The notes beneath the pieces are model-generated. The model worked only from the letters and a program-made list of their open reading frames with translations, ran no database searches and had not been told where the DNA came from. A stretch of DNA of 64,000 bases from Branchiostoma lanceolatum. Its lineage: Eukaryota; Chordata; Leptocardii; Amphioxiformes; Branchiostomatidae. This document shows positions 1 through 64,000 of this stretch, in pieces; position 1 is the first letter of the stretch; the number at the start of each line of letters is the position of its first letter. The position numbers and the translations under genes are program-made. Where the stretch lies: NCBI RefSeq assembly GCF_035083965.1, contig NC_089731.1, positions 131,501 to 195,500 on the forward strand. Direction: 5' to 3'.

Positions 1-1004
1 TAGCTATGTTAATGACTGATGAAGTAAACATTTCTGACAGTGTGTTATGAAACGTTTTTAACATATGGTAATAAGATTGGTTGATAAGGATGGCAGGTAG
101 ATAGCCTTTTTTTTTTTTAATCTTCCTCTTAATTTGAATAGTCTAGTTTTATATGCGATTCATAGATGGATAGAAGAACTATAGCAAATGCAATGCAACT
201 ATGAAATGCAAAAGTGCAGTTTTATGTAGTTTTAGTGATTGTCGCCAATCTTCCAATAATTTATGTATTTTGATGGTCCTTATGGCAAAAATACATGAAT
301 TAAACATATTTTCACAGTGCATTTTGTTGTGTCTGTTTCCTTCACAAATGTACATGAAGACATTATGTTACATGTGTCAGAGGTTCGAAAGTTACTTATA
401 ATGAAATAATGTAGAACTTCCAGTGACTTATTCCAAGAAGTCAGGAGACAACTTACTTGACAACAGATACTTTCTATAGATGACGACAGCAAACACAAAC
501 ACATGCTCGAGCTTCAACTTAAAACAGTGCCATGCGACATCCTGTTGGGCGGCTATGTTTAGTACAAGTAAACAGGATCTCACCACGTACATTTATGAAC
601 ATGTTTAACTCGTACCTGTGCGGAAGATTTAAGCGTAAGCATTAAACTTTATAAAGCATCAATTCGCTTTTAAAAAAACATCAATTTGCTGTTAAGTGTT
701 CTGATGTATCTTACGACTGCGACGAACCGTCTCACCTTTGTACGTCATGTTTTGGCGGAGGTATGCGTTCTTCGAACTCGGGCAAATCACGCCTCGCGTA
801 CAATTACGTCCGATACGACTTTTTCGTGTATTGGCAACTGTCCATGATTTTATAAGTAGTTTTGTACTACAATAGATAATTGCGACCACATTAAAGTTGT
901 ATCCTTACCTGACCAGTGTCTTGAAAAAAAAAGGAAAGTCTTGTAAACCTCTGTTGTTGCAGTGGTCATTCCGTAAAAAAACTATACTACAGGTAACGTT
1001 ATAT
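1..1004. other. Intergenic, no gene recognised
   Basis: AT-rich sequence with only short open frames on both strands. None has a signal peptide, a recognisable domain or convincing splice sites. I see nothing that supports a gene here. Confidence 0.6.
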
Positions 1005-1080
1005 GGGCGGAGTAATTTCATTACTTCACATCCTGGTAACTTGTCGCTAGTGCCACGTTTCCACTTTTGGGTTTTATAAA
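1005..1080 (+). promoter_or_regulatory. Promoter module of cysteine-rich gene 1
   Basis: The block starts with GGCGGAGTAATTTC and runs through CACATCCTGG and GCCACGTTTC to a TATAAA box at 1075-1080, 44 bases before the chosen ATG. The same order of words recurs at about 9321, 9786 and 10036, each time ahead of a full or broken copy of exon 1 of the paralogous gene. Conservation between paralogues and the placement suggest a core promoter; this is inference. Confidence 0.55.
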
Positions 1081-1123
1081 GACCGCACATCGCCACGTCG
1101 TCACCGTTCACCAAAAGAACAGC

Positions 1124-1846
1124 ATGGCACATCTAGCGCTGTGGGTCCTCTGTGCGGCCATCTCGTTCCCAGGCCAGTGCCTGGGCGCGGCTAACCCTCC
1201 TGCGGGGGACTGCTGCCACTTCAAGTTAGGCGGCAGGAGCCGAGTGCACTTCTACGTCTGCTGCAACAACTGTGACGAGAACGGCCAAAATCCCGGTGTT
1301 TGTAACAAGGTGAGTAGGCAGGAGAGAAAGCGAACGGGCGTATCTAAGTATTAGATTGTAGCGATTGGTGCATTGCCCATTGAGTTTGTATAATTTATTA
1401 CTCAGTCTGAACCAAGGCGACGCTTGGTCTTTTCTTGAGGCAAACTCATTCATAACTGATGGAGAAATGCAAAGTATATCAGAGAAGTTCTGTACATTTT
1501 GATAACAAAGTGCAGTGATGACGCCAAAAAGTAACTCAAGATGCATTTGCATAGGTAAGCTTAACTCTTAATCAGCTACTCCCTTACAGTTTTGAAACTG
1601 AGACACACATACACAATCATACACAATCATACACATACACAATCATACACAATCATACACAATCATACACATACACAATCATACACAATCATACACATAC
1701 ACAATCATACACAATCATACACATACACAATCATACACAATCATACACATACACAATCATACACAATCATACACATACACAATCATACACAATCATACAC
1801 ATACACAATCATACACAATCATACACATACACAATCATACACAATC

Positions 1847-1877
<31 letters not shown>

Positions 1878-2960
1878 AGCACATACACAAACACATACAC
1901 AAACACATACACATACACATACACATACACAGGGATCAATGCATGTTATGTTATGTTACAGATCACCTACGATGGAGCCAGTAAGGAACCCTACTGTGGT
2001 GACTGCGGGGAGGACCTGGGCACTGCGAAGTTCAAGTCCGACCCCTTTGACTGCGGGGGCTGCGATGGCCAAACTGCAGTGAAGGCAGTGTGAGTAATCA
2101 AAACCTGAATGTACATACACATCAGATGGACATATTTTCACCGTGATAAACACCCAGTTTTTGCTTGTTTTAAACAAGATTCGGCAAAGGGCAGACTAGC
2201 CCCTCATCTGAGCGCCTTTGTATCATCATCAAAACTAGCTTTGCAGGAAGGGGATGGAACATAATTGATGCTTACAAGATTCTTAAAAGTAGAGATTCTT
2301 CTAGTCTGTCGGCCCCATTCAGTAACAATGGTGCACAGAGGAAGAAACCGAGAACACTTCCAGTCCCGCCAGCGTACTGTATCTGCAAATACCTGCAGCA
2401 CGCCTCTACATTGTATTGCCTTGACTTTCCGACTTATCAATGACGCGTTTATAATTCATGCCAACAGGTGCGACAAGAAGTACGGCTGGGTCTTCGCCGG
2501 ACTGTGCTGGGTCTGGAGCGCCTGCTTCGAGCTGCGCTGTCAGAACCGCTTCCCAGCCGTGAACCGCTCCAGGTAAGAGAAATGTAGCCTCCACCAGGCC
2601 TTCCTACGGGCGTATGTAGCCTCCACCAGCTGCAGGCCTTCCTAGGGTGTATGGATCGGAGAAATGTAGCCTCCACCAGGCCTTCCTACGGGCGTATGGA
2701 TCGGAGAATTCGGTAAAAGAAGGAATAATTGGCCAGTAGAGTCAGTGTCAGCATTTCGCCCGTTAAATCGTTTTGTTATTTTGTATCTTCGCAGTTATGA
2801 TTCTGGGACCTTTTGTGGGGACGGCAAGTGTGATCCCGGCGAGACGCACTACAGCTGCCCTTTCGACTGCTGTCCCAGTTACAACCCAGACGAGTGCACG
2901 CACCACTGCAACAAGTGCACACCGCTCTGCTGCTCGGAACCTGGCTGCTGTAAGGGTTAA
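1124..2960 (+). CDS. Secreted cysteine-rich protein, gene 1 (4 exons)
   Basis: Exons 1124-1309, 1962-2089, 2468-2572 and 2795-2960 join in frame with GT-AG introns (donors GTGAGT, GTGAGT, GTAAGA; acceptors TTACAG, CAACAG, TCGCAG) into a protein of about 194 residues. Residues 1-20 are a hydrophobic signal peptide, so the product is probably secreted. The mature part is very rich in cysteine: a CC...YVCCNNC cluster in exon 1, CGDCGEDLG...CGGCDG in exon 2, a Trp/Cys segment ending FELRCQ in exon 3, and CGDGKCDPGE...CPFDCCP then CCSEPGCC in exon 4. I do not recognise the family. The exon 4 CGDGxCxxGE/CPxDC pattern resembles small disulfide or calcium-loop modules, but no function can be assigned. 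A paralogue with the same exon borders and phases lies at 10142-13087, which strongly supports the model. The start is the first ATG after the TATA box and opens the signal peptide. Confidence 0.8.
1600..1932. repeat. Microsatellite (ACACAATCAT / ACACAT) in intron 1
   Basis: More than 300 bases of tandem ACACAATCAT and ACACAT units inside intron 1 of cysteine-rich gene 1, ending about 30 bases before the exon 2 acceptor. The long histidine/threonine reading frame across it is a by-product of the repeat. Confidence 0.95.
2580..2708. repeat. Short tandem repeat in intron 3 of gene 1
   Basis: Three imperfect copies of a segment containing GTAGCCTCCACCAG and GCCTTCCTA, followed by ATGGATCGGAGAA in two of them, directly after the exon 3 donor. 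Confidence 0.8.
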
Positions 2961-4511
2961 ATTGTACACATGACGTTATGGCATTGACAAGCCAAAACGT
3001 TAAAGCAGAAGCCTCACTGTCAACGTGTCAGCCTAAAGTAGGAATTTACCTAATACATCAAAAAGGAATATAATTTGAGCTATTCCGGGCCTCACGGTCA
3101 ATGAATATATTCTTAAGTAGTTTTATGTTCATAGATTTACAGGCAATTGCTGTCAGATTCCTCGGCAAAACCTTATGGCAACAACGGAAAGCAACAACGT
3201 GTTATTCACCGAATAGACACATTCATGAGTAAATATCGAACACTCTGTATACATAGTGTTGAGCATGTAATGTTAAAAAAAGAATTGTAATATCTAGTAG
3301 AATCGGCTGCCAATTTTCCATGCAATAACAAAGTTAGGAATTGGCTACAAAACACAGAATGTTGTAATAGTTGTAATGTTCAACTTTGAAGTTGCAACCC
3401 TTGTGATCTTCTGCAATTCTACATTAAACATTGACATGGCATCAAAGTGCTGTTCATGTTTACTTGGGTGCAGAGTGATGTTTTTAAGTGTGGGGGGAGG
3501 GGGGTGAAATCACTTCTTCCCAAAGTCAAACAATGTCAAACTCTCTCTGCCACAAAAGCATCACGACCATCTCCAGAACAGAACATACAAATCCATGAAT
3601 TCGGCAGCAGTACCCAGGGAAGCCGCTAGGGCTCCCAAAGCCAATCTTGATCTTCGTCTTCCCAAGAGCTACCCACATACCAAATGTCATTGCAATCCAC
3701 CCATCTTGGGTTACGCTGGTCAATGCATACACGTATGCGGAAACGCAAACGCGCAAACACACACCGAAAGCACACCCTCTGCGGGGGCAAAAGCAGAAAT
3801 TCTATCCAGTTGCTGAACTATTTTTTGCGCCTAGATTACATTAACCCGTAAAAGATAGAAATGAGTTTGGTATTGGGATGTCAGATCTTTGGGAAGTCCG
3901 ACATTTCGGAACTATCATGCAGTCTCAGAAGGTCATCCCGGTATACAGACGTTAACTGCGGTGCCTCGTTGAGTATGTTGTGGATGACGTCATCTTTCTG
4001 GGCACCCCAAAACTGATGCGAAAAAGTTGCGTCTATTATGACTGAACACAGATTATGGAACACCAAACAATAGATTATTTATTTTTGTACTTTTACATCT
4101 TCTCTGACTTTGGAAGACTTAGTCGGTAAGAAAATAGGCATTTTACGACATTAGTACCCGTTTTGGGCAGATATTTACTATCTACGTCGGAACTCCGTCA
4201 GACTGGATAGATAGAACTGTGGTGGAAGCAAGACACGGGGGTAAATCGACTACATTGAGAGTTCTCACCGACACGTACAGACGTTTTGATGTTTCTCCTT
4301 CCCAGCTCAGATTAACTTCTTTTCCCAGAAAATGAGTCTGCCACTCGCAGAAAAACAAATTGCCATTCGCACCACCTAATGCCACGTCATCCCTCCAAAT
4401 AAGGGAAAAAACGGCCTCACTTCTCAGACTAATCAAGGTGTTATTTTTTATATTCATGTATTTTTTCAAAATTAAACACTGCGCGACGGCTGTCTGCACA
4501 GTACGGTCCAA
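2961..4511. other. Intergenic with a dispersed repeat fragment
   Basis: No gene recognised. About 3540-3730 is a fragment of a dispersed repeat containing GCCGCTAGGGCTCCCAAA and GGGTTACGCT. It is related to the longer arrays at about 27100-27770 (same strand) and 15340-15640 (opposite strand). Confidence 0.55.
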
Positions 4512-7133
4512 ATGTACGAGCAAGCAGAGCCGGTCCGGTCCCCTTTCTCCGGCAGAGGCCAAACCAGCGGGCCGCCGCCCCAACCCCCTCCTGTCCATCA
4601 GGGTGGCTCACGCGGGCGTGGCCGCCATGGTAACGGCGCTTCTGACAAGATGGAAGAAGAGAAAGAAACGTCTTCACACACGTACGGAGACCCCGAGGCT
4701 GTGAGACGTTACGCAACATCTGCAGGTAGCCGACGCTTTTGAAACTTACCTTTTTTTCAGTGCTGCATACATGTACAATCGGAAGAATTGTTTTGGAAGA
4801 GAGCGTTCATGCTCACTTAGTATTCTTACATACTTTGCAGTACCAGGCATTACATTACAATGTGTTGTCTTACCATGGGAACCTTCCAAACTTGTTTTAC
4901 ATTACAATGTCGCTTATGCATGACTGTGTGATTTGCCATGTAAAAACCGTTTTTTCTAGTTATTGTCTATAAGTACTGGTTAGTTCTGCTAGTTCACTTT
5001 AGTGACGCTGAAGAAGAGTGATGGATGTCACTCGAAACGTCCGGAAATAAATCTCCGAATTTTTACCCAGTTGTAGAGTTTAAATTGTCTTTATATACAG
5101 GCATTGGAGATTTCATGGCTATCATGACGGGCATGAGAGACGACGTATGCCCTAGGCTGCAAGTTTTATGTATGATGATTTATGTCCCCCCCCCCCCGCC
5201 GGTCGTATCACTCTCCGGCTTTCAATATCCCCAATAAATAGAGGGACATTTTTTTTTTGTCCGGAAATCGACGATTCGGTGCTTTTAGACACATTTGCAC
5301 AATATTCGCAGCTGGACTATTGATGAAATTACCGGCTTTGTTAAAATGTTCCCGCAACGACGGTGCTCAATCCGGGACTTGCATAATTTTGCCAATATGT
5401 ATATCACCTTATCTAGTCGGTGTGTGAACGTAATGTTATTCAAACCCCTACAGACCGCACGTATCCGGGTGGACGAAGCGGCCGCCGCGCCCTCTGTAGC
5501 TTCATCCGCTCCCACCGCAGCTGCATGGCCGCCGGCATTGCCGTGCTACTCGCTGTGGGACTCGCCCCTCTGATGTTCATCAATAAGGAGGTAAATTTCC
5601 CTGTCAACTATTTGTTCTGAAACTGTCTCTTGTGGGTTCCCTCCTGAAATTTCTCACGTTTCTTATTCTGACGTTTGTTTAAAGGAAATATCCCAACTGT
5701 CCACCACTGTTGACGCCTTGAAGCTCGATCAAGACAACATGTCCACCGCTCTTTACGCCTTGAAGTGCGACCAAGACGACATGCGCCAACTATCCACCAC
5801 TGTTGACGCCTTGAAGCGTGACCAAGACGACATGCGCCAACTATCCACCACCGTTGACGCCTTGAAGTGCGACCATGACGACATGCGCCAACTATCCACC
5901 ACTGTTGACGCCTTGAAGCGTGACCAAGACGACATGCGCCAACTGTCCTCCACTGTTGACGCCTTGAAGTGCGACCATGACGACATGCGACAACTGTCCA
6001 CCACTGTTGACACCTTGAAGCGAGACCTGGACAAGGAGCGAAACCGAACCGCCGCCTTGGAGCAGCGTCTTCACGAGATGAGTAAGACGTTACGTAAGTT
6101 GGGTTTCACTTTGTGTACTGTTTGTGATGGTTCGTTAAGCAATATCAGTTGTATAAGAACGGGGAATGTGTGACACTGACTATCGTTGTTTCATTACATG
6201 ATATTTTTTCCTATGCATGAAGGATGATTTGCATTCGATAGAGAGTAAGAGAACTTATTCAGGCATTGGTTATCTTATTATACCCTTACCGGTGTTTATA
6301 TACATGGTGTTACGTTTTAACATAGTGTTAAATTGTCTCATATCAGTTATTAGTTATGCTGGCATCAAATAAAACTACATAACCAATAAGGGAGATACGG
6401 TATTATGGAGAAATAAATCTTTTGTTAGTGCTTTTTTTTTTAAATTACCGATGCCTATTTCTTCTTGGCCTATTGTTGATGAAAAATGTGTTTTCTAGTA
6501 TCTCCTTCCACTGGTTGCACAATGTGGCGTGAAGTCTGCTACAAGGCCTTCAACATACGTACGACCTTCAGCGATGCGGCCGCGGCCTGTCGTGCAGACG
6601 GCGGCACCCTCGCCATGCCCCGAGACGCTGAGACCAACGCCTTCCTGATCTCCCTGTACAAGTCTGTGCACGGCAGATCTCAAGTGGAATTCTGGATCGG
6701 CCTGCACGATCGGCGCAGAGAGGGGAGCTTTGAGTGGCTGGATGGTTCTGCACTCGGGACGTACAACTCCTGGCGCTCGGGGGAACCGAACAACGCTTGG
6801 GATGAAAAAGATTGCGTCGTCGTCTGGGTACCCTCCTTTTCGTGGAACGACATACCGTGCGGTACACCACAGCACTATATCTGCCAGGCTGTTCCAGGTA
6901 CTTATCACACCCCCACCGATTACTAAAACCCTTCCATCTGGTATACGTGCCACAGCTTAAGTATCCACAACACTAAGCACGTTACATCAACATTACTCTT
7001 GTCACATATGTCAAAACACATCACATCACGGCGTCTGATCATTGCTAATTCTGCTAATTTTGTTCCAGGACGTCCATACTGGCAGGATTCTCACCGCAAC
7101 AACGGCTCTCCGACCATCCGCAGTAAAACGTAA
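4512..7133 (+). CDS. Type II transmembrane C-type lectin with coiled-coil stalk (5 exons)
   Basis: Exons 4512-4725, 5454-5590, 5685-6093, 6499-6897 and 7069-7133 join in frame to about 407 residues. Residues 1-95 are a polar cytoplasmic tail. Residues 96-114 are a hydrophobic signal-anchor helix (AAGIAVLLAVGLAPLMFI). Residues 118-253 are a stalk of 17-residue repeats around RQLSTTVDALK, predicted coiled coil. Residues 255-386 are a C-type lectin domain with WIGL (319-322), EPN (349-351) and WND (369-371). EPN plus WND is the classic calcium and mannose-type sugar site, so a cell-surface calcium-dependent lectin of innate recognition is likely. The cysteines at 260, 267, 284, 359, 374 and 382 fit a long-form domain. 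The last exon adds a short basic tail. The start is the only ATG that keeps the tail in frame with the exon 1 donor; an upstream exon cannot be excluded. Confidence 0.87.
5008..5041 (+). ncRNA. Hammerhead-like motif (Penelope/retrozyme type), in lectin intron 1
   Basis: CTGAAGA, then a perfect 6-bp hairpin (GAGTGA/TCACTC), then GAA, a palindromic ACGT and C. This follows the hammerhead order C-U-G-A-N-G-A, stem II, GAA, short stem III, cleavage C. Penelope-like elements are known to carry hammerheads with very short stem III. One extra A sits between the first core and stem II, so activity is doubtful. Possible stem I partners (ACTGGTTA upstream, TACCCAGT downstream) are weak. Confidence 0.35.
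5690..6020 (+). repeat. 51-bp coding minisatellite (lectin stalk)
   Basis: About six tandem copies of a 51-bp unit within exon 3 of the lectin gene, each encoding 17 residues around RQLSTTVDALKRDQDD. The units alternate between codons for KRDQ, KCDQ and KCDH. High identity between units indicates recent expansion, so stalk length probably varies between alleles. Confidence 0.9.
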
Positions 7134-7534
7134 AAACTGGAATTACTGACAATTGGGCAAATCGGCAACTTTGTTTTCAACTGATCTTAAAAGTTTATTC
7201 AACACAAAAGAAATATTGCATGGTATGATGGAGCAGTGCACTAGTGAACAATGTCAGCCGCGCCTCGGTTTTCATATAGAGAGTTTGAAGACCTCTCCAC
7301 ACTTAGCCAGAAGCTCTTTAATGTGAGGAATACTCTAGAAAGTCTCTAAAGACGTCTTGAAGAGTCACCGTTTCAAAAATAGATTTTTTGTTGTAGTGGA
7401 AGAAAAGAAGCAGGACCGGAACAGCTGGTATCTACTGGTTGCTCAGTTGCTGTAGGACTTTGCAAAGTTGCAGCCAATTTTCATACTGTTATTCACGATT
7501 TTGTGTACTGTGCTTATTTATTTGGCCTGAACCA

Positions 7535-7562
7535 CTGAAGAAGCCACACGGCGAAACCGGTC
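7535..7562 (+). ncRNA. Second hammerhead-like motif, downstream of lectin gene
   Basis: CTGAAGA, hairpin GCC-ACAC-GGC, GAA, palindromic ACCGGT, then C. It has the same architecture as the motif at 5008-5041, including one extra A before stem II. TTTATT upstream and AATAAA downstream could extend stem I. It is probably a relic of a retroelement end. Confidence 0.35.
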
Positions 7563-7653
7563 TGAATAAAAGTTCGAAACGGGAACTTTGTGGCTCCGGT
7601 TGTCTTAATGAGGATGAGTCCGCTCCATATTAAATAAAACTTCATTGTTTTAA

Positions 7654-8578
7654 CCCTATCCAGACTGGGCTTTTTTGGTATATCTGGGACTGGGGGGGGG
7701 GGGCTGTTTCGGCCCCCCCCCCTCATAATTTCCGAACGGTATGATGTATCATCGCCAAATTTGTATGGAGTGATATTCACGTCAAGTTTTATAATTCCTG
7801 TAATTTTGGTGACGTTATGACGTAATATGACGTAATTATGACGTCATCGATGTGATTTTATTGGCTAAATAGGGAATTCCCGTAATATCTAAAGGAATTA
7901 AACAAAACGGTTTGTATTATTCATTTTAAGGTATGCAAAGACATACAACATCAATGGTAGGTACGTTGACGTCAAAATGACGTCATAGAATGGCGTCATG
8001 TGTTGTTAGCGATCCCTTGGGATCCGCCATCTTGGATCGGCCATTTTGAAATTTTTAAAAATCTTTCTTTTCACTTATGACCCCAAAGGACGCTGAAAAT
8101 AGACTAAAAACATTAATTTGAATGTTTCTGATAAAGGAAATGTCAGGTATTGACGATTTTAAGGCCGAAAAAGCCTGCTGATACCTGAAATAGTGATATA
8201 GTCCGCCATCTTGGATTTTGGCTGATTACGTCATCAAATTAGCATAAATTATGAATATTAAATCAGGAAAGTTACATCTTATTACATGTTATGTTATACA
8301 TGAAGGAAAACTAGTGTAGTTGTGCAAGAAAACCCGAGAAATATCATTGTTTTCAAAATATTAATGATTTTTGCATAAAATGCCAGTCAGAAACCCGTTG
8401 CCATGGCAACATGAAAAAATGATAAACTTAAACCATTATCATAAGATTGTTGCCAACAAAATTTTAGGAAAAGTCACCAAGTTTGGTTGTCCTAGCATAC
8501 ATCGTTCGGCAGTAATACGATGTCAAAGTTGGCGCGGGCACTTTTACCCCCCCCCCCCCCCCCCCAGTCTGGATAGGG
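7654..8578. mobile_element. piggyBac-like non-autonomous element (MITE)
   Basis: The inverted ends CCCTATCCAGACTGGG and CCCAGTCTGGATAGGG are flanked on both sides by TTAA (7650-7653 and 8579-8582). TTAA target duplication with CCC ends is the signature of piggyBac elements. At 925 bp and with no transposase frame it is non-autonomous. Homopolymer C/G tracts lie near both ends, and the interior holds several TGACGTCA-like words. Confidence 0.85.
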
Positions 8579-8582
8579 TTAA

Positions 8583-9320
8583 AGTAGGCTGACTTCCTTG
8601 TTTGTTGTAGTAAATGAGAAAAACAAGCCCAGGGCCAAAACTTCTGTTAGCTATTGATGGAAGCTCCTTTGTAAAGGCCTTTGCAAATTTGCGGCAATTT
8701 TCTTTCAGATATAAAGATTATGGACACTATTAAACCCTATCTATAAGGGTGCAGCCCAGCCTTAATGAATGATTCCGGGGTCAGCAAAACTGTTACACTT
8801 TAATTTGTTATCATAGAATTTTACAGGTTACTGATATAGACTTTATTTGCGAGCTCTGACAACATCAAACCTTATCAACTCCAAAGCACACAGAATAAGA
8901 AAAACCTGAGGATTTCAATTTGAAAATGAAATGGAACCCACAATCTTACGCACGATGGCTTTAGCTGTACATGTAACAGCTGAGTACTATAGGTGTATAT
9001 ACAATGTATACATGTCCGGGTGGTTTACTCTAGGCGGCGTCTGGCCCAACCCCTCTCCACTATAACGGCGATGACGTCATGACCGTATTGGATTTGTGTT
9101 ATTTGTATGATGCAATATAAAAGCATAACTTAAAAGAGAGCAAAACACACAAAATCTTTTTTCAAGTCGTTCTTTGTGTATGAAATTCGTTGAGCGATCT
9201 GTTAGATCTTTGGTCGCCGCACGGTCGCGGCGTGGTCGCCGCCCGAGTGGAATGGGGCATAACACCCGAGTACTGCACATAACGTTAGTACAGTACACAG
9301 TACTATGTACAGGTACGCAC
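8583..9320. other. Intergenic, no gene recognised
   Basis: Only short unsupported frames. A dispersed-repeat character is likely, but I cannot assign a family. Confidence 0.5.
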
Positions 9321-9505
9321 GCGGAGTGATTCCATAACTGCATCACGGCGAGTTGTCCGGGTGCCACGTTTGTAGTTTTATAACAAACAATCCACAGAGT
9401 TCTGCCCGTCGTCACGCTTTGACCAAGTTCTTTGACCCAAGTCCTCGCGTTGCCCGGCCGGTGTCTGGGTGCAGAACTCCGTGGTTATCTTGTTAGGGCC
9501 CTGTC
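9321..9505 (+). pseudogene. Decayed promoter and exon 1 of cysteine-rich gene
   Basis: GCGGAGTGATTCCATAACTG, a GCCACGTTTG block, a TTTATAA box and a stretch matching the signal-peptide codons (GCCCGGCCGGTGTCTGGG) appear in the same order as in the intact gene at 10036-10315. The ATG and the reading frame are lost. Confidence 0.6.
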
Positions 9506-9785
9506 ACACGTGTGCGTATATTCAAGTGATTTCCGCAGTAACATTGTTTTGGTTGAAGTAAATTTTGCGGAGAGGAAGTTGTTTTCTACTTTGACCCACC
9601 GTTGAGCAGACAAGTTATCAAACCAAACAAATTATTTCTTCGGCTGCAAACTTATAACCTAAACCCAAGACATGTTAATACGCAACTCATGCGGGCTTGT
9701 ATATACGCACAAGTGTAACAGGGGCTTAAAACCCTGACGCCACAGATGTATACACACACAGGTATATATACAAGAGCTGTGTACA

Positions 9786-9996
9786 GGCGGAGTGATTTCA
9801 TAACAACACATCCTGGTGACTCGTCCCTGCCACGTTTCTACTATCATCTGAAGAGACCACAGAATTCTACCCGCGTCGCTCCTTGACTATGGACCATCTC
9901 GCCTTCCTCCTCCTGCTCTGCGGGGCCCTTGCGATGCCCGGCCGGGGTCTGGGCGCAGAACTCCGCTGTTGTAGTGGTTATCTTGTAAAACCCTGA
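9786..9996 (+). pseudogene. Partial duplicate of promoter and exon 1, truncated frame
   Basis: A near copy of the promoter module and exon 1 of cysteine-rich gene 2. The ATG at 9889 opens a good signal peptide (MDHLAFLLLLCGALAMPGRG), but the frame diverges after about 24 residues and stops at 9996 without a donor site. It may be transcribed from its own promoter copy, but it cannot encode the full protein unless spliced differently. Confidence 0.75.
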
Positions 9997-10035
9997 CGCC
10001 ACAGGTGTATACACAAACACAGGTATATATACAAG

Positions 10036-10141
10036 GGCGGAGTGATCTCATAAGAACACATCCTGGTGACTCGTCCCTGCCACGTTTCTACTATCATCTA
10101 TTAGAGAGAACACAGAATTCTACCCGCGTCACGCCTTGACC
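10036..10141 (+). promoter_or_regulatory. Promoter module of cysteine-rich gene 2
   Basis: GGCGGAGTGATCTCATAAG, CACATCCTGGTGACTCGTCC and GCCACGTTTC precede the ATG at 10142 in the order seen upstream of gene 1. No TATAAA is at the position seen in gene 1; a TATATATA word lies just upstream, at about 10024. Confidence 0.5.
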
Positions 10142-13087
10142 ATGGACCATGTCGCCTTCCTCCTCCTGCTGTGCGGGGCCCTCGCGATGCCCGGCCGGGG
10201 CCTGGCCGCCAGGGGGCAGTGCACGTACTTCAAACGGGGCGGGACGCTCTGGCTCAAGAACTACGTCTGCTGTGACAACTGCGGCGAGAATAACGGGGAG
10301 CCGGCCTGTGGCAAGGTGAGTACGGGTCATCTCCAAGCAGATGGGAGGATCAGGCTTTACGCCTGTCTTTAGTGGGGTTTAAGCCTGTTTTTTTTAAACA
10401 TTTAGAGCTCTTTTCTAGCATTTGCAACGGTTTACCTCGTACTGAGAATCGTGAAAAATACAATACTAAACAAGAGCACTGCATATTGCACACACACACA
10501 CAAACAGTACAACTCAAAGAATGAACTGGATCCTCACATCTGCTTGGAGATCATGTAGGAAAGCACGAACGTCACATTTGATCTCCAGGGAAAGCTCAGT
10601 CCCCTGCTTCTATTTGAGCCGAATTCTACATTGTACAACGTATGAAGATTTATGAAAACACCTCCCTCCCTTCCAGACTACTTACATAGCGGCCGATACG
10701 GAAGACGACAAGATCAGGAGGAGTAACGCCTACTGCGGGCCGTGCGGGGAGGACCTGGGCGGCGCGCGGGAGGAGGGCAGCGCGTTCGGCTGCGGGGGCT
10801 GCGAGGGCCAGGCCAGGGTGAAGGAGGGGTGAGCGGTTCGGTTATGAAATATACTTTTGACGAAATATTCAAACGCTTACACACCACCAAAGAGTTTGCT
10901 CCTTTTTTTGGGGAGCTTTCGAGACGCACTCTCTCTCTTCTTTAAACCGTTAAGTCAGTGTCATATGCAAGCTTGAGATAGTGACGTCACCTGTCCCTGT
11001 TTTTGTCGTTAATCTAATTAAAGATATCTAGTTGTGAACTGTTGTGAACACCGTGTATTATAATAGGTGTTTCAGAAAACAACACTAGTACTGCACAAGT
11101 GCGTATGCACACATGGAAACGGAACTTACGTGAGTCATGATGTTTTCACTAAACATGAGGAGAATTATTTACAACAAACATAAAAGACACGCAGGTACAA
11201 TCATGCAAAACGCCGGATTTTTCACAGACCTGTGCAGCGATCTTACAGACTTAACGTTATTATGTCTTAGCTCACCCCCCATTTCCACTGGAGCCTGTCG
11301 CCGCTGAGTGGCTGACGATTGAACAGGTCGCTCAGTTTGTTTGTTTGATTTCTTAGATAAAGAAATAATCTTCTGACGTTTTGTACGTTTTGTTGTCTTT
11401 TAAATCATACTTTTACATCCTGCATCTAAGGATGCGATGTTACAGACAATTACTACTAAGACAAACTTCACCCTATCTGGTACACAGAGCGATATTTTCC
11501 ATTTACTGTTGTCATGTCCGACTCCTATTTCCATCTACATAGGTCAATTCCTCCATAAATCATTCCAAAGGCGAGACAGGATAACCCATACATGACTATA
11601 TTGTAACCCATATACTGGTTTCGATGATATTTTTGTACTTAGATTGTAGGATAGATTAGCCTTTAGTATTGTTGATTTGATGCCATACATTGTGCCATGT
11701 GCGATTGTTGAGCAATAAAGTTCATTCATTCATTCATTCATTCATTCTTATTCCAATTATAAAATCAGGTGTCACACAAGTTCTTATCCCCCGTCTCCTC
11801 AGGTGTGACAAGCGGTACGTGTACGCCGCCGCCTCCTTCTGCTGGCTGCACAGTAAGTGTTTCGAGCTGCGCTGTCAGAGAGAGGCTGAAGCTGCCGTGC
11901 AAGGGACCGGGTGAGAGAGCTACTTCTACATCTAACATGCTTCAAGAGTTTTTAGTACTGTTCTTCTTCTGGGTTATGAAGGAAACCGAAAGAACCAGTC
12001 AGATTTTTTTTCAGAATTACTTAAACTTTCCACAAACACTCACGACAAAAGAAGCATGTCATGTTGTTGCATATCGATTCATGGTTCGTGGGTAAAAACC
12101 TGCTGATCTACAGATCTTGCAATTGCTTAGTGTCACTGACGAAAAGGAGTGGATCGATGCTAACATTACCTGAAACGTCTGACTGTTCCAAAATTGTATT
12201 CAGTTGCTTGAGTACCTGTTATTTTGCGTATCTTATTGCCTGGATGTCTAACCTTCAGCAACGCAAAGAAGCATTTCTCTATCTGATGATTATATTATTA
12301 ATCGAGTTTTATTTGCAAGTTCTTGCCCGAGGGCTAATTGCAACATGAAACAATACATAGAAATGGTATACTGTATAGTGCTAGTTAACAATGGTTACAA
12401 ATGGAACAAGTGACTATTCTATATGAACTGCTACGGAATACAATCTAAGCTTTTGGGGTTTGACTTCTTTTTTGGAAGCAGTGGAAGACGAAGTGACCCA
12501 CTTTTTCTACAATGAGTGGGTTTTAAGAGGTTAGCAGGGTCATAGTTTTCTTTTCGTCAGTAAACGTTTGGAAATTGAGGTAAGTTTTGGTGGCGTCTTT
12601 AAATAGCTCAATTACATTTGTCTTGTTTCTCCACAGCTCGGCTGATGAGCCCTACTGCGGCGATACCCGCTGCGACCCGCCCGAAGACGCCGCCGGCTGC
12701 CCGTTCGACTGCTGCCCGCTGCGACCCGAGCGTCTCGGCATGATGATGACGTTTGTCTTGTTTCTCCACAGCTCAGCCTCCGGCATGATCATGACGTTTG
12801 TCTTGTTTCTCCACAGCTCAGCCTCCGGCATGATGATGACGTTTGTCTTGTTTCTCCACAGCTCAGCCTCCGTCATGATGATGACGTCTGTCTTGTTTCT
12901 CCACAGCTCCGATGATGTACAAGATGGGCCCTACTGCGGTGATACCCGCTGCGACCCGCCCGAAGACGCCGCCAGCTGCCCGTTCGACTGCTGCCCGCTG
13001 CGGAACCCGGAGGAGTGCCGCCACCCGCACCACTGCAGCAAGTGCCCGCCGCTCTGCTGCGCCGAGCCGGGGTGCTGCATGGACTGA
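10142..13087 (+). CDS. Secreted cysteine-rich protein, gene 2 (4 exons, variable exon 4)
   Basis: Exons 10142-10315, 10677-10828, 11803-11910 and a last exon ending at 13087 match gene 1 in order, phase and motifs: a signal peptide (residues 1-22), YVCCDNCGEN, CGPCGEDLGG...CGGCEG, FELRCQ, then CGDTRCDPPED...CPFDCCP and CCAEPGCC. With the last acceptor (exon starting at 12907) the protein is about 204 residues. With the first acceptor (12637) it is about 294 residues and contains a duplicated CGDTRC...CPFDCCP module. Five acceptors (12637, 12772, 12817, 12862, 12907) are all in the same frame, so length isoforms are possible. The exons are markedly more GC-rich than those of gene 1. The function is unknown; secretion is inferred from the signal peptide. 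Confidence 0.78.
11510..11745 (+). mobile_element. LINE 3' tail relic in intron 2 of gene 2
   Basis: The segment ends in GAGCAATAAAGTTCATT followed by tandem CATT units, a typical 3' end of non-LTR retrotransposons with simple-repeat tails. No coding part is left. The clade cannot be fixed by eye. Confidence 0.55.
12300..12360 (-). repeat. Dispersed repeat tail (GCAAGTTCTTGCCC family)
   Basis: A segment with TTTGCAAGTTCTTGCCC and GGGCTAATTGCAA. Related copies lie at about 14025-14110, 15105-15170 and, on the other strand, 36400-36445. On the minus strand it ends in AATAAA-like sequence, so it is probably a retroelement tail. Confidence 0.55.
12637..12920 (+). repeat. Tandem 45-bp repeats each carrying a splice acceptor
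   Basis: After a partial first copy of exon 4 (12637-12740), a 45-bp unit recurs. Each unit contains TTTGTCTTGTTTCTCCACAG followed by CTC, so acceptors fall at 12772, 12817, 12862 and 12907, exactly 45 bp apart. The first acceptor is 135 bp (3 x 45) upstream at 12637. All preserve the reading frame and no stop interrupts the array. Confidence 0.9.
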
Positions 13088-14024
13088 CGAAATTCCCGTC
13101 ACTCGGACGACGGGCTAGTCTCTACCAGGTCCTACCAGACTCTATTTGCTGGTTCCGTAGTACTGTAGTAATGCCTTCAATACCAGAGCTACCAACCAAA
13201 ATTGAGATGTTGAAAAACTTCCGCGAGTCTAGGTAGTCCGCCGAGCCACTCATGATGAATGAATAAATAAGCGCGATTAAATCAGGCTGTTGTAGAGTGT
13301 ATCTCGTTACCGTCAAGTACTGTAGAAGTATCCTCACTAGATAGCTGAAATAACGCGAACAGTTAGATGTACAAAGGTTAGGTGTGACAGGTCGGTCAGT
13401 GTAATATAACCAGCTGCTACCGCGCCGCGTGCCTGCGTAGCTGGTACCGGTGTTGTTCTGGCTATACAGATGGTATAGATACCAATGCAGATACAGACTC
13501 ATAGGGTTGCAGGTGGAATAGTAGAAATTGGCCATGTGCGATGCAAAGGGACGCCCCCTGCCGAAATACTGAGAAATGCCGAAAATCTGTGCAAGATGGG
13601 TAACGTTAGAACGAAATCATTTTTGTAGCTCCGGAACCAGGGGAACTAACCTAATTGAGTACGCCATGTTGAGAATGTATGAACTACTAGTATTAGAAAT
13701 ACCTAGCCTGAGATTCTGCAGTTACATATTCTGAACCATAATTTTCACTCAAGAACGATTGAATAAGCAAAGTTCTGAAGTCCGACTTTACGATGCTATA
13801 TCAAATATTCAATGGACTCATGGGAGCGAGTTAAGAAGATTTGTTTGTGGCTTGAACAAACTTTTCTGTATCTGTATCTGCCTCTATATAGCCGGTATAA
13901 CCGCAATTCAGTGTAATATACCAGCTTACCTCGGTACCATCATAAATAAACCACACTTTGATAGTTAATTCCTCCGCAACTGCCTGTGGAACGAACCTTA
14001 GTTTGTAAGTTTGCCAATGTTATA

Positions 14025-14110
14025 ATGATAAGTTTATTGCAAGTTCTTGACCGTAGGCTAATTGCAAAGTACATGTGACATGAAAGGACGGACAATATAA
14101 TACGAATCGA
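14025..14110 (-). repeat. Dispersed repeat tail (GCAAGTTCTTG family)
   Basis: AGTTTATTGCAAGTTCTTGA and GTAGGCTAATTGCAA, then GGACGGACAATATAATA. It is a member of the same family as 12300, 15105 and 36400. Confidence 0.55.
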
Positions 14111-15104
14111 TGCCTGAATTGAGACCATCAGATTTTTGGATATCAAGTCAAGTGTGATCATGGTTCATGGCTGATTAAACTTTTCTGAAAATAAGAATGA
14201 AAAAAATGGTCTACGCATGATTACTGACAGGAAAATATTTTTTTCAATCAAACTCATTGAAATGATATGATTAATGGGAGAGCATATGGAAACGAACCGT
14301 GTCCACTTGCAGGAGGCTAGGAGGGAAATCGTTTGTGTCGTCACTTTATTTCAGATTAATTTTTTTCTGAAAAATACGGTCTTTTATCCTTAACAGTGTT
14401 ACCTAGTACTGAAACCCCACAGAAGCTAATAGAACCAAACGGCACGCTAATGCTTGTGTCACATTTTCAATCCGGGGCCCGGCCGGGCAGTGTTTGGGAA
14501 CGAAAATATTATATAAAATACAACAAAAAACACAAAACGTACCAAACATTATTCAAGAGCATAGGTTGTGCATATTTGTTGATATACATTTTAATTTTTC
14601 GTTTCCGCTGGGAAATGTGACCCAAGCATAACTCCTGAATGAACGCGCGCTAGAAGAGCATGACGTTATATCATACCTAACTGCCTTCGTTTCCAGTCCA
14701 TTTTTCAGTACCTTTAACTTTTTGCAAACACATACTCAAAGCTACTTGAAAGATGACGCACATGAAAAGTGTTTTTAAGTCTATAGATCTATTTGATGTC
14801 TCTCTAATTTATATACATTTGTACTATACTACATGTATATGAGTTATTACGTAACGTTACACGCTAGACTTTAAATAGGCCCAAGGCACCTAAACGTTAC
14901 GCTACGGCTCTCTCTAAACGGTGCGCGCTTTCGTGCTCTCCTACTAAAAACCGATGAACTATTTGAAAGACACTAAATGTTGCAGAAATACAAAGACTGA
15001 GCCGGCTCCTTACATCTGCTTGAAGATTATGTTTTGCGTCCTGTGATACCGGTTATATATCACAGGTGGCGCTTTTACCATTTTATAATTTTTTAAAGAG
15101 AAAG

Positions 15105-15170
15105 TTTATTGCAAATTCTTGCCCGTAGGCTAACATGTATACGTAACACAGAGTGGACGGACAGATAATG
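15105..15170 (-). repeat. Dispersed repeat tail (GCAAATTCTTG family)
   Basis: AGTTTATTGCAAATTCTTGC, CGTAGGCTAACATG and GTGGACGGACAGATAATGA mark another member of the family at 12300, 14025 and 36400. It lies in the part of copy A1 that is absent from copy A2. Confidence 0.55.
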
Positions 15171-15339
15171 ATGAACAATATAACATATGAACTGACACTA
15201 AGTTCTAGCTTATTGGGTTCGCGAGACGTGAGTGGAAGACGAATGACCTCACTTTTCACCTTCGCCGAGAAGGTTATGCAGAGGGTAGCGTTTGTATGTG
15301 TGTATGTTTGTAACGTATACAGCATAACTCGAGAAGGCT

Positions 15340-15640
15340 TGGGTGGATTGTCTTGATATTTGGTAGGTAGGTAGGTCTTGATGAGACTTGGAAATGATTA
15401 GATTTTGGGTCCCCTAGCGGCATGTCACGGTACTGCAGCGGAACTTCCTGTTTTGATATCTCGTGTTCTGGACATGCTACGGTCCTGATTTTTGAGTGGT
15501 AGATAGCTCTTTGACCAGAGGGTAAGTGGTATAGGTTTGGGCCCCCTAGCGGCTTTTTTGGAACTGCAGGAGCAGGTTTTGCTTCAGACCTTGAAAGGGA
15601 ATAACTCAAGAAGGGCTTGATGGATGGTCATGATTTTTGG
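15340..15640 (-). repeat. Dispersed repeat with CCCCCTAGCGGC words
   Basis: Several imperfect units containing GGTCCCCTAGCGGCATG, TTTGGGCCCCCTAGCGGC and ATAACTCAAGAAGGGCTTG. It is the opposite-strand relative of the array at about 27100-27770. Confidence 0.65.
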
Positions 15641-15983
15641 TAAGTGGATAGCTTTAATGATGATGTACATGATTAGATACTAATTATGCAAATCAGTATC
15701 TAATTTGCATAATTAATGAGGAAAGTTTATGCATCCGCCAAATTCCATAATAGGACTCTCAAACATGTTACATATGTAACTGAGGAGGAGAGAAAAATTA
15801 ATAGATATCAACTATGCAAATGAGGTATTTACAAGATAAGTTCTTGTACCGCCCTTTCTCAGCTTCAAGGGGATGGGCACTAATTCTAGCAGAGCGTGAA
15901 TCAAAGTTATCTAAGTGAAGTAGTAATTCTAAATATTTTTCCATGGTAACGGTATATCTTTCCATGGTATATCTCCATAATAA

Positions 15984-15991
15984 TGACGTCA
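15984..15991. promoter_or_regulatory. CRE-like site upstream of A1
   Basis: A perfect TGACGTCA palindrome about 210 bases before the A1 ATG, followed by GATTGG (an inverted CCAAT). Both are kept at the same relative place upstream of A2 (TGACGTCA at 48562). This is a plausible promoter; no experiment supports it here. Confidence 0.45.
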
Positions 15992-16201
15992 GGTAGTGGT
16001 AGTGGCTACGTAATGTTCACCTTGATTGGACAAACAAAGTCATGTGATGAAATGTTAATCTCAAGCGAAACTGGTCCCAGCCAGTCGGCAGGCAGCGCGC
16101 GATCTGTGAACCCGTCTGGTGTTGGGCTCCATAATTTCCCCTTCTTGTGCGTGTTTTTCTATAGTTTTCGTCAAAATTGACACTCTAGAGGTACCCTAAA
16201 C

Positions 16202-19200
16202 ATGCCTCAAACATATATCAAGACGTTTTTCAAGCCGACACCACGTCCTACCCCGGGACCAAGCGCATCTACGACAGCTGGCGGCGATGTGACCCCGGCG
16301 CCGGCCCGGCCGCCTTTCATACAGGGCCGCAGTCTGTTCCAGCCCAGCCCGGCGGTATCGAGCACACCTAGGCCGGCTGAAACCACTGCCGGTAACGCAG
16401 GTAAGTCCGATAACAATTCATTGGCCTCCGCCTGATCTAAAGCAGGTGTACCAGTGCGGCCATGTAAACAGTTGTTTTGCTATGCCATGATAAATTGGGC
16501 CATAAATTGGCACCTTTTTTCTTTCTACTTCCTTGTTTGTTGGCGACGCCATTTTGTTTGTTCGACGCTCTTTCACGAAGTCGTCATGCTTATGTTCCGC
16601 TATGAAAAGTGCTTATAGATTATTACCAGTGAAACTAAATGTATAGCAGTTCATTATGTTTTGTTGGACATAGATTAGCATCTACATCTACATCTATACA
16701 GTACTCGGCAAGGCCCCGCGAGGGACATACCGCCGAGGGAACGTCAGGGTCATGCCCAGCTGCAGCAGGTGGTGGTGGTGGTGAAAAAGAAAAATCCGAA
16801 AAAAGACAAATATAACTCGTGCAACAAACAATATATAAATAAGTGGGTAATAAATGGTGATATGTACAATGTTGCTGCACTGGGTGGTGACCTGACTCGC
16901 TCTGGGGCTAACCGCTGTAACTATAGGAAGGCCAAGGTACTTGGCCAACCCAGATTTGAAAGTGTCTACTGATGTGGAATCAATGATATGTTGGGGTAGA
17001 TGGTTCCAGTCTATTACTGTTCTCAGGAAGAAGCTGCTGCGATGTGTTTCTGTCTTGCATGAAAATGTCTCTCCGTCGACCACTACTAGTACTTGTTGGT
17101 ACCGGTCCAGCAGCTACAGTAGTTCTTTACCCAGACTAGGGTTTCCCCCCTTATCCCATAGTACTGTAGTTTATGAATGAGTCTGTTGTGTGGTACACTG
17201 TCAAATGTTTTTGAAAAATCGAGTATAGCCATGTCAATTTGGTATCCCAGGTCAAGCCATGAGGTTAAGTCGTGCAAGGTTGTTATCAGTTGGGACTCAC
17301 AAGAGTGCCATGATGTTATGTCGTGCAAAAATGAATCATCTGATCGGGGGTCGCAAGGTTCAAGGAGGTCCTTTGACGTTCTTTGATGCTCATGAGAACA
17401 GGCTTTGGCATAATACACCGCGACATGTTGACATGACCCAAACTTGACGTTATCTGCTCCTGCACGTGAATAGGTCATGTTACGTTAGCCGCGGCAACTG
17501 TTGGACTTGGAGGGCTTAACTAAGCAAGAGAAGCCCTCCAACAGTCGCCGCAGCTAGCCGTGGCCTAGACACACGCACACAAGCACAAGTCACCAAGCGT
17601 TAAATACCAAGAGAGACAATTGACTCGTAACTGTTGTTGTTGTACCAAGCGTAACCCAGCGTCCTGACTGGGGAGACCACGTCTAGCCCAGCAAATGAAT
17701 TTTAATGGAGTTAAGTCAGTTAACCCATGTAGGCCAATTTCGTTACAACTCTATGTATAAAGGAGACAAATTGTTGTACAATGGAGGTTGTACAGTACAC
17801 TAGTTACAGTCCCGCTTGCAGTGTTGTCAACATACTGTTCTATGGTATACATAGATGGATTGTCTTTACTGTTAGTCATGAATTAGATTTTACTAGTAGT
17901 TCTTTAGAATTGTCAGATATTAGCAATACAATGTAGTTCAACTGTCATGTACATTGCAATTGTAAGTTACCATACTTGGTACCTGTTACAATAGAGTTCT
18001 TCTTTCAACTACAGCCCCTTTGACGTCCGATGGCGCCATGACCAACTCACAATCAGCTTCAGTCTCCAACTGCCCAGCAGGGTCACAATCGGCTCCAAAA
18101 GCGAAACCCCGCAAGCCAGGCACACCGAGAGGTCTGGGCTCAACTACACGAGGTCGCAAACGCAAACATGGGGCTTCAAAGGAAAATAGTGGCAATATAC
18201 GTAACAAGGTAATTTTGCAGGTATTGTGTTTTTCTCCTCACCCAAAAATAGACTTCCCTCTTGAACTTCCCTGGAAGAGATTGCTGTGTCACAAGGGTTG
18301 ATTGATATGAAAATTAGGTTAACATTATAATTTTCTTTTAAAAAATCAACAAAACAACGATTGGGAAAGTTTTCATGTTTTCATATGCAACCTCCTTCAC
18401 TCATGCAAGGAGTTTTAAGATACACATAAAAAAATACAACATGTACATGTATAACATTACTTATATTTAAACTAAATTAAAGTGTCATCATTTTTATTTC
18501 ACGTGTAGTAAGGTTTTATGATTTGGTCCTTCCTAGGAAATCACAAACAAGAGAAGCAGGAAAGACAGTGAACCACCAACCCCCAACCATGTGCCTGAGG
18601 AAGGGGATCAGAGCACGGGTATGTCTGTCTGTTTGTTACTCCGGGGAGGAGGTGTGACCTCCTTCTGGGAGTATTGGGAATGTATTTGTTTGCGCGTTCG
18701 CAGCTATAACTCACGATCCCGTCGTCGCATTGGTGTGTAACTTGGCATATCGTTTGCCTGGTTCGGCGTGGTGATGCACAATAGCTTTGTTACACCATAA
18801 CTACTTTAAACGTCAATCCAATATCGTAATTGCACCCCTATAATTAATGCTATGTCCCACTGCCCTGCCATAGGGACCATGTTATAATCCGTTATGCATG
18901 ACTGGAATACTTCAGGCAGATACGGTGTATAAATCTTCCTTACTTGCTGTGATCGTATAGTCACTGTTACATTGAAAAATAGACAACGTGCATCACCACA
19001 CGCAACCTAGCAAACGACATACCAAGTTACATACCAATGCGGCAACGGGAATTGTGAGTTTTAGCTGCGAACATGTGTAGAGTGACCTCCAGTCTGTGTA
19101 TTAAGTATGCCTTGTCCACTCGCAACTCGCTTACAGTATGTGCGCACGGGACGGACGATGCACTTTTACGCACAGTGTGAAAATGGGAAATCTCTGGACC

Positions 19201-22200
19201 TTCAAACTTACCACACTTGTAGTTTATAATACGGAGGCTGTGACAATGTAAAAAGTTTACGCAGGGGATGAAAGATTGTTGAGAAATATCTCTCAGAAAA
19301 GTGCGCGCGCCAGTGTCACTTCCGGGTGGTTAGATCCGGTGACCTTTGACCTTCGTGAAATGTTACGATAATATAAATTAGCCTTTTTTATTGCAAATAG
19401 CTTGATAGCTATAGATCAGGCCGGCCTGCAATTGTGGAAAGAGGATTTACTGCATATTTGTGATTTCTGATACATCTTAGTTGTAAGGCTGAATGGTTCG
19501 TTGATAATTGAAAAGGGGCCATCTAGATCTAACTTTGTGACTTTTCCCGGAATTTCTAGATCCCATCTATGTCATACTGTAAAAACATACTTTTCAGCAG
19601 GTTGACCACTCCTGTATTGAAAGAAAAAGATAAACAAACACTTTTTCTTTACTTGCTCTAAAACACTACTTGGACTGAGCAGAGATGCAAAGTTTGTGTG
19701 GGTCAATACTTGTACATACTATAAATACTTCACGGAGAATTGTGTCCTACGGACTCTTGTTTGTTTTAAATTTAATGTTTGTAATGTTATTACAAATTAA
19801 TTGAGAGGTGCAAAGAATGGACACAAATGATCTAAACCGGTATAATCGCCTTTCAGCATAACACACCAGCTGCGCAGGCACACAGCGTGTCAGCAGCTGG
19901 TTATATTACACCGCATGATGTTAGTTATTTGACACAACTTAGTCTACCGGTATCAATAATCTTATGCAATAATGTGCATGTTAATTGTCATTTGCAATAA
20001 CTGCAGAGTCTGAAGTAAATGCATAATTTGATCTTGCGAGATATCAAAGAAATCATGAAAATAGATGATTAATTAATGTTCATGTAGTGATTGTTCTTTT
20101 CATTGGAAGTCACAGCAAGCTGTCCCTTGAGTCCAATTACACCTACTGAGACCAACGGCAACAACACACAGCCGACTGCCCAGTCAACAGCATCAGTATC
20201 TGGTGGCGTCACCACCCCAGCAGAGTCACTACTGGCAGAACAGTCCCGCGAACTGGAAAATGGTGGTAGTTTGCAGGTAGGGGATTTGTATTTTTACTCT
20301 AATTAGGGACAAAGTTTTTGCATCACCCTAATGTATCACCAAACTTCACCTGGGGGGAGTTTTGTTTCAGATGTATATGTGTGTGTGCATGAACATGTAT
20401 ATGTGTGTGTGCAGTAGTCTGATTTATCTTATTACTGGGAAGGGACCAGAAAAAATTAATGATCTTGACGTCTATAGCACTTTTGCTGAGTAGGTGTGAG
20501 GCCGTGCACTATCTTGGTTTATGGCTGGCATTTTGCCTATGTTTCTATTATTGAAATATGACTCTTTATGAGGAGTCATATGTCCCACACTGTGACTGAT
20601 GGTGGATGAGGGATTGTTGTCTGTTCTATGTTAATATATATATTATATTTCTATTTTAGCTAACTCCTTGGTTGATGCAAGTTCCTTACCCATATTTATA
20701 TGATTGCCATAGTTAAGTTACCTTGTTTTCCTTCCCAGGTAACAGGTAACAAAAGAGACAAAGGAAAAGAAGATGAACCATCAACTTCTACCCAAATGCC
20801 TGTTAAAAAGGAAAAAGAAAGCACTGGTAAGTTAGCAGTTACAAACAAAGAAATAATTTAGAATGCCCAAAACTATTCCGCTGTTCACAATCAAATCATT
20901 CGGGCCATATTTTGTAAAAAACAATTTATCGATAGCTAATTGCGTGTACGTAAATCTACATTTCTCAACAAATTTTATGTAATGAGCGGAGTCAACAATT
21001 GAGACAAAAGATGTTACTTACGTAAGGAGATATACATTGTTTGGCAAAACAAAGCTCAGTCTGATTACAAGGTTTTACTACACTGGCATTTGTAACCTCC
21101 TTTCCCTTTTTGTATATCATTAAAAGCTGAACCAGATAGTGAGTGAGTGAGTGAGTGAGTGACCATGTTTTCATTAGAAATCACTGAATGTTGAAGTGCA
21201 TGTAAAGTGTAACTTGCAAATTCTACAATTATGAATGGAAATGTTTATTCGTTTTGTAATTTATTTTTCTCTGCAGGGGATGTCAGCTTTCGGCTGAAGT
21301 TTGACCTGACGGAGCTAAAGCAAGATTTTCGAATAACAGCACGGGGAGATCAACCCATCCTACACGCTCTTCAGGCCGACACAAGACTCGACAAAATCAA
21401 GAAGAAGCTCTCAAAGATTTACCTCGATCCTTATCATGGTGAGAACAACCCAATCCGGGGGGTACCAAACATGGGCAGCCCATGTAGAGTGATAGAAGGT
21501 GGCAGGTTTGAGGCAAAATTAGGAAAAGATGAAAGCGGTAACATGACATTGTATAGTGATGTTGAGCTGAAGTTAAGTGAAAGGTCTAAGATCTATCTTG
21601 ATCTTAAAGATCGACCCAGTAACACACCTTGGCTTGCCAAGAAAAACACAACCATGTTCCAATCTCCAATTTTGGTTGATTGCCTTCCTGGTGACACATT
21701 TGTAACGGCCCTCCTCAGAGATGGGAGAATTGATAAGAAAAGGGTCAGGTACACTAGTCTCATCTGCAGAGGTAGCACAGGTGAGGTTAACATAAAACTT
21801 ACTGACAAGTCTGCTGTTAACCACGGCAAAACGTTCACCTGTAAAGTGCTTAAAACCGCACAAGTCAGTGATGAAGAATGGGAGAAAGCACATGACAGAA
21901 GTTGCCAGGCCAACAGTCCTGATGTAGCTATGTCAGATACTACAACGGGTAATGGGGCCCCAGATATACAGGCAGAAGCCACCTCAGGGCCTGACACAGG
22001 AAATAAGAGTCTTCAGACAGAATGGATAACCCAACTTGTTGAGATGCTCATACGAAGGAGCCAGGCTCTGGTTGCTAACCTCTTGGACTTAGACTTTGAG
22101 CAGAAAGAGTCAAGTAATGCAGAAAATAGACGTAAGAGAAAGTTGGACCAGTTTGCGAAGTTTTACAGGCAGGATTTTTACAATGCTAATAATGAGGAGA

Positions 22201-22979
22201 CCAGTTTCTTACTAATGGAGCAATGTTGTGAGTTTGGTTGCTCTGTTGGCGTTCTGGCAAGCGATGCCTGCCGTCTTGCCACGTGCTTTCGGCTTGGTTC
22301 CAAGTATGTATTGACTAATAAGCATGTGTCACAAGAAATGGCAGAAAGGGGGGGCGCAAGTGCTTTCTTTGTTATCTTCAACTACAAGAAGTTAAGCGAT
22401 CTTGACTGCAACGATCAGTTTGTATCAGATGATAGCCTGATCAAATTCAGAGTGAACCGTGTTGTGTGCAGCTGTCAGAACGATGACTTGGACTACAGCC
22501 TGCTAGAACTGGATGTTCCTGATGACCAGTCTGACAAGCTGCCACCAGGTCTGGGGCATTTGATAAAGGAAACTAGAGATAAGACAACAGTGACGATAGT
22601 TGGACACCCTGGTGTTAGGCCTAAAAAGATAGACCCGAGTTGTCCTGTTGTGGGTCCAGATCACAGCATTGCAGTTTATCTTAGGTTCCATCCAGATCCC
22701 ATGGTTAACAACCCCAATAGAGATAACTACGAGTCTGTGTTTGCCCATGGGTCCTCCGGGTCCCCAGGGTTTGATGATGAAGGGAACCTCGTGGTGATGC
22801 ACGCTTGTGGGTACCATTTGTACGATGGGTCTAAGACTGAGGTGCAACAAGGTGTCAAAATGGTAGCCATAAGGGAGGATCTCAAACAAAGAGATGATCT
22901 CAAACGAAGAGATGATCTTCCAGCAGATTTTTTGGAAGATTTATTCCCCCCTCCATCAGAGCCAATGGAAACTGATTGA
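16202..22979 (+). CDS. FAM111-like serine protease with N-terminal PIP box, copy A1 (6 exons)
   Basis: Exons 16202-16400, 18015-18220 (alternative donor at 18208), 18537-18618, 20116-20276, 20739-20826 and 21277-22979 join in frame to about 812 residues. Residues 3-10 are QTYIKTFF, a canonical PCNA-interacting PIP box (Q-x2-I-x2-FF). Residues 11-245 are low-complexity and basic. The last exon encodes a region with ubiquitin-like-looking halves (about 247-440) and then a trypsin-fold domain with H595 in TNKHV, D651 in LDYSLLELD and S739 in [12 protein letters not shown] box plus this protease is the architecture of vertebrate FAM111A/B, nuclear proteases that act at replication forks on DNA-protein adducts and restrict some viruses; the family assignment is by recognition. 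Exons 2-3 and 4-5 look like an internal duplication. The ATG is chosen because it opens the PIP exon. Confidence 0.82.
16675..17330 (-). mobile_element. Non-LTR retrotransposon (LINE) fragment in intron 1 of A1
   Basis: On the minus strand, frames encode the reverse-transcriptase stretch AILDFSKTFDSVPHNRLIHK, then a break, then a C-terminal segment with DWNHLPQHIID and DTFKSGLAKYLG, then a tail of GATGTA repeats. These are landmarks of Jockey/CR1-type ORF2. The YxDD part is missing and the frames are broken, so it is a dead, internally deleted copy. The same fragment is in intron 1 of A2. Confidence 0.8.
17491..17551. repeat. Short hairpin in intron 1 of A1
   Basis: GCGGCAACTGTTGGA...AGGGCTT is followed after a short loop by its near reverse complement AAGCCCTCCAACAGTCGCCGC minus its last base. 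The imperfect stem is about 20 bp. It could be a small foldback element; the copy is repeated in A2. Confidence 0.6.
18692..19075. repeat. Foldback element in intron 3 of A1
   Basis: The arm at 18692-18779 (GTTCGCAGCTATAACTCAC ... GTGGTGATGCAC) is the imperfect reverse complement of 18988-19075 (GTGCATCACCACACGC ... AGCTGCGAACATG). The arms are about 88 bp with a spacer of about 208 bp. No transposase frame. It is probably a MITE or foldback transposon and could form a large RNA hairpin in the intron. Confidence 0.8.
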
Positions 22980-24380
22980 AAAAAATTGATTGTTTGAAAT
23001 TTAAAAAAGATAGTTACAACTTGGTTTGAAAAGCATTTTCATGTAATATTGGGTCTGTCTTTTAGTATTTTATAACGTCCTTCTGACTCTGTATACTGTA
23101 TGTGCCAGTGACCATTTCCCTTTCGGTAGCCCTTAGGCCTCTACAGCAGGAAGCTAGTCCACGGTTAGCTGTATATATCAAAGATGAAATGAATGGGATG
23201 GGGACTTCAATCTTTATCATTTCGGGCAAAATGATGATTGCCAGGATTGATCACAATACTTTATCAATAGGGTGTTAGTTCTGTGGCCAGGTGCAACTAG
23301 ACACAAGGCTGTAGGCGACTAGGCAGAATATTGAATACATGTCTTTACTACAATAACAACGAAATTAGTTATTTGGGATGGTGACATAAATCTGAAGGCC
23401 TCGTGTTTGAGGAGCTTCAGGTTTATCGTTTGGAAGGCAATCCATCAAAAGTGAGGTGGCCTAGAATGTACATATCATCAGTAGAGAGTAACGCAGTTCA
23501 ATCTATTAGAACTTGAAAGGATTTCAAATCATTCCAGTGACTGGGCAAACATATACTGAACAACAATGATGGCAAGACCACTTATTGTGTCTATGCTCCT
23601 TCTATTGTGTTAATTTTGTTAGTCTATTGTTCTTTTATCCCTGCTTTTGATATTTTAGAAAAGTAATGCTTAGAAGTAGATATCACCTGTATATGACCAT
23701 GAGCATATTACCTTTCATGAGGTACTTAACAAAAATCTGAGGTTCTTTTATTTGTCTAGATACCAGTGTTGTCAGTTTTTTCAAAACTTAATGAAACAAC
23801 TTCATACTATAAAAGTGAAAAAGAAATGCAAATTGAAACAATTAAGTTTTAAGAAGATCTGGTTGCGACCTTGGACAAAAGTGCCCTTAAATATCCATCT
23901 TTTTAACAATGTGTCTTTTGGCACTGAGGGAGACTTTTTGTCCTGCCTTTTACTACATCGTAACAATTTTGCGGTACAAAAGTGTGAGGCTTGCAATGAC
24001 TTTTATTCTGTCTCTGTACATATCTACTGGTAAATCTATGTGTGTCATGTGGGCAAATAAGGTTGTAAATTTTACATCTGCAATATGTTAAACATGATTT
24101 ACACGAAAAGCAATTGTACAAACTGGAAGTATCTAAGTTCATTACATATTTTAGAATTAGTGTAGATGCTGTATTGCAGACATTGTATTATGTACATCTT
24201 ATTTATTAAGAAATGCAACACAAGATGTTCATGGCTCGAAGTATCAAATTTCAAATTCCAGAAAATTGTTCAGATTGTGGAAAGAAAATGTAAGTTACAA
24301 AATGATGGCAAGCTAAAAGATTACAGACTTGGAATTATGAATTGAAGTGCAGAAATAAAGTATTTCAAGCCCTGTTTTTT
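22980..24380 (+). other. Probable 3' UTR of A1
   Basis: Non-coding sequence after the A1 stop. An AATAAA signal at 24354-24359 lies in the context GTGCAGAAATAAAGTATTT. The same signal and context follow gene B (45755) and A2 (56923), which suggests a shared long 3' UTR of about 1.4 kb. Confidence 0.5.
24354..24359 (+). terminator. Polyadenylation signal candidate of A1
   Basis: AATAAA in a block conserved between genes A and B (GCAGAAATAAAGTATTT). A GT-rich stretch follows within about 50 bases. Confidence 0.5.
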
Positions 24381-24878
24381 TGTTCCAAACAGTATAAAAT
24401 TTATTTTATCTGTACTGTGTTAAGGGTATCATGTATGTGATACAAGCAAGTTTTTATTGTTAAGAAAATGGGGAATCAGGTGTGCCTCACCGGTGTAATT
24501 CACTCTTAGCTTGCCGAATTCTTAGTCTCACATCTTAGGCCACACCAATTCAATTTGTTGGTTCGCACATTTAACTGGAAGATCAACCTGAAAAAGACTC
24601 AAAGTGGAAGTCTGTACCTTGGTACACTCAGTTTCTGGCATATCCAAGCTTCTAACATTCAATCATATTTTACCAGGATGTCCTCTTGCTAGAATCTTAC
24701 TTTTAATTGTTACCAAAATGTCCAAGAACCAAGCAAATGAATTGGGCTGGCCTTAGTTTATACCTGTATCTCCTGCCAATGGTTTGCGTTGATTAGCCAA
24801 TTTATTTAGCTTACCTGTACAACATTGTACATCCGTTATCATGGAAGCTCATCTGTGTTGTTTGTAATCATACATTTG

Positions 24879-25005
24879 TGTAGTACAATGCCAAACTTTC
24901 TTCTAACACTAAGGTATTCACAGATCGAAATTGATCCTGAAGAAGGGGACAGTGGTCGTTGAAAATTTAATACGTGTATACCTTAGTGTTTAGCATTGTA
25001 CTACA
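24879..25005. repeat. Foldback with a hammerhead-like core
   Basis: TGTAGTACAATGCCAAAC and CACTAAGGTAT on the left pair with ATACCTTAGTGTTTAGC and ATTGTACTACA on the right. Between them lies CTGAAGAAGG ... GTTGAAAATTTA, which resembles the motifs at 5008 and 7535 in degenerate form. The long arms would serve as stem I of a hammerhead; activity is unlikely to be intact. Confidence 0.45.
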
Positions 25006-25019
25006 ATGCATCTGTACCT

Positions 25020-25345
25020 ATATAGCCGGTATAACCGCCATTCGGCGTAACACACCAGCTTACAAATGTACATCTGTATAACAAGTGCAACAGAACTCAA
25101 AAGTACAAATCTATCAGATGATGTATTGTGGAAGGTTGCAATAAACAGCATATGGGATGACAGACTGTGTGTGGGTTTCTTTTATTTGTTATGGACATCT
25201 GTATCTGTATGATCACCCTTTGGCGTAGCACACCAGCTTGGCAGGCAGGCGGTGGTTATATTACACTGAACAGCCTGTCACACCTTGTCTTTGCAGTCAG
25301 ATGTGCAGACTAGGAGTGACAGGCCATTCAGTGTAATATAACCAG
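25020..25345. repeat. Palindromic dispersed repeats (CAGCTG/GTGTAATATAACC family)
   Basis: Segments GCCGGTATAACCGCC, GTAACACACCAGCTT, GGTGGTTATATTACACTG and CAGTGTAATATAACCAGCTG occur as inverted pairs. The same words occur near 13398, 13885, 19840 and 47700. Probably MITE pieces. Confidence 0.6.
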
Positions 25346-25526
25346 CTGCTGCCACACAGCACTTACACTTGTAACAGGTAACACAAATGAATTACTGTAA
25401 AACTATACTTGAGACTGGACCGAGTTGTTAGCTTACATGTACACACAAAATCAGGTCTGATGACCGATACATACACCTGAGATGAATAGGTGGGGTCTGT
25501 GGTGTTTACATGTATTAAACCTGGTA

Positions 25527-26692
25527 CAGTCAAACCTGTATTAGCGGTCACCTTTGCATAGCGGCCACCTGCCCATAGTGGTCACTTTTTGTCGGTCCCT
25601 TGGATTTTTCCCATTGACATAAGCATTAAGAATTAGGCTATAACGGCCACCTGTCCAACGCGGTCGCGGCCAGACGATTTTCAGTCCCGCGAGTACAGTA
25701 ACACTGTAGGTAACGGTCACGGCGCGCCGGTAGAAGCCGCATCGCCACCGCACGCCGGGTTCAAAATCTTCATTTTTTCACGCAGTTATCAAATTTATGT
25801 GGATTCAACTGGATAGGATGATTATAAAGAAAACCAGAATTTTTTATCTTTGTTAGAAAATGTTTGACGCGAAGTCAGTATAATTTTCTTCACATGGCTT
25901 GCGTTTGTACATCGTAGCAAAATTGACCATTTCTGTGCATTTCGACTGGACAAATATTACGGCAGCTTTTTGGAAAATACAACTCGCACATGTAGCTGAT
26001 GCAGTAAGTTCGGGAAATGTTTGAATGCCGGCCCAATATCCGTTTTCCCCGGTGCTCAAAGTCAAAACGTGTTTCGCGCAATTTTCAAAATGGCGCTGAT
26101 AGTCAGCAGCACCAAGGAGGTTGGCAGCACAAAGGTCAACGGTAGATACCACTGTTTCGGAGGTATAATGCGCTAAATTTATTTTGCTGCAAAGTATCAC
26201 TGAGGATAATTACTTTACCAAAAGCTTTACAAGAATATTAATAACATTAATATGATGTACAATTTGGGCTATTGCAATTTTCTGAAAAGAATAAAGCCAT
26301 CAAAAGATCGACCTTCTTCTGAGTACCCTATTAGCATAATGGTAGAAGCTGATAATGACAAGCGGCAAGTGAAACAACAACAGACTAAGGAAAACTATCG
26401 CCACGATTTTATGTTTCAAAACGGTCGAAAACGAACAGTAAGTGGCAACTGAGCAACATGTATTTTGTTCTTAACTAACTAGGTGGCAACAACAATTGAC
26501 TTTCTAAAATGTGACTTACCTATGCAATGTTTACATGTGTACTGTACGGTGAATAAATGTATCTCAGTGGGTACTGAAAATATGTGTCACTCGTGGTCAT
26601 CATTAATCAACATTTTCTCCATAGCGGCCACCTGTCCTTAGCGGCCAGTTTTGGCCAGTCCCTTGAGTGACCGCTATAGACAGGTTTGACTG
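25527..26692. mobile_element. pogo/Tc1-mariner-like non-autonomous element, copy 1
   Basis: The inverted ends start CAGTCAAACCTGTATTAGC (left) and, reversed, CAGTCAAACCTGTCTATAGC (right), each flanked by TA (25525-25526 and 26693-26694). Subterminal GCGGCCACCTG words recur. TA duplication with CAGT ends fits the pogo branch of Tc1/mariner. At 1166 bp with no transposase recognisable, it is non-autonomous. Confidence 0.82.
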
Positions 26693-26694
26693 TA

Positions 26695-26886
26695 CCTAGC
26701 AGTGTACTCTCTGAGTAGAGGAGTTGGTCCGGCTGGTTATTCACATGTTTTTAGGTGTTTTGTAAGGCTTTCTATTTTGTTCCCTTTCCGTTATGTCTCC
26801 AACCGTGTGTTTGACAAAAATGCAGAAACTGAACACTTAAAAAAAAACCGGACCCACACATCTGTTTGAATTGTAGTGAGACTGCC
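26695..26886. other. Patch that differs between the two long duplicate copies
   Basis: This is the only stretch where the 16940-31418 copy visibly differs from 49509-64000: a 5-bp insertion, a replaced block of about 60 bp starting after TTCACATGTTTTTAGG, and a single-base insertion. The counterpart is about 59265-59466. Everything around it looks identical. Confidence 0.7.
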
Positions 26887-27099
26887 CCATTTGTTTATTT
26901 ATGTACCCCATCTGTTTATTTATACTTCTAGGCAAGGCCTTCTGCTGGCCTGTTTCGGGAACACTGTCACACCCCCCATTATGGAATGTAATGGATTTAC
27001 AATTATCCTTACTAATTATGCAGATTAGCTCCTGTTTTCTATAATTAGACATCCATTGTGTAAAGCACCATCTGAGCTCTCACATACAAAACTTCACGA

Positions 27100-27770
27100 C
27101 AATCTCTTCACCCCGTCTCAAGTAATACGTGTCCGAATGTCAAAACAAAAACACCCACTGCAGTTCTAAACAAGCCGCTAGGGGGCCCAAACTTGCAGAA
27201 CTTACTTCTTGTGGCATGAACTATCTACCACACAAATATCATGACCATAGCACTTTCAGAAAATATGCCCCTGAATTTTGAAGCTCCGCTGCAGTACCTT
27301 AGGTACTCGCTAGAAGGCCCATTATCGAACTTGACCTTCCTTTCCGTAAAACCTACCCATTCACTAAATATCATACAGATCCATCAACAGCTTCTTGAGT
27401 TATGTTGTCCACAAGAATTACACATCCACACAAAGCCCGCTGCAGTACCGACGGAAAATGCCAGGAGAACCATTTTTGAACTTGATCTCTGTTTCCACAA
27501 CATCTACACACCTGCAAAAAATCATGAAGATCCATCAACGTTTCCGTCACTTTTTTCGACGACATACAAACACACAAAATTTAAAAGTCCGCTGCAGTAC
27601 TGTTGAAAAACGCAAGGTAAACCATTTTTGAACTTGACCTTCCTTTGCACAACCACTACACACCTACCAAAAATCATAAAGATTCATCAAAGGTTTCTTG
27701 AGTTATGCTCTTGACATACATACAGACCCACCAAACAGCTGGCTCAACCGAAAACATAATCTACCCCGAG
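27100..27770 (+). repeat. Array of diverged repeats (GCTGCAGTAC / CTAGGGGGCCC family)
   Basis: About five diverged units of 120-150 bp, with recurring AAGCCGCTAGGGGGCCC, CCGCTGCAGTAC, ATCATGAAGATCCATCAA and TTCTTGAGTTATG words. Open frames across it follow the repeat and are not genes. Relatives are at 3540-3730 and 15340-15640. Confidence 0.7.
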
Positions 27771-28169
27771 TACTATAGTACTCGGCGAAGATAATAAAAT
27801 CTGGCAATAAAACAATTACCAAGAGCATGCACCGCTGAACGTATTAAGAATGGGGATAAACCAAGGACCTAAACAAAGCGCCCTCCAGCGAACGCGTTGA
27901 GTAGTACATGTAAGGATACAAGAAGAAACATAAAAGAAGAAACTCTATAACGTTATAATCCTTAAATGTTCGCTTTTCCGGTCGAAAACATGAAAGTTAA
28001 CGATATAAATAAAGTATGAGAAACACTAGCCTGCATGACAGTTTACTTTGAAAATCACTCGAAGTGTAGATGCCTACCTGCCTACGTGCCCAGGCCAGTA
28101 ACTGACCCCCTGCTCTCCAAATGTGACATTAATATCGCTGCATTATCGCTGAAATATGTGGCCTCTTAC

Positions 28170-28222
28170 CCTTTCCAAAGTCTCTGATCGTTTCCTCCAA
28201 CAACGCCATGTTGCGTCGCCAT
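28170..28222 (-). CDS. Candidate first exon of an unidentified minus-strand gene
   Basis: On the minus strand an ATG at 28222 in the context CAAGATGGCGACGC opens 17 codons (MATQHGVVGGNDQRLWK) and meets a strong donor, GGTAAGAGG. AAGATGGCG is also a YY1-type promoter word often found at start codons. IRF-type motifs lie 270-400 bases upstream. I found no downstream exons with confidence, so the product is unknown. Confidence 0.35.
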
Positions 28223-28490
28223 CTTGACTCGGGCCCTTTTTCGCGGCAGATCAGTCAGAACAACGCCGACGCCCGTCTACTCGTGCATCCATCCACACGT
28301 TCGTTACATGAATGATACAGCATAACATCCGTTACACTTTTCACCATCATCGTGAGACTTGTAGGATCTTTCAGCTAGTAGCACTATCTTGAGTAGACAC
28401 GGTAACTGTTCTGACGGTAATATGAAATATTTCCGCAAATGCAGAACTGACTCACTTCCACAATTCCACACCTGTTTGTGAGACGTTTTA

Positions 28491-28620
28491 CTTTCGGTTT
28501 CGATACGTCACTGGGGTCGCAATGTCACGTGACTCGGCCTTCCACCTTTCATTTGTCTAAAAATAGTCACACCATAAGCATAGTAGTAGTCAATAGTATG
28601 CGCTTTACGTTTCACTTTCA
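28491..28620 (-). promoter_or_regulatory. Two IRF/ISRE-like sites upstream of the candidate exon
   Basis: On the minus strand, GAAACCGAAAG (28491-28501) and TGAAAGTGAAAC (28609-28620) both match GAAANNGAAA, the core bound by interferon regulatory factors. They lie 270-400 bases upstream of the candidate ATG at 28222. Confidence 0.45.
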
Positions 28621-28699
28621 ACGGCTGAAATGCTGATAATGTTAAATTACATGTACCTAGAAACACCGATACGCGGTGCCCAAATCAACGAACTCACCC

Positions 28700-28848
28700 T
28701 AATCTCCAAGAAGATCGAACGGTTGCAAAGACCGTTTCCATCTAGCAAAAGGAGGTTTTATCATACGCGGCAACCCGAGTGATTGCAATAAAAACTGCTT
28801 TTGCCAGTTGGATACGGTTTTGCAACCGTTCGATCTGCTTGGAGATTA
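28700..28848. mobile_element. Small foldback MITE
   Basis: TAATCTCCAAGAAGATCGAA and the following CGGTTGCAAAGACCGT pair with ACGGTTTTGCAACCGTTCGA and TCTGCTTGGAGATTA. The element is about 149 bp with arms of roughly 50 bp. Related end words (CATCTGCTTGGAGAT) occur near 10540 and 15015. Confidence 0.7.
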
Positions 28849-30110
28849 ACCTCACGCATACTAGCAGACGACATGCTGAACTACATACAAATGCTTCAAA
28901 GGGATCTTGACTTATAGCCGCGAACCCACAGGCACAATCAACCGCAATACCCGCGTCTGTGGCGAACCTCCTTCATGGAGGTAATTACATCAGCCAGAAG
29001 GACATTTTATTTTCAATACCTCAATCGTGACAGAATGTTGACCACGGAACGTGTTCTTTTGTTGTTGCTTACTTTGATTGTTTGTGTCAAATATACAGCC
29101 TAAACAATAAACACACTAAACAGCCGCTCAAGAGGACTTGCCGTTTTATGGTATTTCTATAAACAAGTTGGCAAAAGTCGTCCCTGACTGCAGTACAATC
29201 ATGGATTACTAGTCGGCGCTTCGTTACCGCCTGAAGCTCCTGACATGAAGCATGCAGTGTCCACTCCCACAAATTATGTCACTTACTTAAACTTTCCCCC
29301 GACATAAATTACACTAAAACGCTAGCATGTCCGTTTTTGGTAGCAAATACTTATTTTTAGTTGCTGTTGACGTCTATCGTATTTTCGATATCGGTGGTGG
29401 TTCACAACTTTTGCTTTTCATGAAAGGTACAATTCGGGTGCAACAGTCCACTGCACACGAAGAACAAATTATAATCGACTCTTCGAGCCTCAGTTATCGT
29501 ATTGGGGTCACTTGAATGGTAGACCCTTGTGACTTAGCACCGTAATTGTGAAGCTCTTCGTAAGTCAATCCCTAGCAGAGAAGAAAGATCGGCTCACCCC
29601 AAAACGGCTCAAACAAAAACAATAACATAGTGAATACCGATTTTTCTTCAGGTAGTGGTTGTAAACACTCTCTTTCGCCGCGTTGATATGACCTTTGTTT
29701 TGGGGTGCTACACCCGGGATGATTTTCTGTTCAACTTTACAACATGAACAAAAAGATGCTGAAATATTGATGTCTTGTCAGGTGTGTTGATAATTTTGCT
29801 TCTCATAAAAGGTACAATTCGGGTATGCAACAGTCCAGTCCACTGCACACGGAGAACAAATGAGAAAAATGAGGGCGACCCCTCGATCCCCAAGGCTGCT
29901 CTGCTTTATAATGAACGGAGCTGGAAATAGATACAGTAGAATGTTTTTCAATCAATCGTGCTTAAAAGTTCGTACAATTCTTTCTTTCCAAAATGTAGAG
30001 TGAGTACATATAGTGGTAATGAAAAGACTAAATTACGTGACGAATTAGCAAGCAATTGCGTTTCTGAACAGGTGTGATTTCCACCTGCAGAATCGGTATA
30101 TCAGGGGCAA

Positions 30111-30230
30111 CACTTTTACTTTCACACGAGGAGCAGTCAGGGCAACACTTTCACTTTCACACGAGGAGCAGTTAGGGCAACACTTTCACTTTCACACGAG
30201 GAGTAGTCAGGGCAACACTTTCACTTTCAC
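30111..30230 (-). promoter_or_regulatory. Tandem array of four ISRE-like sites (35-bp period)
   Basis: Four 35-bp units start at 30111, 30146, 30181 and 30216. Three contain CACTTTCACTTTCAC, that is GTGAAAGTGAAAGTG on the minus strand, a match to the IRF/ISRE core GAAANNGAAA; the first has one change. Each unit also has ACACGAGGAG. Enhancer function is inference. Confidence 0.5.
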
Positions 30231-30309
30231 TCGTCAGTTCATTCGACGAGACAGGCAGGACAATGAAAGGTCGCTACATGTTGTTTCTGTATATTCATGG
30301 CAGTTTTTC

Positions 30310-30600
30310 TCTAGACTTAAGACTGATGAAACTAAATGCATTACATTTAAGGTTTACATTCATTGGTTGATACAAAACCAAGAAATCTAGCCAAAATCAC
30401 CGTAAGACTAAAAACTGTTTCTCTTCGTCCATTTGGAAATGGGTCATGTCAAATTGCCGATCGGAGAGGTTTCAAACTCATGAATATTCATATAGTTGTC
30501 TTGCGTTGTCTTAAGGACACGCCTACTCCCCTCGGCAGCACATTCCACAATGCAGTACGCAACATTTTCTGCCAGGTGGGTAGAAAATGTTTTTCGGTTA
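30310..30600 (+). repeat. Left member of an inverted repeat pair
   Basis: It contains CATTCATTGGTTGATAC, GAAATGGGTCATGTC, TAGTTGTCTTGCGTTGTC and GGACACGCCTACTCCC. A diverged reverse-complement copy lies at about 31950-32215. Identity is highest in the part reading VVLRCLKDTPTP in one frame. Probably a dispersed repeat. Confidence 0.7.
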
Positions 30601-31496
30601 ACCAAAAAAAAGGTCGTCAAATGTTGTCTATGTGTAAACATCTGTTTATCTAAGTTGTTTTATAGACTTACACTTCGAGAAACATAGCATTTATTTGATT
30701 CCAACAACAGGATTAGAAACACTTTTTTCTGATACAAACTGTGATCTTCATATATCAATCTCTCAGTCCAAAAAAATGGGTCAATTGAAATTGCTGATCC
30801 GAAAACTGGCAGGGTGGAATGTCTACAACTTTGCCGGCTGGTACCTCCATTAAAGAATGTTGGTTTTAAACAGCGACACAACGTTATAACATGAAATAAA
30901 AGAAAGATATTAAAATGCATATTATGTCTTGTCAGGTGTGTTCATAACTTTGCTTCTGATAAAGGGCGCAACTCGGGTGTGCAACAGTCCACTGCTCACG
31001 AAGAGCAAACAAGGATCGACCCTTCAAGCCCATGGTATTTCTTCCTCAACATTAAAAAGGAATCTGAAAGATATACCCTTAAAGGGCTTTCCATCAATCT
31101 TGCCTGTCAGTTCGGACAATGAAAGTTTGACAAATGTCGTCTATGCCTGAAGGACAAATGTCTATGGCTGAACATCTGTTCATTGATGTTTTGTTTCCAG
31201 TCTGAGAGGACCCAAACATACAGTCAAACTTCGCCTTTACCCAAAACCCACATAGTTAACCACCTCCAGCCACAAACCCCATTGTACGAGCGAAACAGTC
31301 CCGTCCAATTGTGCATCATCAAAACCACTTTTTTTGCAGCCCAACGAGAGAAGCCTTGCCCCACTTAACAACCACGATTCATTCCTAGTGTCGTTCAGCC
31401 AGCAGCGGCCATCTTATTTGATACTTTATGTCGGAAGAAGCAGTGGAGAAGCTTTACTGAACGTTATGCTGCAGCTGACTAAGCTGGCTTAAGTGA

Positions 31497-31580
31497 GTAA
31501 ACGAGTGAGTGAGTGAGTGAGTGAGTGAGTGAGTGAGTGAGTGAGTGAGTGAGTGAGTGAGTGAGTGAGTGAGTGAGTGA
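31497..31580. repeat. (GAGT)n microsatellite
   Basis: About 20 uninterrupted GAGT units. A shorter run is at 21137-21161 in intron 5 of A1. Confidence 0.95.
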
Positions 31581-31949
31581 CACTGCACGAAATGGCCTCG
31601 GATCCTGGCGTATCCTCAAGTATGAGATTTTGACATGACATTTGTGACCCAATTCCAACTGATGAAAGTAGTTGTCTGCTCACGTTTGGGTTTCTCGTTA
31701 TACAATAGCTGGGTTTTCACTTTATACGATAGCTGGGTTTTCACGTTATACAATGGCTGGGTTTTCACCGGTACAGTAGCTAGATATACACGTGTACGCG
31801 TTTTTCTAGTCGACTCGAGCCATTTAAGTGACTAAGGACTTTTTCCCCGAGTCGACACTAGTAACTTCGATAACCTGTATGTTTCGTCAGCACATATGCT
31901 TTGGGGACGTTGTGATTTGAATTCCGCCGGGCAGTTTGGATTTCACTAT

Positions 31950-32215
31950 CAACGTTAGAAAGTAAAAAAAGGATCACCACAAAATATTTTCCATGCACAG
32001 GGTAGAAAATGTTGGGTACTGCATTGCGGAGTGTGCTGCCGAAGGGCGTAGGCGTGTCCTTAAGACAACGCAAGACAACTATTTGAATATGCATGGTTTT
32101 GTAACCTCTCGGACGAACAATTTCATATGACCCATTTTATATGGTCTAAGAGAAAGTTTTTTGTATTTTCATAACCAATGAATATACTTTGTTGGTTTTC
32201 CTCAGTCTAAAGTCT
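31950..32215 (-). repeat. Right member of the inverted repeat pair
   Basis: Reverse-complement relative of 30310-30600, sharing VVLRCLKDTPTP codons and CATTGGTTATG. The distance between members is about 1.35 kb. Confidence 0.7.
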
Positions 32216-33784
32216 AGTTTTAATATGTTAGTCTTTTAATGACTAGTGAATGTAGAGAGGAACCTGGAATCAGCAACCGCTCATGGTACTGAAGAAAAGG
32301 GGTTGGTGAGGAGGAGTGGTTGCCACTGACAAGTCGGTGGACGCAAAAAGTTCACATTGGCCCGCTTCAGCCAAGTTTCAAGGAAACATATCTACATGGG
32401 ATTTTCTACAGTCAATATTGCTATGAAAATAGATTTCATGAAAATATTGTTTAACCATCAGAGCCGCGTTGGTCTTAAAATCGAAGTGATTGTTCGGTAG
32501 GTTGTCTGTTTCTTATGAAACAGTCAAGGAGAAAGTGCTTTACGTTTTTTATGTGTAGAATCCCTTCTTCTGCAAATTTGGTACTTTGGGCGGCATCACT
32601 GTGCTTCGCTGATTCGCACTCACATGGCGCAAAAAGGGGCGGATCCACATGTAACGTTACACAGTTTCACTGTTGTTCGACCGTATTTACCATCTTGCCA
32701 TCGATTAAAAAACTATCTGGTGCATCCGAACATATTCTTTTTAACGTTACACATTCGAAGCGTTGCTCAACAGCAAATATCTTTACCATAGTGTAAACGT
32801 TATGAGCATTGCGAGGTGTATCAGTCAAATATTGTTTCTAATCCTGTTGTTGGAATTAAATAGATGGTCCAAGGCGCGGAGCCTGCAGAAATCCTCAATT
32901 TGAAATGCTCGCTGCTGGGCTGGTTCCACTTTCAAACGATTCTAGTTGATGATTTCGAGCATGAATTTCCAAGTGTCAACCAGACTAGATTCCGTAAAGA
33001 TCTCCACCCAAAACGTTTTCTATGCAGTGGACAGAAAATTCCGTGCCCTAACTCAGGTGACCTCAATACGCCAATTGCCCCATGTGCAGTCATAGGACTG
33101 TAGGTTTTGCACCACCCACACCGGGAAGTGTGGTGGGTTCTTTAACGTGCTACTGTTGTGGCCCTCCACAAACCCCCATTTAACGTCCAATCCGAGGGAC
33201 GTCCATAGCCAAACTTGGTACCGAAGTTACGACAGAAGCTAGTAGCAACTAGGCATAAATATTTCCGATGAAAAAATGACAGGTCAGCGTTTTTTTAAAG
33301 TGATTTTTGTCGGGGAGAAACTATAGATAGGTTTCACATTTTGAAGGAGTGAACACTGCATGTTGTTATTGGGTGATATTTATGTCAGTAACTTCGGGCG
33401 GTACAGAAGCGCCGACTAGTGATTTATGATGGTACTGCAGCGTATTCTATGGTACGGACGAAAGGCCAGATATAAACCTGTGTCTGACATTTCACCTCAC
33501 CGACCATATTTCCTCTTTTGAGAAAAAAGGGAGGATGCTTAAGAAATTAAATGAAATGGTCCAGTCCAGAAGTCACATAAATAAACAGCAATTTGTTCAG
33601 TTGTGGTGTCATCGTTAACTTTGACATCCAGTTTTAGGCTCTCTTATTTTAAATCAATAAACTACGAGGCAAAAGAGTTCAAGAGTGTGAATAGTAAGAC
33701 CACTAGGGCTGTCTTGTTGTTTTCGAGCACATTTAAGTACGTGAACTTTTGCTAGGAAACAGTATCATTTAGCAAGCCTGTGTC
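32216..33784. other. Intergenic, no gene recognised
   Basis: No supported gene. Around 33110-33200 (GGTTCTTTAACGTGCTAC and CACAAACCCCCATTTAACGT) there are words typical of SINE or retroelement bodies. Confidence 0.5.
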
Positions 33785-33894
33785 CTGCATATAATTGGTA
33801 GCCTGGAACTAGAAGCCACGAGTTCCAATCCCGGCTGTGTCGCTCACCCGACATACACGCTACAGGAAAGGTTTGTAGTCCTTGGGACGGGACG
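33785..33894 (+). mobile_element. tRNA-like SINE fragment abutting the RAG element
   Basis: An A-box-like TGGTAGCCTGGAAC and a B-box-like GAGTTCCAATCCCGG, 30 bases apart, indicate a tRNA-derived SINE head. The body stops at GGGACGGGACG, where the CACTATG end of the RAG transposon begins. A fuller SINE is at 44036-44230. Confidence 0.45.
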
Positions 33895-33941
33895 CACTAT
33901 GAAACTTACGCTATTCCCAGCGGTGCCTGGTCGCCATCTTG
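33895..33941 (+). repeat. Left terminal inverted repeat of the RAG element
   Basis: CACTATGAAA, then CTTACG, then after a diverged stretch CGCCATCTTG at 33932-33941. The same three blocks, in the same order, form the right end. CAAGATGGCG is also a YY1-type promoter word. Confidence 0.82.
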
Positions 33942-34035
33942 GATTTTCCCAATTCGCGCAATGTTTCATGGGAAATTTCCGACTTCTCACGCATATTCAC
34001 GCGAGAATGTCACGGCGAGATCATAACATAAGCAC

Positions 34036-35591
34036 ATGGCCGCGCGCGGCCGGGGCCGAAACATGTCCTCGGACCCGGTTTTTACACCCCTTATCATACC
34101 TGGAAGCTCTCAGAGTAGCGGCAAGAAGTCCTCAGACATTACTCTAGGTTCAGAGCTTTCTGTAGTGTGCGACAGTTTTCCGGTTCTTGATCCTGCCCCT
34201 TCTGTCAAGCGATTTTTGTGTTTTGTTTTTGGCAATGGAGCTATGTCAACATTAACATTTGACGTCGGAGAGGAGGGGATTAACTTGACAAAGATGAAGG
34301 TAGGTAATGATTTATATATTGCAAAATGTCCATAATTTTAACTGGATGATGTATATAATATAGCTTGTGAAATAATTCAACTAAAATGACAATGTTGCTT
34401 TTATGGATAATGTTAAGAAGTGTCTGATGATTGATGACATATTTCTGTTATAATGAACTAGGAGGTGAAAGCCATGCCCCACCTGCCATGTGGCAGCACA
34501 GCGGTCTGGGGCCCCCCCTTGCCACCCAAACCTGGAAAGGCCATCAGACAAGTCGTTCTCTGGGGCGGCTTGGACAAGGGAAGGTGGTGCTGTTCAAATG
34601 ACCTGATTAAGGTGCTTATCTTCTGTTCATCTTATAGCATAAATTTACACTTTCTCTTCCTATTTATTGAGCTGATACACCATCATCATTATGACCCGAC
34701 TCAAAATAAACCTGTTCTCAAGGGGTCCTCAGTGTGTCCTGAATACCATTAACTACTAAATAATTTTAAAGTCACTGCAATAAGATCAGAAATAATCAAC
34801 ATAACAAAAATATCACTGGTACCTTACATTGAAACCAAATATTGAATCTAGTGTAATAATCTGTATACTGATGTTTGCAGGTTGACCTGACCATGACACC
34901 AAAGACTACCACAGCTAAGGTCTGCATCCTTCCTGGGGAGAAACAAGACAGTGTCCCTTCCTCCAGAACTGGGCACATCCTGGTGGCCATCAGCAGCACA
35001 CAAGCCATACTGTTTGGAGGGCTGGAGCTGTCCAGCAGGCACAAGAGATTCGGCACATGCGCACAGAGCTGCCGAGATGGTTATTTTTATTCGCTGGACA
35101 TGCCAACACTGTGCTGGCAGAAGTTGCCTCTACCACCGTTAGTTCCGAGGGCATACCACTCTTCCACATGGATACCTGCGTCATCCACCATTGTGATTGT
35201 AGGTGGTATTACCTATAGTGGTCACTGCCCATCAGAGAGACTGTCAATCTCAGATGTAGTTTGCCTTAAGATCTATGATGGCCAGTATACCCTGACAGAG
35301 GCTCACATGGAAGGGGTGCCTGACTCGTATGTGTCGAGTGCCTCTGCCTCTGCTCTCTGTGATGATCGTTTTGTTGTCTATGGTGGGTACCGTCATGACA
35401 AGTCTGGTCTTCATCGCCCAGAGTCAAGTAGTAATATGTACATCTTGGACCTACGAACAAGGAAGGCTGTTGTGCACCATGCACCAAGTAAAATGGCCAG
35501 TGCAGGCCATACGTGCCAAAGATTAAATGATAGTACTGTAGTCCTGATTGGAGGGACATGTAAATCAGTGAACTGTTGTAGCAATCTGTAA
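34036..35591 (+). CDS. RAG2L: RAG2-like Kelch protein (3 exons)
   Basis: Exons 34036-34299, 34462-34611 and 34881-35591 (all phase 0; donors GTAGGT and GTGCTT, acceptors CTAG and GCAG) give 374 residues from the ATG at 34036; an in-frame ATG at 34063 (MSSDPVF) may be the true start. Five blade motifs end in double glycine: VVLWGG (119-124), AILFGG (180-185), IVIVGG (242-247), FVVYGG (302-307) and VVLIGG (358-363). This fits a six-blade Kelch propeller with one blade lacking the motif. Vertebrate RAG2 (about 527 residues) adds a PHD finger that reads H3K4me3; none is coded here or in the next kilobase, as reported for amphioxus RAG2L. Its role is cofactor of the RAG1-type transposase at the element ends. 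The ATG is only 141 bp from the left end, so the terminal repeat must overlap the promoter. Confidence 0.93.
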
Positions 35592-35869
35592 ACATCTAAA
35601 ATATGTACTGTTTTTCTATCTTGATTTGTTTTATTGTTACAAATTTGTTGTGCTTTACTGTACATACGTGTACATGTATGAACGGAGATTCACTTCAGTC
35701 TGACTGGTAAAGATGTTGAGCTATGCCTCTCTTACTTCACATAACTTATTTGGAAAATTTCTCCATCTAAATGCACAGTTGATAACTACATGTAGTACAG
35801 AATAGACTATATGTAACTAATATATCAACATGACATAGACGTTGTGGTATTCAGTATGTAAAGTTTTAT

Positions 35870-36205
35870 TTACATTTCAAACATGCATATGCTGCCAAGC
35901 TTTTCATTAAAGCATTACAAAAAGTTTTCATCTGTCATTTCAAACATGCGTATGCTGCTAAGCTTTCAAGCATTACAAAAAGTTGTCATCTGACATTTCA
36001 AACATGCATATGCTGCTAAGCTTTAAATTAAAGCATTACAAAAAGTTGTCATGTGACATTTCAAACATGAATATGCTGCTAAGCTTTAAATTAAAGCATT
36101 ACAAAAAGTTGTCATCTGACATTTCAAACATGCATATGCTGCTAAGCTTTAAATTAAAGCATTACAAAAAGTTGTCATCTGACATTTCAAACATGCATTT
36201 GGGGT
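35870..36205. repeat. 63-bp minisatellite derived from the RAG1L 3' end
   Basis: About six units with 63-bp period in the best part (starts at 35994, 36057, 36120, 36183). They contain CATTTCAAACATGCATATGC and CATTACAAAAAGTTGTCATC. The sequence across the RAG1L stop (36552-36610) has the same order of words, so the array looks like a tandem expansion of the RAG1L tail and 3' UTR, with the stop codon and the last codons included in altered form. Confidence 0.85.
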
Positions 36206-36344
36206 CCTAGGGGAGGCAACGAGGCAGGGAAAAAGCTTTCAATTAAAGCAATACAAAATTTTTTCATCTGACTCTGAGTCACTTTCGTTATGAAAGAAGT
36301 CAAACCCAAATAAGATAGAATTTAGTGTTAGTATTTGAACTAGA

Positions 36345-36445
36345 ATAGTCACATGCTATATTGTTACCAATTGTCTGTCCGTCCTTCCATGTTTTATGTA
36401 CTTGCAATTAGCCTACGGGAAAGAACTTGCAATAAACTTATCATA
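36345..36445 (+). repeat. Retroelement tail inside the RAG element
   Basis: TTGCAATTAGCCTACGGGAA and AGAACTTGCAATAAACTT match the dispersed tail seen at 12300, 14025 and 15105 in the other orientation. It lies between the 63-bp array and the inverted zinc-knuckle fragment. Confidence 0.6.
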
Positions 36446-36454
36446 TGGTTATGC

Positions 36455-36532
36455 ATGACAGAAAGATCACCGTGTTGTGGTTGTTGTGGGAGGGTAGGGC
36501 ATAACGTACATAGAAATATTGAGGAATTAAAC
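36455..36532 (+). pseudogene. Inverted fragment of the RAG1L zinc-knuckle coding region
   Basis: The plus strand reads ERSPCCGCCGRVGHN, a close copy of the RAG1L C-terminal ERSLCCGRCGRLGHN, which is coded on the minus strand 150 bp away. One conserved cysteine context is kept but the frame soon ends (stop at 36533). It is an inverted partial duplication, not a gene. Confidence 0.85.
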
Positions 36533-36546
36533 TGATTCAGTAAAGT

Positions 36547-36552
36547 TTTATT
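36547..36552 (-). terminator. Polyadenylation signal of RAG1L
   Basis: AATAAA on the minus strand, 37 bases after the RAG1L stop codon. Confidence 0.6.
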
Positions 36553-36588
36553 CACATTTCAAGCATGCATATGCTGCCAACTAAAGCA

Positions 36589-39500
36589 TTACGAAGCGTT
36601 TTCATCTGACTCTGAGGACTCAGACAACGTACATGTTCTGGCGTTATGCCCTAGCCTCCCACAACGTCCACAACATAGTGATCTTTCTGTCACGGCTGCC
36701 TTATCTCTTAACGTCTTGGATGTGTAGAGCCAGTGAGCCCAAAGCACATCTCTTAGGCCATTGTAAGTATTGCCCTTCCTGGCATGACCCACCCGAAGCT
36801 GACGGAAGAGTTTATTCCCTGCCTCGTTGCCTTCGCTAGACAGGGCCCCTACAGACCCCAAACCAGATGGATGCTCAATCAGCTCCTGCACATGTTCGAT
36901 CACCTTGTGTAGATAGTTAGTACACGACTTCGAGACATAAGGAAAGTGGGTTTTAATGGCATCAGCCATTTCTACTGCCCTGGCCTTATACTGGCCCACC
37001 TCATCTGGCCTGTCTTTAAGAGGCCAGTTTGCACGATAAACCTTTCTGAGGGGGCGAAACTTGGCCAAAACTTCTGTCAGCGCACTTCTCCTTTCAGGCT
37101 TTTCGACAAGGGCCACCAACTTTTCAGCATGTTCAGTTTTGAACATCTCCCTGGCATAGTTGCCAGCCATCATTAAAGTTGGATTTAAGCCCAGAGATTC
37201 TTTTAAATGTTTATCGAGTTTAGACTCTGCATCAGCAATTTGTTTTTTCACACCTGCTGTCTTAGCCCAGCTATATACTTGAGCCATTTCCCTTACAATA
37301 AGGGATTTAAAGAAGTTGCCCAGGTTTATGTCCGCATGGGTGGCGTCAATACCCCGCTCCCATGGCTCTGTGGTCAGCAGTGGGAATCCCTTTACACCAA
37401 ATGTGTCTTTCTCTTGAGACTCATACTTTATCTTACTTGCTGTTACTTCAACCTTCTTTAGCGTTCTTGTTATTTCATAGGACCCTGCTTTCTCCAGGGC
37501 TTCTTCTCGCACTGCCTCGCACAATGTGCATAAGTACTTTGAGCCAGCCCCTGCAAGACCTCCGTGTGCTCTGTCCCACTTCTCATCTATCATACTGTTG
37601 AAAAATGTCAAATAGTGGGCACGTTGTGTGCCATCACTCATGTGAACTCTCATTACTTTGTCTTTCATAAGCAGGCGTTGTGATTCAATTGGTCCCACAC
37701 ATATAGCAACAGTGCCCTCATCATTCTCATCACCTATACACTCCAGGATAGGACGGTTAGAGCGGACGGAATTGGGATTTGGGTCTTCATATATGGTAAC
37801 CTCTGAATTATTATGCATGATTGAACATTTAAGGACACAGAAGGAGAATCTAAGAGCCTTGTCGGGCAATAAATGGTCTGCTTTCTCTTTGTGTATGGAC
37901 ACATCCCCCAATCCGTCCGCCCCATCCTTACAGATTGTATGAATTACTAAAGTGGGATCATTAGGATCACGACCAAGCTTTGTTATTCCGTTAACAATCT
38001 CATCATCCAATTCTTCTAGAGTCTTTGCAACTGCATGTGCATACGGAAATCTCACACCTTTAGTGTTGGGGCAAGGAAAATCAGGTACATGTTCATGAAA
38101 GTCACCAGTTACACTTTCAGGTTCTAAAGACTCTCCACTTGGCACATCTAGATCTCCCGTCATCTTAACAGGTGAATGAAAGTAGTTTTCAGAGTAGTCT
38201 GTACCCTCAATAGAATACCTCGCCATACCAGGCATTAAGGTTTTTTCTATTGCATCAAGTTGCTTAGGCGGACACAATGTGGAGAGACCCTTTTCTTTCA
38301 AGATGTTATATTCACGGATATATTGATTTTTTGTCATGAGCAGATCTAACCTCATTCCTAAACACTCTTCTGGTGTCATACCTGGCGAATCCTCCCCATG
38401 CCATAAGGCATCTATCTGAGCCGACATAGGTCTATTTCCTTTATCATACAAATGACTTCTCAACAAGAAAAACAGCACATCTTCTTTGTCCTCATAGTTT
38501 TCTTGGCAATATTCATCAATGTGTTCGATCAAGGGTTTTAATCTCTTTTGCTTGACATGGTGCCTAGTAACATCATAAAGCCGTGCTTTACATAAGCGCT
38601 TGCGTCTTAAACTTTCAGGCGTTACCCTTATCTTTACACATACATGTTCATGTTGGTCAATACGTTCAAGAGGTTCAATTGCTTCACAACCATTAGCAGA
38701 ATATTTACATCTTACCTTAAGTGTATCATACACATTAAGTAAATGGCCAGTCAGTGGTATGACATCATCAAGGGTCATTGCACCACGACACGATGGACAG
38801 ACACCAGCCTTTTTGAGCCAAAACTCAATACAACTACCACAATAGATGTGCCGGCAAGTACTGACAATCACAGGGCTTTTACATGGCACTCCTCGGCATA
38901 CAACACAAATAAAGGTAGAAGCTACAGCCTCATCATCAAATCTACTTACTTCCATACTGTCAAACTCAGTGGCAGCTCCACTTTCGACCTCTGATGACTC
39001 GTCAAACAGTTTTCGTTTATATGCCAAGTTCTGACCTGATGCCTGTGATGTTGTAGCCTGTGATGTTGTAGCCTGTGATGTTGTAGCCTGTGATGTTGTA
39101 GCCTGTGATGTTGTAGCCTGTGATGTTGAAGCCTGTGATGTTGTAGCCTGTGATGTTGTAGCCTGTGATGTTGTAGCCTGTGATGTTGAAGCCTGTGATG
39201 TTGAAGCCTGTGATGTTGTAGCCGGTGATGTTGTAGCCTGTGATGTTGTAGCCGGTGATGTTGTAGCCGGTGATGTTGTAGCCTGTGATGTTGTAGCCGG
39301 TGATGTTGTAGCCTGTGATGTTGTAGCCGGTGATGTTGTAGCCGGTGATGTTGTAGCCGGTGATGTTGTAGCCTGTGATGTTGTAGCCTGTGATGTTGTA
39401 GCCGGTGATGTTGTAGCCGGTGATGTTGTAGCCTGTGATGTTGTAGCCTGTGATGTTGTAGCCGGTGATGTTGTAGCCTGTGATGTTGTAGCCGGTGATG

Positions 39501-39858
39501 TTGTAGCCGGTGATGTTGTAGCCGGTGATGTTGTAGCCGGTGATGTTGTACCTGAGACGTTGGATGTGGCAGGGCGGCCCTTTCTTCTTTTGCAGTGACA
39601 GTTACCATCGGTCATGTGTGGCTGGAAGATGGCCATGCCCGTCTCTGCCTTTGGTTTCTCTTTTAATCGCTGCAGCTTCAAACGGCATTTGTTGCACAGA
39701 AACTCTGGATGTAACTCCTTGGAGTCCTGCCTCACATCCACACCGTATGACTGACGGATAACCTCGTCAAATGTGAGCACTTTAGCACTCCATCCTTTTT
39801 TCAGCCTGCTGTTGCACACCCTGCAAACAGTCTTAAGGTACTGTCTGTGCTCCTCCAT
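36589..39858 (-). CDS. RAG1L: RAG1-like transposase
   Basis: A 1089-residue frame in one exon. Residues 1-100 hold the RAG1 N-terminal zinc-binding pattern (CRVC at 12-15, CNKC at 55-58, CHC near 88). Residues 104-272 are about 34 five-residue repeats, TTSPA or TTSQA. A RING finger spans C318-C357 (C318, C321, C335, H337, C340, C343, C354, C357), followed by a zinc finger C384, C391, H403, C407. The core aligns with vertebrate RAG1: D648 in ADGLGD, D758 in MIDEKW and E1012 in SEGNEAGNK match the catalytic D600, D708 and E962; the E of GDEND matches E662. The tail has a CCHC knuckle, C1063-C1066-H1071-C1076, as known in amphioxus RAG1L. It should cut and join the CACTATG ends with RAG2L, in the nucleus. 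CACAG stands directly before the ATG, so a 5' untranslated exon is likely. Confidence 0.97.
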   Translation of the reverse strand: MEEHRQYLKTVCRVCNSRLKKGWSAKVLTFDEVIRQSYGVDVRQDSKELHPEFLCNKCRLKLQRLKEKPKAETGMAIFQPHMTDGNCHCKRRKGRPATSNVSGTTSPATTSPATTSPATTSPATTSQATTSPATTSQATTSQATTSPATTSPATTSQATTSQATTSPATTSPATTSPATTSQATTSPATTSQATTSPATTSPATTSQATTSPATTSQASTSQASTSQATTSQATTSQATTSQASTSQATTSQATTSQATTSQATTSQATTSQASGQNLAYKRKLFDESSEVESGAATEFDSMEVSRFDDEAVASTFICVVCRGVPCKSPVIVSTCRHIYCGSCIEFWLKKAGVCPSCRGAMTLDDVIPLTGHLLNVYDTLKVRCKYSANGCEAIEPLERIDQHEHVCVKIRVTPESLRRKRLCKARLYDVTRHHVKQKRLKPLIEHIDEYCQENYEDKEDVLFFLLRSHLYDKGNRPMSAQIDALWHGEDSPGMTPEECLGMRLDLLMTKNQYIREYNILKEKGLSTLCPPKQLDAIEKTLMPGMARYSIEGTDYSENYFHSPVKMTGDLDVPSGESLEPESVTGDFHEHVPDFPCPNTKGVRFPYAHAVAKTLEELDDEIVNGITKLGRDPNDPTLVIHTICKDGADGLGDVSIHKEKADHLLPDKALRFSFCVLKCSIMHNNSEVTIYEDPNPNSVRSNRPILECIGDENDEGTVAICVGPIESQRLLMKDKVMRVHMSDGTQRAHYLTFFNSMIDEKWDRAHGGLAGAGSKYLCTLCEAVREEALEKAGSYEITRTLKKVEVTASKIKYESQEKDTFGVKGFPLLTTEPWERGIDATHADINLGNFFKSLIVREMAQVYSWAKTAGVKKQIADAESKLDKHLKESLGLNPTLMMAGNYAREMFKTEHAEKLVALVEKPERRSALTEVLAKFRPLRKVYRANWPLKDRPDEVGQYKARAVEMADAIKTHFPYVSKSCTNYLHKVIEHVQELIEHPSGLGSVGALSSEGNEAGNKLFRQLRVGHARKGNTYNGLRDVLWAHWLYTSKTLRDKAAVTERSLCCGRCGRLGHNARTCTLSESSESDENAS
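39038..39550 (-). repeat. 15-bp coding minisatellite in RAG1L
   Basis: About 34 tandem 15-bp units (TGATGTTGTAGCCTG or TGATGTTGTAGCCGG on the plus strand) encoding TSQAT or TSPAT steps. By my count about 20 units carry Ser-Gln and 14 Ser-Pro. The Ser-Pro units are concentrated toward the N-terminal half and the last dozen units are all Ser-Gln. Confidence 0.95.
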
Positions 39859-40489
39859 CTGTGCATGTGAACAGCATATAACACTGTCAATATTGACACT
39901 ATCACATAAAACATAAAGGGACTACTTTAAGATTTAGAATTAGAAATAAATAGATAAATAAAACATACATACTGATACAATACATTTGTTTAGAAACCAT
40001 GATAATAGTATAGGCTACATTTTTCATAGGCTTTTAAAAAGCAAAATTACAATGTCCAATGAGATCAGAACTGACCTGTGTGTTGGGAGGGGGAGGGGGG
40101 CGGCTGCTAGCCTTTGCATAATTTAATTCAGCCTGAACACACTCAAACCTTCTCCAGCAGAACTATTTTTCAAATCCTGAACATCCTAGCATGTTGTGTC
40201 TATACTAAATCTGTATTAAACCATACAATAGAATCGATGGGAACGAGACCAATACATAGATTTTGTGTCGACATACCCATGCATATCCTTCGTGTCGTTA
40301 AAAATACGGTCGCGTCGTTGAATGACACCATTTTAAAATGGCTCCACAACATCTCAGCATACACCAGAAAAATACGCTAATTCCAGAAAAAATAATTAAG
40401 AAAACTACAGCCTAATTACTCCAGGACATCATTAAAGTCTTAACTTATCCCCCGAGACCAAGTCGCAAATTCAAAAAGTCATAACTCAC

Positions 40490-40620
40490 CGATAATTTGT
40501 CGAAGAAAGACGCGGTTTTCACCGTTTTGAAGCCTGCACGCCTCTCTCTGTAAATGACACCAGTGCGCATGCGTATACAGAATCCCTCGTTCCCAAGATC
40601 TTTTGCGCATCTGGAAGTAC
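40490..40620 (-). other. Probable 5' untranslated exon of RAG1L
   Basis: On the minus strand, CTTCGACAAATTATCG is followed by a strong donor GTGAGT at 40489. The matching acceptor (ACATGCACAG) ends at 39859, immediately before the RAG1L ATG. The exon start is not visible; the upper limit given is a guess. Confidence 0.45.
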
Positions 40621-40677
40621 TAGAAGTCTGGGGTGCCCTGGGACAGAGTCAGCCCAGTCACGTGGTACACTAATGAG

Positions 40678-40720
40678 CAAGATGGCGGAAAACCTTGTGC
40701 ACACGTAACTTTTCATAGTG
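40678..40720 (-). repeat. Right terminal inverted repeat of the RAG element
   Basis: Read from the outside in: CACTATGAAA, AGTTACG, then CGCCATCTTG (reverse complement of 40678-40687). It ends at 40720, next to codons of the FAM111-like gene B. Confidence 0.82.
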
Positions 40721-43700
40721 CAGCGATCAGCCAACAACCGCAACATCGCAAATTGGGTCAACCAAGAGGAAGTCGCAAAAGCTCCCACTCCCAGGAAAAT
40801 GGTGGCAACTTGCAGGTATTTTTGAGACACTGTTTTGTATTGATCATAATGTATTATAGCCCCTGCCTCACAGTGAATTAGATTTCCCCACAAACGAACA
40901 ATCAATTTTCTTGTGTGTGCGTGTGTATGTGTGAGTGTCACCATGTGTGCGTGTGTGTTTGTGTCTGACTGTGTGCGTGGGTGCTTGTGTATATGTGACT
41001 ATATGTGTCAGTGTGTGCGTGCATGTGTGTGCGTGCATGTGTGTGCGTGCATGTGTGTGTTTGTGTCTGACTGTTTGCTTGTGTGTGTGTGTGTGTTCCA
41101 TGTGTGTTTTACCATTATGTAACAGTTATGATTGTCATATCAAATTCATCAATTGTTCCTTCTTGAATAGGCAATAGAAAACAAAACCATCAAATCGAAG
41201 GAAAATGAGCCACCAACCTCAACACACATGCCTGAGGAACAGCAAAGCCAGGGTATGTCTGCTTCTATGTTTGTAAATAAATGAGAGGAGTGAACAACTG
41301 AAACAAAAGATGTACAAGGCAGGGATCGAAATTCATATTTAGGAATAGGCGCACTGATGTACATAGCCTAAAGATTTAGGTGCACAGAAAGAACTTTGGG
41401 TGCACAATATAAAACAAAGTAGAATGTCAGCAAAACATATTTACAAACCCTACTGTCTCTCCTAGCAACTTCAATCTAAAATTCTACAGCTATCTTCAAA
41501 ATTTGAAGGAATACATCAAAGTACATTAAGGGTTATATCTTTTCTGATACTTGAATTTCAAGAATATTATGTATACTAGTGTACAATAGTGCCTTTACCC
41601 TATAGCCTACAAAAATATCTATGTGCGCTGGTGCACCCACAGTCAAGAATTAGGTGCCCAGTTCCAATTCTGGGTGCACACAGGTGCACATGCACCCAGT
41701 ATTCCCAGCCCCGCACTAGGTAATGTGACCTATGGTAGGACACAGCTCAGTCTATATGCAAGTAGGTTAAAGAATACCTGGATTTTCAAACCTCCATGTT
41801 ATATATCATGCATAAATGTGCATGTTGTCCTTTGCATTGATTGAAATTAATAGCTGTATCTAGTGTTCTGGCCAGCCTGAAATTTTTACCCGTCATCTCA
41901 ATTTTGTTTGATGGAACATCCTGTTGAGCGCGAGAGGTGCACGACAATCTTAGGGCATCCAGCATGCTTCCCCGGGAAAAGTTAAAATCTTAACCATCTA
42001 AAACACTATCTCTTGCATTTTGAGGGGCAAATTTTGCTGGTAGATTAAGCTTAGTTTAATAGCAACTCTATCCAAAACTTAGAGCTCTCTCTATATCTTT
42101 ACACCCCCTGATTTTTGTCCATGAAAAATGATGCGCTGGGCAAATTTTTTGTCAGTCAGGAGTGACAAAAATCTGTCATAATATGATGGGAAAACGGGTG
42201 CTGGCTAGAACACTGGCTGTATCATCAATTGGGTGCTTTTATTTTTTCTCTTCAGGGGGTGTCATGTTTCAGCTGAAGGTTGACAGTGAAGTTTTTGAGA
42301 TCAGAGCGCCGAGAGATCAACCCATCCTGGATGCTCTTCAGGCCGACACAAGGCTGAAGAAGATCAAGAAGAGGCTTCCTAAGATGTACCTGCGCCCCTA
42401 CGGTAACCCTCCCCCAGTCAAGGGGATACCAAACTTAGGCAGCCCCTGTAGTGTGATAGAGGACGGTAGCTTCGAGGCAAAGTTACAGAAGGGAAAAGAT
42501 CAAATCCTTAACTTGTATGGTAAAGATGAGCTACAGTTCAGTGAGAGGCATAAGTTCTACCTTGATCTTAAAGACACCAAAAACAAGTGGCTTACCAAGG
42601 AAAACCCAAACAAGTTTGATTGTGAAATTTTGATCGACTGCCTTCCCAATGATACACTTCTGAAAGCTCTGTACAGAGATGCGAGGATTAATAATGATAG
42701 ACTGAGGGAAACTAAACTCACCACCCAAACCGGCGACGTTAACGTCAAACTTACAGATAAGTGTCACCGTCATCAGGACACGACCTTCAACTGCAAAGTG
42801 GGTTATGACTTACAGGTCAGTGAGAAAGACTGGGAAAAAGTGTGTGCAGTACAGAATGACAAGGACAGAAGTTGCCAGACGATGTCCAAGTGTCCTGATG
42901 TAGCTATGTCAGGTCAACAGGCAGAAGTAGCCACCTCAGGGCCTGACACAGGCAGTGGGAGTCCACATGCAGAAACCCAAGAGGTTATTGTATATAAGAA
43001 AATCATCCATAGGAGCCAGACTCAAGTTGCCCAGCTCTTGCAGTTAGACTTTGAGACAAAACCCCAAAGTAATAAAAAAAGTTCTGCAGAAAAGAAACGT
43101 AAGGATAAACTGGATGAGTTTGTGAAGCCTTTTAGACAGGATTTTTACAATGCTAATGAGGGGATCAGTGTCCTTATGGTGGAGAAGCTTGTTAAGCTGG
43201 CTCCCTCGGTTGGCCTTCTTGTAAAAAATAATCGTCCTCGTGGCACATGCTTCAGGCTTGGCTCCAGGTATGTACTGACTAATAGGCATGTCACGGAAAG
43301 GGCAGACATGGTCGGCATGTGCAGTGCAAACGATATTGCCTTTGTTAACTTCAACTACAAGGAGTCAGGGGATTATGACTACAACAAGCAGTCATTAGTG
43401 GAGCATGACTTGTTCAAGTTTAAAGTTGTGCGTGTTGTGTGCAGCAGTCTGAGTGATGAGTTGGACTACAGTCTGCTAGAACTGGACATTCTCAATGACC
43501 AGTTTGACAAGCTGCCGCCAGGTCTTGGGCACTTAATAGAGTCACCCGGGGCAGGTACATTAGTGACAATCATTGGACACCCAGACGGTAGGCCCAAAGA
43601 AGTAGACACTAGCTGTCCTATAATAGGTCCAAAGCACAGCATCACAGTTTATCTGAAGTTCCACCCAGAGCGTTGTGCAGATTATGCCATGGCGTACAAC

Positions 43701-43943
43701 CCAAACAGAGATAATTACAAGTCTGCGTTTGGTCATGGTTCCTCTGGGTCCCCAGGGTTTGACCATGACGGGAAGCTTGTGGTTATGCACGCTTGTGGGT
43801 ACCATTTGTACGATGGGTCTAAGACTGAGGTGCAACAAGGTGTGAGAATGACAGCCATAAAGGAGGATCTCAAAAAATATCTTGATGAAGATGTATGGCA
43901 AGATTTGTTCCTCCCCCCTACAGAGAACATGGAGGTTGAGTAA
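40721..43943 (+). CDS. FAM111-like serine protease, gene B, 5' truncated at RAG element
   Basis: Exons 40721-40815 (partial), 41171-41252 and 42256-43943 join in the phases used by A1. The first piece reads [17 protein letters not shown] and is related to exon 2 of A1. The last exon encodes the protease, with the His codon at 43287 (TNRHV), Asp at 43464 (LDYSLLELD) and Ser at 43743 (HGSSGSPGF), so the active site is intact. The product would lack the PIP-box exon, which I cannot find upstream. Gene B also has one exon 2-3 type module where A1 has two. The frame of the first piece stays open for about 90 bp into the transposon end but has no ATG there. It could be a broken gene or one driven by the element; the intact catalytic exon argues for function until recently. 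Confidence 0.72.
40908..41105. repeat. TG/GTGTGC-rich simple repeat in gene B intron
   Basis: Degenerate (TG)n with GTGTGCGTG, CATGTGTGTG and GTGTCTGACTG words. Both strands show spurious Cys/Val or His/Thr frames. Confidence 0.95.
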
Positions 43944-45765
43944 TTAGCAAATGCAAAATTGTGAAAATCACTTCTCAACCTAAGTTGCCAATTTCTTTGA
44001 AGAATATTCTATAATTGTATCAGTCTACAACTATCACTGTGGGGTCGTGTGGCGTCATGGTAAGGTGTTTGGCCCAAAACCCAGCGGCCCTAGGCTTGAA
44101 CCCCCTGACATGTCCTGTTCATGTCGTGCCCTTGAAAGGCACTTTACACAAATTTCCTCATTTCACTCAGGGCGTTCTCCAGATGGGACGTTAAATAAAA
44201 GTCTTATGTTAAAGAACCCATAACACTTATCAAAAAGAGTAGGGGTCCTTCTCTGTGAGTGGATCAAATAAATCTGCCCAGAAAGGCAGTTTACAGCGTA
44301 TGCAGTACAGACATATTCAAAATGGAATCTTTTGGTCTTGTGCAGCTGTTTAACATTGAATACTGTAACAGAAGAAAATGGTGGTATGAACGGGAGGGGG
44401 TTACCAGGGGTGATCTGGGAAAGCCAGACCTCGGGCAGATGTTGTTGCTTTGGTTACAGCATTATGATCACTCCCAGGAGTTCTAAGGGGCATGATCGCA
44501 ATAATAGGGTCTACGTTTTGTGGCCTGGTGGTCCATTTCTTTTCTCGAGAGAGACACAAGTTTCTAAGCAACTGAGCAGAAATTTAGGTGTTTGGGACAA
44601 TAACTCTGTAGGTCAAATGCCTTTGTCATCTCGGATTGTGACGTAAAGCCGGCAGCCCTGTGTAAGGGGAGGCTTCAGGTGTGTCATTGGGAAGGCAATC
44701 AACTTCAGCTAGAAGTGGAAAACTGGCTTACACAGCATCAGTAGGGAGTACCATCATGATTTAGCCCATTAAGAAGTTTCAGGGATTTGAAGACATTTAT
44801 CATTGCTTTTAATATTAATTTGCAATGACATTTATCCTGTATATATCTGATCTGATAATATCTGATCTCCATGTGTTACATGGGCAGGTGAGGTACTTAC
44901 ATCTACCCTTTAACCTCCCTCCGCCTAACTCTGTAACCAATAAGGAATTGAGTGCCAAACGGCTAGTTAAGAGTGCTAGTGGTAAAGCGCATACTTTACT
45001 AGAGAAGTATCGCTACTAATAGTACTATTGCAAGTATCCAAGTCCACTTTTGCAACACATTTTAGAAATAGTGTACAAGCTGTACTAGTGCTGCGTACCT
45101 AAACCGTAGTAAATGTAACATCAGGTACAGGTACCAGTACAGAGGTTTAGGTACAGGTCCGGACCTGAACCTGTACCTTAACAATTTTACAAATTAGTAT
45201 CTGTTCCCCTGAACCTCTTCAATAAGAAACAGAAACATTCATAAGCTGTTTACATCTTGTCAGCATTTTTTATCAAAGAATATAACAAAGTTCCTACCGC
45301 CATACTCCCTTGGCCTTGTTATCAAAACTCCCGGCCCTTCTGAATGATCTGTCTCACATAAGTAACGCTGTCCTAATGTGTCACTTTGGTCATGATTGGT
45401 GTTGCATGAGGCTATGAGGTTAGGAGATCAGTCACAAAATAAGCATAGACTTGAGGTAGATATATATCGGTACAGTACCGGTACTTTGTGATCCGGTATT
45501 TTGGACCTGTACCTCGATGTTCACGGTACAGTACTGGTGCACAGTATTAAGCTGTACTGCATTGTTTGTGTATACAAGTACAGATTTCTATGAATTAAGA
45601 GATGCAACATTACATACATGTCAAATGTTCAGGGCTCAAAATACCAATCTGCAGCTTGTGGAAAAATATTTCAGATTGGAGAAGAAAGCATAGCCATAAA
45701 CATAATAGCTGACAGACTACAGACTTGGTATGATTAATAATCACATATTGCAGAAATAAAGTATT
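43944..45765 (+). other. Probable 3' UTR of gene B
   Basis: Follows the gene B stop and ends with AATAAA at 45755-45760 in the block GCAGAAATAAAGTATTT, conserved with A1 and A2. A SINE is inserted at 44036-44230. Confidence 0.45.
44036..44230 (+). mobile_element. tRNA-derived SINE
   Basis: An A box (GTGGCGTCATGG) and a B box (GGCTTGAACCCC) are followed by GTGCCCTTGAAAGGCAC, GGGACGTTAAATAAAAGTC and TTAAAGAACCC, a body type common in deuterostome SINEs. Confidence 0.6.
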
Positions 45766-48561
45766 TTGAGCCCTAATGCTACAAACAGTACAGAAGTTGG
45801 TCTTAAGTATTTCTGTACTTAGTTTAAATGACATACTTCTCTATGTATATACAGTAGTACCTTGAGAAATTGTTGAAATACTTCTCGGTCCCATATCTTA
45901 TTTTAGACCAAGCCAATGTAATGTTTTAGTTCTTGGAGTTTGAAATGATTATGCTGAAGCAGCTGAACTGGGAGTAAATACAGGCATATCCAAGTCTCTC
46001 CCAGTCTTATCTTTCCATGATGCCTTCTGGCTATTATCTTACTTAAATTCTCCAAGAACCAAACAAATGAATTGAGCCGGCCTTTGTCTCATATCTCCTG
46101 CCACTGGTTTGTTTCATTAGCAAATTCACTTAATTGACAACCATGTATGTCTGTATAATAGATGCAACTGTTAGTGTTACATGTACAGTAATCAAACGCA
46201 CAAATCTATCAGATCATGTCTCGTGGAAGGTTGCAATAAAGAGCACATGAGAAGCCAGCGTTTGTGTGGGTTTCTTTTTTCTGATATATATGCACTTGTT
46301 TGCATGCTATTAGTAACACTACCAGAGATGAATGCCTGTATTGCTATACTTGATATTGTCCTGTCCAGAGTGGTCAGTTTACCCATAAAATCAGGTGATG
46401 ATGGTGGTCTGACACACCTGAGTGGGGTCTGTGGTGTTTACATGTATCAAACCTGGCATTTCTACAGTAAAATTCTCAGCCTAGTCATTTTGATAAAAAC
46501 AGCTGCTGAGTAAGGACAAGTCCAGTCACTGCTACCTCTTTTTCAGGTCTCGGATATATGGTGTAAGAATACATATAAAACATAAGCTACAAATTCTACC
46601 CAAGAACCTGAGGTGGTAAATACTAGTAAAAGCTTGCATTATGATCTCAAACAATGACGACAAATACAGTTCATTTATCCATATTTTAGCATCAGTAAAT
46701 TAACATTTGATGTCTTAAAACATGCAATCTGGGGCACATGAATAAAATCCTCGAGTTTCCATTACAATCAAAAAGGTTTTCAACATCTGAAGATGATACA
46801 TTGGTACCCCTAATGTTGGTTAAATTGATTCTCCTTGGCATGGTTAGCTGCAAGCTTATTGATTTACCAATCATTGGTTCACTTTTCTTATAAACTGCAT
46901 CTTAAACCTTCTAAAACGTTTGTACACCAAATTATAAACCTACCCCTACATGCAACATGTAAAGTTATCTCTACTTTTAGAGAGCTATCTTTACATCCAA
47001 AGTCTTTACATCTCTAGAGCTATCTTTACATCCTAAGTCTAAAAAATTCTCTAAATTCGAAATCTCTAAACCTAATGTAAACCTGCCTGGACTGATGTGG
47101 GGAACTCACACGATGACTAGTCTCCTTGGGCTACTTGTGAAATAGTAGAAACTCGCCAATGTGTGGTGCAGAGGGACTCTATATCTGCCCAAGGACATTA
47201 ACGTTATATAGCTAGGATGTCAGAGAACAATGGTAACTTTCTTTTAATACGAAGGTATTCACGAATTTGATCGGTGAGTACTTTAGTGTTGGAAGAAAGT
47301 CTAGCATTGTTCTATGATTACTACTAACACAGATGCGCTTTCACGATTATATAGGATGCCCTTTAATCAATCAATCGTTCGCAGGCATCAGTGTGCCCTT
47401 GCTCTGCCGAAATATCAGGTCAAACCGTCTCTGCAAGATGGGTAGAGCGAAATCATCATTGTAGCTCCTGTACTACATCTATTGAGCACGCCATGTTGAG
47501 AATGTTTGAATTAAAATACCTAGCCTGAGATTTTGCAGTTATGTTCTGAATTATAATATTCATCGCACAAGAACAATTGTCCTTGACTAGTAAGCAAAGT
47601 CCGACCTCTCGATGCCATATCAAATATTCGCATGGATTCATGGGAGCGAGTAAAGAAGTTTGTGGCTTGAACGAACTTTTCTGTATCTATATCTGCATCT
47701 ATATAGCCGGTATAACCACCATTCGGGGTGACACACCAGCTAACCTAGGTACTGCCATAAAAAATCACACTTTGATAGTTATTAGTAGTTCCTCTGCGAC
47801 CGCCTGTGGAACGAACCTTAGTTTGTAAGTTTCCCAAAACTATATGCTACGAATCGATAAGATTTTTTGATGTATTCAAGTCAAGTGTGATCATGGTTCA
47901 TGGCTGATTAAACTTTTCTGAAAATGAGAATAGAAAAAAACGGTTTAAGCATGATTACTGACAGGAACATAATTCTTTTTTCAATCAAACTCATTGAAAT
48001 GATATGATTAATGGGAGAGCAGGTGGAAGCGAACCGTGTCCACTTGCAGGGGAAGGGAAATCGTTTGTGTCGTCACTTTATTTCAGATTAATTTTTGAAT
48101 GAACGCGCTCTAGAAGAGCATAGCGTTATATCATACTTAATATGCCTTCGTTTCCAGTCCATTTGTCAGTACCTTTATCTTTTTGCAAACACATGCTCAA
48201 AGGGTACTTGAAAGAGGACGCACAGATACGATAACATAAAACGTGTTATGTCTATAGATCTTTTTGATGTCTCTCGAATTTATATGCATTTGTACTACAC
48301 TGCATGAATGCGAGTTATTACGTAACGTTACAGGCTAGACTTTTCAAAAAATAGGCCCAAGGCACCTAAACGTTACACTATGTCTCTCTGTAAACGGTGA
48401 GCGCTTTCGTGCTCTCCCAATAAGAACCGATGAACTACTAGAAAATACAAAGACTGAGCCGGCTCCTTACATCTGCTTGAAGATTATTTTTGCGTCCTGT
48501 GATACCGGATATATACCACAGGCGGCGCCTTTACCCTCATTATAATAACTACTTATAATAA
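45766..48561. other. Spacer between gene B and A2
   Basis: No gene recognised. About 45.6-46.5 kb is related to 24.2-25.5 kb downstream of A1 (for example GGAAGGTTGCAATAAA), so this spacer is an older duplicate of the A1 3' flank. About 47.14-48.54 kb is the diverged counterpart of 13.52-15.08 kb upstream of A1. Confidence 0.6.
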
Positions 48562-48569
48562 TGACGTCA
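48562..48569. promoter_or_regulatory. CRE-like site upstream of A2
   Basis: TGACGTCA about 210 bases before the A2 ATG, conserved in position with 15984 upstream of A1 although the flanks have diverged. Confidence 0.45.
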
Positions 48570-48779
48570 GGTAGTGGTAGTGGCTACGTGATGTTCACCT
48601 TGATTGGACAAACAAAGTCATGTGATGAAATATTAATCTCAAGCGAAACTGGTCCCAGCCAGTCGGCAGGCAGCGCGCGATCTGTGAACCCGTCTGGTGG
48701 AGGGCTCCATAATTTCCCCTTCTTGTTCGTGTTTTTCTACAGTTTTTGCCAATATTGGCACTCTAGAGGTACCCTAAAC

Positions 48780-51700
48780 ATGCCTCAAACTAAAATCAAC
48801 TCGTTCTTTAAGCCGACACCACGTACCGCCCCAAGACCAAGCACATCTACGACGGCTGGCAGCGATGCGACCCCGGCCCGGCCGCCATTACAGGGCCGCA
48901 GTCTGTTCCAGCCCAGCCCGGCGGTATCGAGCACACCTAGGCCGGCTGAAACCACTGCCGGTAACGCAGGTAAGTCCGATAACAATTCATTGGCCTCCGC
49001 CTGATCTAAAGCAGGTGTACCAGTGCGGCCATGTAAACAGTTGTTTTGCTATGCCATGATAAATTGGGCCATAAATTGGCACCTTTTTTCTTTCTACTTC
49101 CTTGTTTGTTGGCGACGCCATTTTGTTTGTTATTTTCGACGCTCTTTCACGAAGTCGTTATGCTTATGTTCTGCTATGAAAAGTGCTTATAAATTATTAC
49201 CAGTGAAACTAAATGTATAGCAGTTCATTATGTTTTGTTGGACATAGATTAGCATCTACATCTACATCTATACAGTACTCGGCAAGGCCCCGCGAGGGAC
49301 ATACCGCCGAGGGAATGTCAGGGTCATGCCCAGCTGCAGCAGGTGGTGGTGGTGAAAAAGGAAAATCCGAAAAAAGATAAACATAACTGGTGCAACAATG
49401 AATATATAAATAAGTGGGTAATAAATGGTGATATGTACAATGTTGCTGCACTGGGTGTTGACCTGACTCGCTCTGGGGCTAACCGCTGTTACTGGGAAGG
49501 CCAAGGTGCTTGGCCAACCCAGATTTGAAAGTGTCTACTGATGTGGAATCAATGATATGTTGGGGTAGATGGTTCCAGTCTATTACTGTTCTCAGGAAGA
49601 AGCTGCTGCGATGTGTTTCTGTCTTGCATGAAAATGTCTCTCCGTCGACCACTACTAGTACTTGTTGGTACCGGTCCAGCAGCTACAGTAGTTCTTTACC
49701 CAGACTAGGGTTTCCCCCCTTATCCCATAGTACTGTAGTTTATGAATGAGTCTGTTGTGTGGTACACTGTCAAATGTTTTTGAAAAATCGAGTATAGCCA
49801 TGTCAATTTGGTATCCCAGGTCAAGCCATGAGGTTAAGTCGTGCAAGGTTGTTATCAGTTGGGACTCACAAGAGTGCCATGATGTTATGTCGTGCAAAAA
49901 TGAATCATCTGATCGGGGGTCGCAAGGTTCAAGGAGGTCCTTTGACGTTCTTTGATGCTCATGAGAACAGGCTTTGGCATAATACACCGCGACATGTTGA
50001 CATGACCCAAACTTGACGTTATCTGCTCCTGCACGTGAATAGGTCATGTTACGTTAGCCGCGGCAACTGTTGGACTTGGAGGGCTTAACTAAGCAAGAGA
50101 AGCCCTCCAACAGTCGCCGCAGCTAGCCGTGGCCTAGACACACGCACACAAGCACAAGTCACCAAGCGTTAAATACCAAGAGAGACAATTGACTCGTAAC
50201 TGTTGTTGTTGTACCAAGCGTAACCCAGCGTCCTGACTGGGGAGACCACGTCTAGCCCAGCAAATGAATTTTAATGGAGTTAAGTCAGTTAACCCATGTA
50301 GGCCAATTTCGTTACAACTCTATGTATAAAGGAGACAAATTGTTGTACAATGGAGGTTGTACAGTACACTAGTTACAGTCCCGCTTGCAGTGTTGTCAAC
50401 ATACTGTTCTATGGTATACATAGATGGATTGTCTTTACTGTTAGTCATGAATTAGATTTTACTAGTAGTTCTTTAGAATTGTCAGATATTAGCAATACAA
50501 TGTAGTTCAACTGTCATGTACATTGCAATTGTAAGTTACCATACTTGGTACCTGTTACAATAGAGTTCTTCTTTCAACTACAGCCCCTTTGACGTCCGAT
50601 GGCGCCATGACCAACTCACAATCAGCTTCAGTCTCCAACTGCCCAGCAGGGTCACAATCGGCTCCAAAAGCGAAACCCCGCAAGCCAGGCACACCGAGAG
50701 GTCTGGGCTCAACTACACGAGGTCGCAAACGCAAACATGGGGCTTCAAAGGAAAATAGTGGCAATATACGTAACAAGGTAATTTTGCAGGTATTGTGTTT
50801 TTCTCCTCACCCAAAAATAGACTTCCCTCTTGAACTTCCCTGGAAGAGATTGCTGTGTCACAAGGGTTGATTGATATGAAAATTAGGTTAACATTATAAT
50901 TTTCTTTTAAAAAATCAACAAAACAACGATTGGGAAAGTTTTCATGTTTTCATATGCAACCTCCTTCACTCATGCAAGGAGTTTTAAGATACACATAAAA
51001 AAATACAACATGTACATGTATAACATTACTTATATTTAAACTAAATTAAAGTGTCATCATTTTTATTTCACGTGTAGTAAGGTTTTATGATTTGGTCCTT
51101 CCTAGGAAATCACAAACAAGAGAAGCAGGAAAGACAGTGAACCACCAACCCCCAACCATGTGCCTGAGGAAGGGGATCAGAGCACGGGTATGTCTGTCTG
51201 TTTGTTACTCCGGGGAGGAGGTGTGACCTCCTTCTGGGAGTATTGGGAATGTATTTGTTTGCGCGTTCGCAGCTATAACTCACGATCCCGTCGTCGCATT
51301 GGTGTGTAACTTGGCATATCGTTTGCCTGGTTCGGCGTGGTGATGCACAATAGCTTTGTTACACCATAACTACTTTAAACGTCAATCCAATATCGTAATT
51401 GCACCCCTATAATTAATGCTATGTCCCACTGCCCTGCCATAGGGACCATGTTATAATCCGTTATGCATGACTGGAATACTTCAGGCAGATACGGTGTATA
51501 AATCTTCCTTACTTGCTGTGATCGTATAGTCACTGTTACATTGAAAAATAGACAACGTGCATCACCACACGCAACCTAGCAAACGACATACCAAGTTACA
51601 TACCAATGCGGCAACGGGAATTGTGAGTTTTAGCTGCGAACATGTGTAGAGTGACCTCCAGTCTGTGTATTAAGTATGCCTTGTCCACTCGCAACTCGCT

Positions 51701-54700
51701 TACAGTATGTGCGCACGGGACGGACGATGCACTTTTACGCACAGTGTGAAAATGGGAAATCTCTGGACCTTCAAACTTACCACACTTGTAGTTTATAATA
51801 CGGAGGCTGTGACAATGTAAAAAGTTTACGCAGGGGATGAAAGATTGTTGAGAAATATCTCTCAGAAAAGTGCGCGCGCCAGTGTCACTTCCGGGTGGTT
51901 AGATCCGGTGACCTTTGACCTTCGTGAAATGTTACGATAATATAAATTAGCCTTTTTTATTGCAAATAGCTTGATAGCTATAGATCAGGCCGGCCTGCAA
52001 TTGTGGAAAGAGGATTTACTGCATATTTGTGATTTCTGATACATCTTAGTTGTAAGGCTGAATGGTTCGTTGATAATTGAAAAGGGGCCATCTAGATCTA
52101 ACTTTGTGACTTTTCCCGGAATTTCTAGATCCCATCTATGTCATACTGTAAAAACATACTTTTCAGCAGGTTGACCACTCCTGTATTGAAAGAAAAAGAT
52201 AAACAAACACTTTTTCTTTACTTGCTCTAAAACACTACTTGGACTGAGCAGAGATGCAAAGTTTGTGTGGGTCAATACTTGTACATACTATAAATACTTC
52301 ACGGAGAATTGTGTCCTACGGACTCTTGTTTGTTTTAAATTTAATGTTTGTAATGTTATTACAAATTAATTGAGAGGTGCAAAGAATGGACACAAATGAT
52401 CTAAACCGGTATAATCGCCTTTCAGCATAACACACCAGCTGCGCAGGCACACAGCGTGTCAGCAGCTGGTTATATTACACCGCATGATGTTAGTTATTTG
52501 ACACAACTTAGTCTACCGGTATCAATAATCTTATGCAATAATGTGCATGTTAATTGTCATTTGCAATAACTGCAGAGTCTGAAGTAAATGCATAATTTGA
52601 TCTTGCGAGATATCAAAGAAATCATGAAAATAGATGATTAATTAATGTTCATGTAGTGATTGTTCTTTTCATTGGAAGTCACAGCAAGCTGTCCCTTGAG
52701 TCCAATTACACCTACTGAGACCAACGGCAACAACACACAGCCGACTGCCCAGTCAACAGCATCAGTATCTGGTGGCGTCACCACCCCAGCAGAGTCACTA
52801 CTGGCAGAACAGTCCCGCGAACTGGAAAATGGTGGTAGTTTGCAGGTAGGGGATTTGTATTTTTACTCTAATTAGGGACAAAGTTTTTGCATCACCCTAA
52901 TGTATCACCAAACTTCACCTGGGGGGAGTTTTGTTTCAGATGTATATGTGTGTGTGCATGAACATGTATATGTGTGTGTGCAGTAGTCTGATTTATCTTA
53001 TTACTGGGAAGGGACCAGAAAAAATTAATGATCTTGACGTCTATAGCACTTTTGCTGAGTAGGTGTGAGGCCGTGCACTATCTTGGTTTATGGCTGGCAT
53101 TTTGCCTATGTTTCTATTATTGAAATATGACTCTTTATGAGGAGTCATATGTCCCACACTGTGACTGATGGTGGATGAGGGATTGTTGTCTGTTCTATGT
53201 TAATATATATATTATATTTCTATTTTAGCTAACTCCTTGGTTGATGCAAGTTCCTTACCCATATTTATATGATTGCCATAGTTAAGTTACCTTGTTTTCC
53301 TTCCCAGGTAACAGGTAACAAAAGAGACAAAGGAAAAGAAGATGAACCATCAACTTCTACCCAAATGCCTGTTAAAAAGGAAAAAGAAAGCACTGGTAAG
53401 TTAGCAGTTACAAACAAAGAAATAATTTAGAATGCCCAAAACTATTCCGCTGTTCACAATCAAATCATTCGGGCCATATTTTGTAAAAAACAATTTATCG
53501 ATAGCTAATTGCGTGTACGTAAATCTACATTTCTCAACAAATTTTATGTAATGAGCGGAGTCAACAATTGAGACAAAAGATGTTACTTACGTAAGGAGAT
53601 ATACATTGTTTGGCAAAACAAAGCTCAGTCTGATTACAAGGTTTTACTACACTGGCATTTGTAACCTCCTTTCCCTTTTTGTATATCATTAAAAGCTGAA
53701 CCAGATAGTGAGTGAGTGAGTGAGTGAGTGACCATGTTTTCATTAGAAATCACTGAATGTTGAAGTGCATGTAAAGTGTAACTTGCAAATTCTACAATTA
53801 TGAATGGAAATGTTTATTCGTTTTGTAATTTATTTTTCTCTGCAGGGGATGTCAGCTTTCGGCTGAAGTTTGACCTGACGGAGCTAAAGCAAGATTTTCG
53901 AATAACAGCACGGGGAGATCAACCCATCCTACACGCTCTTCAGGCCGACACAAGACTCGACAAAATCAAGAAGAAGCTCTCAAAGATTTACCTCGATCCT
54001 TATCATGGTGAGAACAACCCAATCCGGGGGGTACCAAACATGGGCAGCCCATGTAGAGTGATAGAAGGTGGCAGGTTTGAGGCAAAATTAGGAAAAGATG
54101 AAAGCGGTAACATGACATTGTATAGTGATGTTGAGCTGAAGTTAAGTGAAAGGTCTAAGATCTATCTTGATCTTAAAGATCGACCCAGTAACACACCTTG
54201 GCTTGCCAAGAAAAACACAACCATGTTCCAATCTCCAATTTTGGTTGATTGCCTTCCTGGTGACACATTTGTAACGGCCCTCCTCAGAGATGGGAGAATT
54301 GATAAGAAAAGGGTCAGGTACACTAGTCTCATCTGCAGAGGTAGCACAGGTGAGGTTAACATAAAACTTACTGACAAGTCTGCTGTTAACCACGGCAAAA
54401 CGTTCACCTGTAAAGTGCTTAAAACCGCACAAGTCAGTGATGAAGAATGGGAGAAAGCACATGACAGAAGTTGCCAGGCCAACAGTCCTGATGTAGCTAT
54501 GTCAGATACTACAACGGGTAATGGGGCCCCAGATATACAGGCAGAAGCCACCTCAGGGCCTGACACAGGAAATAAGAGTCTTCAGACAGAATGGATAACC
54601 CAACTTGTTGAGATGCTCATACGAAGGAGCCAGGCTCTGGTTGCTAACCTCTTGGACTTAGACTTTGAGCAGAAAGAGTCAAGTAATGCAGAAAATAGAC

Positions 54701-55548
54701 GTAAGAGAAAGTTGGACCAGTTTGCGAAGTTTTACAGGCAGGATTTTTACAATGCTAATAATGAGGAGACCAGTTTCTTACTAATGGAGCAATGTTGTGA
54801 GTTTGGTTGCTCTGTTGGCGTTCTGGCAAGCGATGCCTGCCGTCTTGCCACGTGCTTTCGGCTTGGTTCCAAGTATGTATTGACTAATAAGCATGTGTCA
54901 CAAGAAATGGCAGAAAGGGGGGGCGCAAGTGCTTTCTTTGTTATCTTCAACTACAAGAAGTTAAGCGATCTTGACTGCAACGATCAGTTTGTATCAGATG
55001 ATAGCCTGATCAAATTCAGAGTGAACCGTGTTGTGTGCAGCTGTCAGAACGATGACTTGGACTACAGCCTGCTAGAACTGGATGTTCCTGATGACCAGTC
55101 TGACAAGCTGCCACCAGGTCTGGGGCATTTGATAAAGGAAACTAGAGATAAGACAACAGTGACGATAGTTGGACACCCTGGTGTTAGGCCTAAAAAGATA
55201 GACCCGAGTTGTCCTGTTGTGGGTCCAGATCACAGCATTGCAGTTTATCTTAGGTTCCATCCAGATCCCATGGTTAACAACCCCAATAGAGATAACTACG
55301 AGTCTGTGTTTGCCCATGGGTCCTCCGGGTCCCCAGGGTTTGATGATGAAGGGAACCTCGTGGTGATGCACGCTTGTGGGTACCATTTGTACGATGGGTC
55401 TAAGACTGAGGTGCAACAAGGTGTCAAAATGGTAGCCATAAGGGAGGATCTCAAACAAAGAGATGATCTCAAACGAAGAGATGATCTTCCAGCAGATTTT
55501 TTGGAAGATTTATTCCCCCCTCCATCAGAGCCAATGGAAACTGATTGA
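48780..55548 (+). CDS. FAM111-like serine protease with PIP box, copy A2 (6 exons)
   Basis: Exons 48780-48969, 50584-50789, 51106-51187, 52685-52845, 53308-53395 and 53846-55548 give about 809 residues. Exon 1 differs from A1: it reads MPQTKINSFFKPTPR, three codons shorter overall with several substitutions, yet keeps the PIP box QTKINSFF. Exons 2-6 appear identical to A1, including the His/Asp/Ser triad (codons at 54892, 55060 and 55324). Conservation of Q, I and FF while neighbours changed is a sign that PCNA binding is selected. The role is inferred as for A1. Confidence 0.82.
49244..49899 (-). mobile_element. LINE fragment in intron 1 of A2
   Basis: Same broken reverse transcriptase as at 16675-17330. 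The part beyond 49509 is identical; the tail side is slightly diverged. Confidence 0.75.
51261..51644. repeat. Foldback element in intron 3 of A2
   Basis: Second copy of the inverted repeat at 18692-19075. Confidence 0.78.
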
Positions 55549-56922
55549 AAAAAATTGATTGTTTGAAATTTAAAAAAGATAGTTACAACTTGGTTTGAAA
55601 AGCATTTTCATGTAATATTGGGTCTGTCTTTTAGTATTTTATAACGTCCTTCTGACTCTGTATACTGTATGTGCCAGTGACCATTTCCCTTTCGGTAGCC
55701 CTTAGGCCTCTACAGCAGGAAGCTAGTCCACGGTTAGCTGTATATATCAAAGATGAAATGAATGGGATGGGGACTTCAATCTTTATCATTTCGGGCAAAA
55801 TGATGATTGCCAGGATTGATCACAATACTTTATCAATAGGGTGTTAGTTCTGTGGCCAGGTGCAACTAGACACAAGGCTGTAGGCGACTAGGCAGAATAT
55901 TGAATACATGTCTTTACTACAATAACAACGAAATTAGTTATTTGGGATGGTGACATAAATCTGAAGGCCTCGTGTTTGAGGAGCTTCAGGTTTATCGTTT
56001 GGAAGGCAATCCATCAAAAGTGAGGTGGCCTAGAATGTACATATCATCAGTAGAGAGTAACGCAGTTCAATCTATTAGAACTTGAAAGGATTTCAAATCA
56101 TTCCAGTGACTGGGCAAACATATACTGAACAACAATGATGGCAAGACCACTTATTGTGTCTATGCTCCTTCTATTGTGTTAATTTTGTTAGTCTATTGTT
56201 CTTTTATCCCTGCTTTTGATATTTTAGAAAAGTAATGCTTAGAAGTAGATATCACCTGTATATGACCATGAGCATATTACCTTTCATGAGGTACTTAACA
56301 AAAATCTGAGGTTCTTTTATTTGTCTAGATACCAGTGTTGTCAGTTTTTTCAAAACTTAATGAAACAACTTCATACTATAAAAGTGAAAAAGAAATGCAA
56401 ATTGAAACAATTAAGTTTTAAGAAGATCTGGTTGCGACCTTGGACAAAAGTGCCCTTAAATATCCATCTTTTTAACAATGTGTCTTTTGGCACTGAGGGA
56501 GACTTTTTGTCCTGCCTTTTACTACATCGTAACAATTTTGCGGTACAAAAGTGTGAGGCTTGCAATGACTTTTATTCTGTCTCTGTACATATCTACTGGT
56601 AAATCTATGTGTGTCATGTGGGCAAATAAGGTTGTAAATTTTACATCTGCAATATGTTAAACATGATTTACACGAAAAGCAATTGTACAAACTGGAAGTA
56701 TCTAAGTTCATTACATATTTTAGAATTAGTGTAGATGCTGTATTGCAGACATTGTATTATGTACATCTTATTTATTAAGAAATGCAACACAAGATGTTCA
56801 TGGCTCGAAGTATCAAATTTCAAATTCCAGAAAATTGTTCAGATTGTGGAAAGAAAATGTAAGTTACAAAATGATGGCAAGCTAAAAGATTACAGACTTG
56901 GAATTATGAATTGAAGTGCAGA

Positions 56923-56928
56923 AATAAA
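56923..56928 (+). terminator. Polyadenylation signal candidate of A2
   Basis: AATAAA, second copy of the site at 24354. Confidence 0.5.
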
Positions 56929-58095
56929 GTATTTCAAGCCCTGTTTTTTTGTTCCAAACAGTATAAAATTTATTTTATCTGTACTGTGTTAAGGGTATCA
57001 TGTATGTGATACAAGCAAGTTTTTATTGTTAAGAAAATGGGGAATCAGGTGTGCCTCACCGGTGTAATTCACTCTTAGCTTGCCGAATTCTTAGTCTCAC
57101 ATCTTAGGCCACACCAATTCAATTTGTTGGTTCGCACATTTAACTGGAAGATCAACCTGAAAAAGACTCAAAGTGGAAGTCTGTACCTTGGTACACTCAG
57201 TTTCTGGCATATCCAAGCTTCTAACATTCAATCATATTTTACCAGGATGTCCTCTTGCTAGAATCTTACTTTTAATTGTTACCAAAATGTCCAAGAACCA
57301 AGCAAATGAATTGGGCTGGCCTTAGTTTATACCTGTATCTCCTGCCAATGGTTTGCGTTGATTAGCCAATTTATTTAGCTTACCTGTACAACATTGTACA
57401 TCCGTTATCATGGAAGCTCATCTGTGTTGTTTGTAATCATACATTTGTGTAGTACAATGCCAAACTTTCTTCTAACACTAAGGTATTCACAGATCGAAAT
57501 TGATCCTGAAGAAGGGGACAGTGGTCGTTGAAAATTTAATACGTGTATACCTTAGTGTTTAGCATTGTACTACAATGCATCTGTACCTATATAGCCGGTA
57601 TAACCGCCATTCGGCGTAACACACCAGCTTACAAATGTACATCTGTATAACAAGTGCAACAGAACTCAAAAGTACAAATCTATCAGATGATGTATTGTGG
57701 AAGGTTGCAATAAACAGCATATGGGATGACAGACTGTGTGTGGGTTTCTTTTATTTGTTATGGACATCTGTATCTGTATGATCACCCTTTGGCGTAGCAC
57801 ACCAGCTTGGCAGGCAGGCGGTGGTTATATTACACTGAACAGCCTGTCACACCTTGTCTTTGCAGTCAGATGTGCAGACTAGGAGTGACAGGCCATTCAG
57901 TGTAATATAACCAGCTGCTGCCACACAGCACTTACACTTGTAACAGGTAACACAAATGAATTACTGTAAAACTATACTTGAGACTGGACCGAGTTGTTAG
58001 CTTACATGTACACACAAAATCAGGTCTGATGACCGATACATACACCTGAGATGAATAGGTGGGGTCTGTGGTGTTTACATGTATTAAACCTGGTA

Positions 58096-59261
58096 CAGTC
58101 AAACCTGTATTAGCGGTCACCTTTGCATAGCGGCCACCTGCCCATAGTGGTCACTTTTTGTCGGTCCCTTGGATTTTTCCCATTGACATAAGCATTAAGA
58201 ATTAGGCTATAACGGCCACCTGTCCAACGCGGTCGCGGCCAGACGATTTTCAGTCCCGCGAGTACAGTAACACTGTAGGTAACGGTCACGGCGCGCCGGT
58301 AGAAGCCGCATCGCCACCGCACGCCGGGTTCAAAATCTTCATTTTTTCACGCAGTTATCAAATTTATGTGGATTCAACTGGATAGGATGATTATAAAGAA
58401 AACCAGAATTTTTTATCTTTGTTAGAAAATGTTTGACGCGAAGTCAGTATAATTTTCTTCACATGGCTTGCGTTTGTACATCGTAGCAAAATTGACCATT
58501 TCTGTGCATTTCGACTGGACAAATATTACGGCAGCTTTTTGGAAAATACAACTCGCACATGTAGCTGATGCAGTAAGTTCGGGAAATGTTTGAATGCCGG
58601 CCCAATATCCGTTTTCCCCGGTGCTCAAAGTCAAAACGTGTTTCGCGCAATTTTCAAAATGGCGCTGATAGTCAGCAGCACCAAGGAGGTTGGCAGCACA
58701 AAGGTCAACGGTAGATACCACTGTTTCGGAGGTATAATGCGCTAAATTTATTTTGCTGCAAAGTATCACTGAGGATAATTACTTTACCAAAAGCTTTACA
58801 AGAATATTAATAACATTAATATGATGTACAATTTGGGCTATTGCAATTTTCTGAAAAGAATAAAGCCATCAAAAGATCGACCTTCTTCTGAGTACCCTAT
58901 TAGCATAATGGTAGAAGCTGATAATGACAAGCGGCAAGTGAAACAACAACAGACTAAGGAAAACTATCGCCACGATTTTATGTTTCAAAACGGTCGAAAA
59001 CGAACAGTAAGTGGCAACTGAGCAACATGTATTTTGTTCTTAACTAACTAGGTGGCAACAACAATTGACTTTCTAAAATGTGACTTACCTATGCAATGTT
59101 TACATGTGTACTGTACGGTGAATAAATGTATCTCAGTGGGTACTGAAAATATGTGTCACTCGTGGTCATCATTAATCAACATTTTCTCCATAGCGGCCAC
59201 CTGTCCTTAGCGGCCAGTTTTGGCCAGTCCCTTGAGTGACCGCTATAGACAGGTTTGACTG
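58096..59261. mobile_element. pogo/Tc1-mariner-like element, copy 2
   Basis: Duplicate of 25527-26692 with the same TA flanks and inverted ends. It was carried by the large duplication, not by an independent insertion. Confidence 0.82.
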
Positions 59262-59681
59262 TACCATAGCTAGCAGTGTACTCTCTGAGTAGAGGAGTTG
59301 GTCCGGCTGGTTATTCACATGTTTTAGCCCACAAAAACACCCCCAAACCCAAGCTCATTTCCCCTTCCGAGTATTCCCCCAACCGTTAGTGTTGACAAAA
59401 ATGCAGAAACTGAACACTTAAAAAAAAACCGGACCCACACATCTGTTTGAATTGTAGTGAGACTGGCCCCATTTGTTTATTTATGTACCCCATCTGTTTA
59501 TTTATACTTCTAGGCAAGGCCTTCTGCTGGCCTGTTTCGGGAACACTGTCACACCCCCCATTATGGAATGTAATGGATTTACAATTATCCTTACTAATTA
59601 TGCAGATTAGCTCCTGTTTTCTATAATTAGACATCCATTGTGTAAAGCACCATCTGAGCTCTCACATACAAAACTTCACGA

Positions 59682-60352
59682 CAATCTCTTCACCCCGTCT
59701 CAAGTAATACGTGTCCGAATGTCAAAACAAAAACACCCACTGCAGTTCTAAACAAGCCGCTAGGGGGCCCAAACTTGCAGAACTTACTTCTTGTGGCATG
59801 AACTATCTACCACACAAATATCATGACCATAGCACTTTCAGAAAATATGCCCCTGAATTTTGAAGCTCCGCTGCAGTACCTTAGGTACTCGCTAGAAGGC
59901 CCATTATCGAACTTGACCTTCCTTTCCGTAAAACCTACCCATTCACTAAATATCATACAGATCCATCAACAGCTTCTTGAGTTATGTTGTCCACAAGAAT
60001 TACACATCCACACAAAGCCCGCTGCAGTACCGACGGAAAATGCCAGGAGAACCATTTTTGAACTTGATCTCTGTTTCCACAACATCTACACACCTGCAAA
60101 AAATCATGAAGATCCATCAACGTTTCCGTCACTTTTTTCGACGACATACAAACACACAAAATTTAAAAGTCCGCTGCAGTACTGTTGAAAAACGCAAGGT
60201 AAACCATTTTTGAACTTGACCTTCCTTTGCACAACCACTACACACCTACCAAAAATCATAAAGATTCATCAAAGGTTTCTTGAGTTATGCTCTTGACATA
60301 CATACAGACCCACCAAACAGCTGGCTCAACCGAAAACATAATCTACCCCGAG
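59682..60352 (+). repeat. Array of diverged repeats, copy 2
   Basis: Duplicate of 27100-27770. Confidence 0.7.
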
Positions 60353-60751
60353 TACTATAGTACTCGGCGAAGATAATAAAATCTGGCAATAAAACAATTA
60401 CCAAGAGCATGCACCGCTGAACGTATTAAGAATGGGGATAAACCAAGGACCTAAACAAAGCGCCCTCCAGCGAACGCGTTGAGTAGTACATGTAAGGATA
60501 CAAGAAGAAACATAAAAGAAGAAACTCTATAACGTTATAATCCTTAAATGTTCGCTTTTCCGGTCGAAAACATGAAAGTTAACGATATAAATAAAGTATG
60601 AGAAACACTAGCCTGCATGACAGTTTACTTTGAAAATCACTCGAAGTGTAGATGCCTACCTGCCTACGTGCCCAGGCCAGTAACTGACCCCCTGCTCTCC
60701 AAATGTGACATTAATATCGCTGCATTATCGCTGAAATATGTGGCCTCTTAC

Positions 60752-60804
60752 CCTTTCCAAAGTCTCTGATCGTTTCCTCCAACAACGCCATGTTGCGTCG
60801 CCAT
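60752..60804 (-). CDS. Candidate first exon, copy 2
   Basis: Duplicate of 28170-28222: ATG at 60804, 17 codons, strong GGTAAGAGG donor. No further exons recognised. Confidence 0.33.
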
Positions 60805-61281
60805 CTTGACTCGGGCCCTTTTTCGCGGCAGATCAGTCAGAACAACGCCGACGCCCGTCTACTCGTGCATCCATCCACACGTTCGTTACATGAATGATAC
60901 AGCATAACATCCGTTACACTTTTCACCATCATCGTGAGACTTGTAGGATCTTTCAGCTAGTAGCACTATCTTGAGTAGACACGGTAACTGTTCTGACGGT
61001 AATATGAAATATTTCCGCAAATGCAGAACTGACTCACTTCCACAATTCCACACCTGTTTGTGAGACGTTTTACTTTCGGTTTCGATACGTCACTGGGGTC
61101 GCAATGTCACGTGACTCGGCCTTCCACCTTTCATTTGTCTAAAAATAGTCACACCATAAGCATAGTAGTAGTCAATAGTATGCGCTTTACGTTTCACTTT
61201 CAACGGCTGAAATGCTGATAATGTTAAATTACATGTACCTAGAAACACCGATACGCGGTGCCCAAATCAACGAACTCACCC

Positions 61282-61430
61282 TAATCTCCAAGAAGATCGA
61301 ACGGTTGCAAAGACCGTTTCCATCTAGCAAAAGGAGGTTTTATCATACGCGGCAACCCGAGTGATTGCAATAAAAACTGCTTTTGCCAGTTGGATACGGT
61401 TTTGCAACCGTTCGATCTGCTTGGAGATTA
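61282..61430. mobile_element. Small foldback MITE, copy 2
   Basis: Duplicate of 28700-28848. Confidence 0.7.
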
Positions 61431-62692
61431 ACCTCACGCATACTAGCAGACGACATGCTGAACTACATACAAATGCTTCAAAGGGATCTTGACTTATAGC
61501 CGCGAACCCACAGGCACAATCAACCGCAATACCCGCGTCTGTGGCGAACCTCCTTCATGGAGGTAATTACATCAGCCAGAAGGACATTTTATTTTCAATA
61601 CCTCAATCGTGACAGAATGTTGACCACGGAACGTGTTCTTTTGTTGTTGCTTACTTTGATTGTTTGTGTCAAATATACAGCCTAAACAATAAACACACTA
61701 AACAGCCGCTCAAGAGGACTTGCCGTTTTATGGTATTTCTATAAACAAGTTGGCAAAAGTCGTCCCTGACTGCAGTACAATCATGGATTACTAGTCGGCG
61801 CTTCGTTACCGCCTGAAGCTCCTGACATGAAGCATGCAGTGTCCACTCCCACAAATTATGTCACTTACTTAAACTTTCCCCCGACATAAATTACACTAAA
61901 ACGCTAGCATGTCCGTTTTTGGTAGCAAATACTTATTTTTAGTTGCTGTTGACGTCTATCGTATTTTCGATATCGGTGGTGGTTCACAACTTTTGCTTTT
62001 CATGAAAGGTACAATTCGGGTGCAACAGTCCACTGCACACGAAGAACAAATTATAATCGACTCTTCGAGCCTCAGTTATCGTATTGGGGTCACTTGAATG
62101 GTAGACCCTTGTGACTTAGCACCGTAATTGTGAAGCTCTTCGTAAGTCAATCCCTAGCAGAGAAGAAAGATCGGCTCACCCCAAAACGGCTCAAACAAAA
62201 ACAATAACATAGTGAATACCGATTTTTCTTCAGGTAGTGGTTGTAAACACTCTCTTTCGCCGCGTTGATATGACCTTTGTTTTGGGGTGCTACACCCGGG
62301 ATGATTTTCTGTTCAACTTTACAACATGAACAAAAAGATGCTGAAATATTGATGTCTTGTCAGGTGTGTTGATAATTTTGCTTCTCATAAAAGGTACAAT
62401 TCGGGTATGCAACAGTCCAGTCCACTGCACACGGAGAACAAATGAGAAAAATGAGGGCGACCCCTCGATCCCCAAGGCTGCTCTGCTTTATAATGAACGG
62501 AGCTGGAAATAGATACAGTAGAATGTTTTTCAATCAATCGTGCTTAAAAGTTCGTACAATTCTTTCTTTCCAAAATGTAGAGTGAGTACATATAGTGGTA
62601 ATGAAAAGACTAAATTACGTGACGAATTAGCAAGCAATTGCGTTTCTGAACAGGTGTGATTTCCACCTGCAGAATCGGTATATCAGGGGCAA

Positions 62693-62812
62693 CACTTTTA
62701 CTTTCACACGAGGAGCAGTCAGGGCAACACTTTCACTTTCACACGAGGAGCAGTTAGGGCAACACTTTCACTTTCACACGAGGAGTAGTCAGGGCAACAC
62801 TTTCACTTTCAC
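62693..62812 (-). promoter_or_regulatory. ISRE-like array, copy 2
   Basis: Duplicate of 30111-30230 with the same four 35-bp units. Confidence 0.48.
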
Positions 62813-64000
62813 TCGTCAGTTCATTCGACGAGACAGGCAGGACAATGAAAGGTCGCTACATGTTGTTTCTGTATATTCATGGCAGTTTTTCTCTAGACTT
62901 AAGACTGATGAAACTAAATGCATTACATTTAAGGTTTACATTCATTGGTTGATACAAAACCAAGAAATCTAGCCAAAATCACCGTAAGACTAAAAACTGT
63001 TTCTCTTCGTCCATTTGGAAATGGGTCATGTCAAATTGCCGATCGGAGAGGTTTCAAACTCATGAATATTCATATAGTTGTCTTGCGTTGTCTTAAGGAC
63101 ACGCCTACTCCCCTCGGCAGCACATTCCACAATGCAGTACGCAACATTTTCTGCCAGGTGGGTAGAAAATGTTTTTCGGTTAACCAAAAAAAAGGTCGTC
63201 AAATGTTGTCTATGTGTAAACATCTGTTTATCTAAGTTGTTTTATAGACTTACACTTCGAGAAACATAGCATTTATTTGATTCCAACAACAGGATTAGAA
63301 ACACTTTTTTCTGATACAAACTGTGATCTTCATATATCAATCTCTCAGTCCAAAAAAATGGGTCAATTGAAATTGCTGATCCGAAAACTGGCAGGGTGGA
63401 ATGTCTACAACTTTGCCGGCTGGTACCTCCATTAAAGAATGTTGGTTTTAAACAGCGACACAACGTTATAACATGAAATAAAAGAAAGATATTAAAATGC
63501 ATATTATGTCTTGTCAGGTGTGTTCATAACTTTGCTTCTGATAAAGGGCGCAACTCGGGTGTGCAACAGTCCACTGCTCACGAAGAGCAAACAAGGATCG
63601 ACCCTTCAAGCCCATGGTATTTCTTCCTCAACATTAAAAAGGAATCTGAAAGATATACCCTTAAAGGGCTTTCCATCAATCTTGCCTGTCAGTTCGGACA
63701 ATGAAAGTTTGACAAATGTCGTCTATGCCTGAAGGACAAATGTCTATGGCTGAACATCTGTTCATTGATGTTTTGTTTCCAGTCTGAGAGGACCCAAACA
63801 TACAGTCAAACTTCGCCTTTACCCAAAACCCACATAGTTAACCACCTCCAGCCACAAACCCCATTGTACGAGCGAAACAGTCCCGTCCAATTGTGCATCA
63901 TCAAAACCACTTTTTTTGCAGCCCAACGAGAGAAGCCTTGCCCCACTTAACAACCACGATTCATTCCTAGTGTCGTTCAGCCAGCAGCGGCCATCTTATT

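Follow-up and report, generated by a model that had tools for sequence, protein, structure and literature searches.

The segment at 33895-40720 of the window, which is the 64,000-nucleotide stretch of Branchiostoma lanceolatum contig NC_089731.1 analysed here, is a ProtoRAG-type transposon carrying RAG1L and RAG2L. We are confident, at roughly 93%, that it represents a ProtoRAG transposon whose coding capacity is full and whose ends are canonical, and that its missing target-site duplication reflects an altered flank or a misjoined assembly. ProtoRAG as a kind of element is already known and is not new. Since both genes are open, the catalytic residues and zinc-site positions are kept and the ends are canonical, the sequence suggests that the element is plausibly competent for cleavage and transposition.

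Terminal repeats and element borders

The element ends exactly at 33895 and 40720. On the RAG2L side, the 3'TIR (33895-33941, plus strand) is composed of TR1 (CACTATG), a 31-bp spacer and TR5 (GCCATCTTG), and on the RAG1L side the 5'TIR (40678-40720, minus strand) contains the same TR1 and TR5 separated by a 27-bp spacer. Published ProtoRAG ends have the same asymmetric TR1/TR5 layout, with spacers of 27 bp (5') and 31 bp (3') (PMC8289069). The comparison of the ends that the earlier note had proposed, made here against the published layout, agrees, each end being exact and on its expected side, and the CACTATG ends with terminal repeats that it had described prove to be letter-perfect in TR1 and TR5 at both borders. 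Combinations of TR1 and TR5 with a spacer of 20-40 bp occur twice in the window, both at the ends of this element, when about 0.0005 would be expected from base composition; still only these two are recovered when one substitution is allowed per TR1/TR5 element with a spacer of 25-33 bp. The two ends have TR1, TR5 and an A-rich start in common, with no long perfect inverted repeat, which is normal for ProtoRAG (PMC8289069).

Coding capacity of RAG1L and RAG2L

RAG1L (36589-39858, minus strand) comprises 1089 codons and a stop, and RAG2L lies on the plus strand in three exons, with GT/AG at both introns and a spliced product of 365 aa. Neither a stop nor a frameshift lies inside either coding region, in keeping with the previous description of both genes as open. 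The genes form a convergent pair homologous to BbRAG1L and BbRAG2L, as in the tail-to-tail order of ProtoRAG (PMC7481187). Alignment with the B. belcheri proteins in PDB 6b40 shows 87.5% identity over the RAG1L core (559 of 639 aligned positions) and 76% for RAG2L (276/363, end to end). The ProtoRAG identity inferred earlier is thus borne out by the protein alignments together with the published end layout, the homology to the solved BbRAGL being near end-to-end for RAG2L and covering the whole core for RAG1L.

The match to 6b40_A (E=0) extends over RAG1L residues 415-1056 of 1089. A profile search also recovers the proposed similarity of the 1089-residue frame to RAG1, with Pfam RAG1 (PF12940) reaching its cut-off at E=6.3e-84, and the best vertebrate RAG1 match has E=1.3e-92. 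The RING finger is detected by Pfam zf-RING_2 (29.1 bits, above the cut-off of 27.3), and the N-terminal match to RAG1_imp_bd stays below its cut-off (18.5 against 23.3). The acidic residues named previously, D648, D758 and E1012, are in place, falling on mouse RAG1 600, 708 and 962 in the alignment, and the zinc modules hold as well, with C777, C780, H984 and H989 falling on mouse 727, 730, 937 and 942. We take mouse D600, D708 and E962 to be the catalytic triad, and the four latter residues to be zinc-site positions. The C-terminal tail contains a CX2CX4HX4C motif (at residue 1063) where BbRAG1L has its CTT* domain, which further favors the ProtoRAG reading; cleavage by BbRAG1L is reported to depend on this C-terminal domain (PMC8289069). 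Within RAG1L, an in-frame array of 15-bp repeats with TTSPA/TTSQA-type units occupies 39041-39562 on the minus strand, and BbRAG1L is also described as having a repeat region (PMC8289069).

RAG2L exon 1 (34063-34299) starts at the Met aligned with BbRAG2L Met1 and ends at the donor GTAGGT; an in-frame ATG is also present upstream, at 34036. Exon 2 (34462-34611) is preceded by AG and followed by GT, and exon 3 (34881-35591, stop included) contains the Kelch region, all on the plus strand. The protein matches 6b40_M residues 1-366 and ends at the same point as BbRAG2L. Five Gly-Gly pairs are counted, corresponding to the five Kelch double-glycine motifs noted before. Exon 3 alone exceeds the cut-off for Kelch families and falls slightly short of it for Pfam RAG2 (PF03089, 20.3 against 21); no PHD finger is found among the Pfam matches of exons 1 and 3. 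Between the genes, about five tandem units of ~63 bp (35858-36201) resemble the last RAG1L codons and the 3' flank of that gene, and the adjoining intergenic stretch (36207-36506) contains two inverted fragments of the RAG1L 3' coding end, one at 36207-36237 (31 nt, 87%) and the other at 36456-36506 (51 nt, 90%).

RAG1L differs from BbRAG1L at 11 of the 205 positions where BbRAG1L is identical to mouse RAG1, and at 62 of 397 elsewhere (Fisher p=1.9e-4). Since differences are rarer at positions common to BbRAG1L and mouse RAG1, purifying selection acted on the RAG1L lineages between the copies, a pattern with which a recent loss of constraint is still compatible. Selection on the RAG1L protein and the absence of a target-site duplication would both agree with a domesticated or fixed host gene pair that is no longer mobile. 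Such a pair, however, would have no need of letter-perfect TR1 and TR5, separated by the published spacers, at its two ends, and polymorphic insertions and MITEs of the ProtoRAG family are reported in lancelets (PMC7481187, PMC9673378); domestication therefore seems highly improbable. Scans for RAG1L relatives with residues 292-1089 as the query gave 10 pattern matches in bacterial and archaeal contigs and 7 in viral contigs, none of them confirmed, and these collections, not being aimed at lancelets, are uninformative on them.

By homology, and going by the published B. belcheri work and general background, RAG1L and RAG2L would together constitute a DDE transposase and pair a 27-bp-spacer end with a 31-bp-spacer end. 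Cutting would occur beside the CAC of CACTATG, by a nick followed by a hairpin on the flanking DNA, and the excised element would be inserted with a 5-bp stagger. TR5 may additionally provide a YY1 site, and promoter activity for the element itself may come from its ends. Our own observations concern anatomy, homology, catalytic residues and ends.

Flanks without a target-site duplication

Published ProtoRAG insertions are flanked by a 5-bp target-site duplication (PMC7481187, PMC8289069). Here the left flank GGACG (33890-33894, plus strand) has no match at the right end, nor has the right flank CAGCG (40721-40725, plus strand) at the left end; two of the five bases agree, and no duplication of any length from 2 to 10 bp fits. 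This argues against an intact insertion, although the duplication is a mark of the insertion event and no part of the element itself. The earlier note had called the transposon intact, which holds for its complete structure, open genes and canonical ends and is overstated with regard to the absent duplication. Its suggestion of recent activity likewise goes too far, given this absence.

The missing duplication implies either that the insertion is not untouched, one flank having been replaced afterwards, or that the assembly was wrongly joined at this point. Both explanations are about the flank, not about the identity of the element. A real loss, in which a rearrangement after insertion removed or exchanged one flank, has not quite even odds in our view; recombination between two ProtoRAG copies could have produced it, as could cleavage at one TIR and joining to other DNA in a hybrid-joint-like manner. 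The unlike flanks begin precisely at the canonical TIR borders, and each flanking 5-mer is 4/5 G/C, in agreement with the GC bias of ProtoRAG target duplications (PMC8289069), so that each could be half of a separate duplication. However, no partner of such an event is found, the window containing neither a second TIR pair nor a second match to the left flank, and mis-assembly would look the same here.

The locus sits in a repeat unit of ~33 kb, and the visible main block of the second copy is base-identical except for two patches. MAFFT gives 74 mismatches (65-67 with BLAST), located solely at 16012-16939 and 26752-26808, with none across 16940-26751 and 26809-31418. Such near-identity again points to either a real recent duplication or an assembly join. 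An assembly product, in which two ProtoRAG copies or haplotypes were joined inside the repeat and brought their flanks from different places, is possible on our estimate. It would account for the unlike flanks, and mismatches confined to two patches look odd given a heterozygosity of 3.2-4.2% in the group (PMC12500494). Nevertheless, the two genes, the two ends and the order in which they stand fit a single element, and a very recent true tandem duplication would likewise yield identical copies.

The gene context, to which the earlier note had drawn attention, lies in a duplicated region, and the part of it that could be named comprises FAM111-like protease ORFs; no immune-receptor segments are seen among the part of the window's genes looked at. 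One of these, a neighbouring FAM111-like trypsin-type protease ORF outside the element, lies at 42132-43943 (plus strand), ~1.4 kb beyond the 5'TIR. Blocks of the right flank recur in the sequence that precedes the first protease ORF: 40794-40818 matches 20255-20279 (25 bp, 88%; E=0.022 as part of a long query and 0.002 in a short one), followed in the same order by 41169-41234 with 20737-20802 (71%) and 41280-41313 with 20981-21014 (88%), and 41197-41261 matches 18560-18627 out of order. Against the window, the left flank (33500-33894) has only its self-match at E up to 0.05, as does its part 33775-33894 even at E up to 5. Deriving an empty site from the paralogous gene was tried and rejected. 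We also do not claim a gene model for an exon broken by the element; the paralog frame matches here only at E=1.1. The left flank has what we take to be the look of a B box. A tRNA-derived repeat there was rejected: ARAGORN finds 0 tRNAs in the window, the alignment with two other stretches is poor, and Rfam (33000-42200, E up to 5) yields two weak matches, both outside the left flank.

The missing duplication would matter only if it proves real, in which case a germline might have retained a RAGL-mediated rearrangement product. A germline RAGL hybrid joint, formed by a reaction distinct from ordinary transposition in which one TIR was cleaved and ligated to the 5' part of the FAM111-like gene, is a speculative and improbable origin; if true, it would be V(D)J-like and would bring a TIR that acts as an outward promoter immediately ahead of this gene. 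Among the publication titles listed, none concerns a ProtoRAG copy without a target duplication, a result that falls short of proving absence, and our literature search found no paper combining ProtoRAG and FAM111.

Relation to known systems

Vertebrate RAG1-RAG2 shares with this element the RAG1 core, the RING finger, the DDE residues and the zinc-site positions. The vertebrate locus is not known to have TIRs, and its RAG2 carries a PHD finger; the present element differs in having transposon ends, a RAG2L without PHD finger and the CX2CX4HX4C tail.

Within B. lanceolatum, two full ProtoRAG copies, 98.8% alike, are reported on chromosomes 12 and 18, plus one copy with a truncated RAG1 and 13 MITEs (PMC9673378). 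A published alignment covers the TIRs of several copies, drawn from three lancelet species including B. floridae (PMC8289069). The B. lanceolatum and B. floridae copies are set beside ours by published description only.

The closest comparison is with ProtoRAG of B. belcheri, whose BbRAGL is biochemically active (PMC7204232). The likeness comprises tail-to-tail genes, CACTATG/GCCATCTTG ends with 27/31-bp spacers, a RAG2L lacking the PHD finger and a repeat region in RAG1L, whereas the present copy lacks the target-site duplication and its proteins are 12-24% different. With an equal end layout and proteins diverged to this extent, full copies besides that of B. belcheri should be useful for the comparative biochemistry of this V(D)J recombinase relative.

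Open reading frames of RAG1L and RAG2L

RAG1L is called as a single open frame of 1089 codons on the minus strand (36589-39858), and the profile search bears out its presumed kinship with RAG1 (Pfam RAG1, E=6.3e-84). The RING finger also exceeds its cut-off, while the N-terminal RAG1_imp_bd match falls below it. The best PDB match is Branchiostoma belcheri RAG1L (BbRAG1L, 6b40_A; residues 415-1056, E=0), followed by vertebrate RAG1 from E=1.3e-92. In a three-way alignment with mouse RAG1, 559 of the 639 core positions (87.5%) are identical between this RAG1L and BbRAG1L. The acidic residues named in the earlier note, D648, D758 and E1012, indeed align with mouse 600, 708 and 962, and the zinc-module positions are likewise retained: C777, C780, H984 and H989 align with mouse 727, 730, 937 and 942. 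Residue 896, corresponding to mouse 848, is Met in this copy and in BbRAG1L, and also in the aligned mouse chain; wild-type mouse RAG1 has Arg848, which curbs transposition. The tail carries a CX2CX4HX4C motif at residue 1063, beyond the end of the 6b40_A match at 1056 and at the place of the BbRAG1L CTT* domain, and it is predicted to bind zinc. CTT* is reported to be required by BbRAG1L for cleavage (PMC8289069). A 15-bp minisatellite (39041-39562) lies in frame within RAG1L and encodes TTSPA/TTSQA-type units; three frames on the minus strand and one on the plus strand are open across it.

RAG2L, on the plus strand, is spliced rather than contained in one frame, extending from 34063 (or an in-frame ATG at 34036) to 35591. 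Its three exons (34063-34299, 34462-34611 and 34881-35591) have GT/AG borders, and both genes are open, as had been claimed. The spliced product aligns with residues 1-366 of the 6b40 RAG2L chain (BbRAG2L), gap-free at both exon junctions, with 276 of the 363 aligned positions identical and 5 gap columns. The five Kelch double-glycine motifs were recovered as 5 Gly-Gly pairs. With exon 3 alone, Kelch families exceed the Pfam cut-off and Pfam RAG2 is slightly short of it (20.3 bits vs 21). Since the protein ends where BbRAG2L ends, it has no PHD finger; ProtoRAG RAG2L is published as PHD-free (PMC8289069, PMC9673378).

The convergent genes are separated by a mosaic of RAG1L 3'-end pieces (35858-36506). 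It includes approximately five tandem repeats of 63 bp that run in the same direction as RAG1L, plus two inverted pieces of 31 nt (87%) and 51 nt (90%) that stem from the E1012 and C-terminal CX2CX4HX4C regions.

Terminal inverted repeats and flanks

Matching terminal repeats were found at both ends as described earlier. The 3'TIR, on the RAG2L side, starts at 33895 (plus strand) and is composed of CACTATG, a 31-bp spacer and the second TIR motif TR5, GCCATCTTG; the 5'TIR, on the RAG1L side, starts at 40720 (minus strand) and has a 27-bp spacer. The window contains 11 CACTATG and 6 GCCATCTTG motifs in all, and the module with a 20-40 bp spacer occurs only twice, at the element ends (~0.0005 expected from base composition). 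A relaxed search (one substitution per motif, spacer 25-33) again yielded only those two. The spacers equal the 27/31-bp layout reported in B. belcheri, whose ends were aligned with those of two further lancelets to establish it (PMC8289069). TR5 is reported to be a YY1 site, and both B. belcheri ends to drive bidirectional transcription in 293T reporter assays (PMC7481187).

ProtoRAG insertions are reported to be flanked by 5-bp duplications (PMC7481187, PMC8289069). At this element no target-site duplication was found over lengths of 2-10: the flanks are GGACG and CAGCG, equal at 2 of 5 bases. Each is 4/5 G/C, resembling the GC bias of published duplications (PMC8289069), yet they differ from each other. 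Either one of the two flanks has been exchanged since the element inserted, or the sequence was assembled from unlike pieces here; within an already known system, this is a small point.

Duplicated surroundings and neighbouring genes

The element is located amid three FAM111-like, trypsin-type protease ORFs, all on one strand (21213-22979, 42132-43943 and 53782-55548). The first two match Pfam Trypsin_2, and in a PDB search the second hits FAM111A (E=3.6e-14); the first and third encode identical proteins. A 25-bp block (88%) common to 40794-40818 and 20255-20279, on the 5' sides of two of these genes, ends donor-like in GGTA; 40794 is 74 bp past the 5'TIR. A C-type lectin domain is encoded at 6483-6926 (Lectin_C, E=5.6e-23).

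A large direct duplication repeats 15977-31418 at 48555-64000 (99.3% by BLAST; the second copy is cut by the window end), with offsets of 32.6-33.8 kb. Upstream, 13586-15089 recurs piecewise at 47428-48546 with 76-91% identity. By MAFFT, all 74 mismatches of the main block fall in 16012-16939 (41) and 26752-26808 (33), and the remainder is base-identical save for small gaps close to these patches. Such near-identity is expected from a very recent tandem duplication and from a false assembly duplication too, and the block may be either. If the second copy continues in register, a second element or an empty site would sit ~2.5 kb past the window end. Both copies hold the same ORF with a reverse-transcriptase-like fragment (17086-17484 and 49655-50053), below the Pfam cut-off in the first copy, which was the one tested.

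Selection and relation to known ProtoRAG copies

BbRAG1L and mouse RAG1 agree at 205 positions, and at 11 of these the present RAG1L departs from BbRAG1L, against 62 of the 397 at which BbRAG1L and mouse disagree (Fisher p=1.9e-4; 37 of the 639 positions, gapped in mouse, excluded). The comparison shows purifying selection on the lineages between the two RAG1L copies, and not necessarily on this copy since its last move. Judging from the open genes, the acidic triad and the canonical ends, transposition competence is plausible.

The system itself is already known, as the earlier note recognized: ProtoRAG in lancelet genomes was reported in 2014 (PMC4284660), and RAG1L-RAG2L pairs of B. lanceolatum in 2020 (PMC7204232). 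Some 53 copies, only a minority of them intact, are given for the lancelet genome, together with three polymorphic insertions (PMC7481187); the B. lanceolatum tally comprises two full copies, a further copy in which RAG1 is truncated, and 13 MITEs (PMC9673378). A lancelet other than B. belcheri, or less probably a diverged B. belcheri copy, is suggested by the proteins of the present element, which differ by 12-24% from those of the solved B. belcheri copy.
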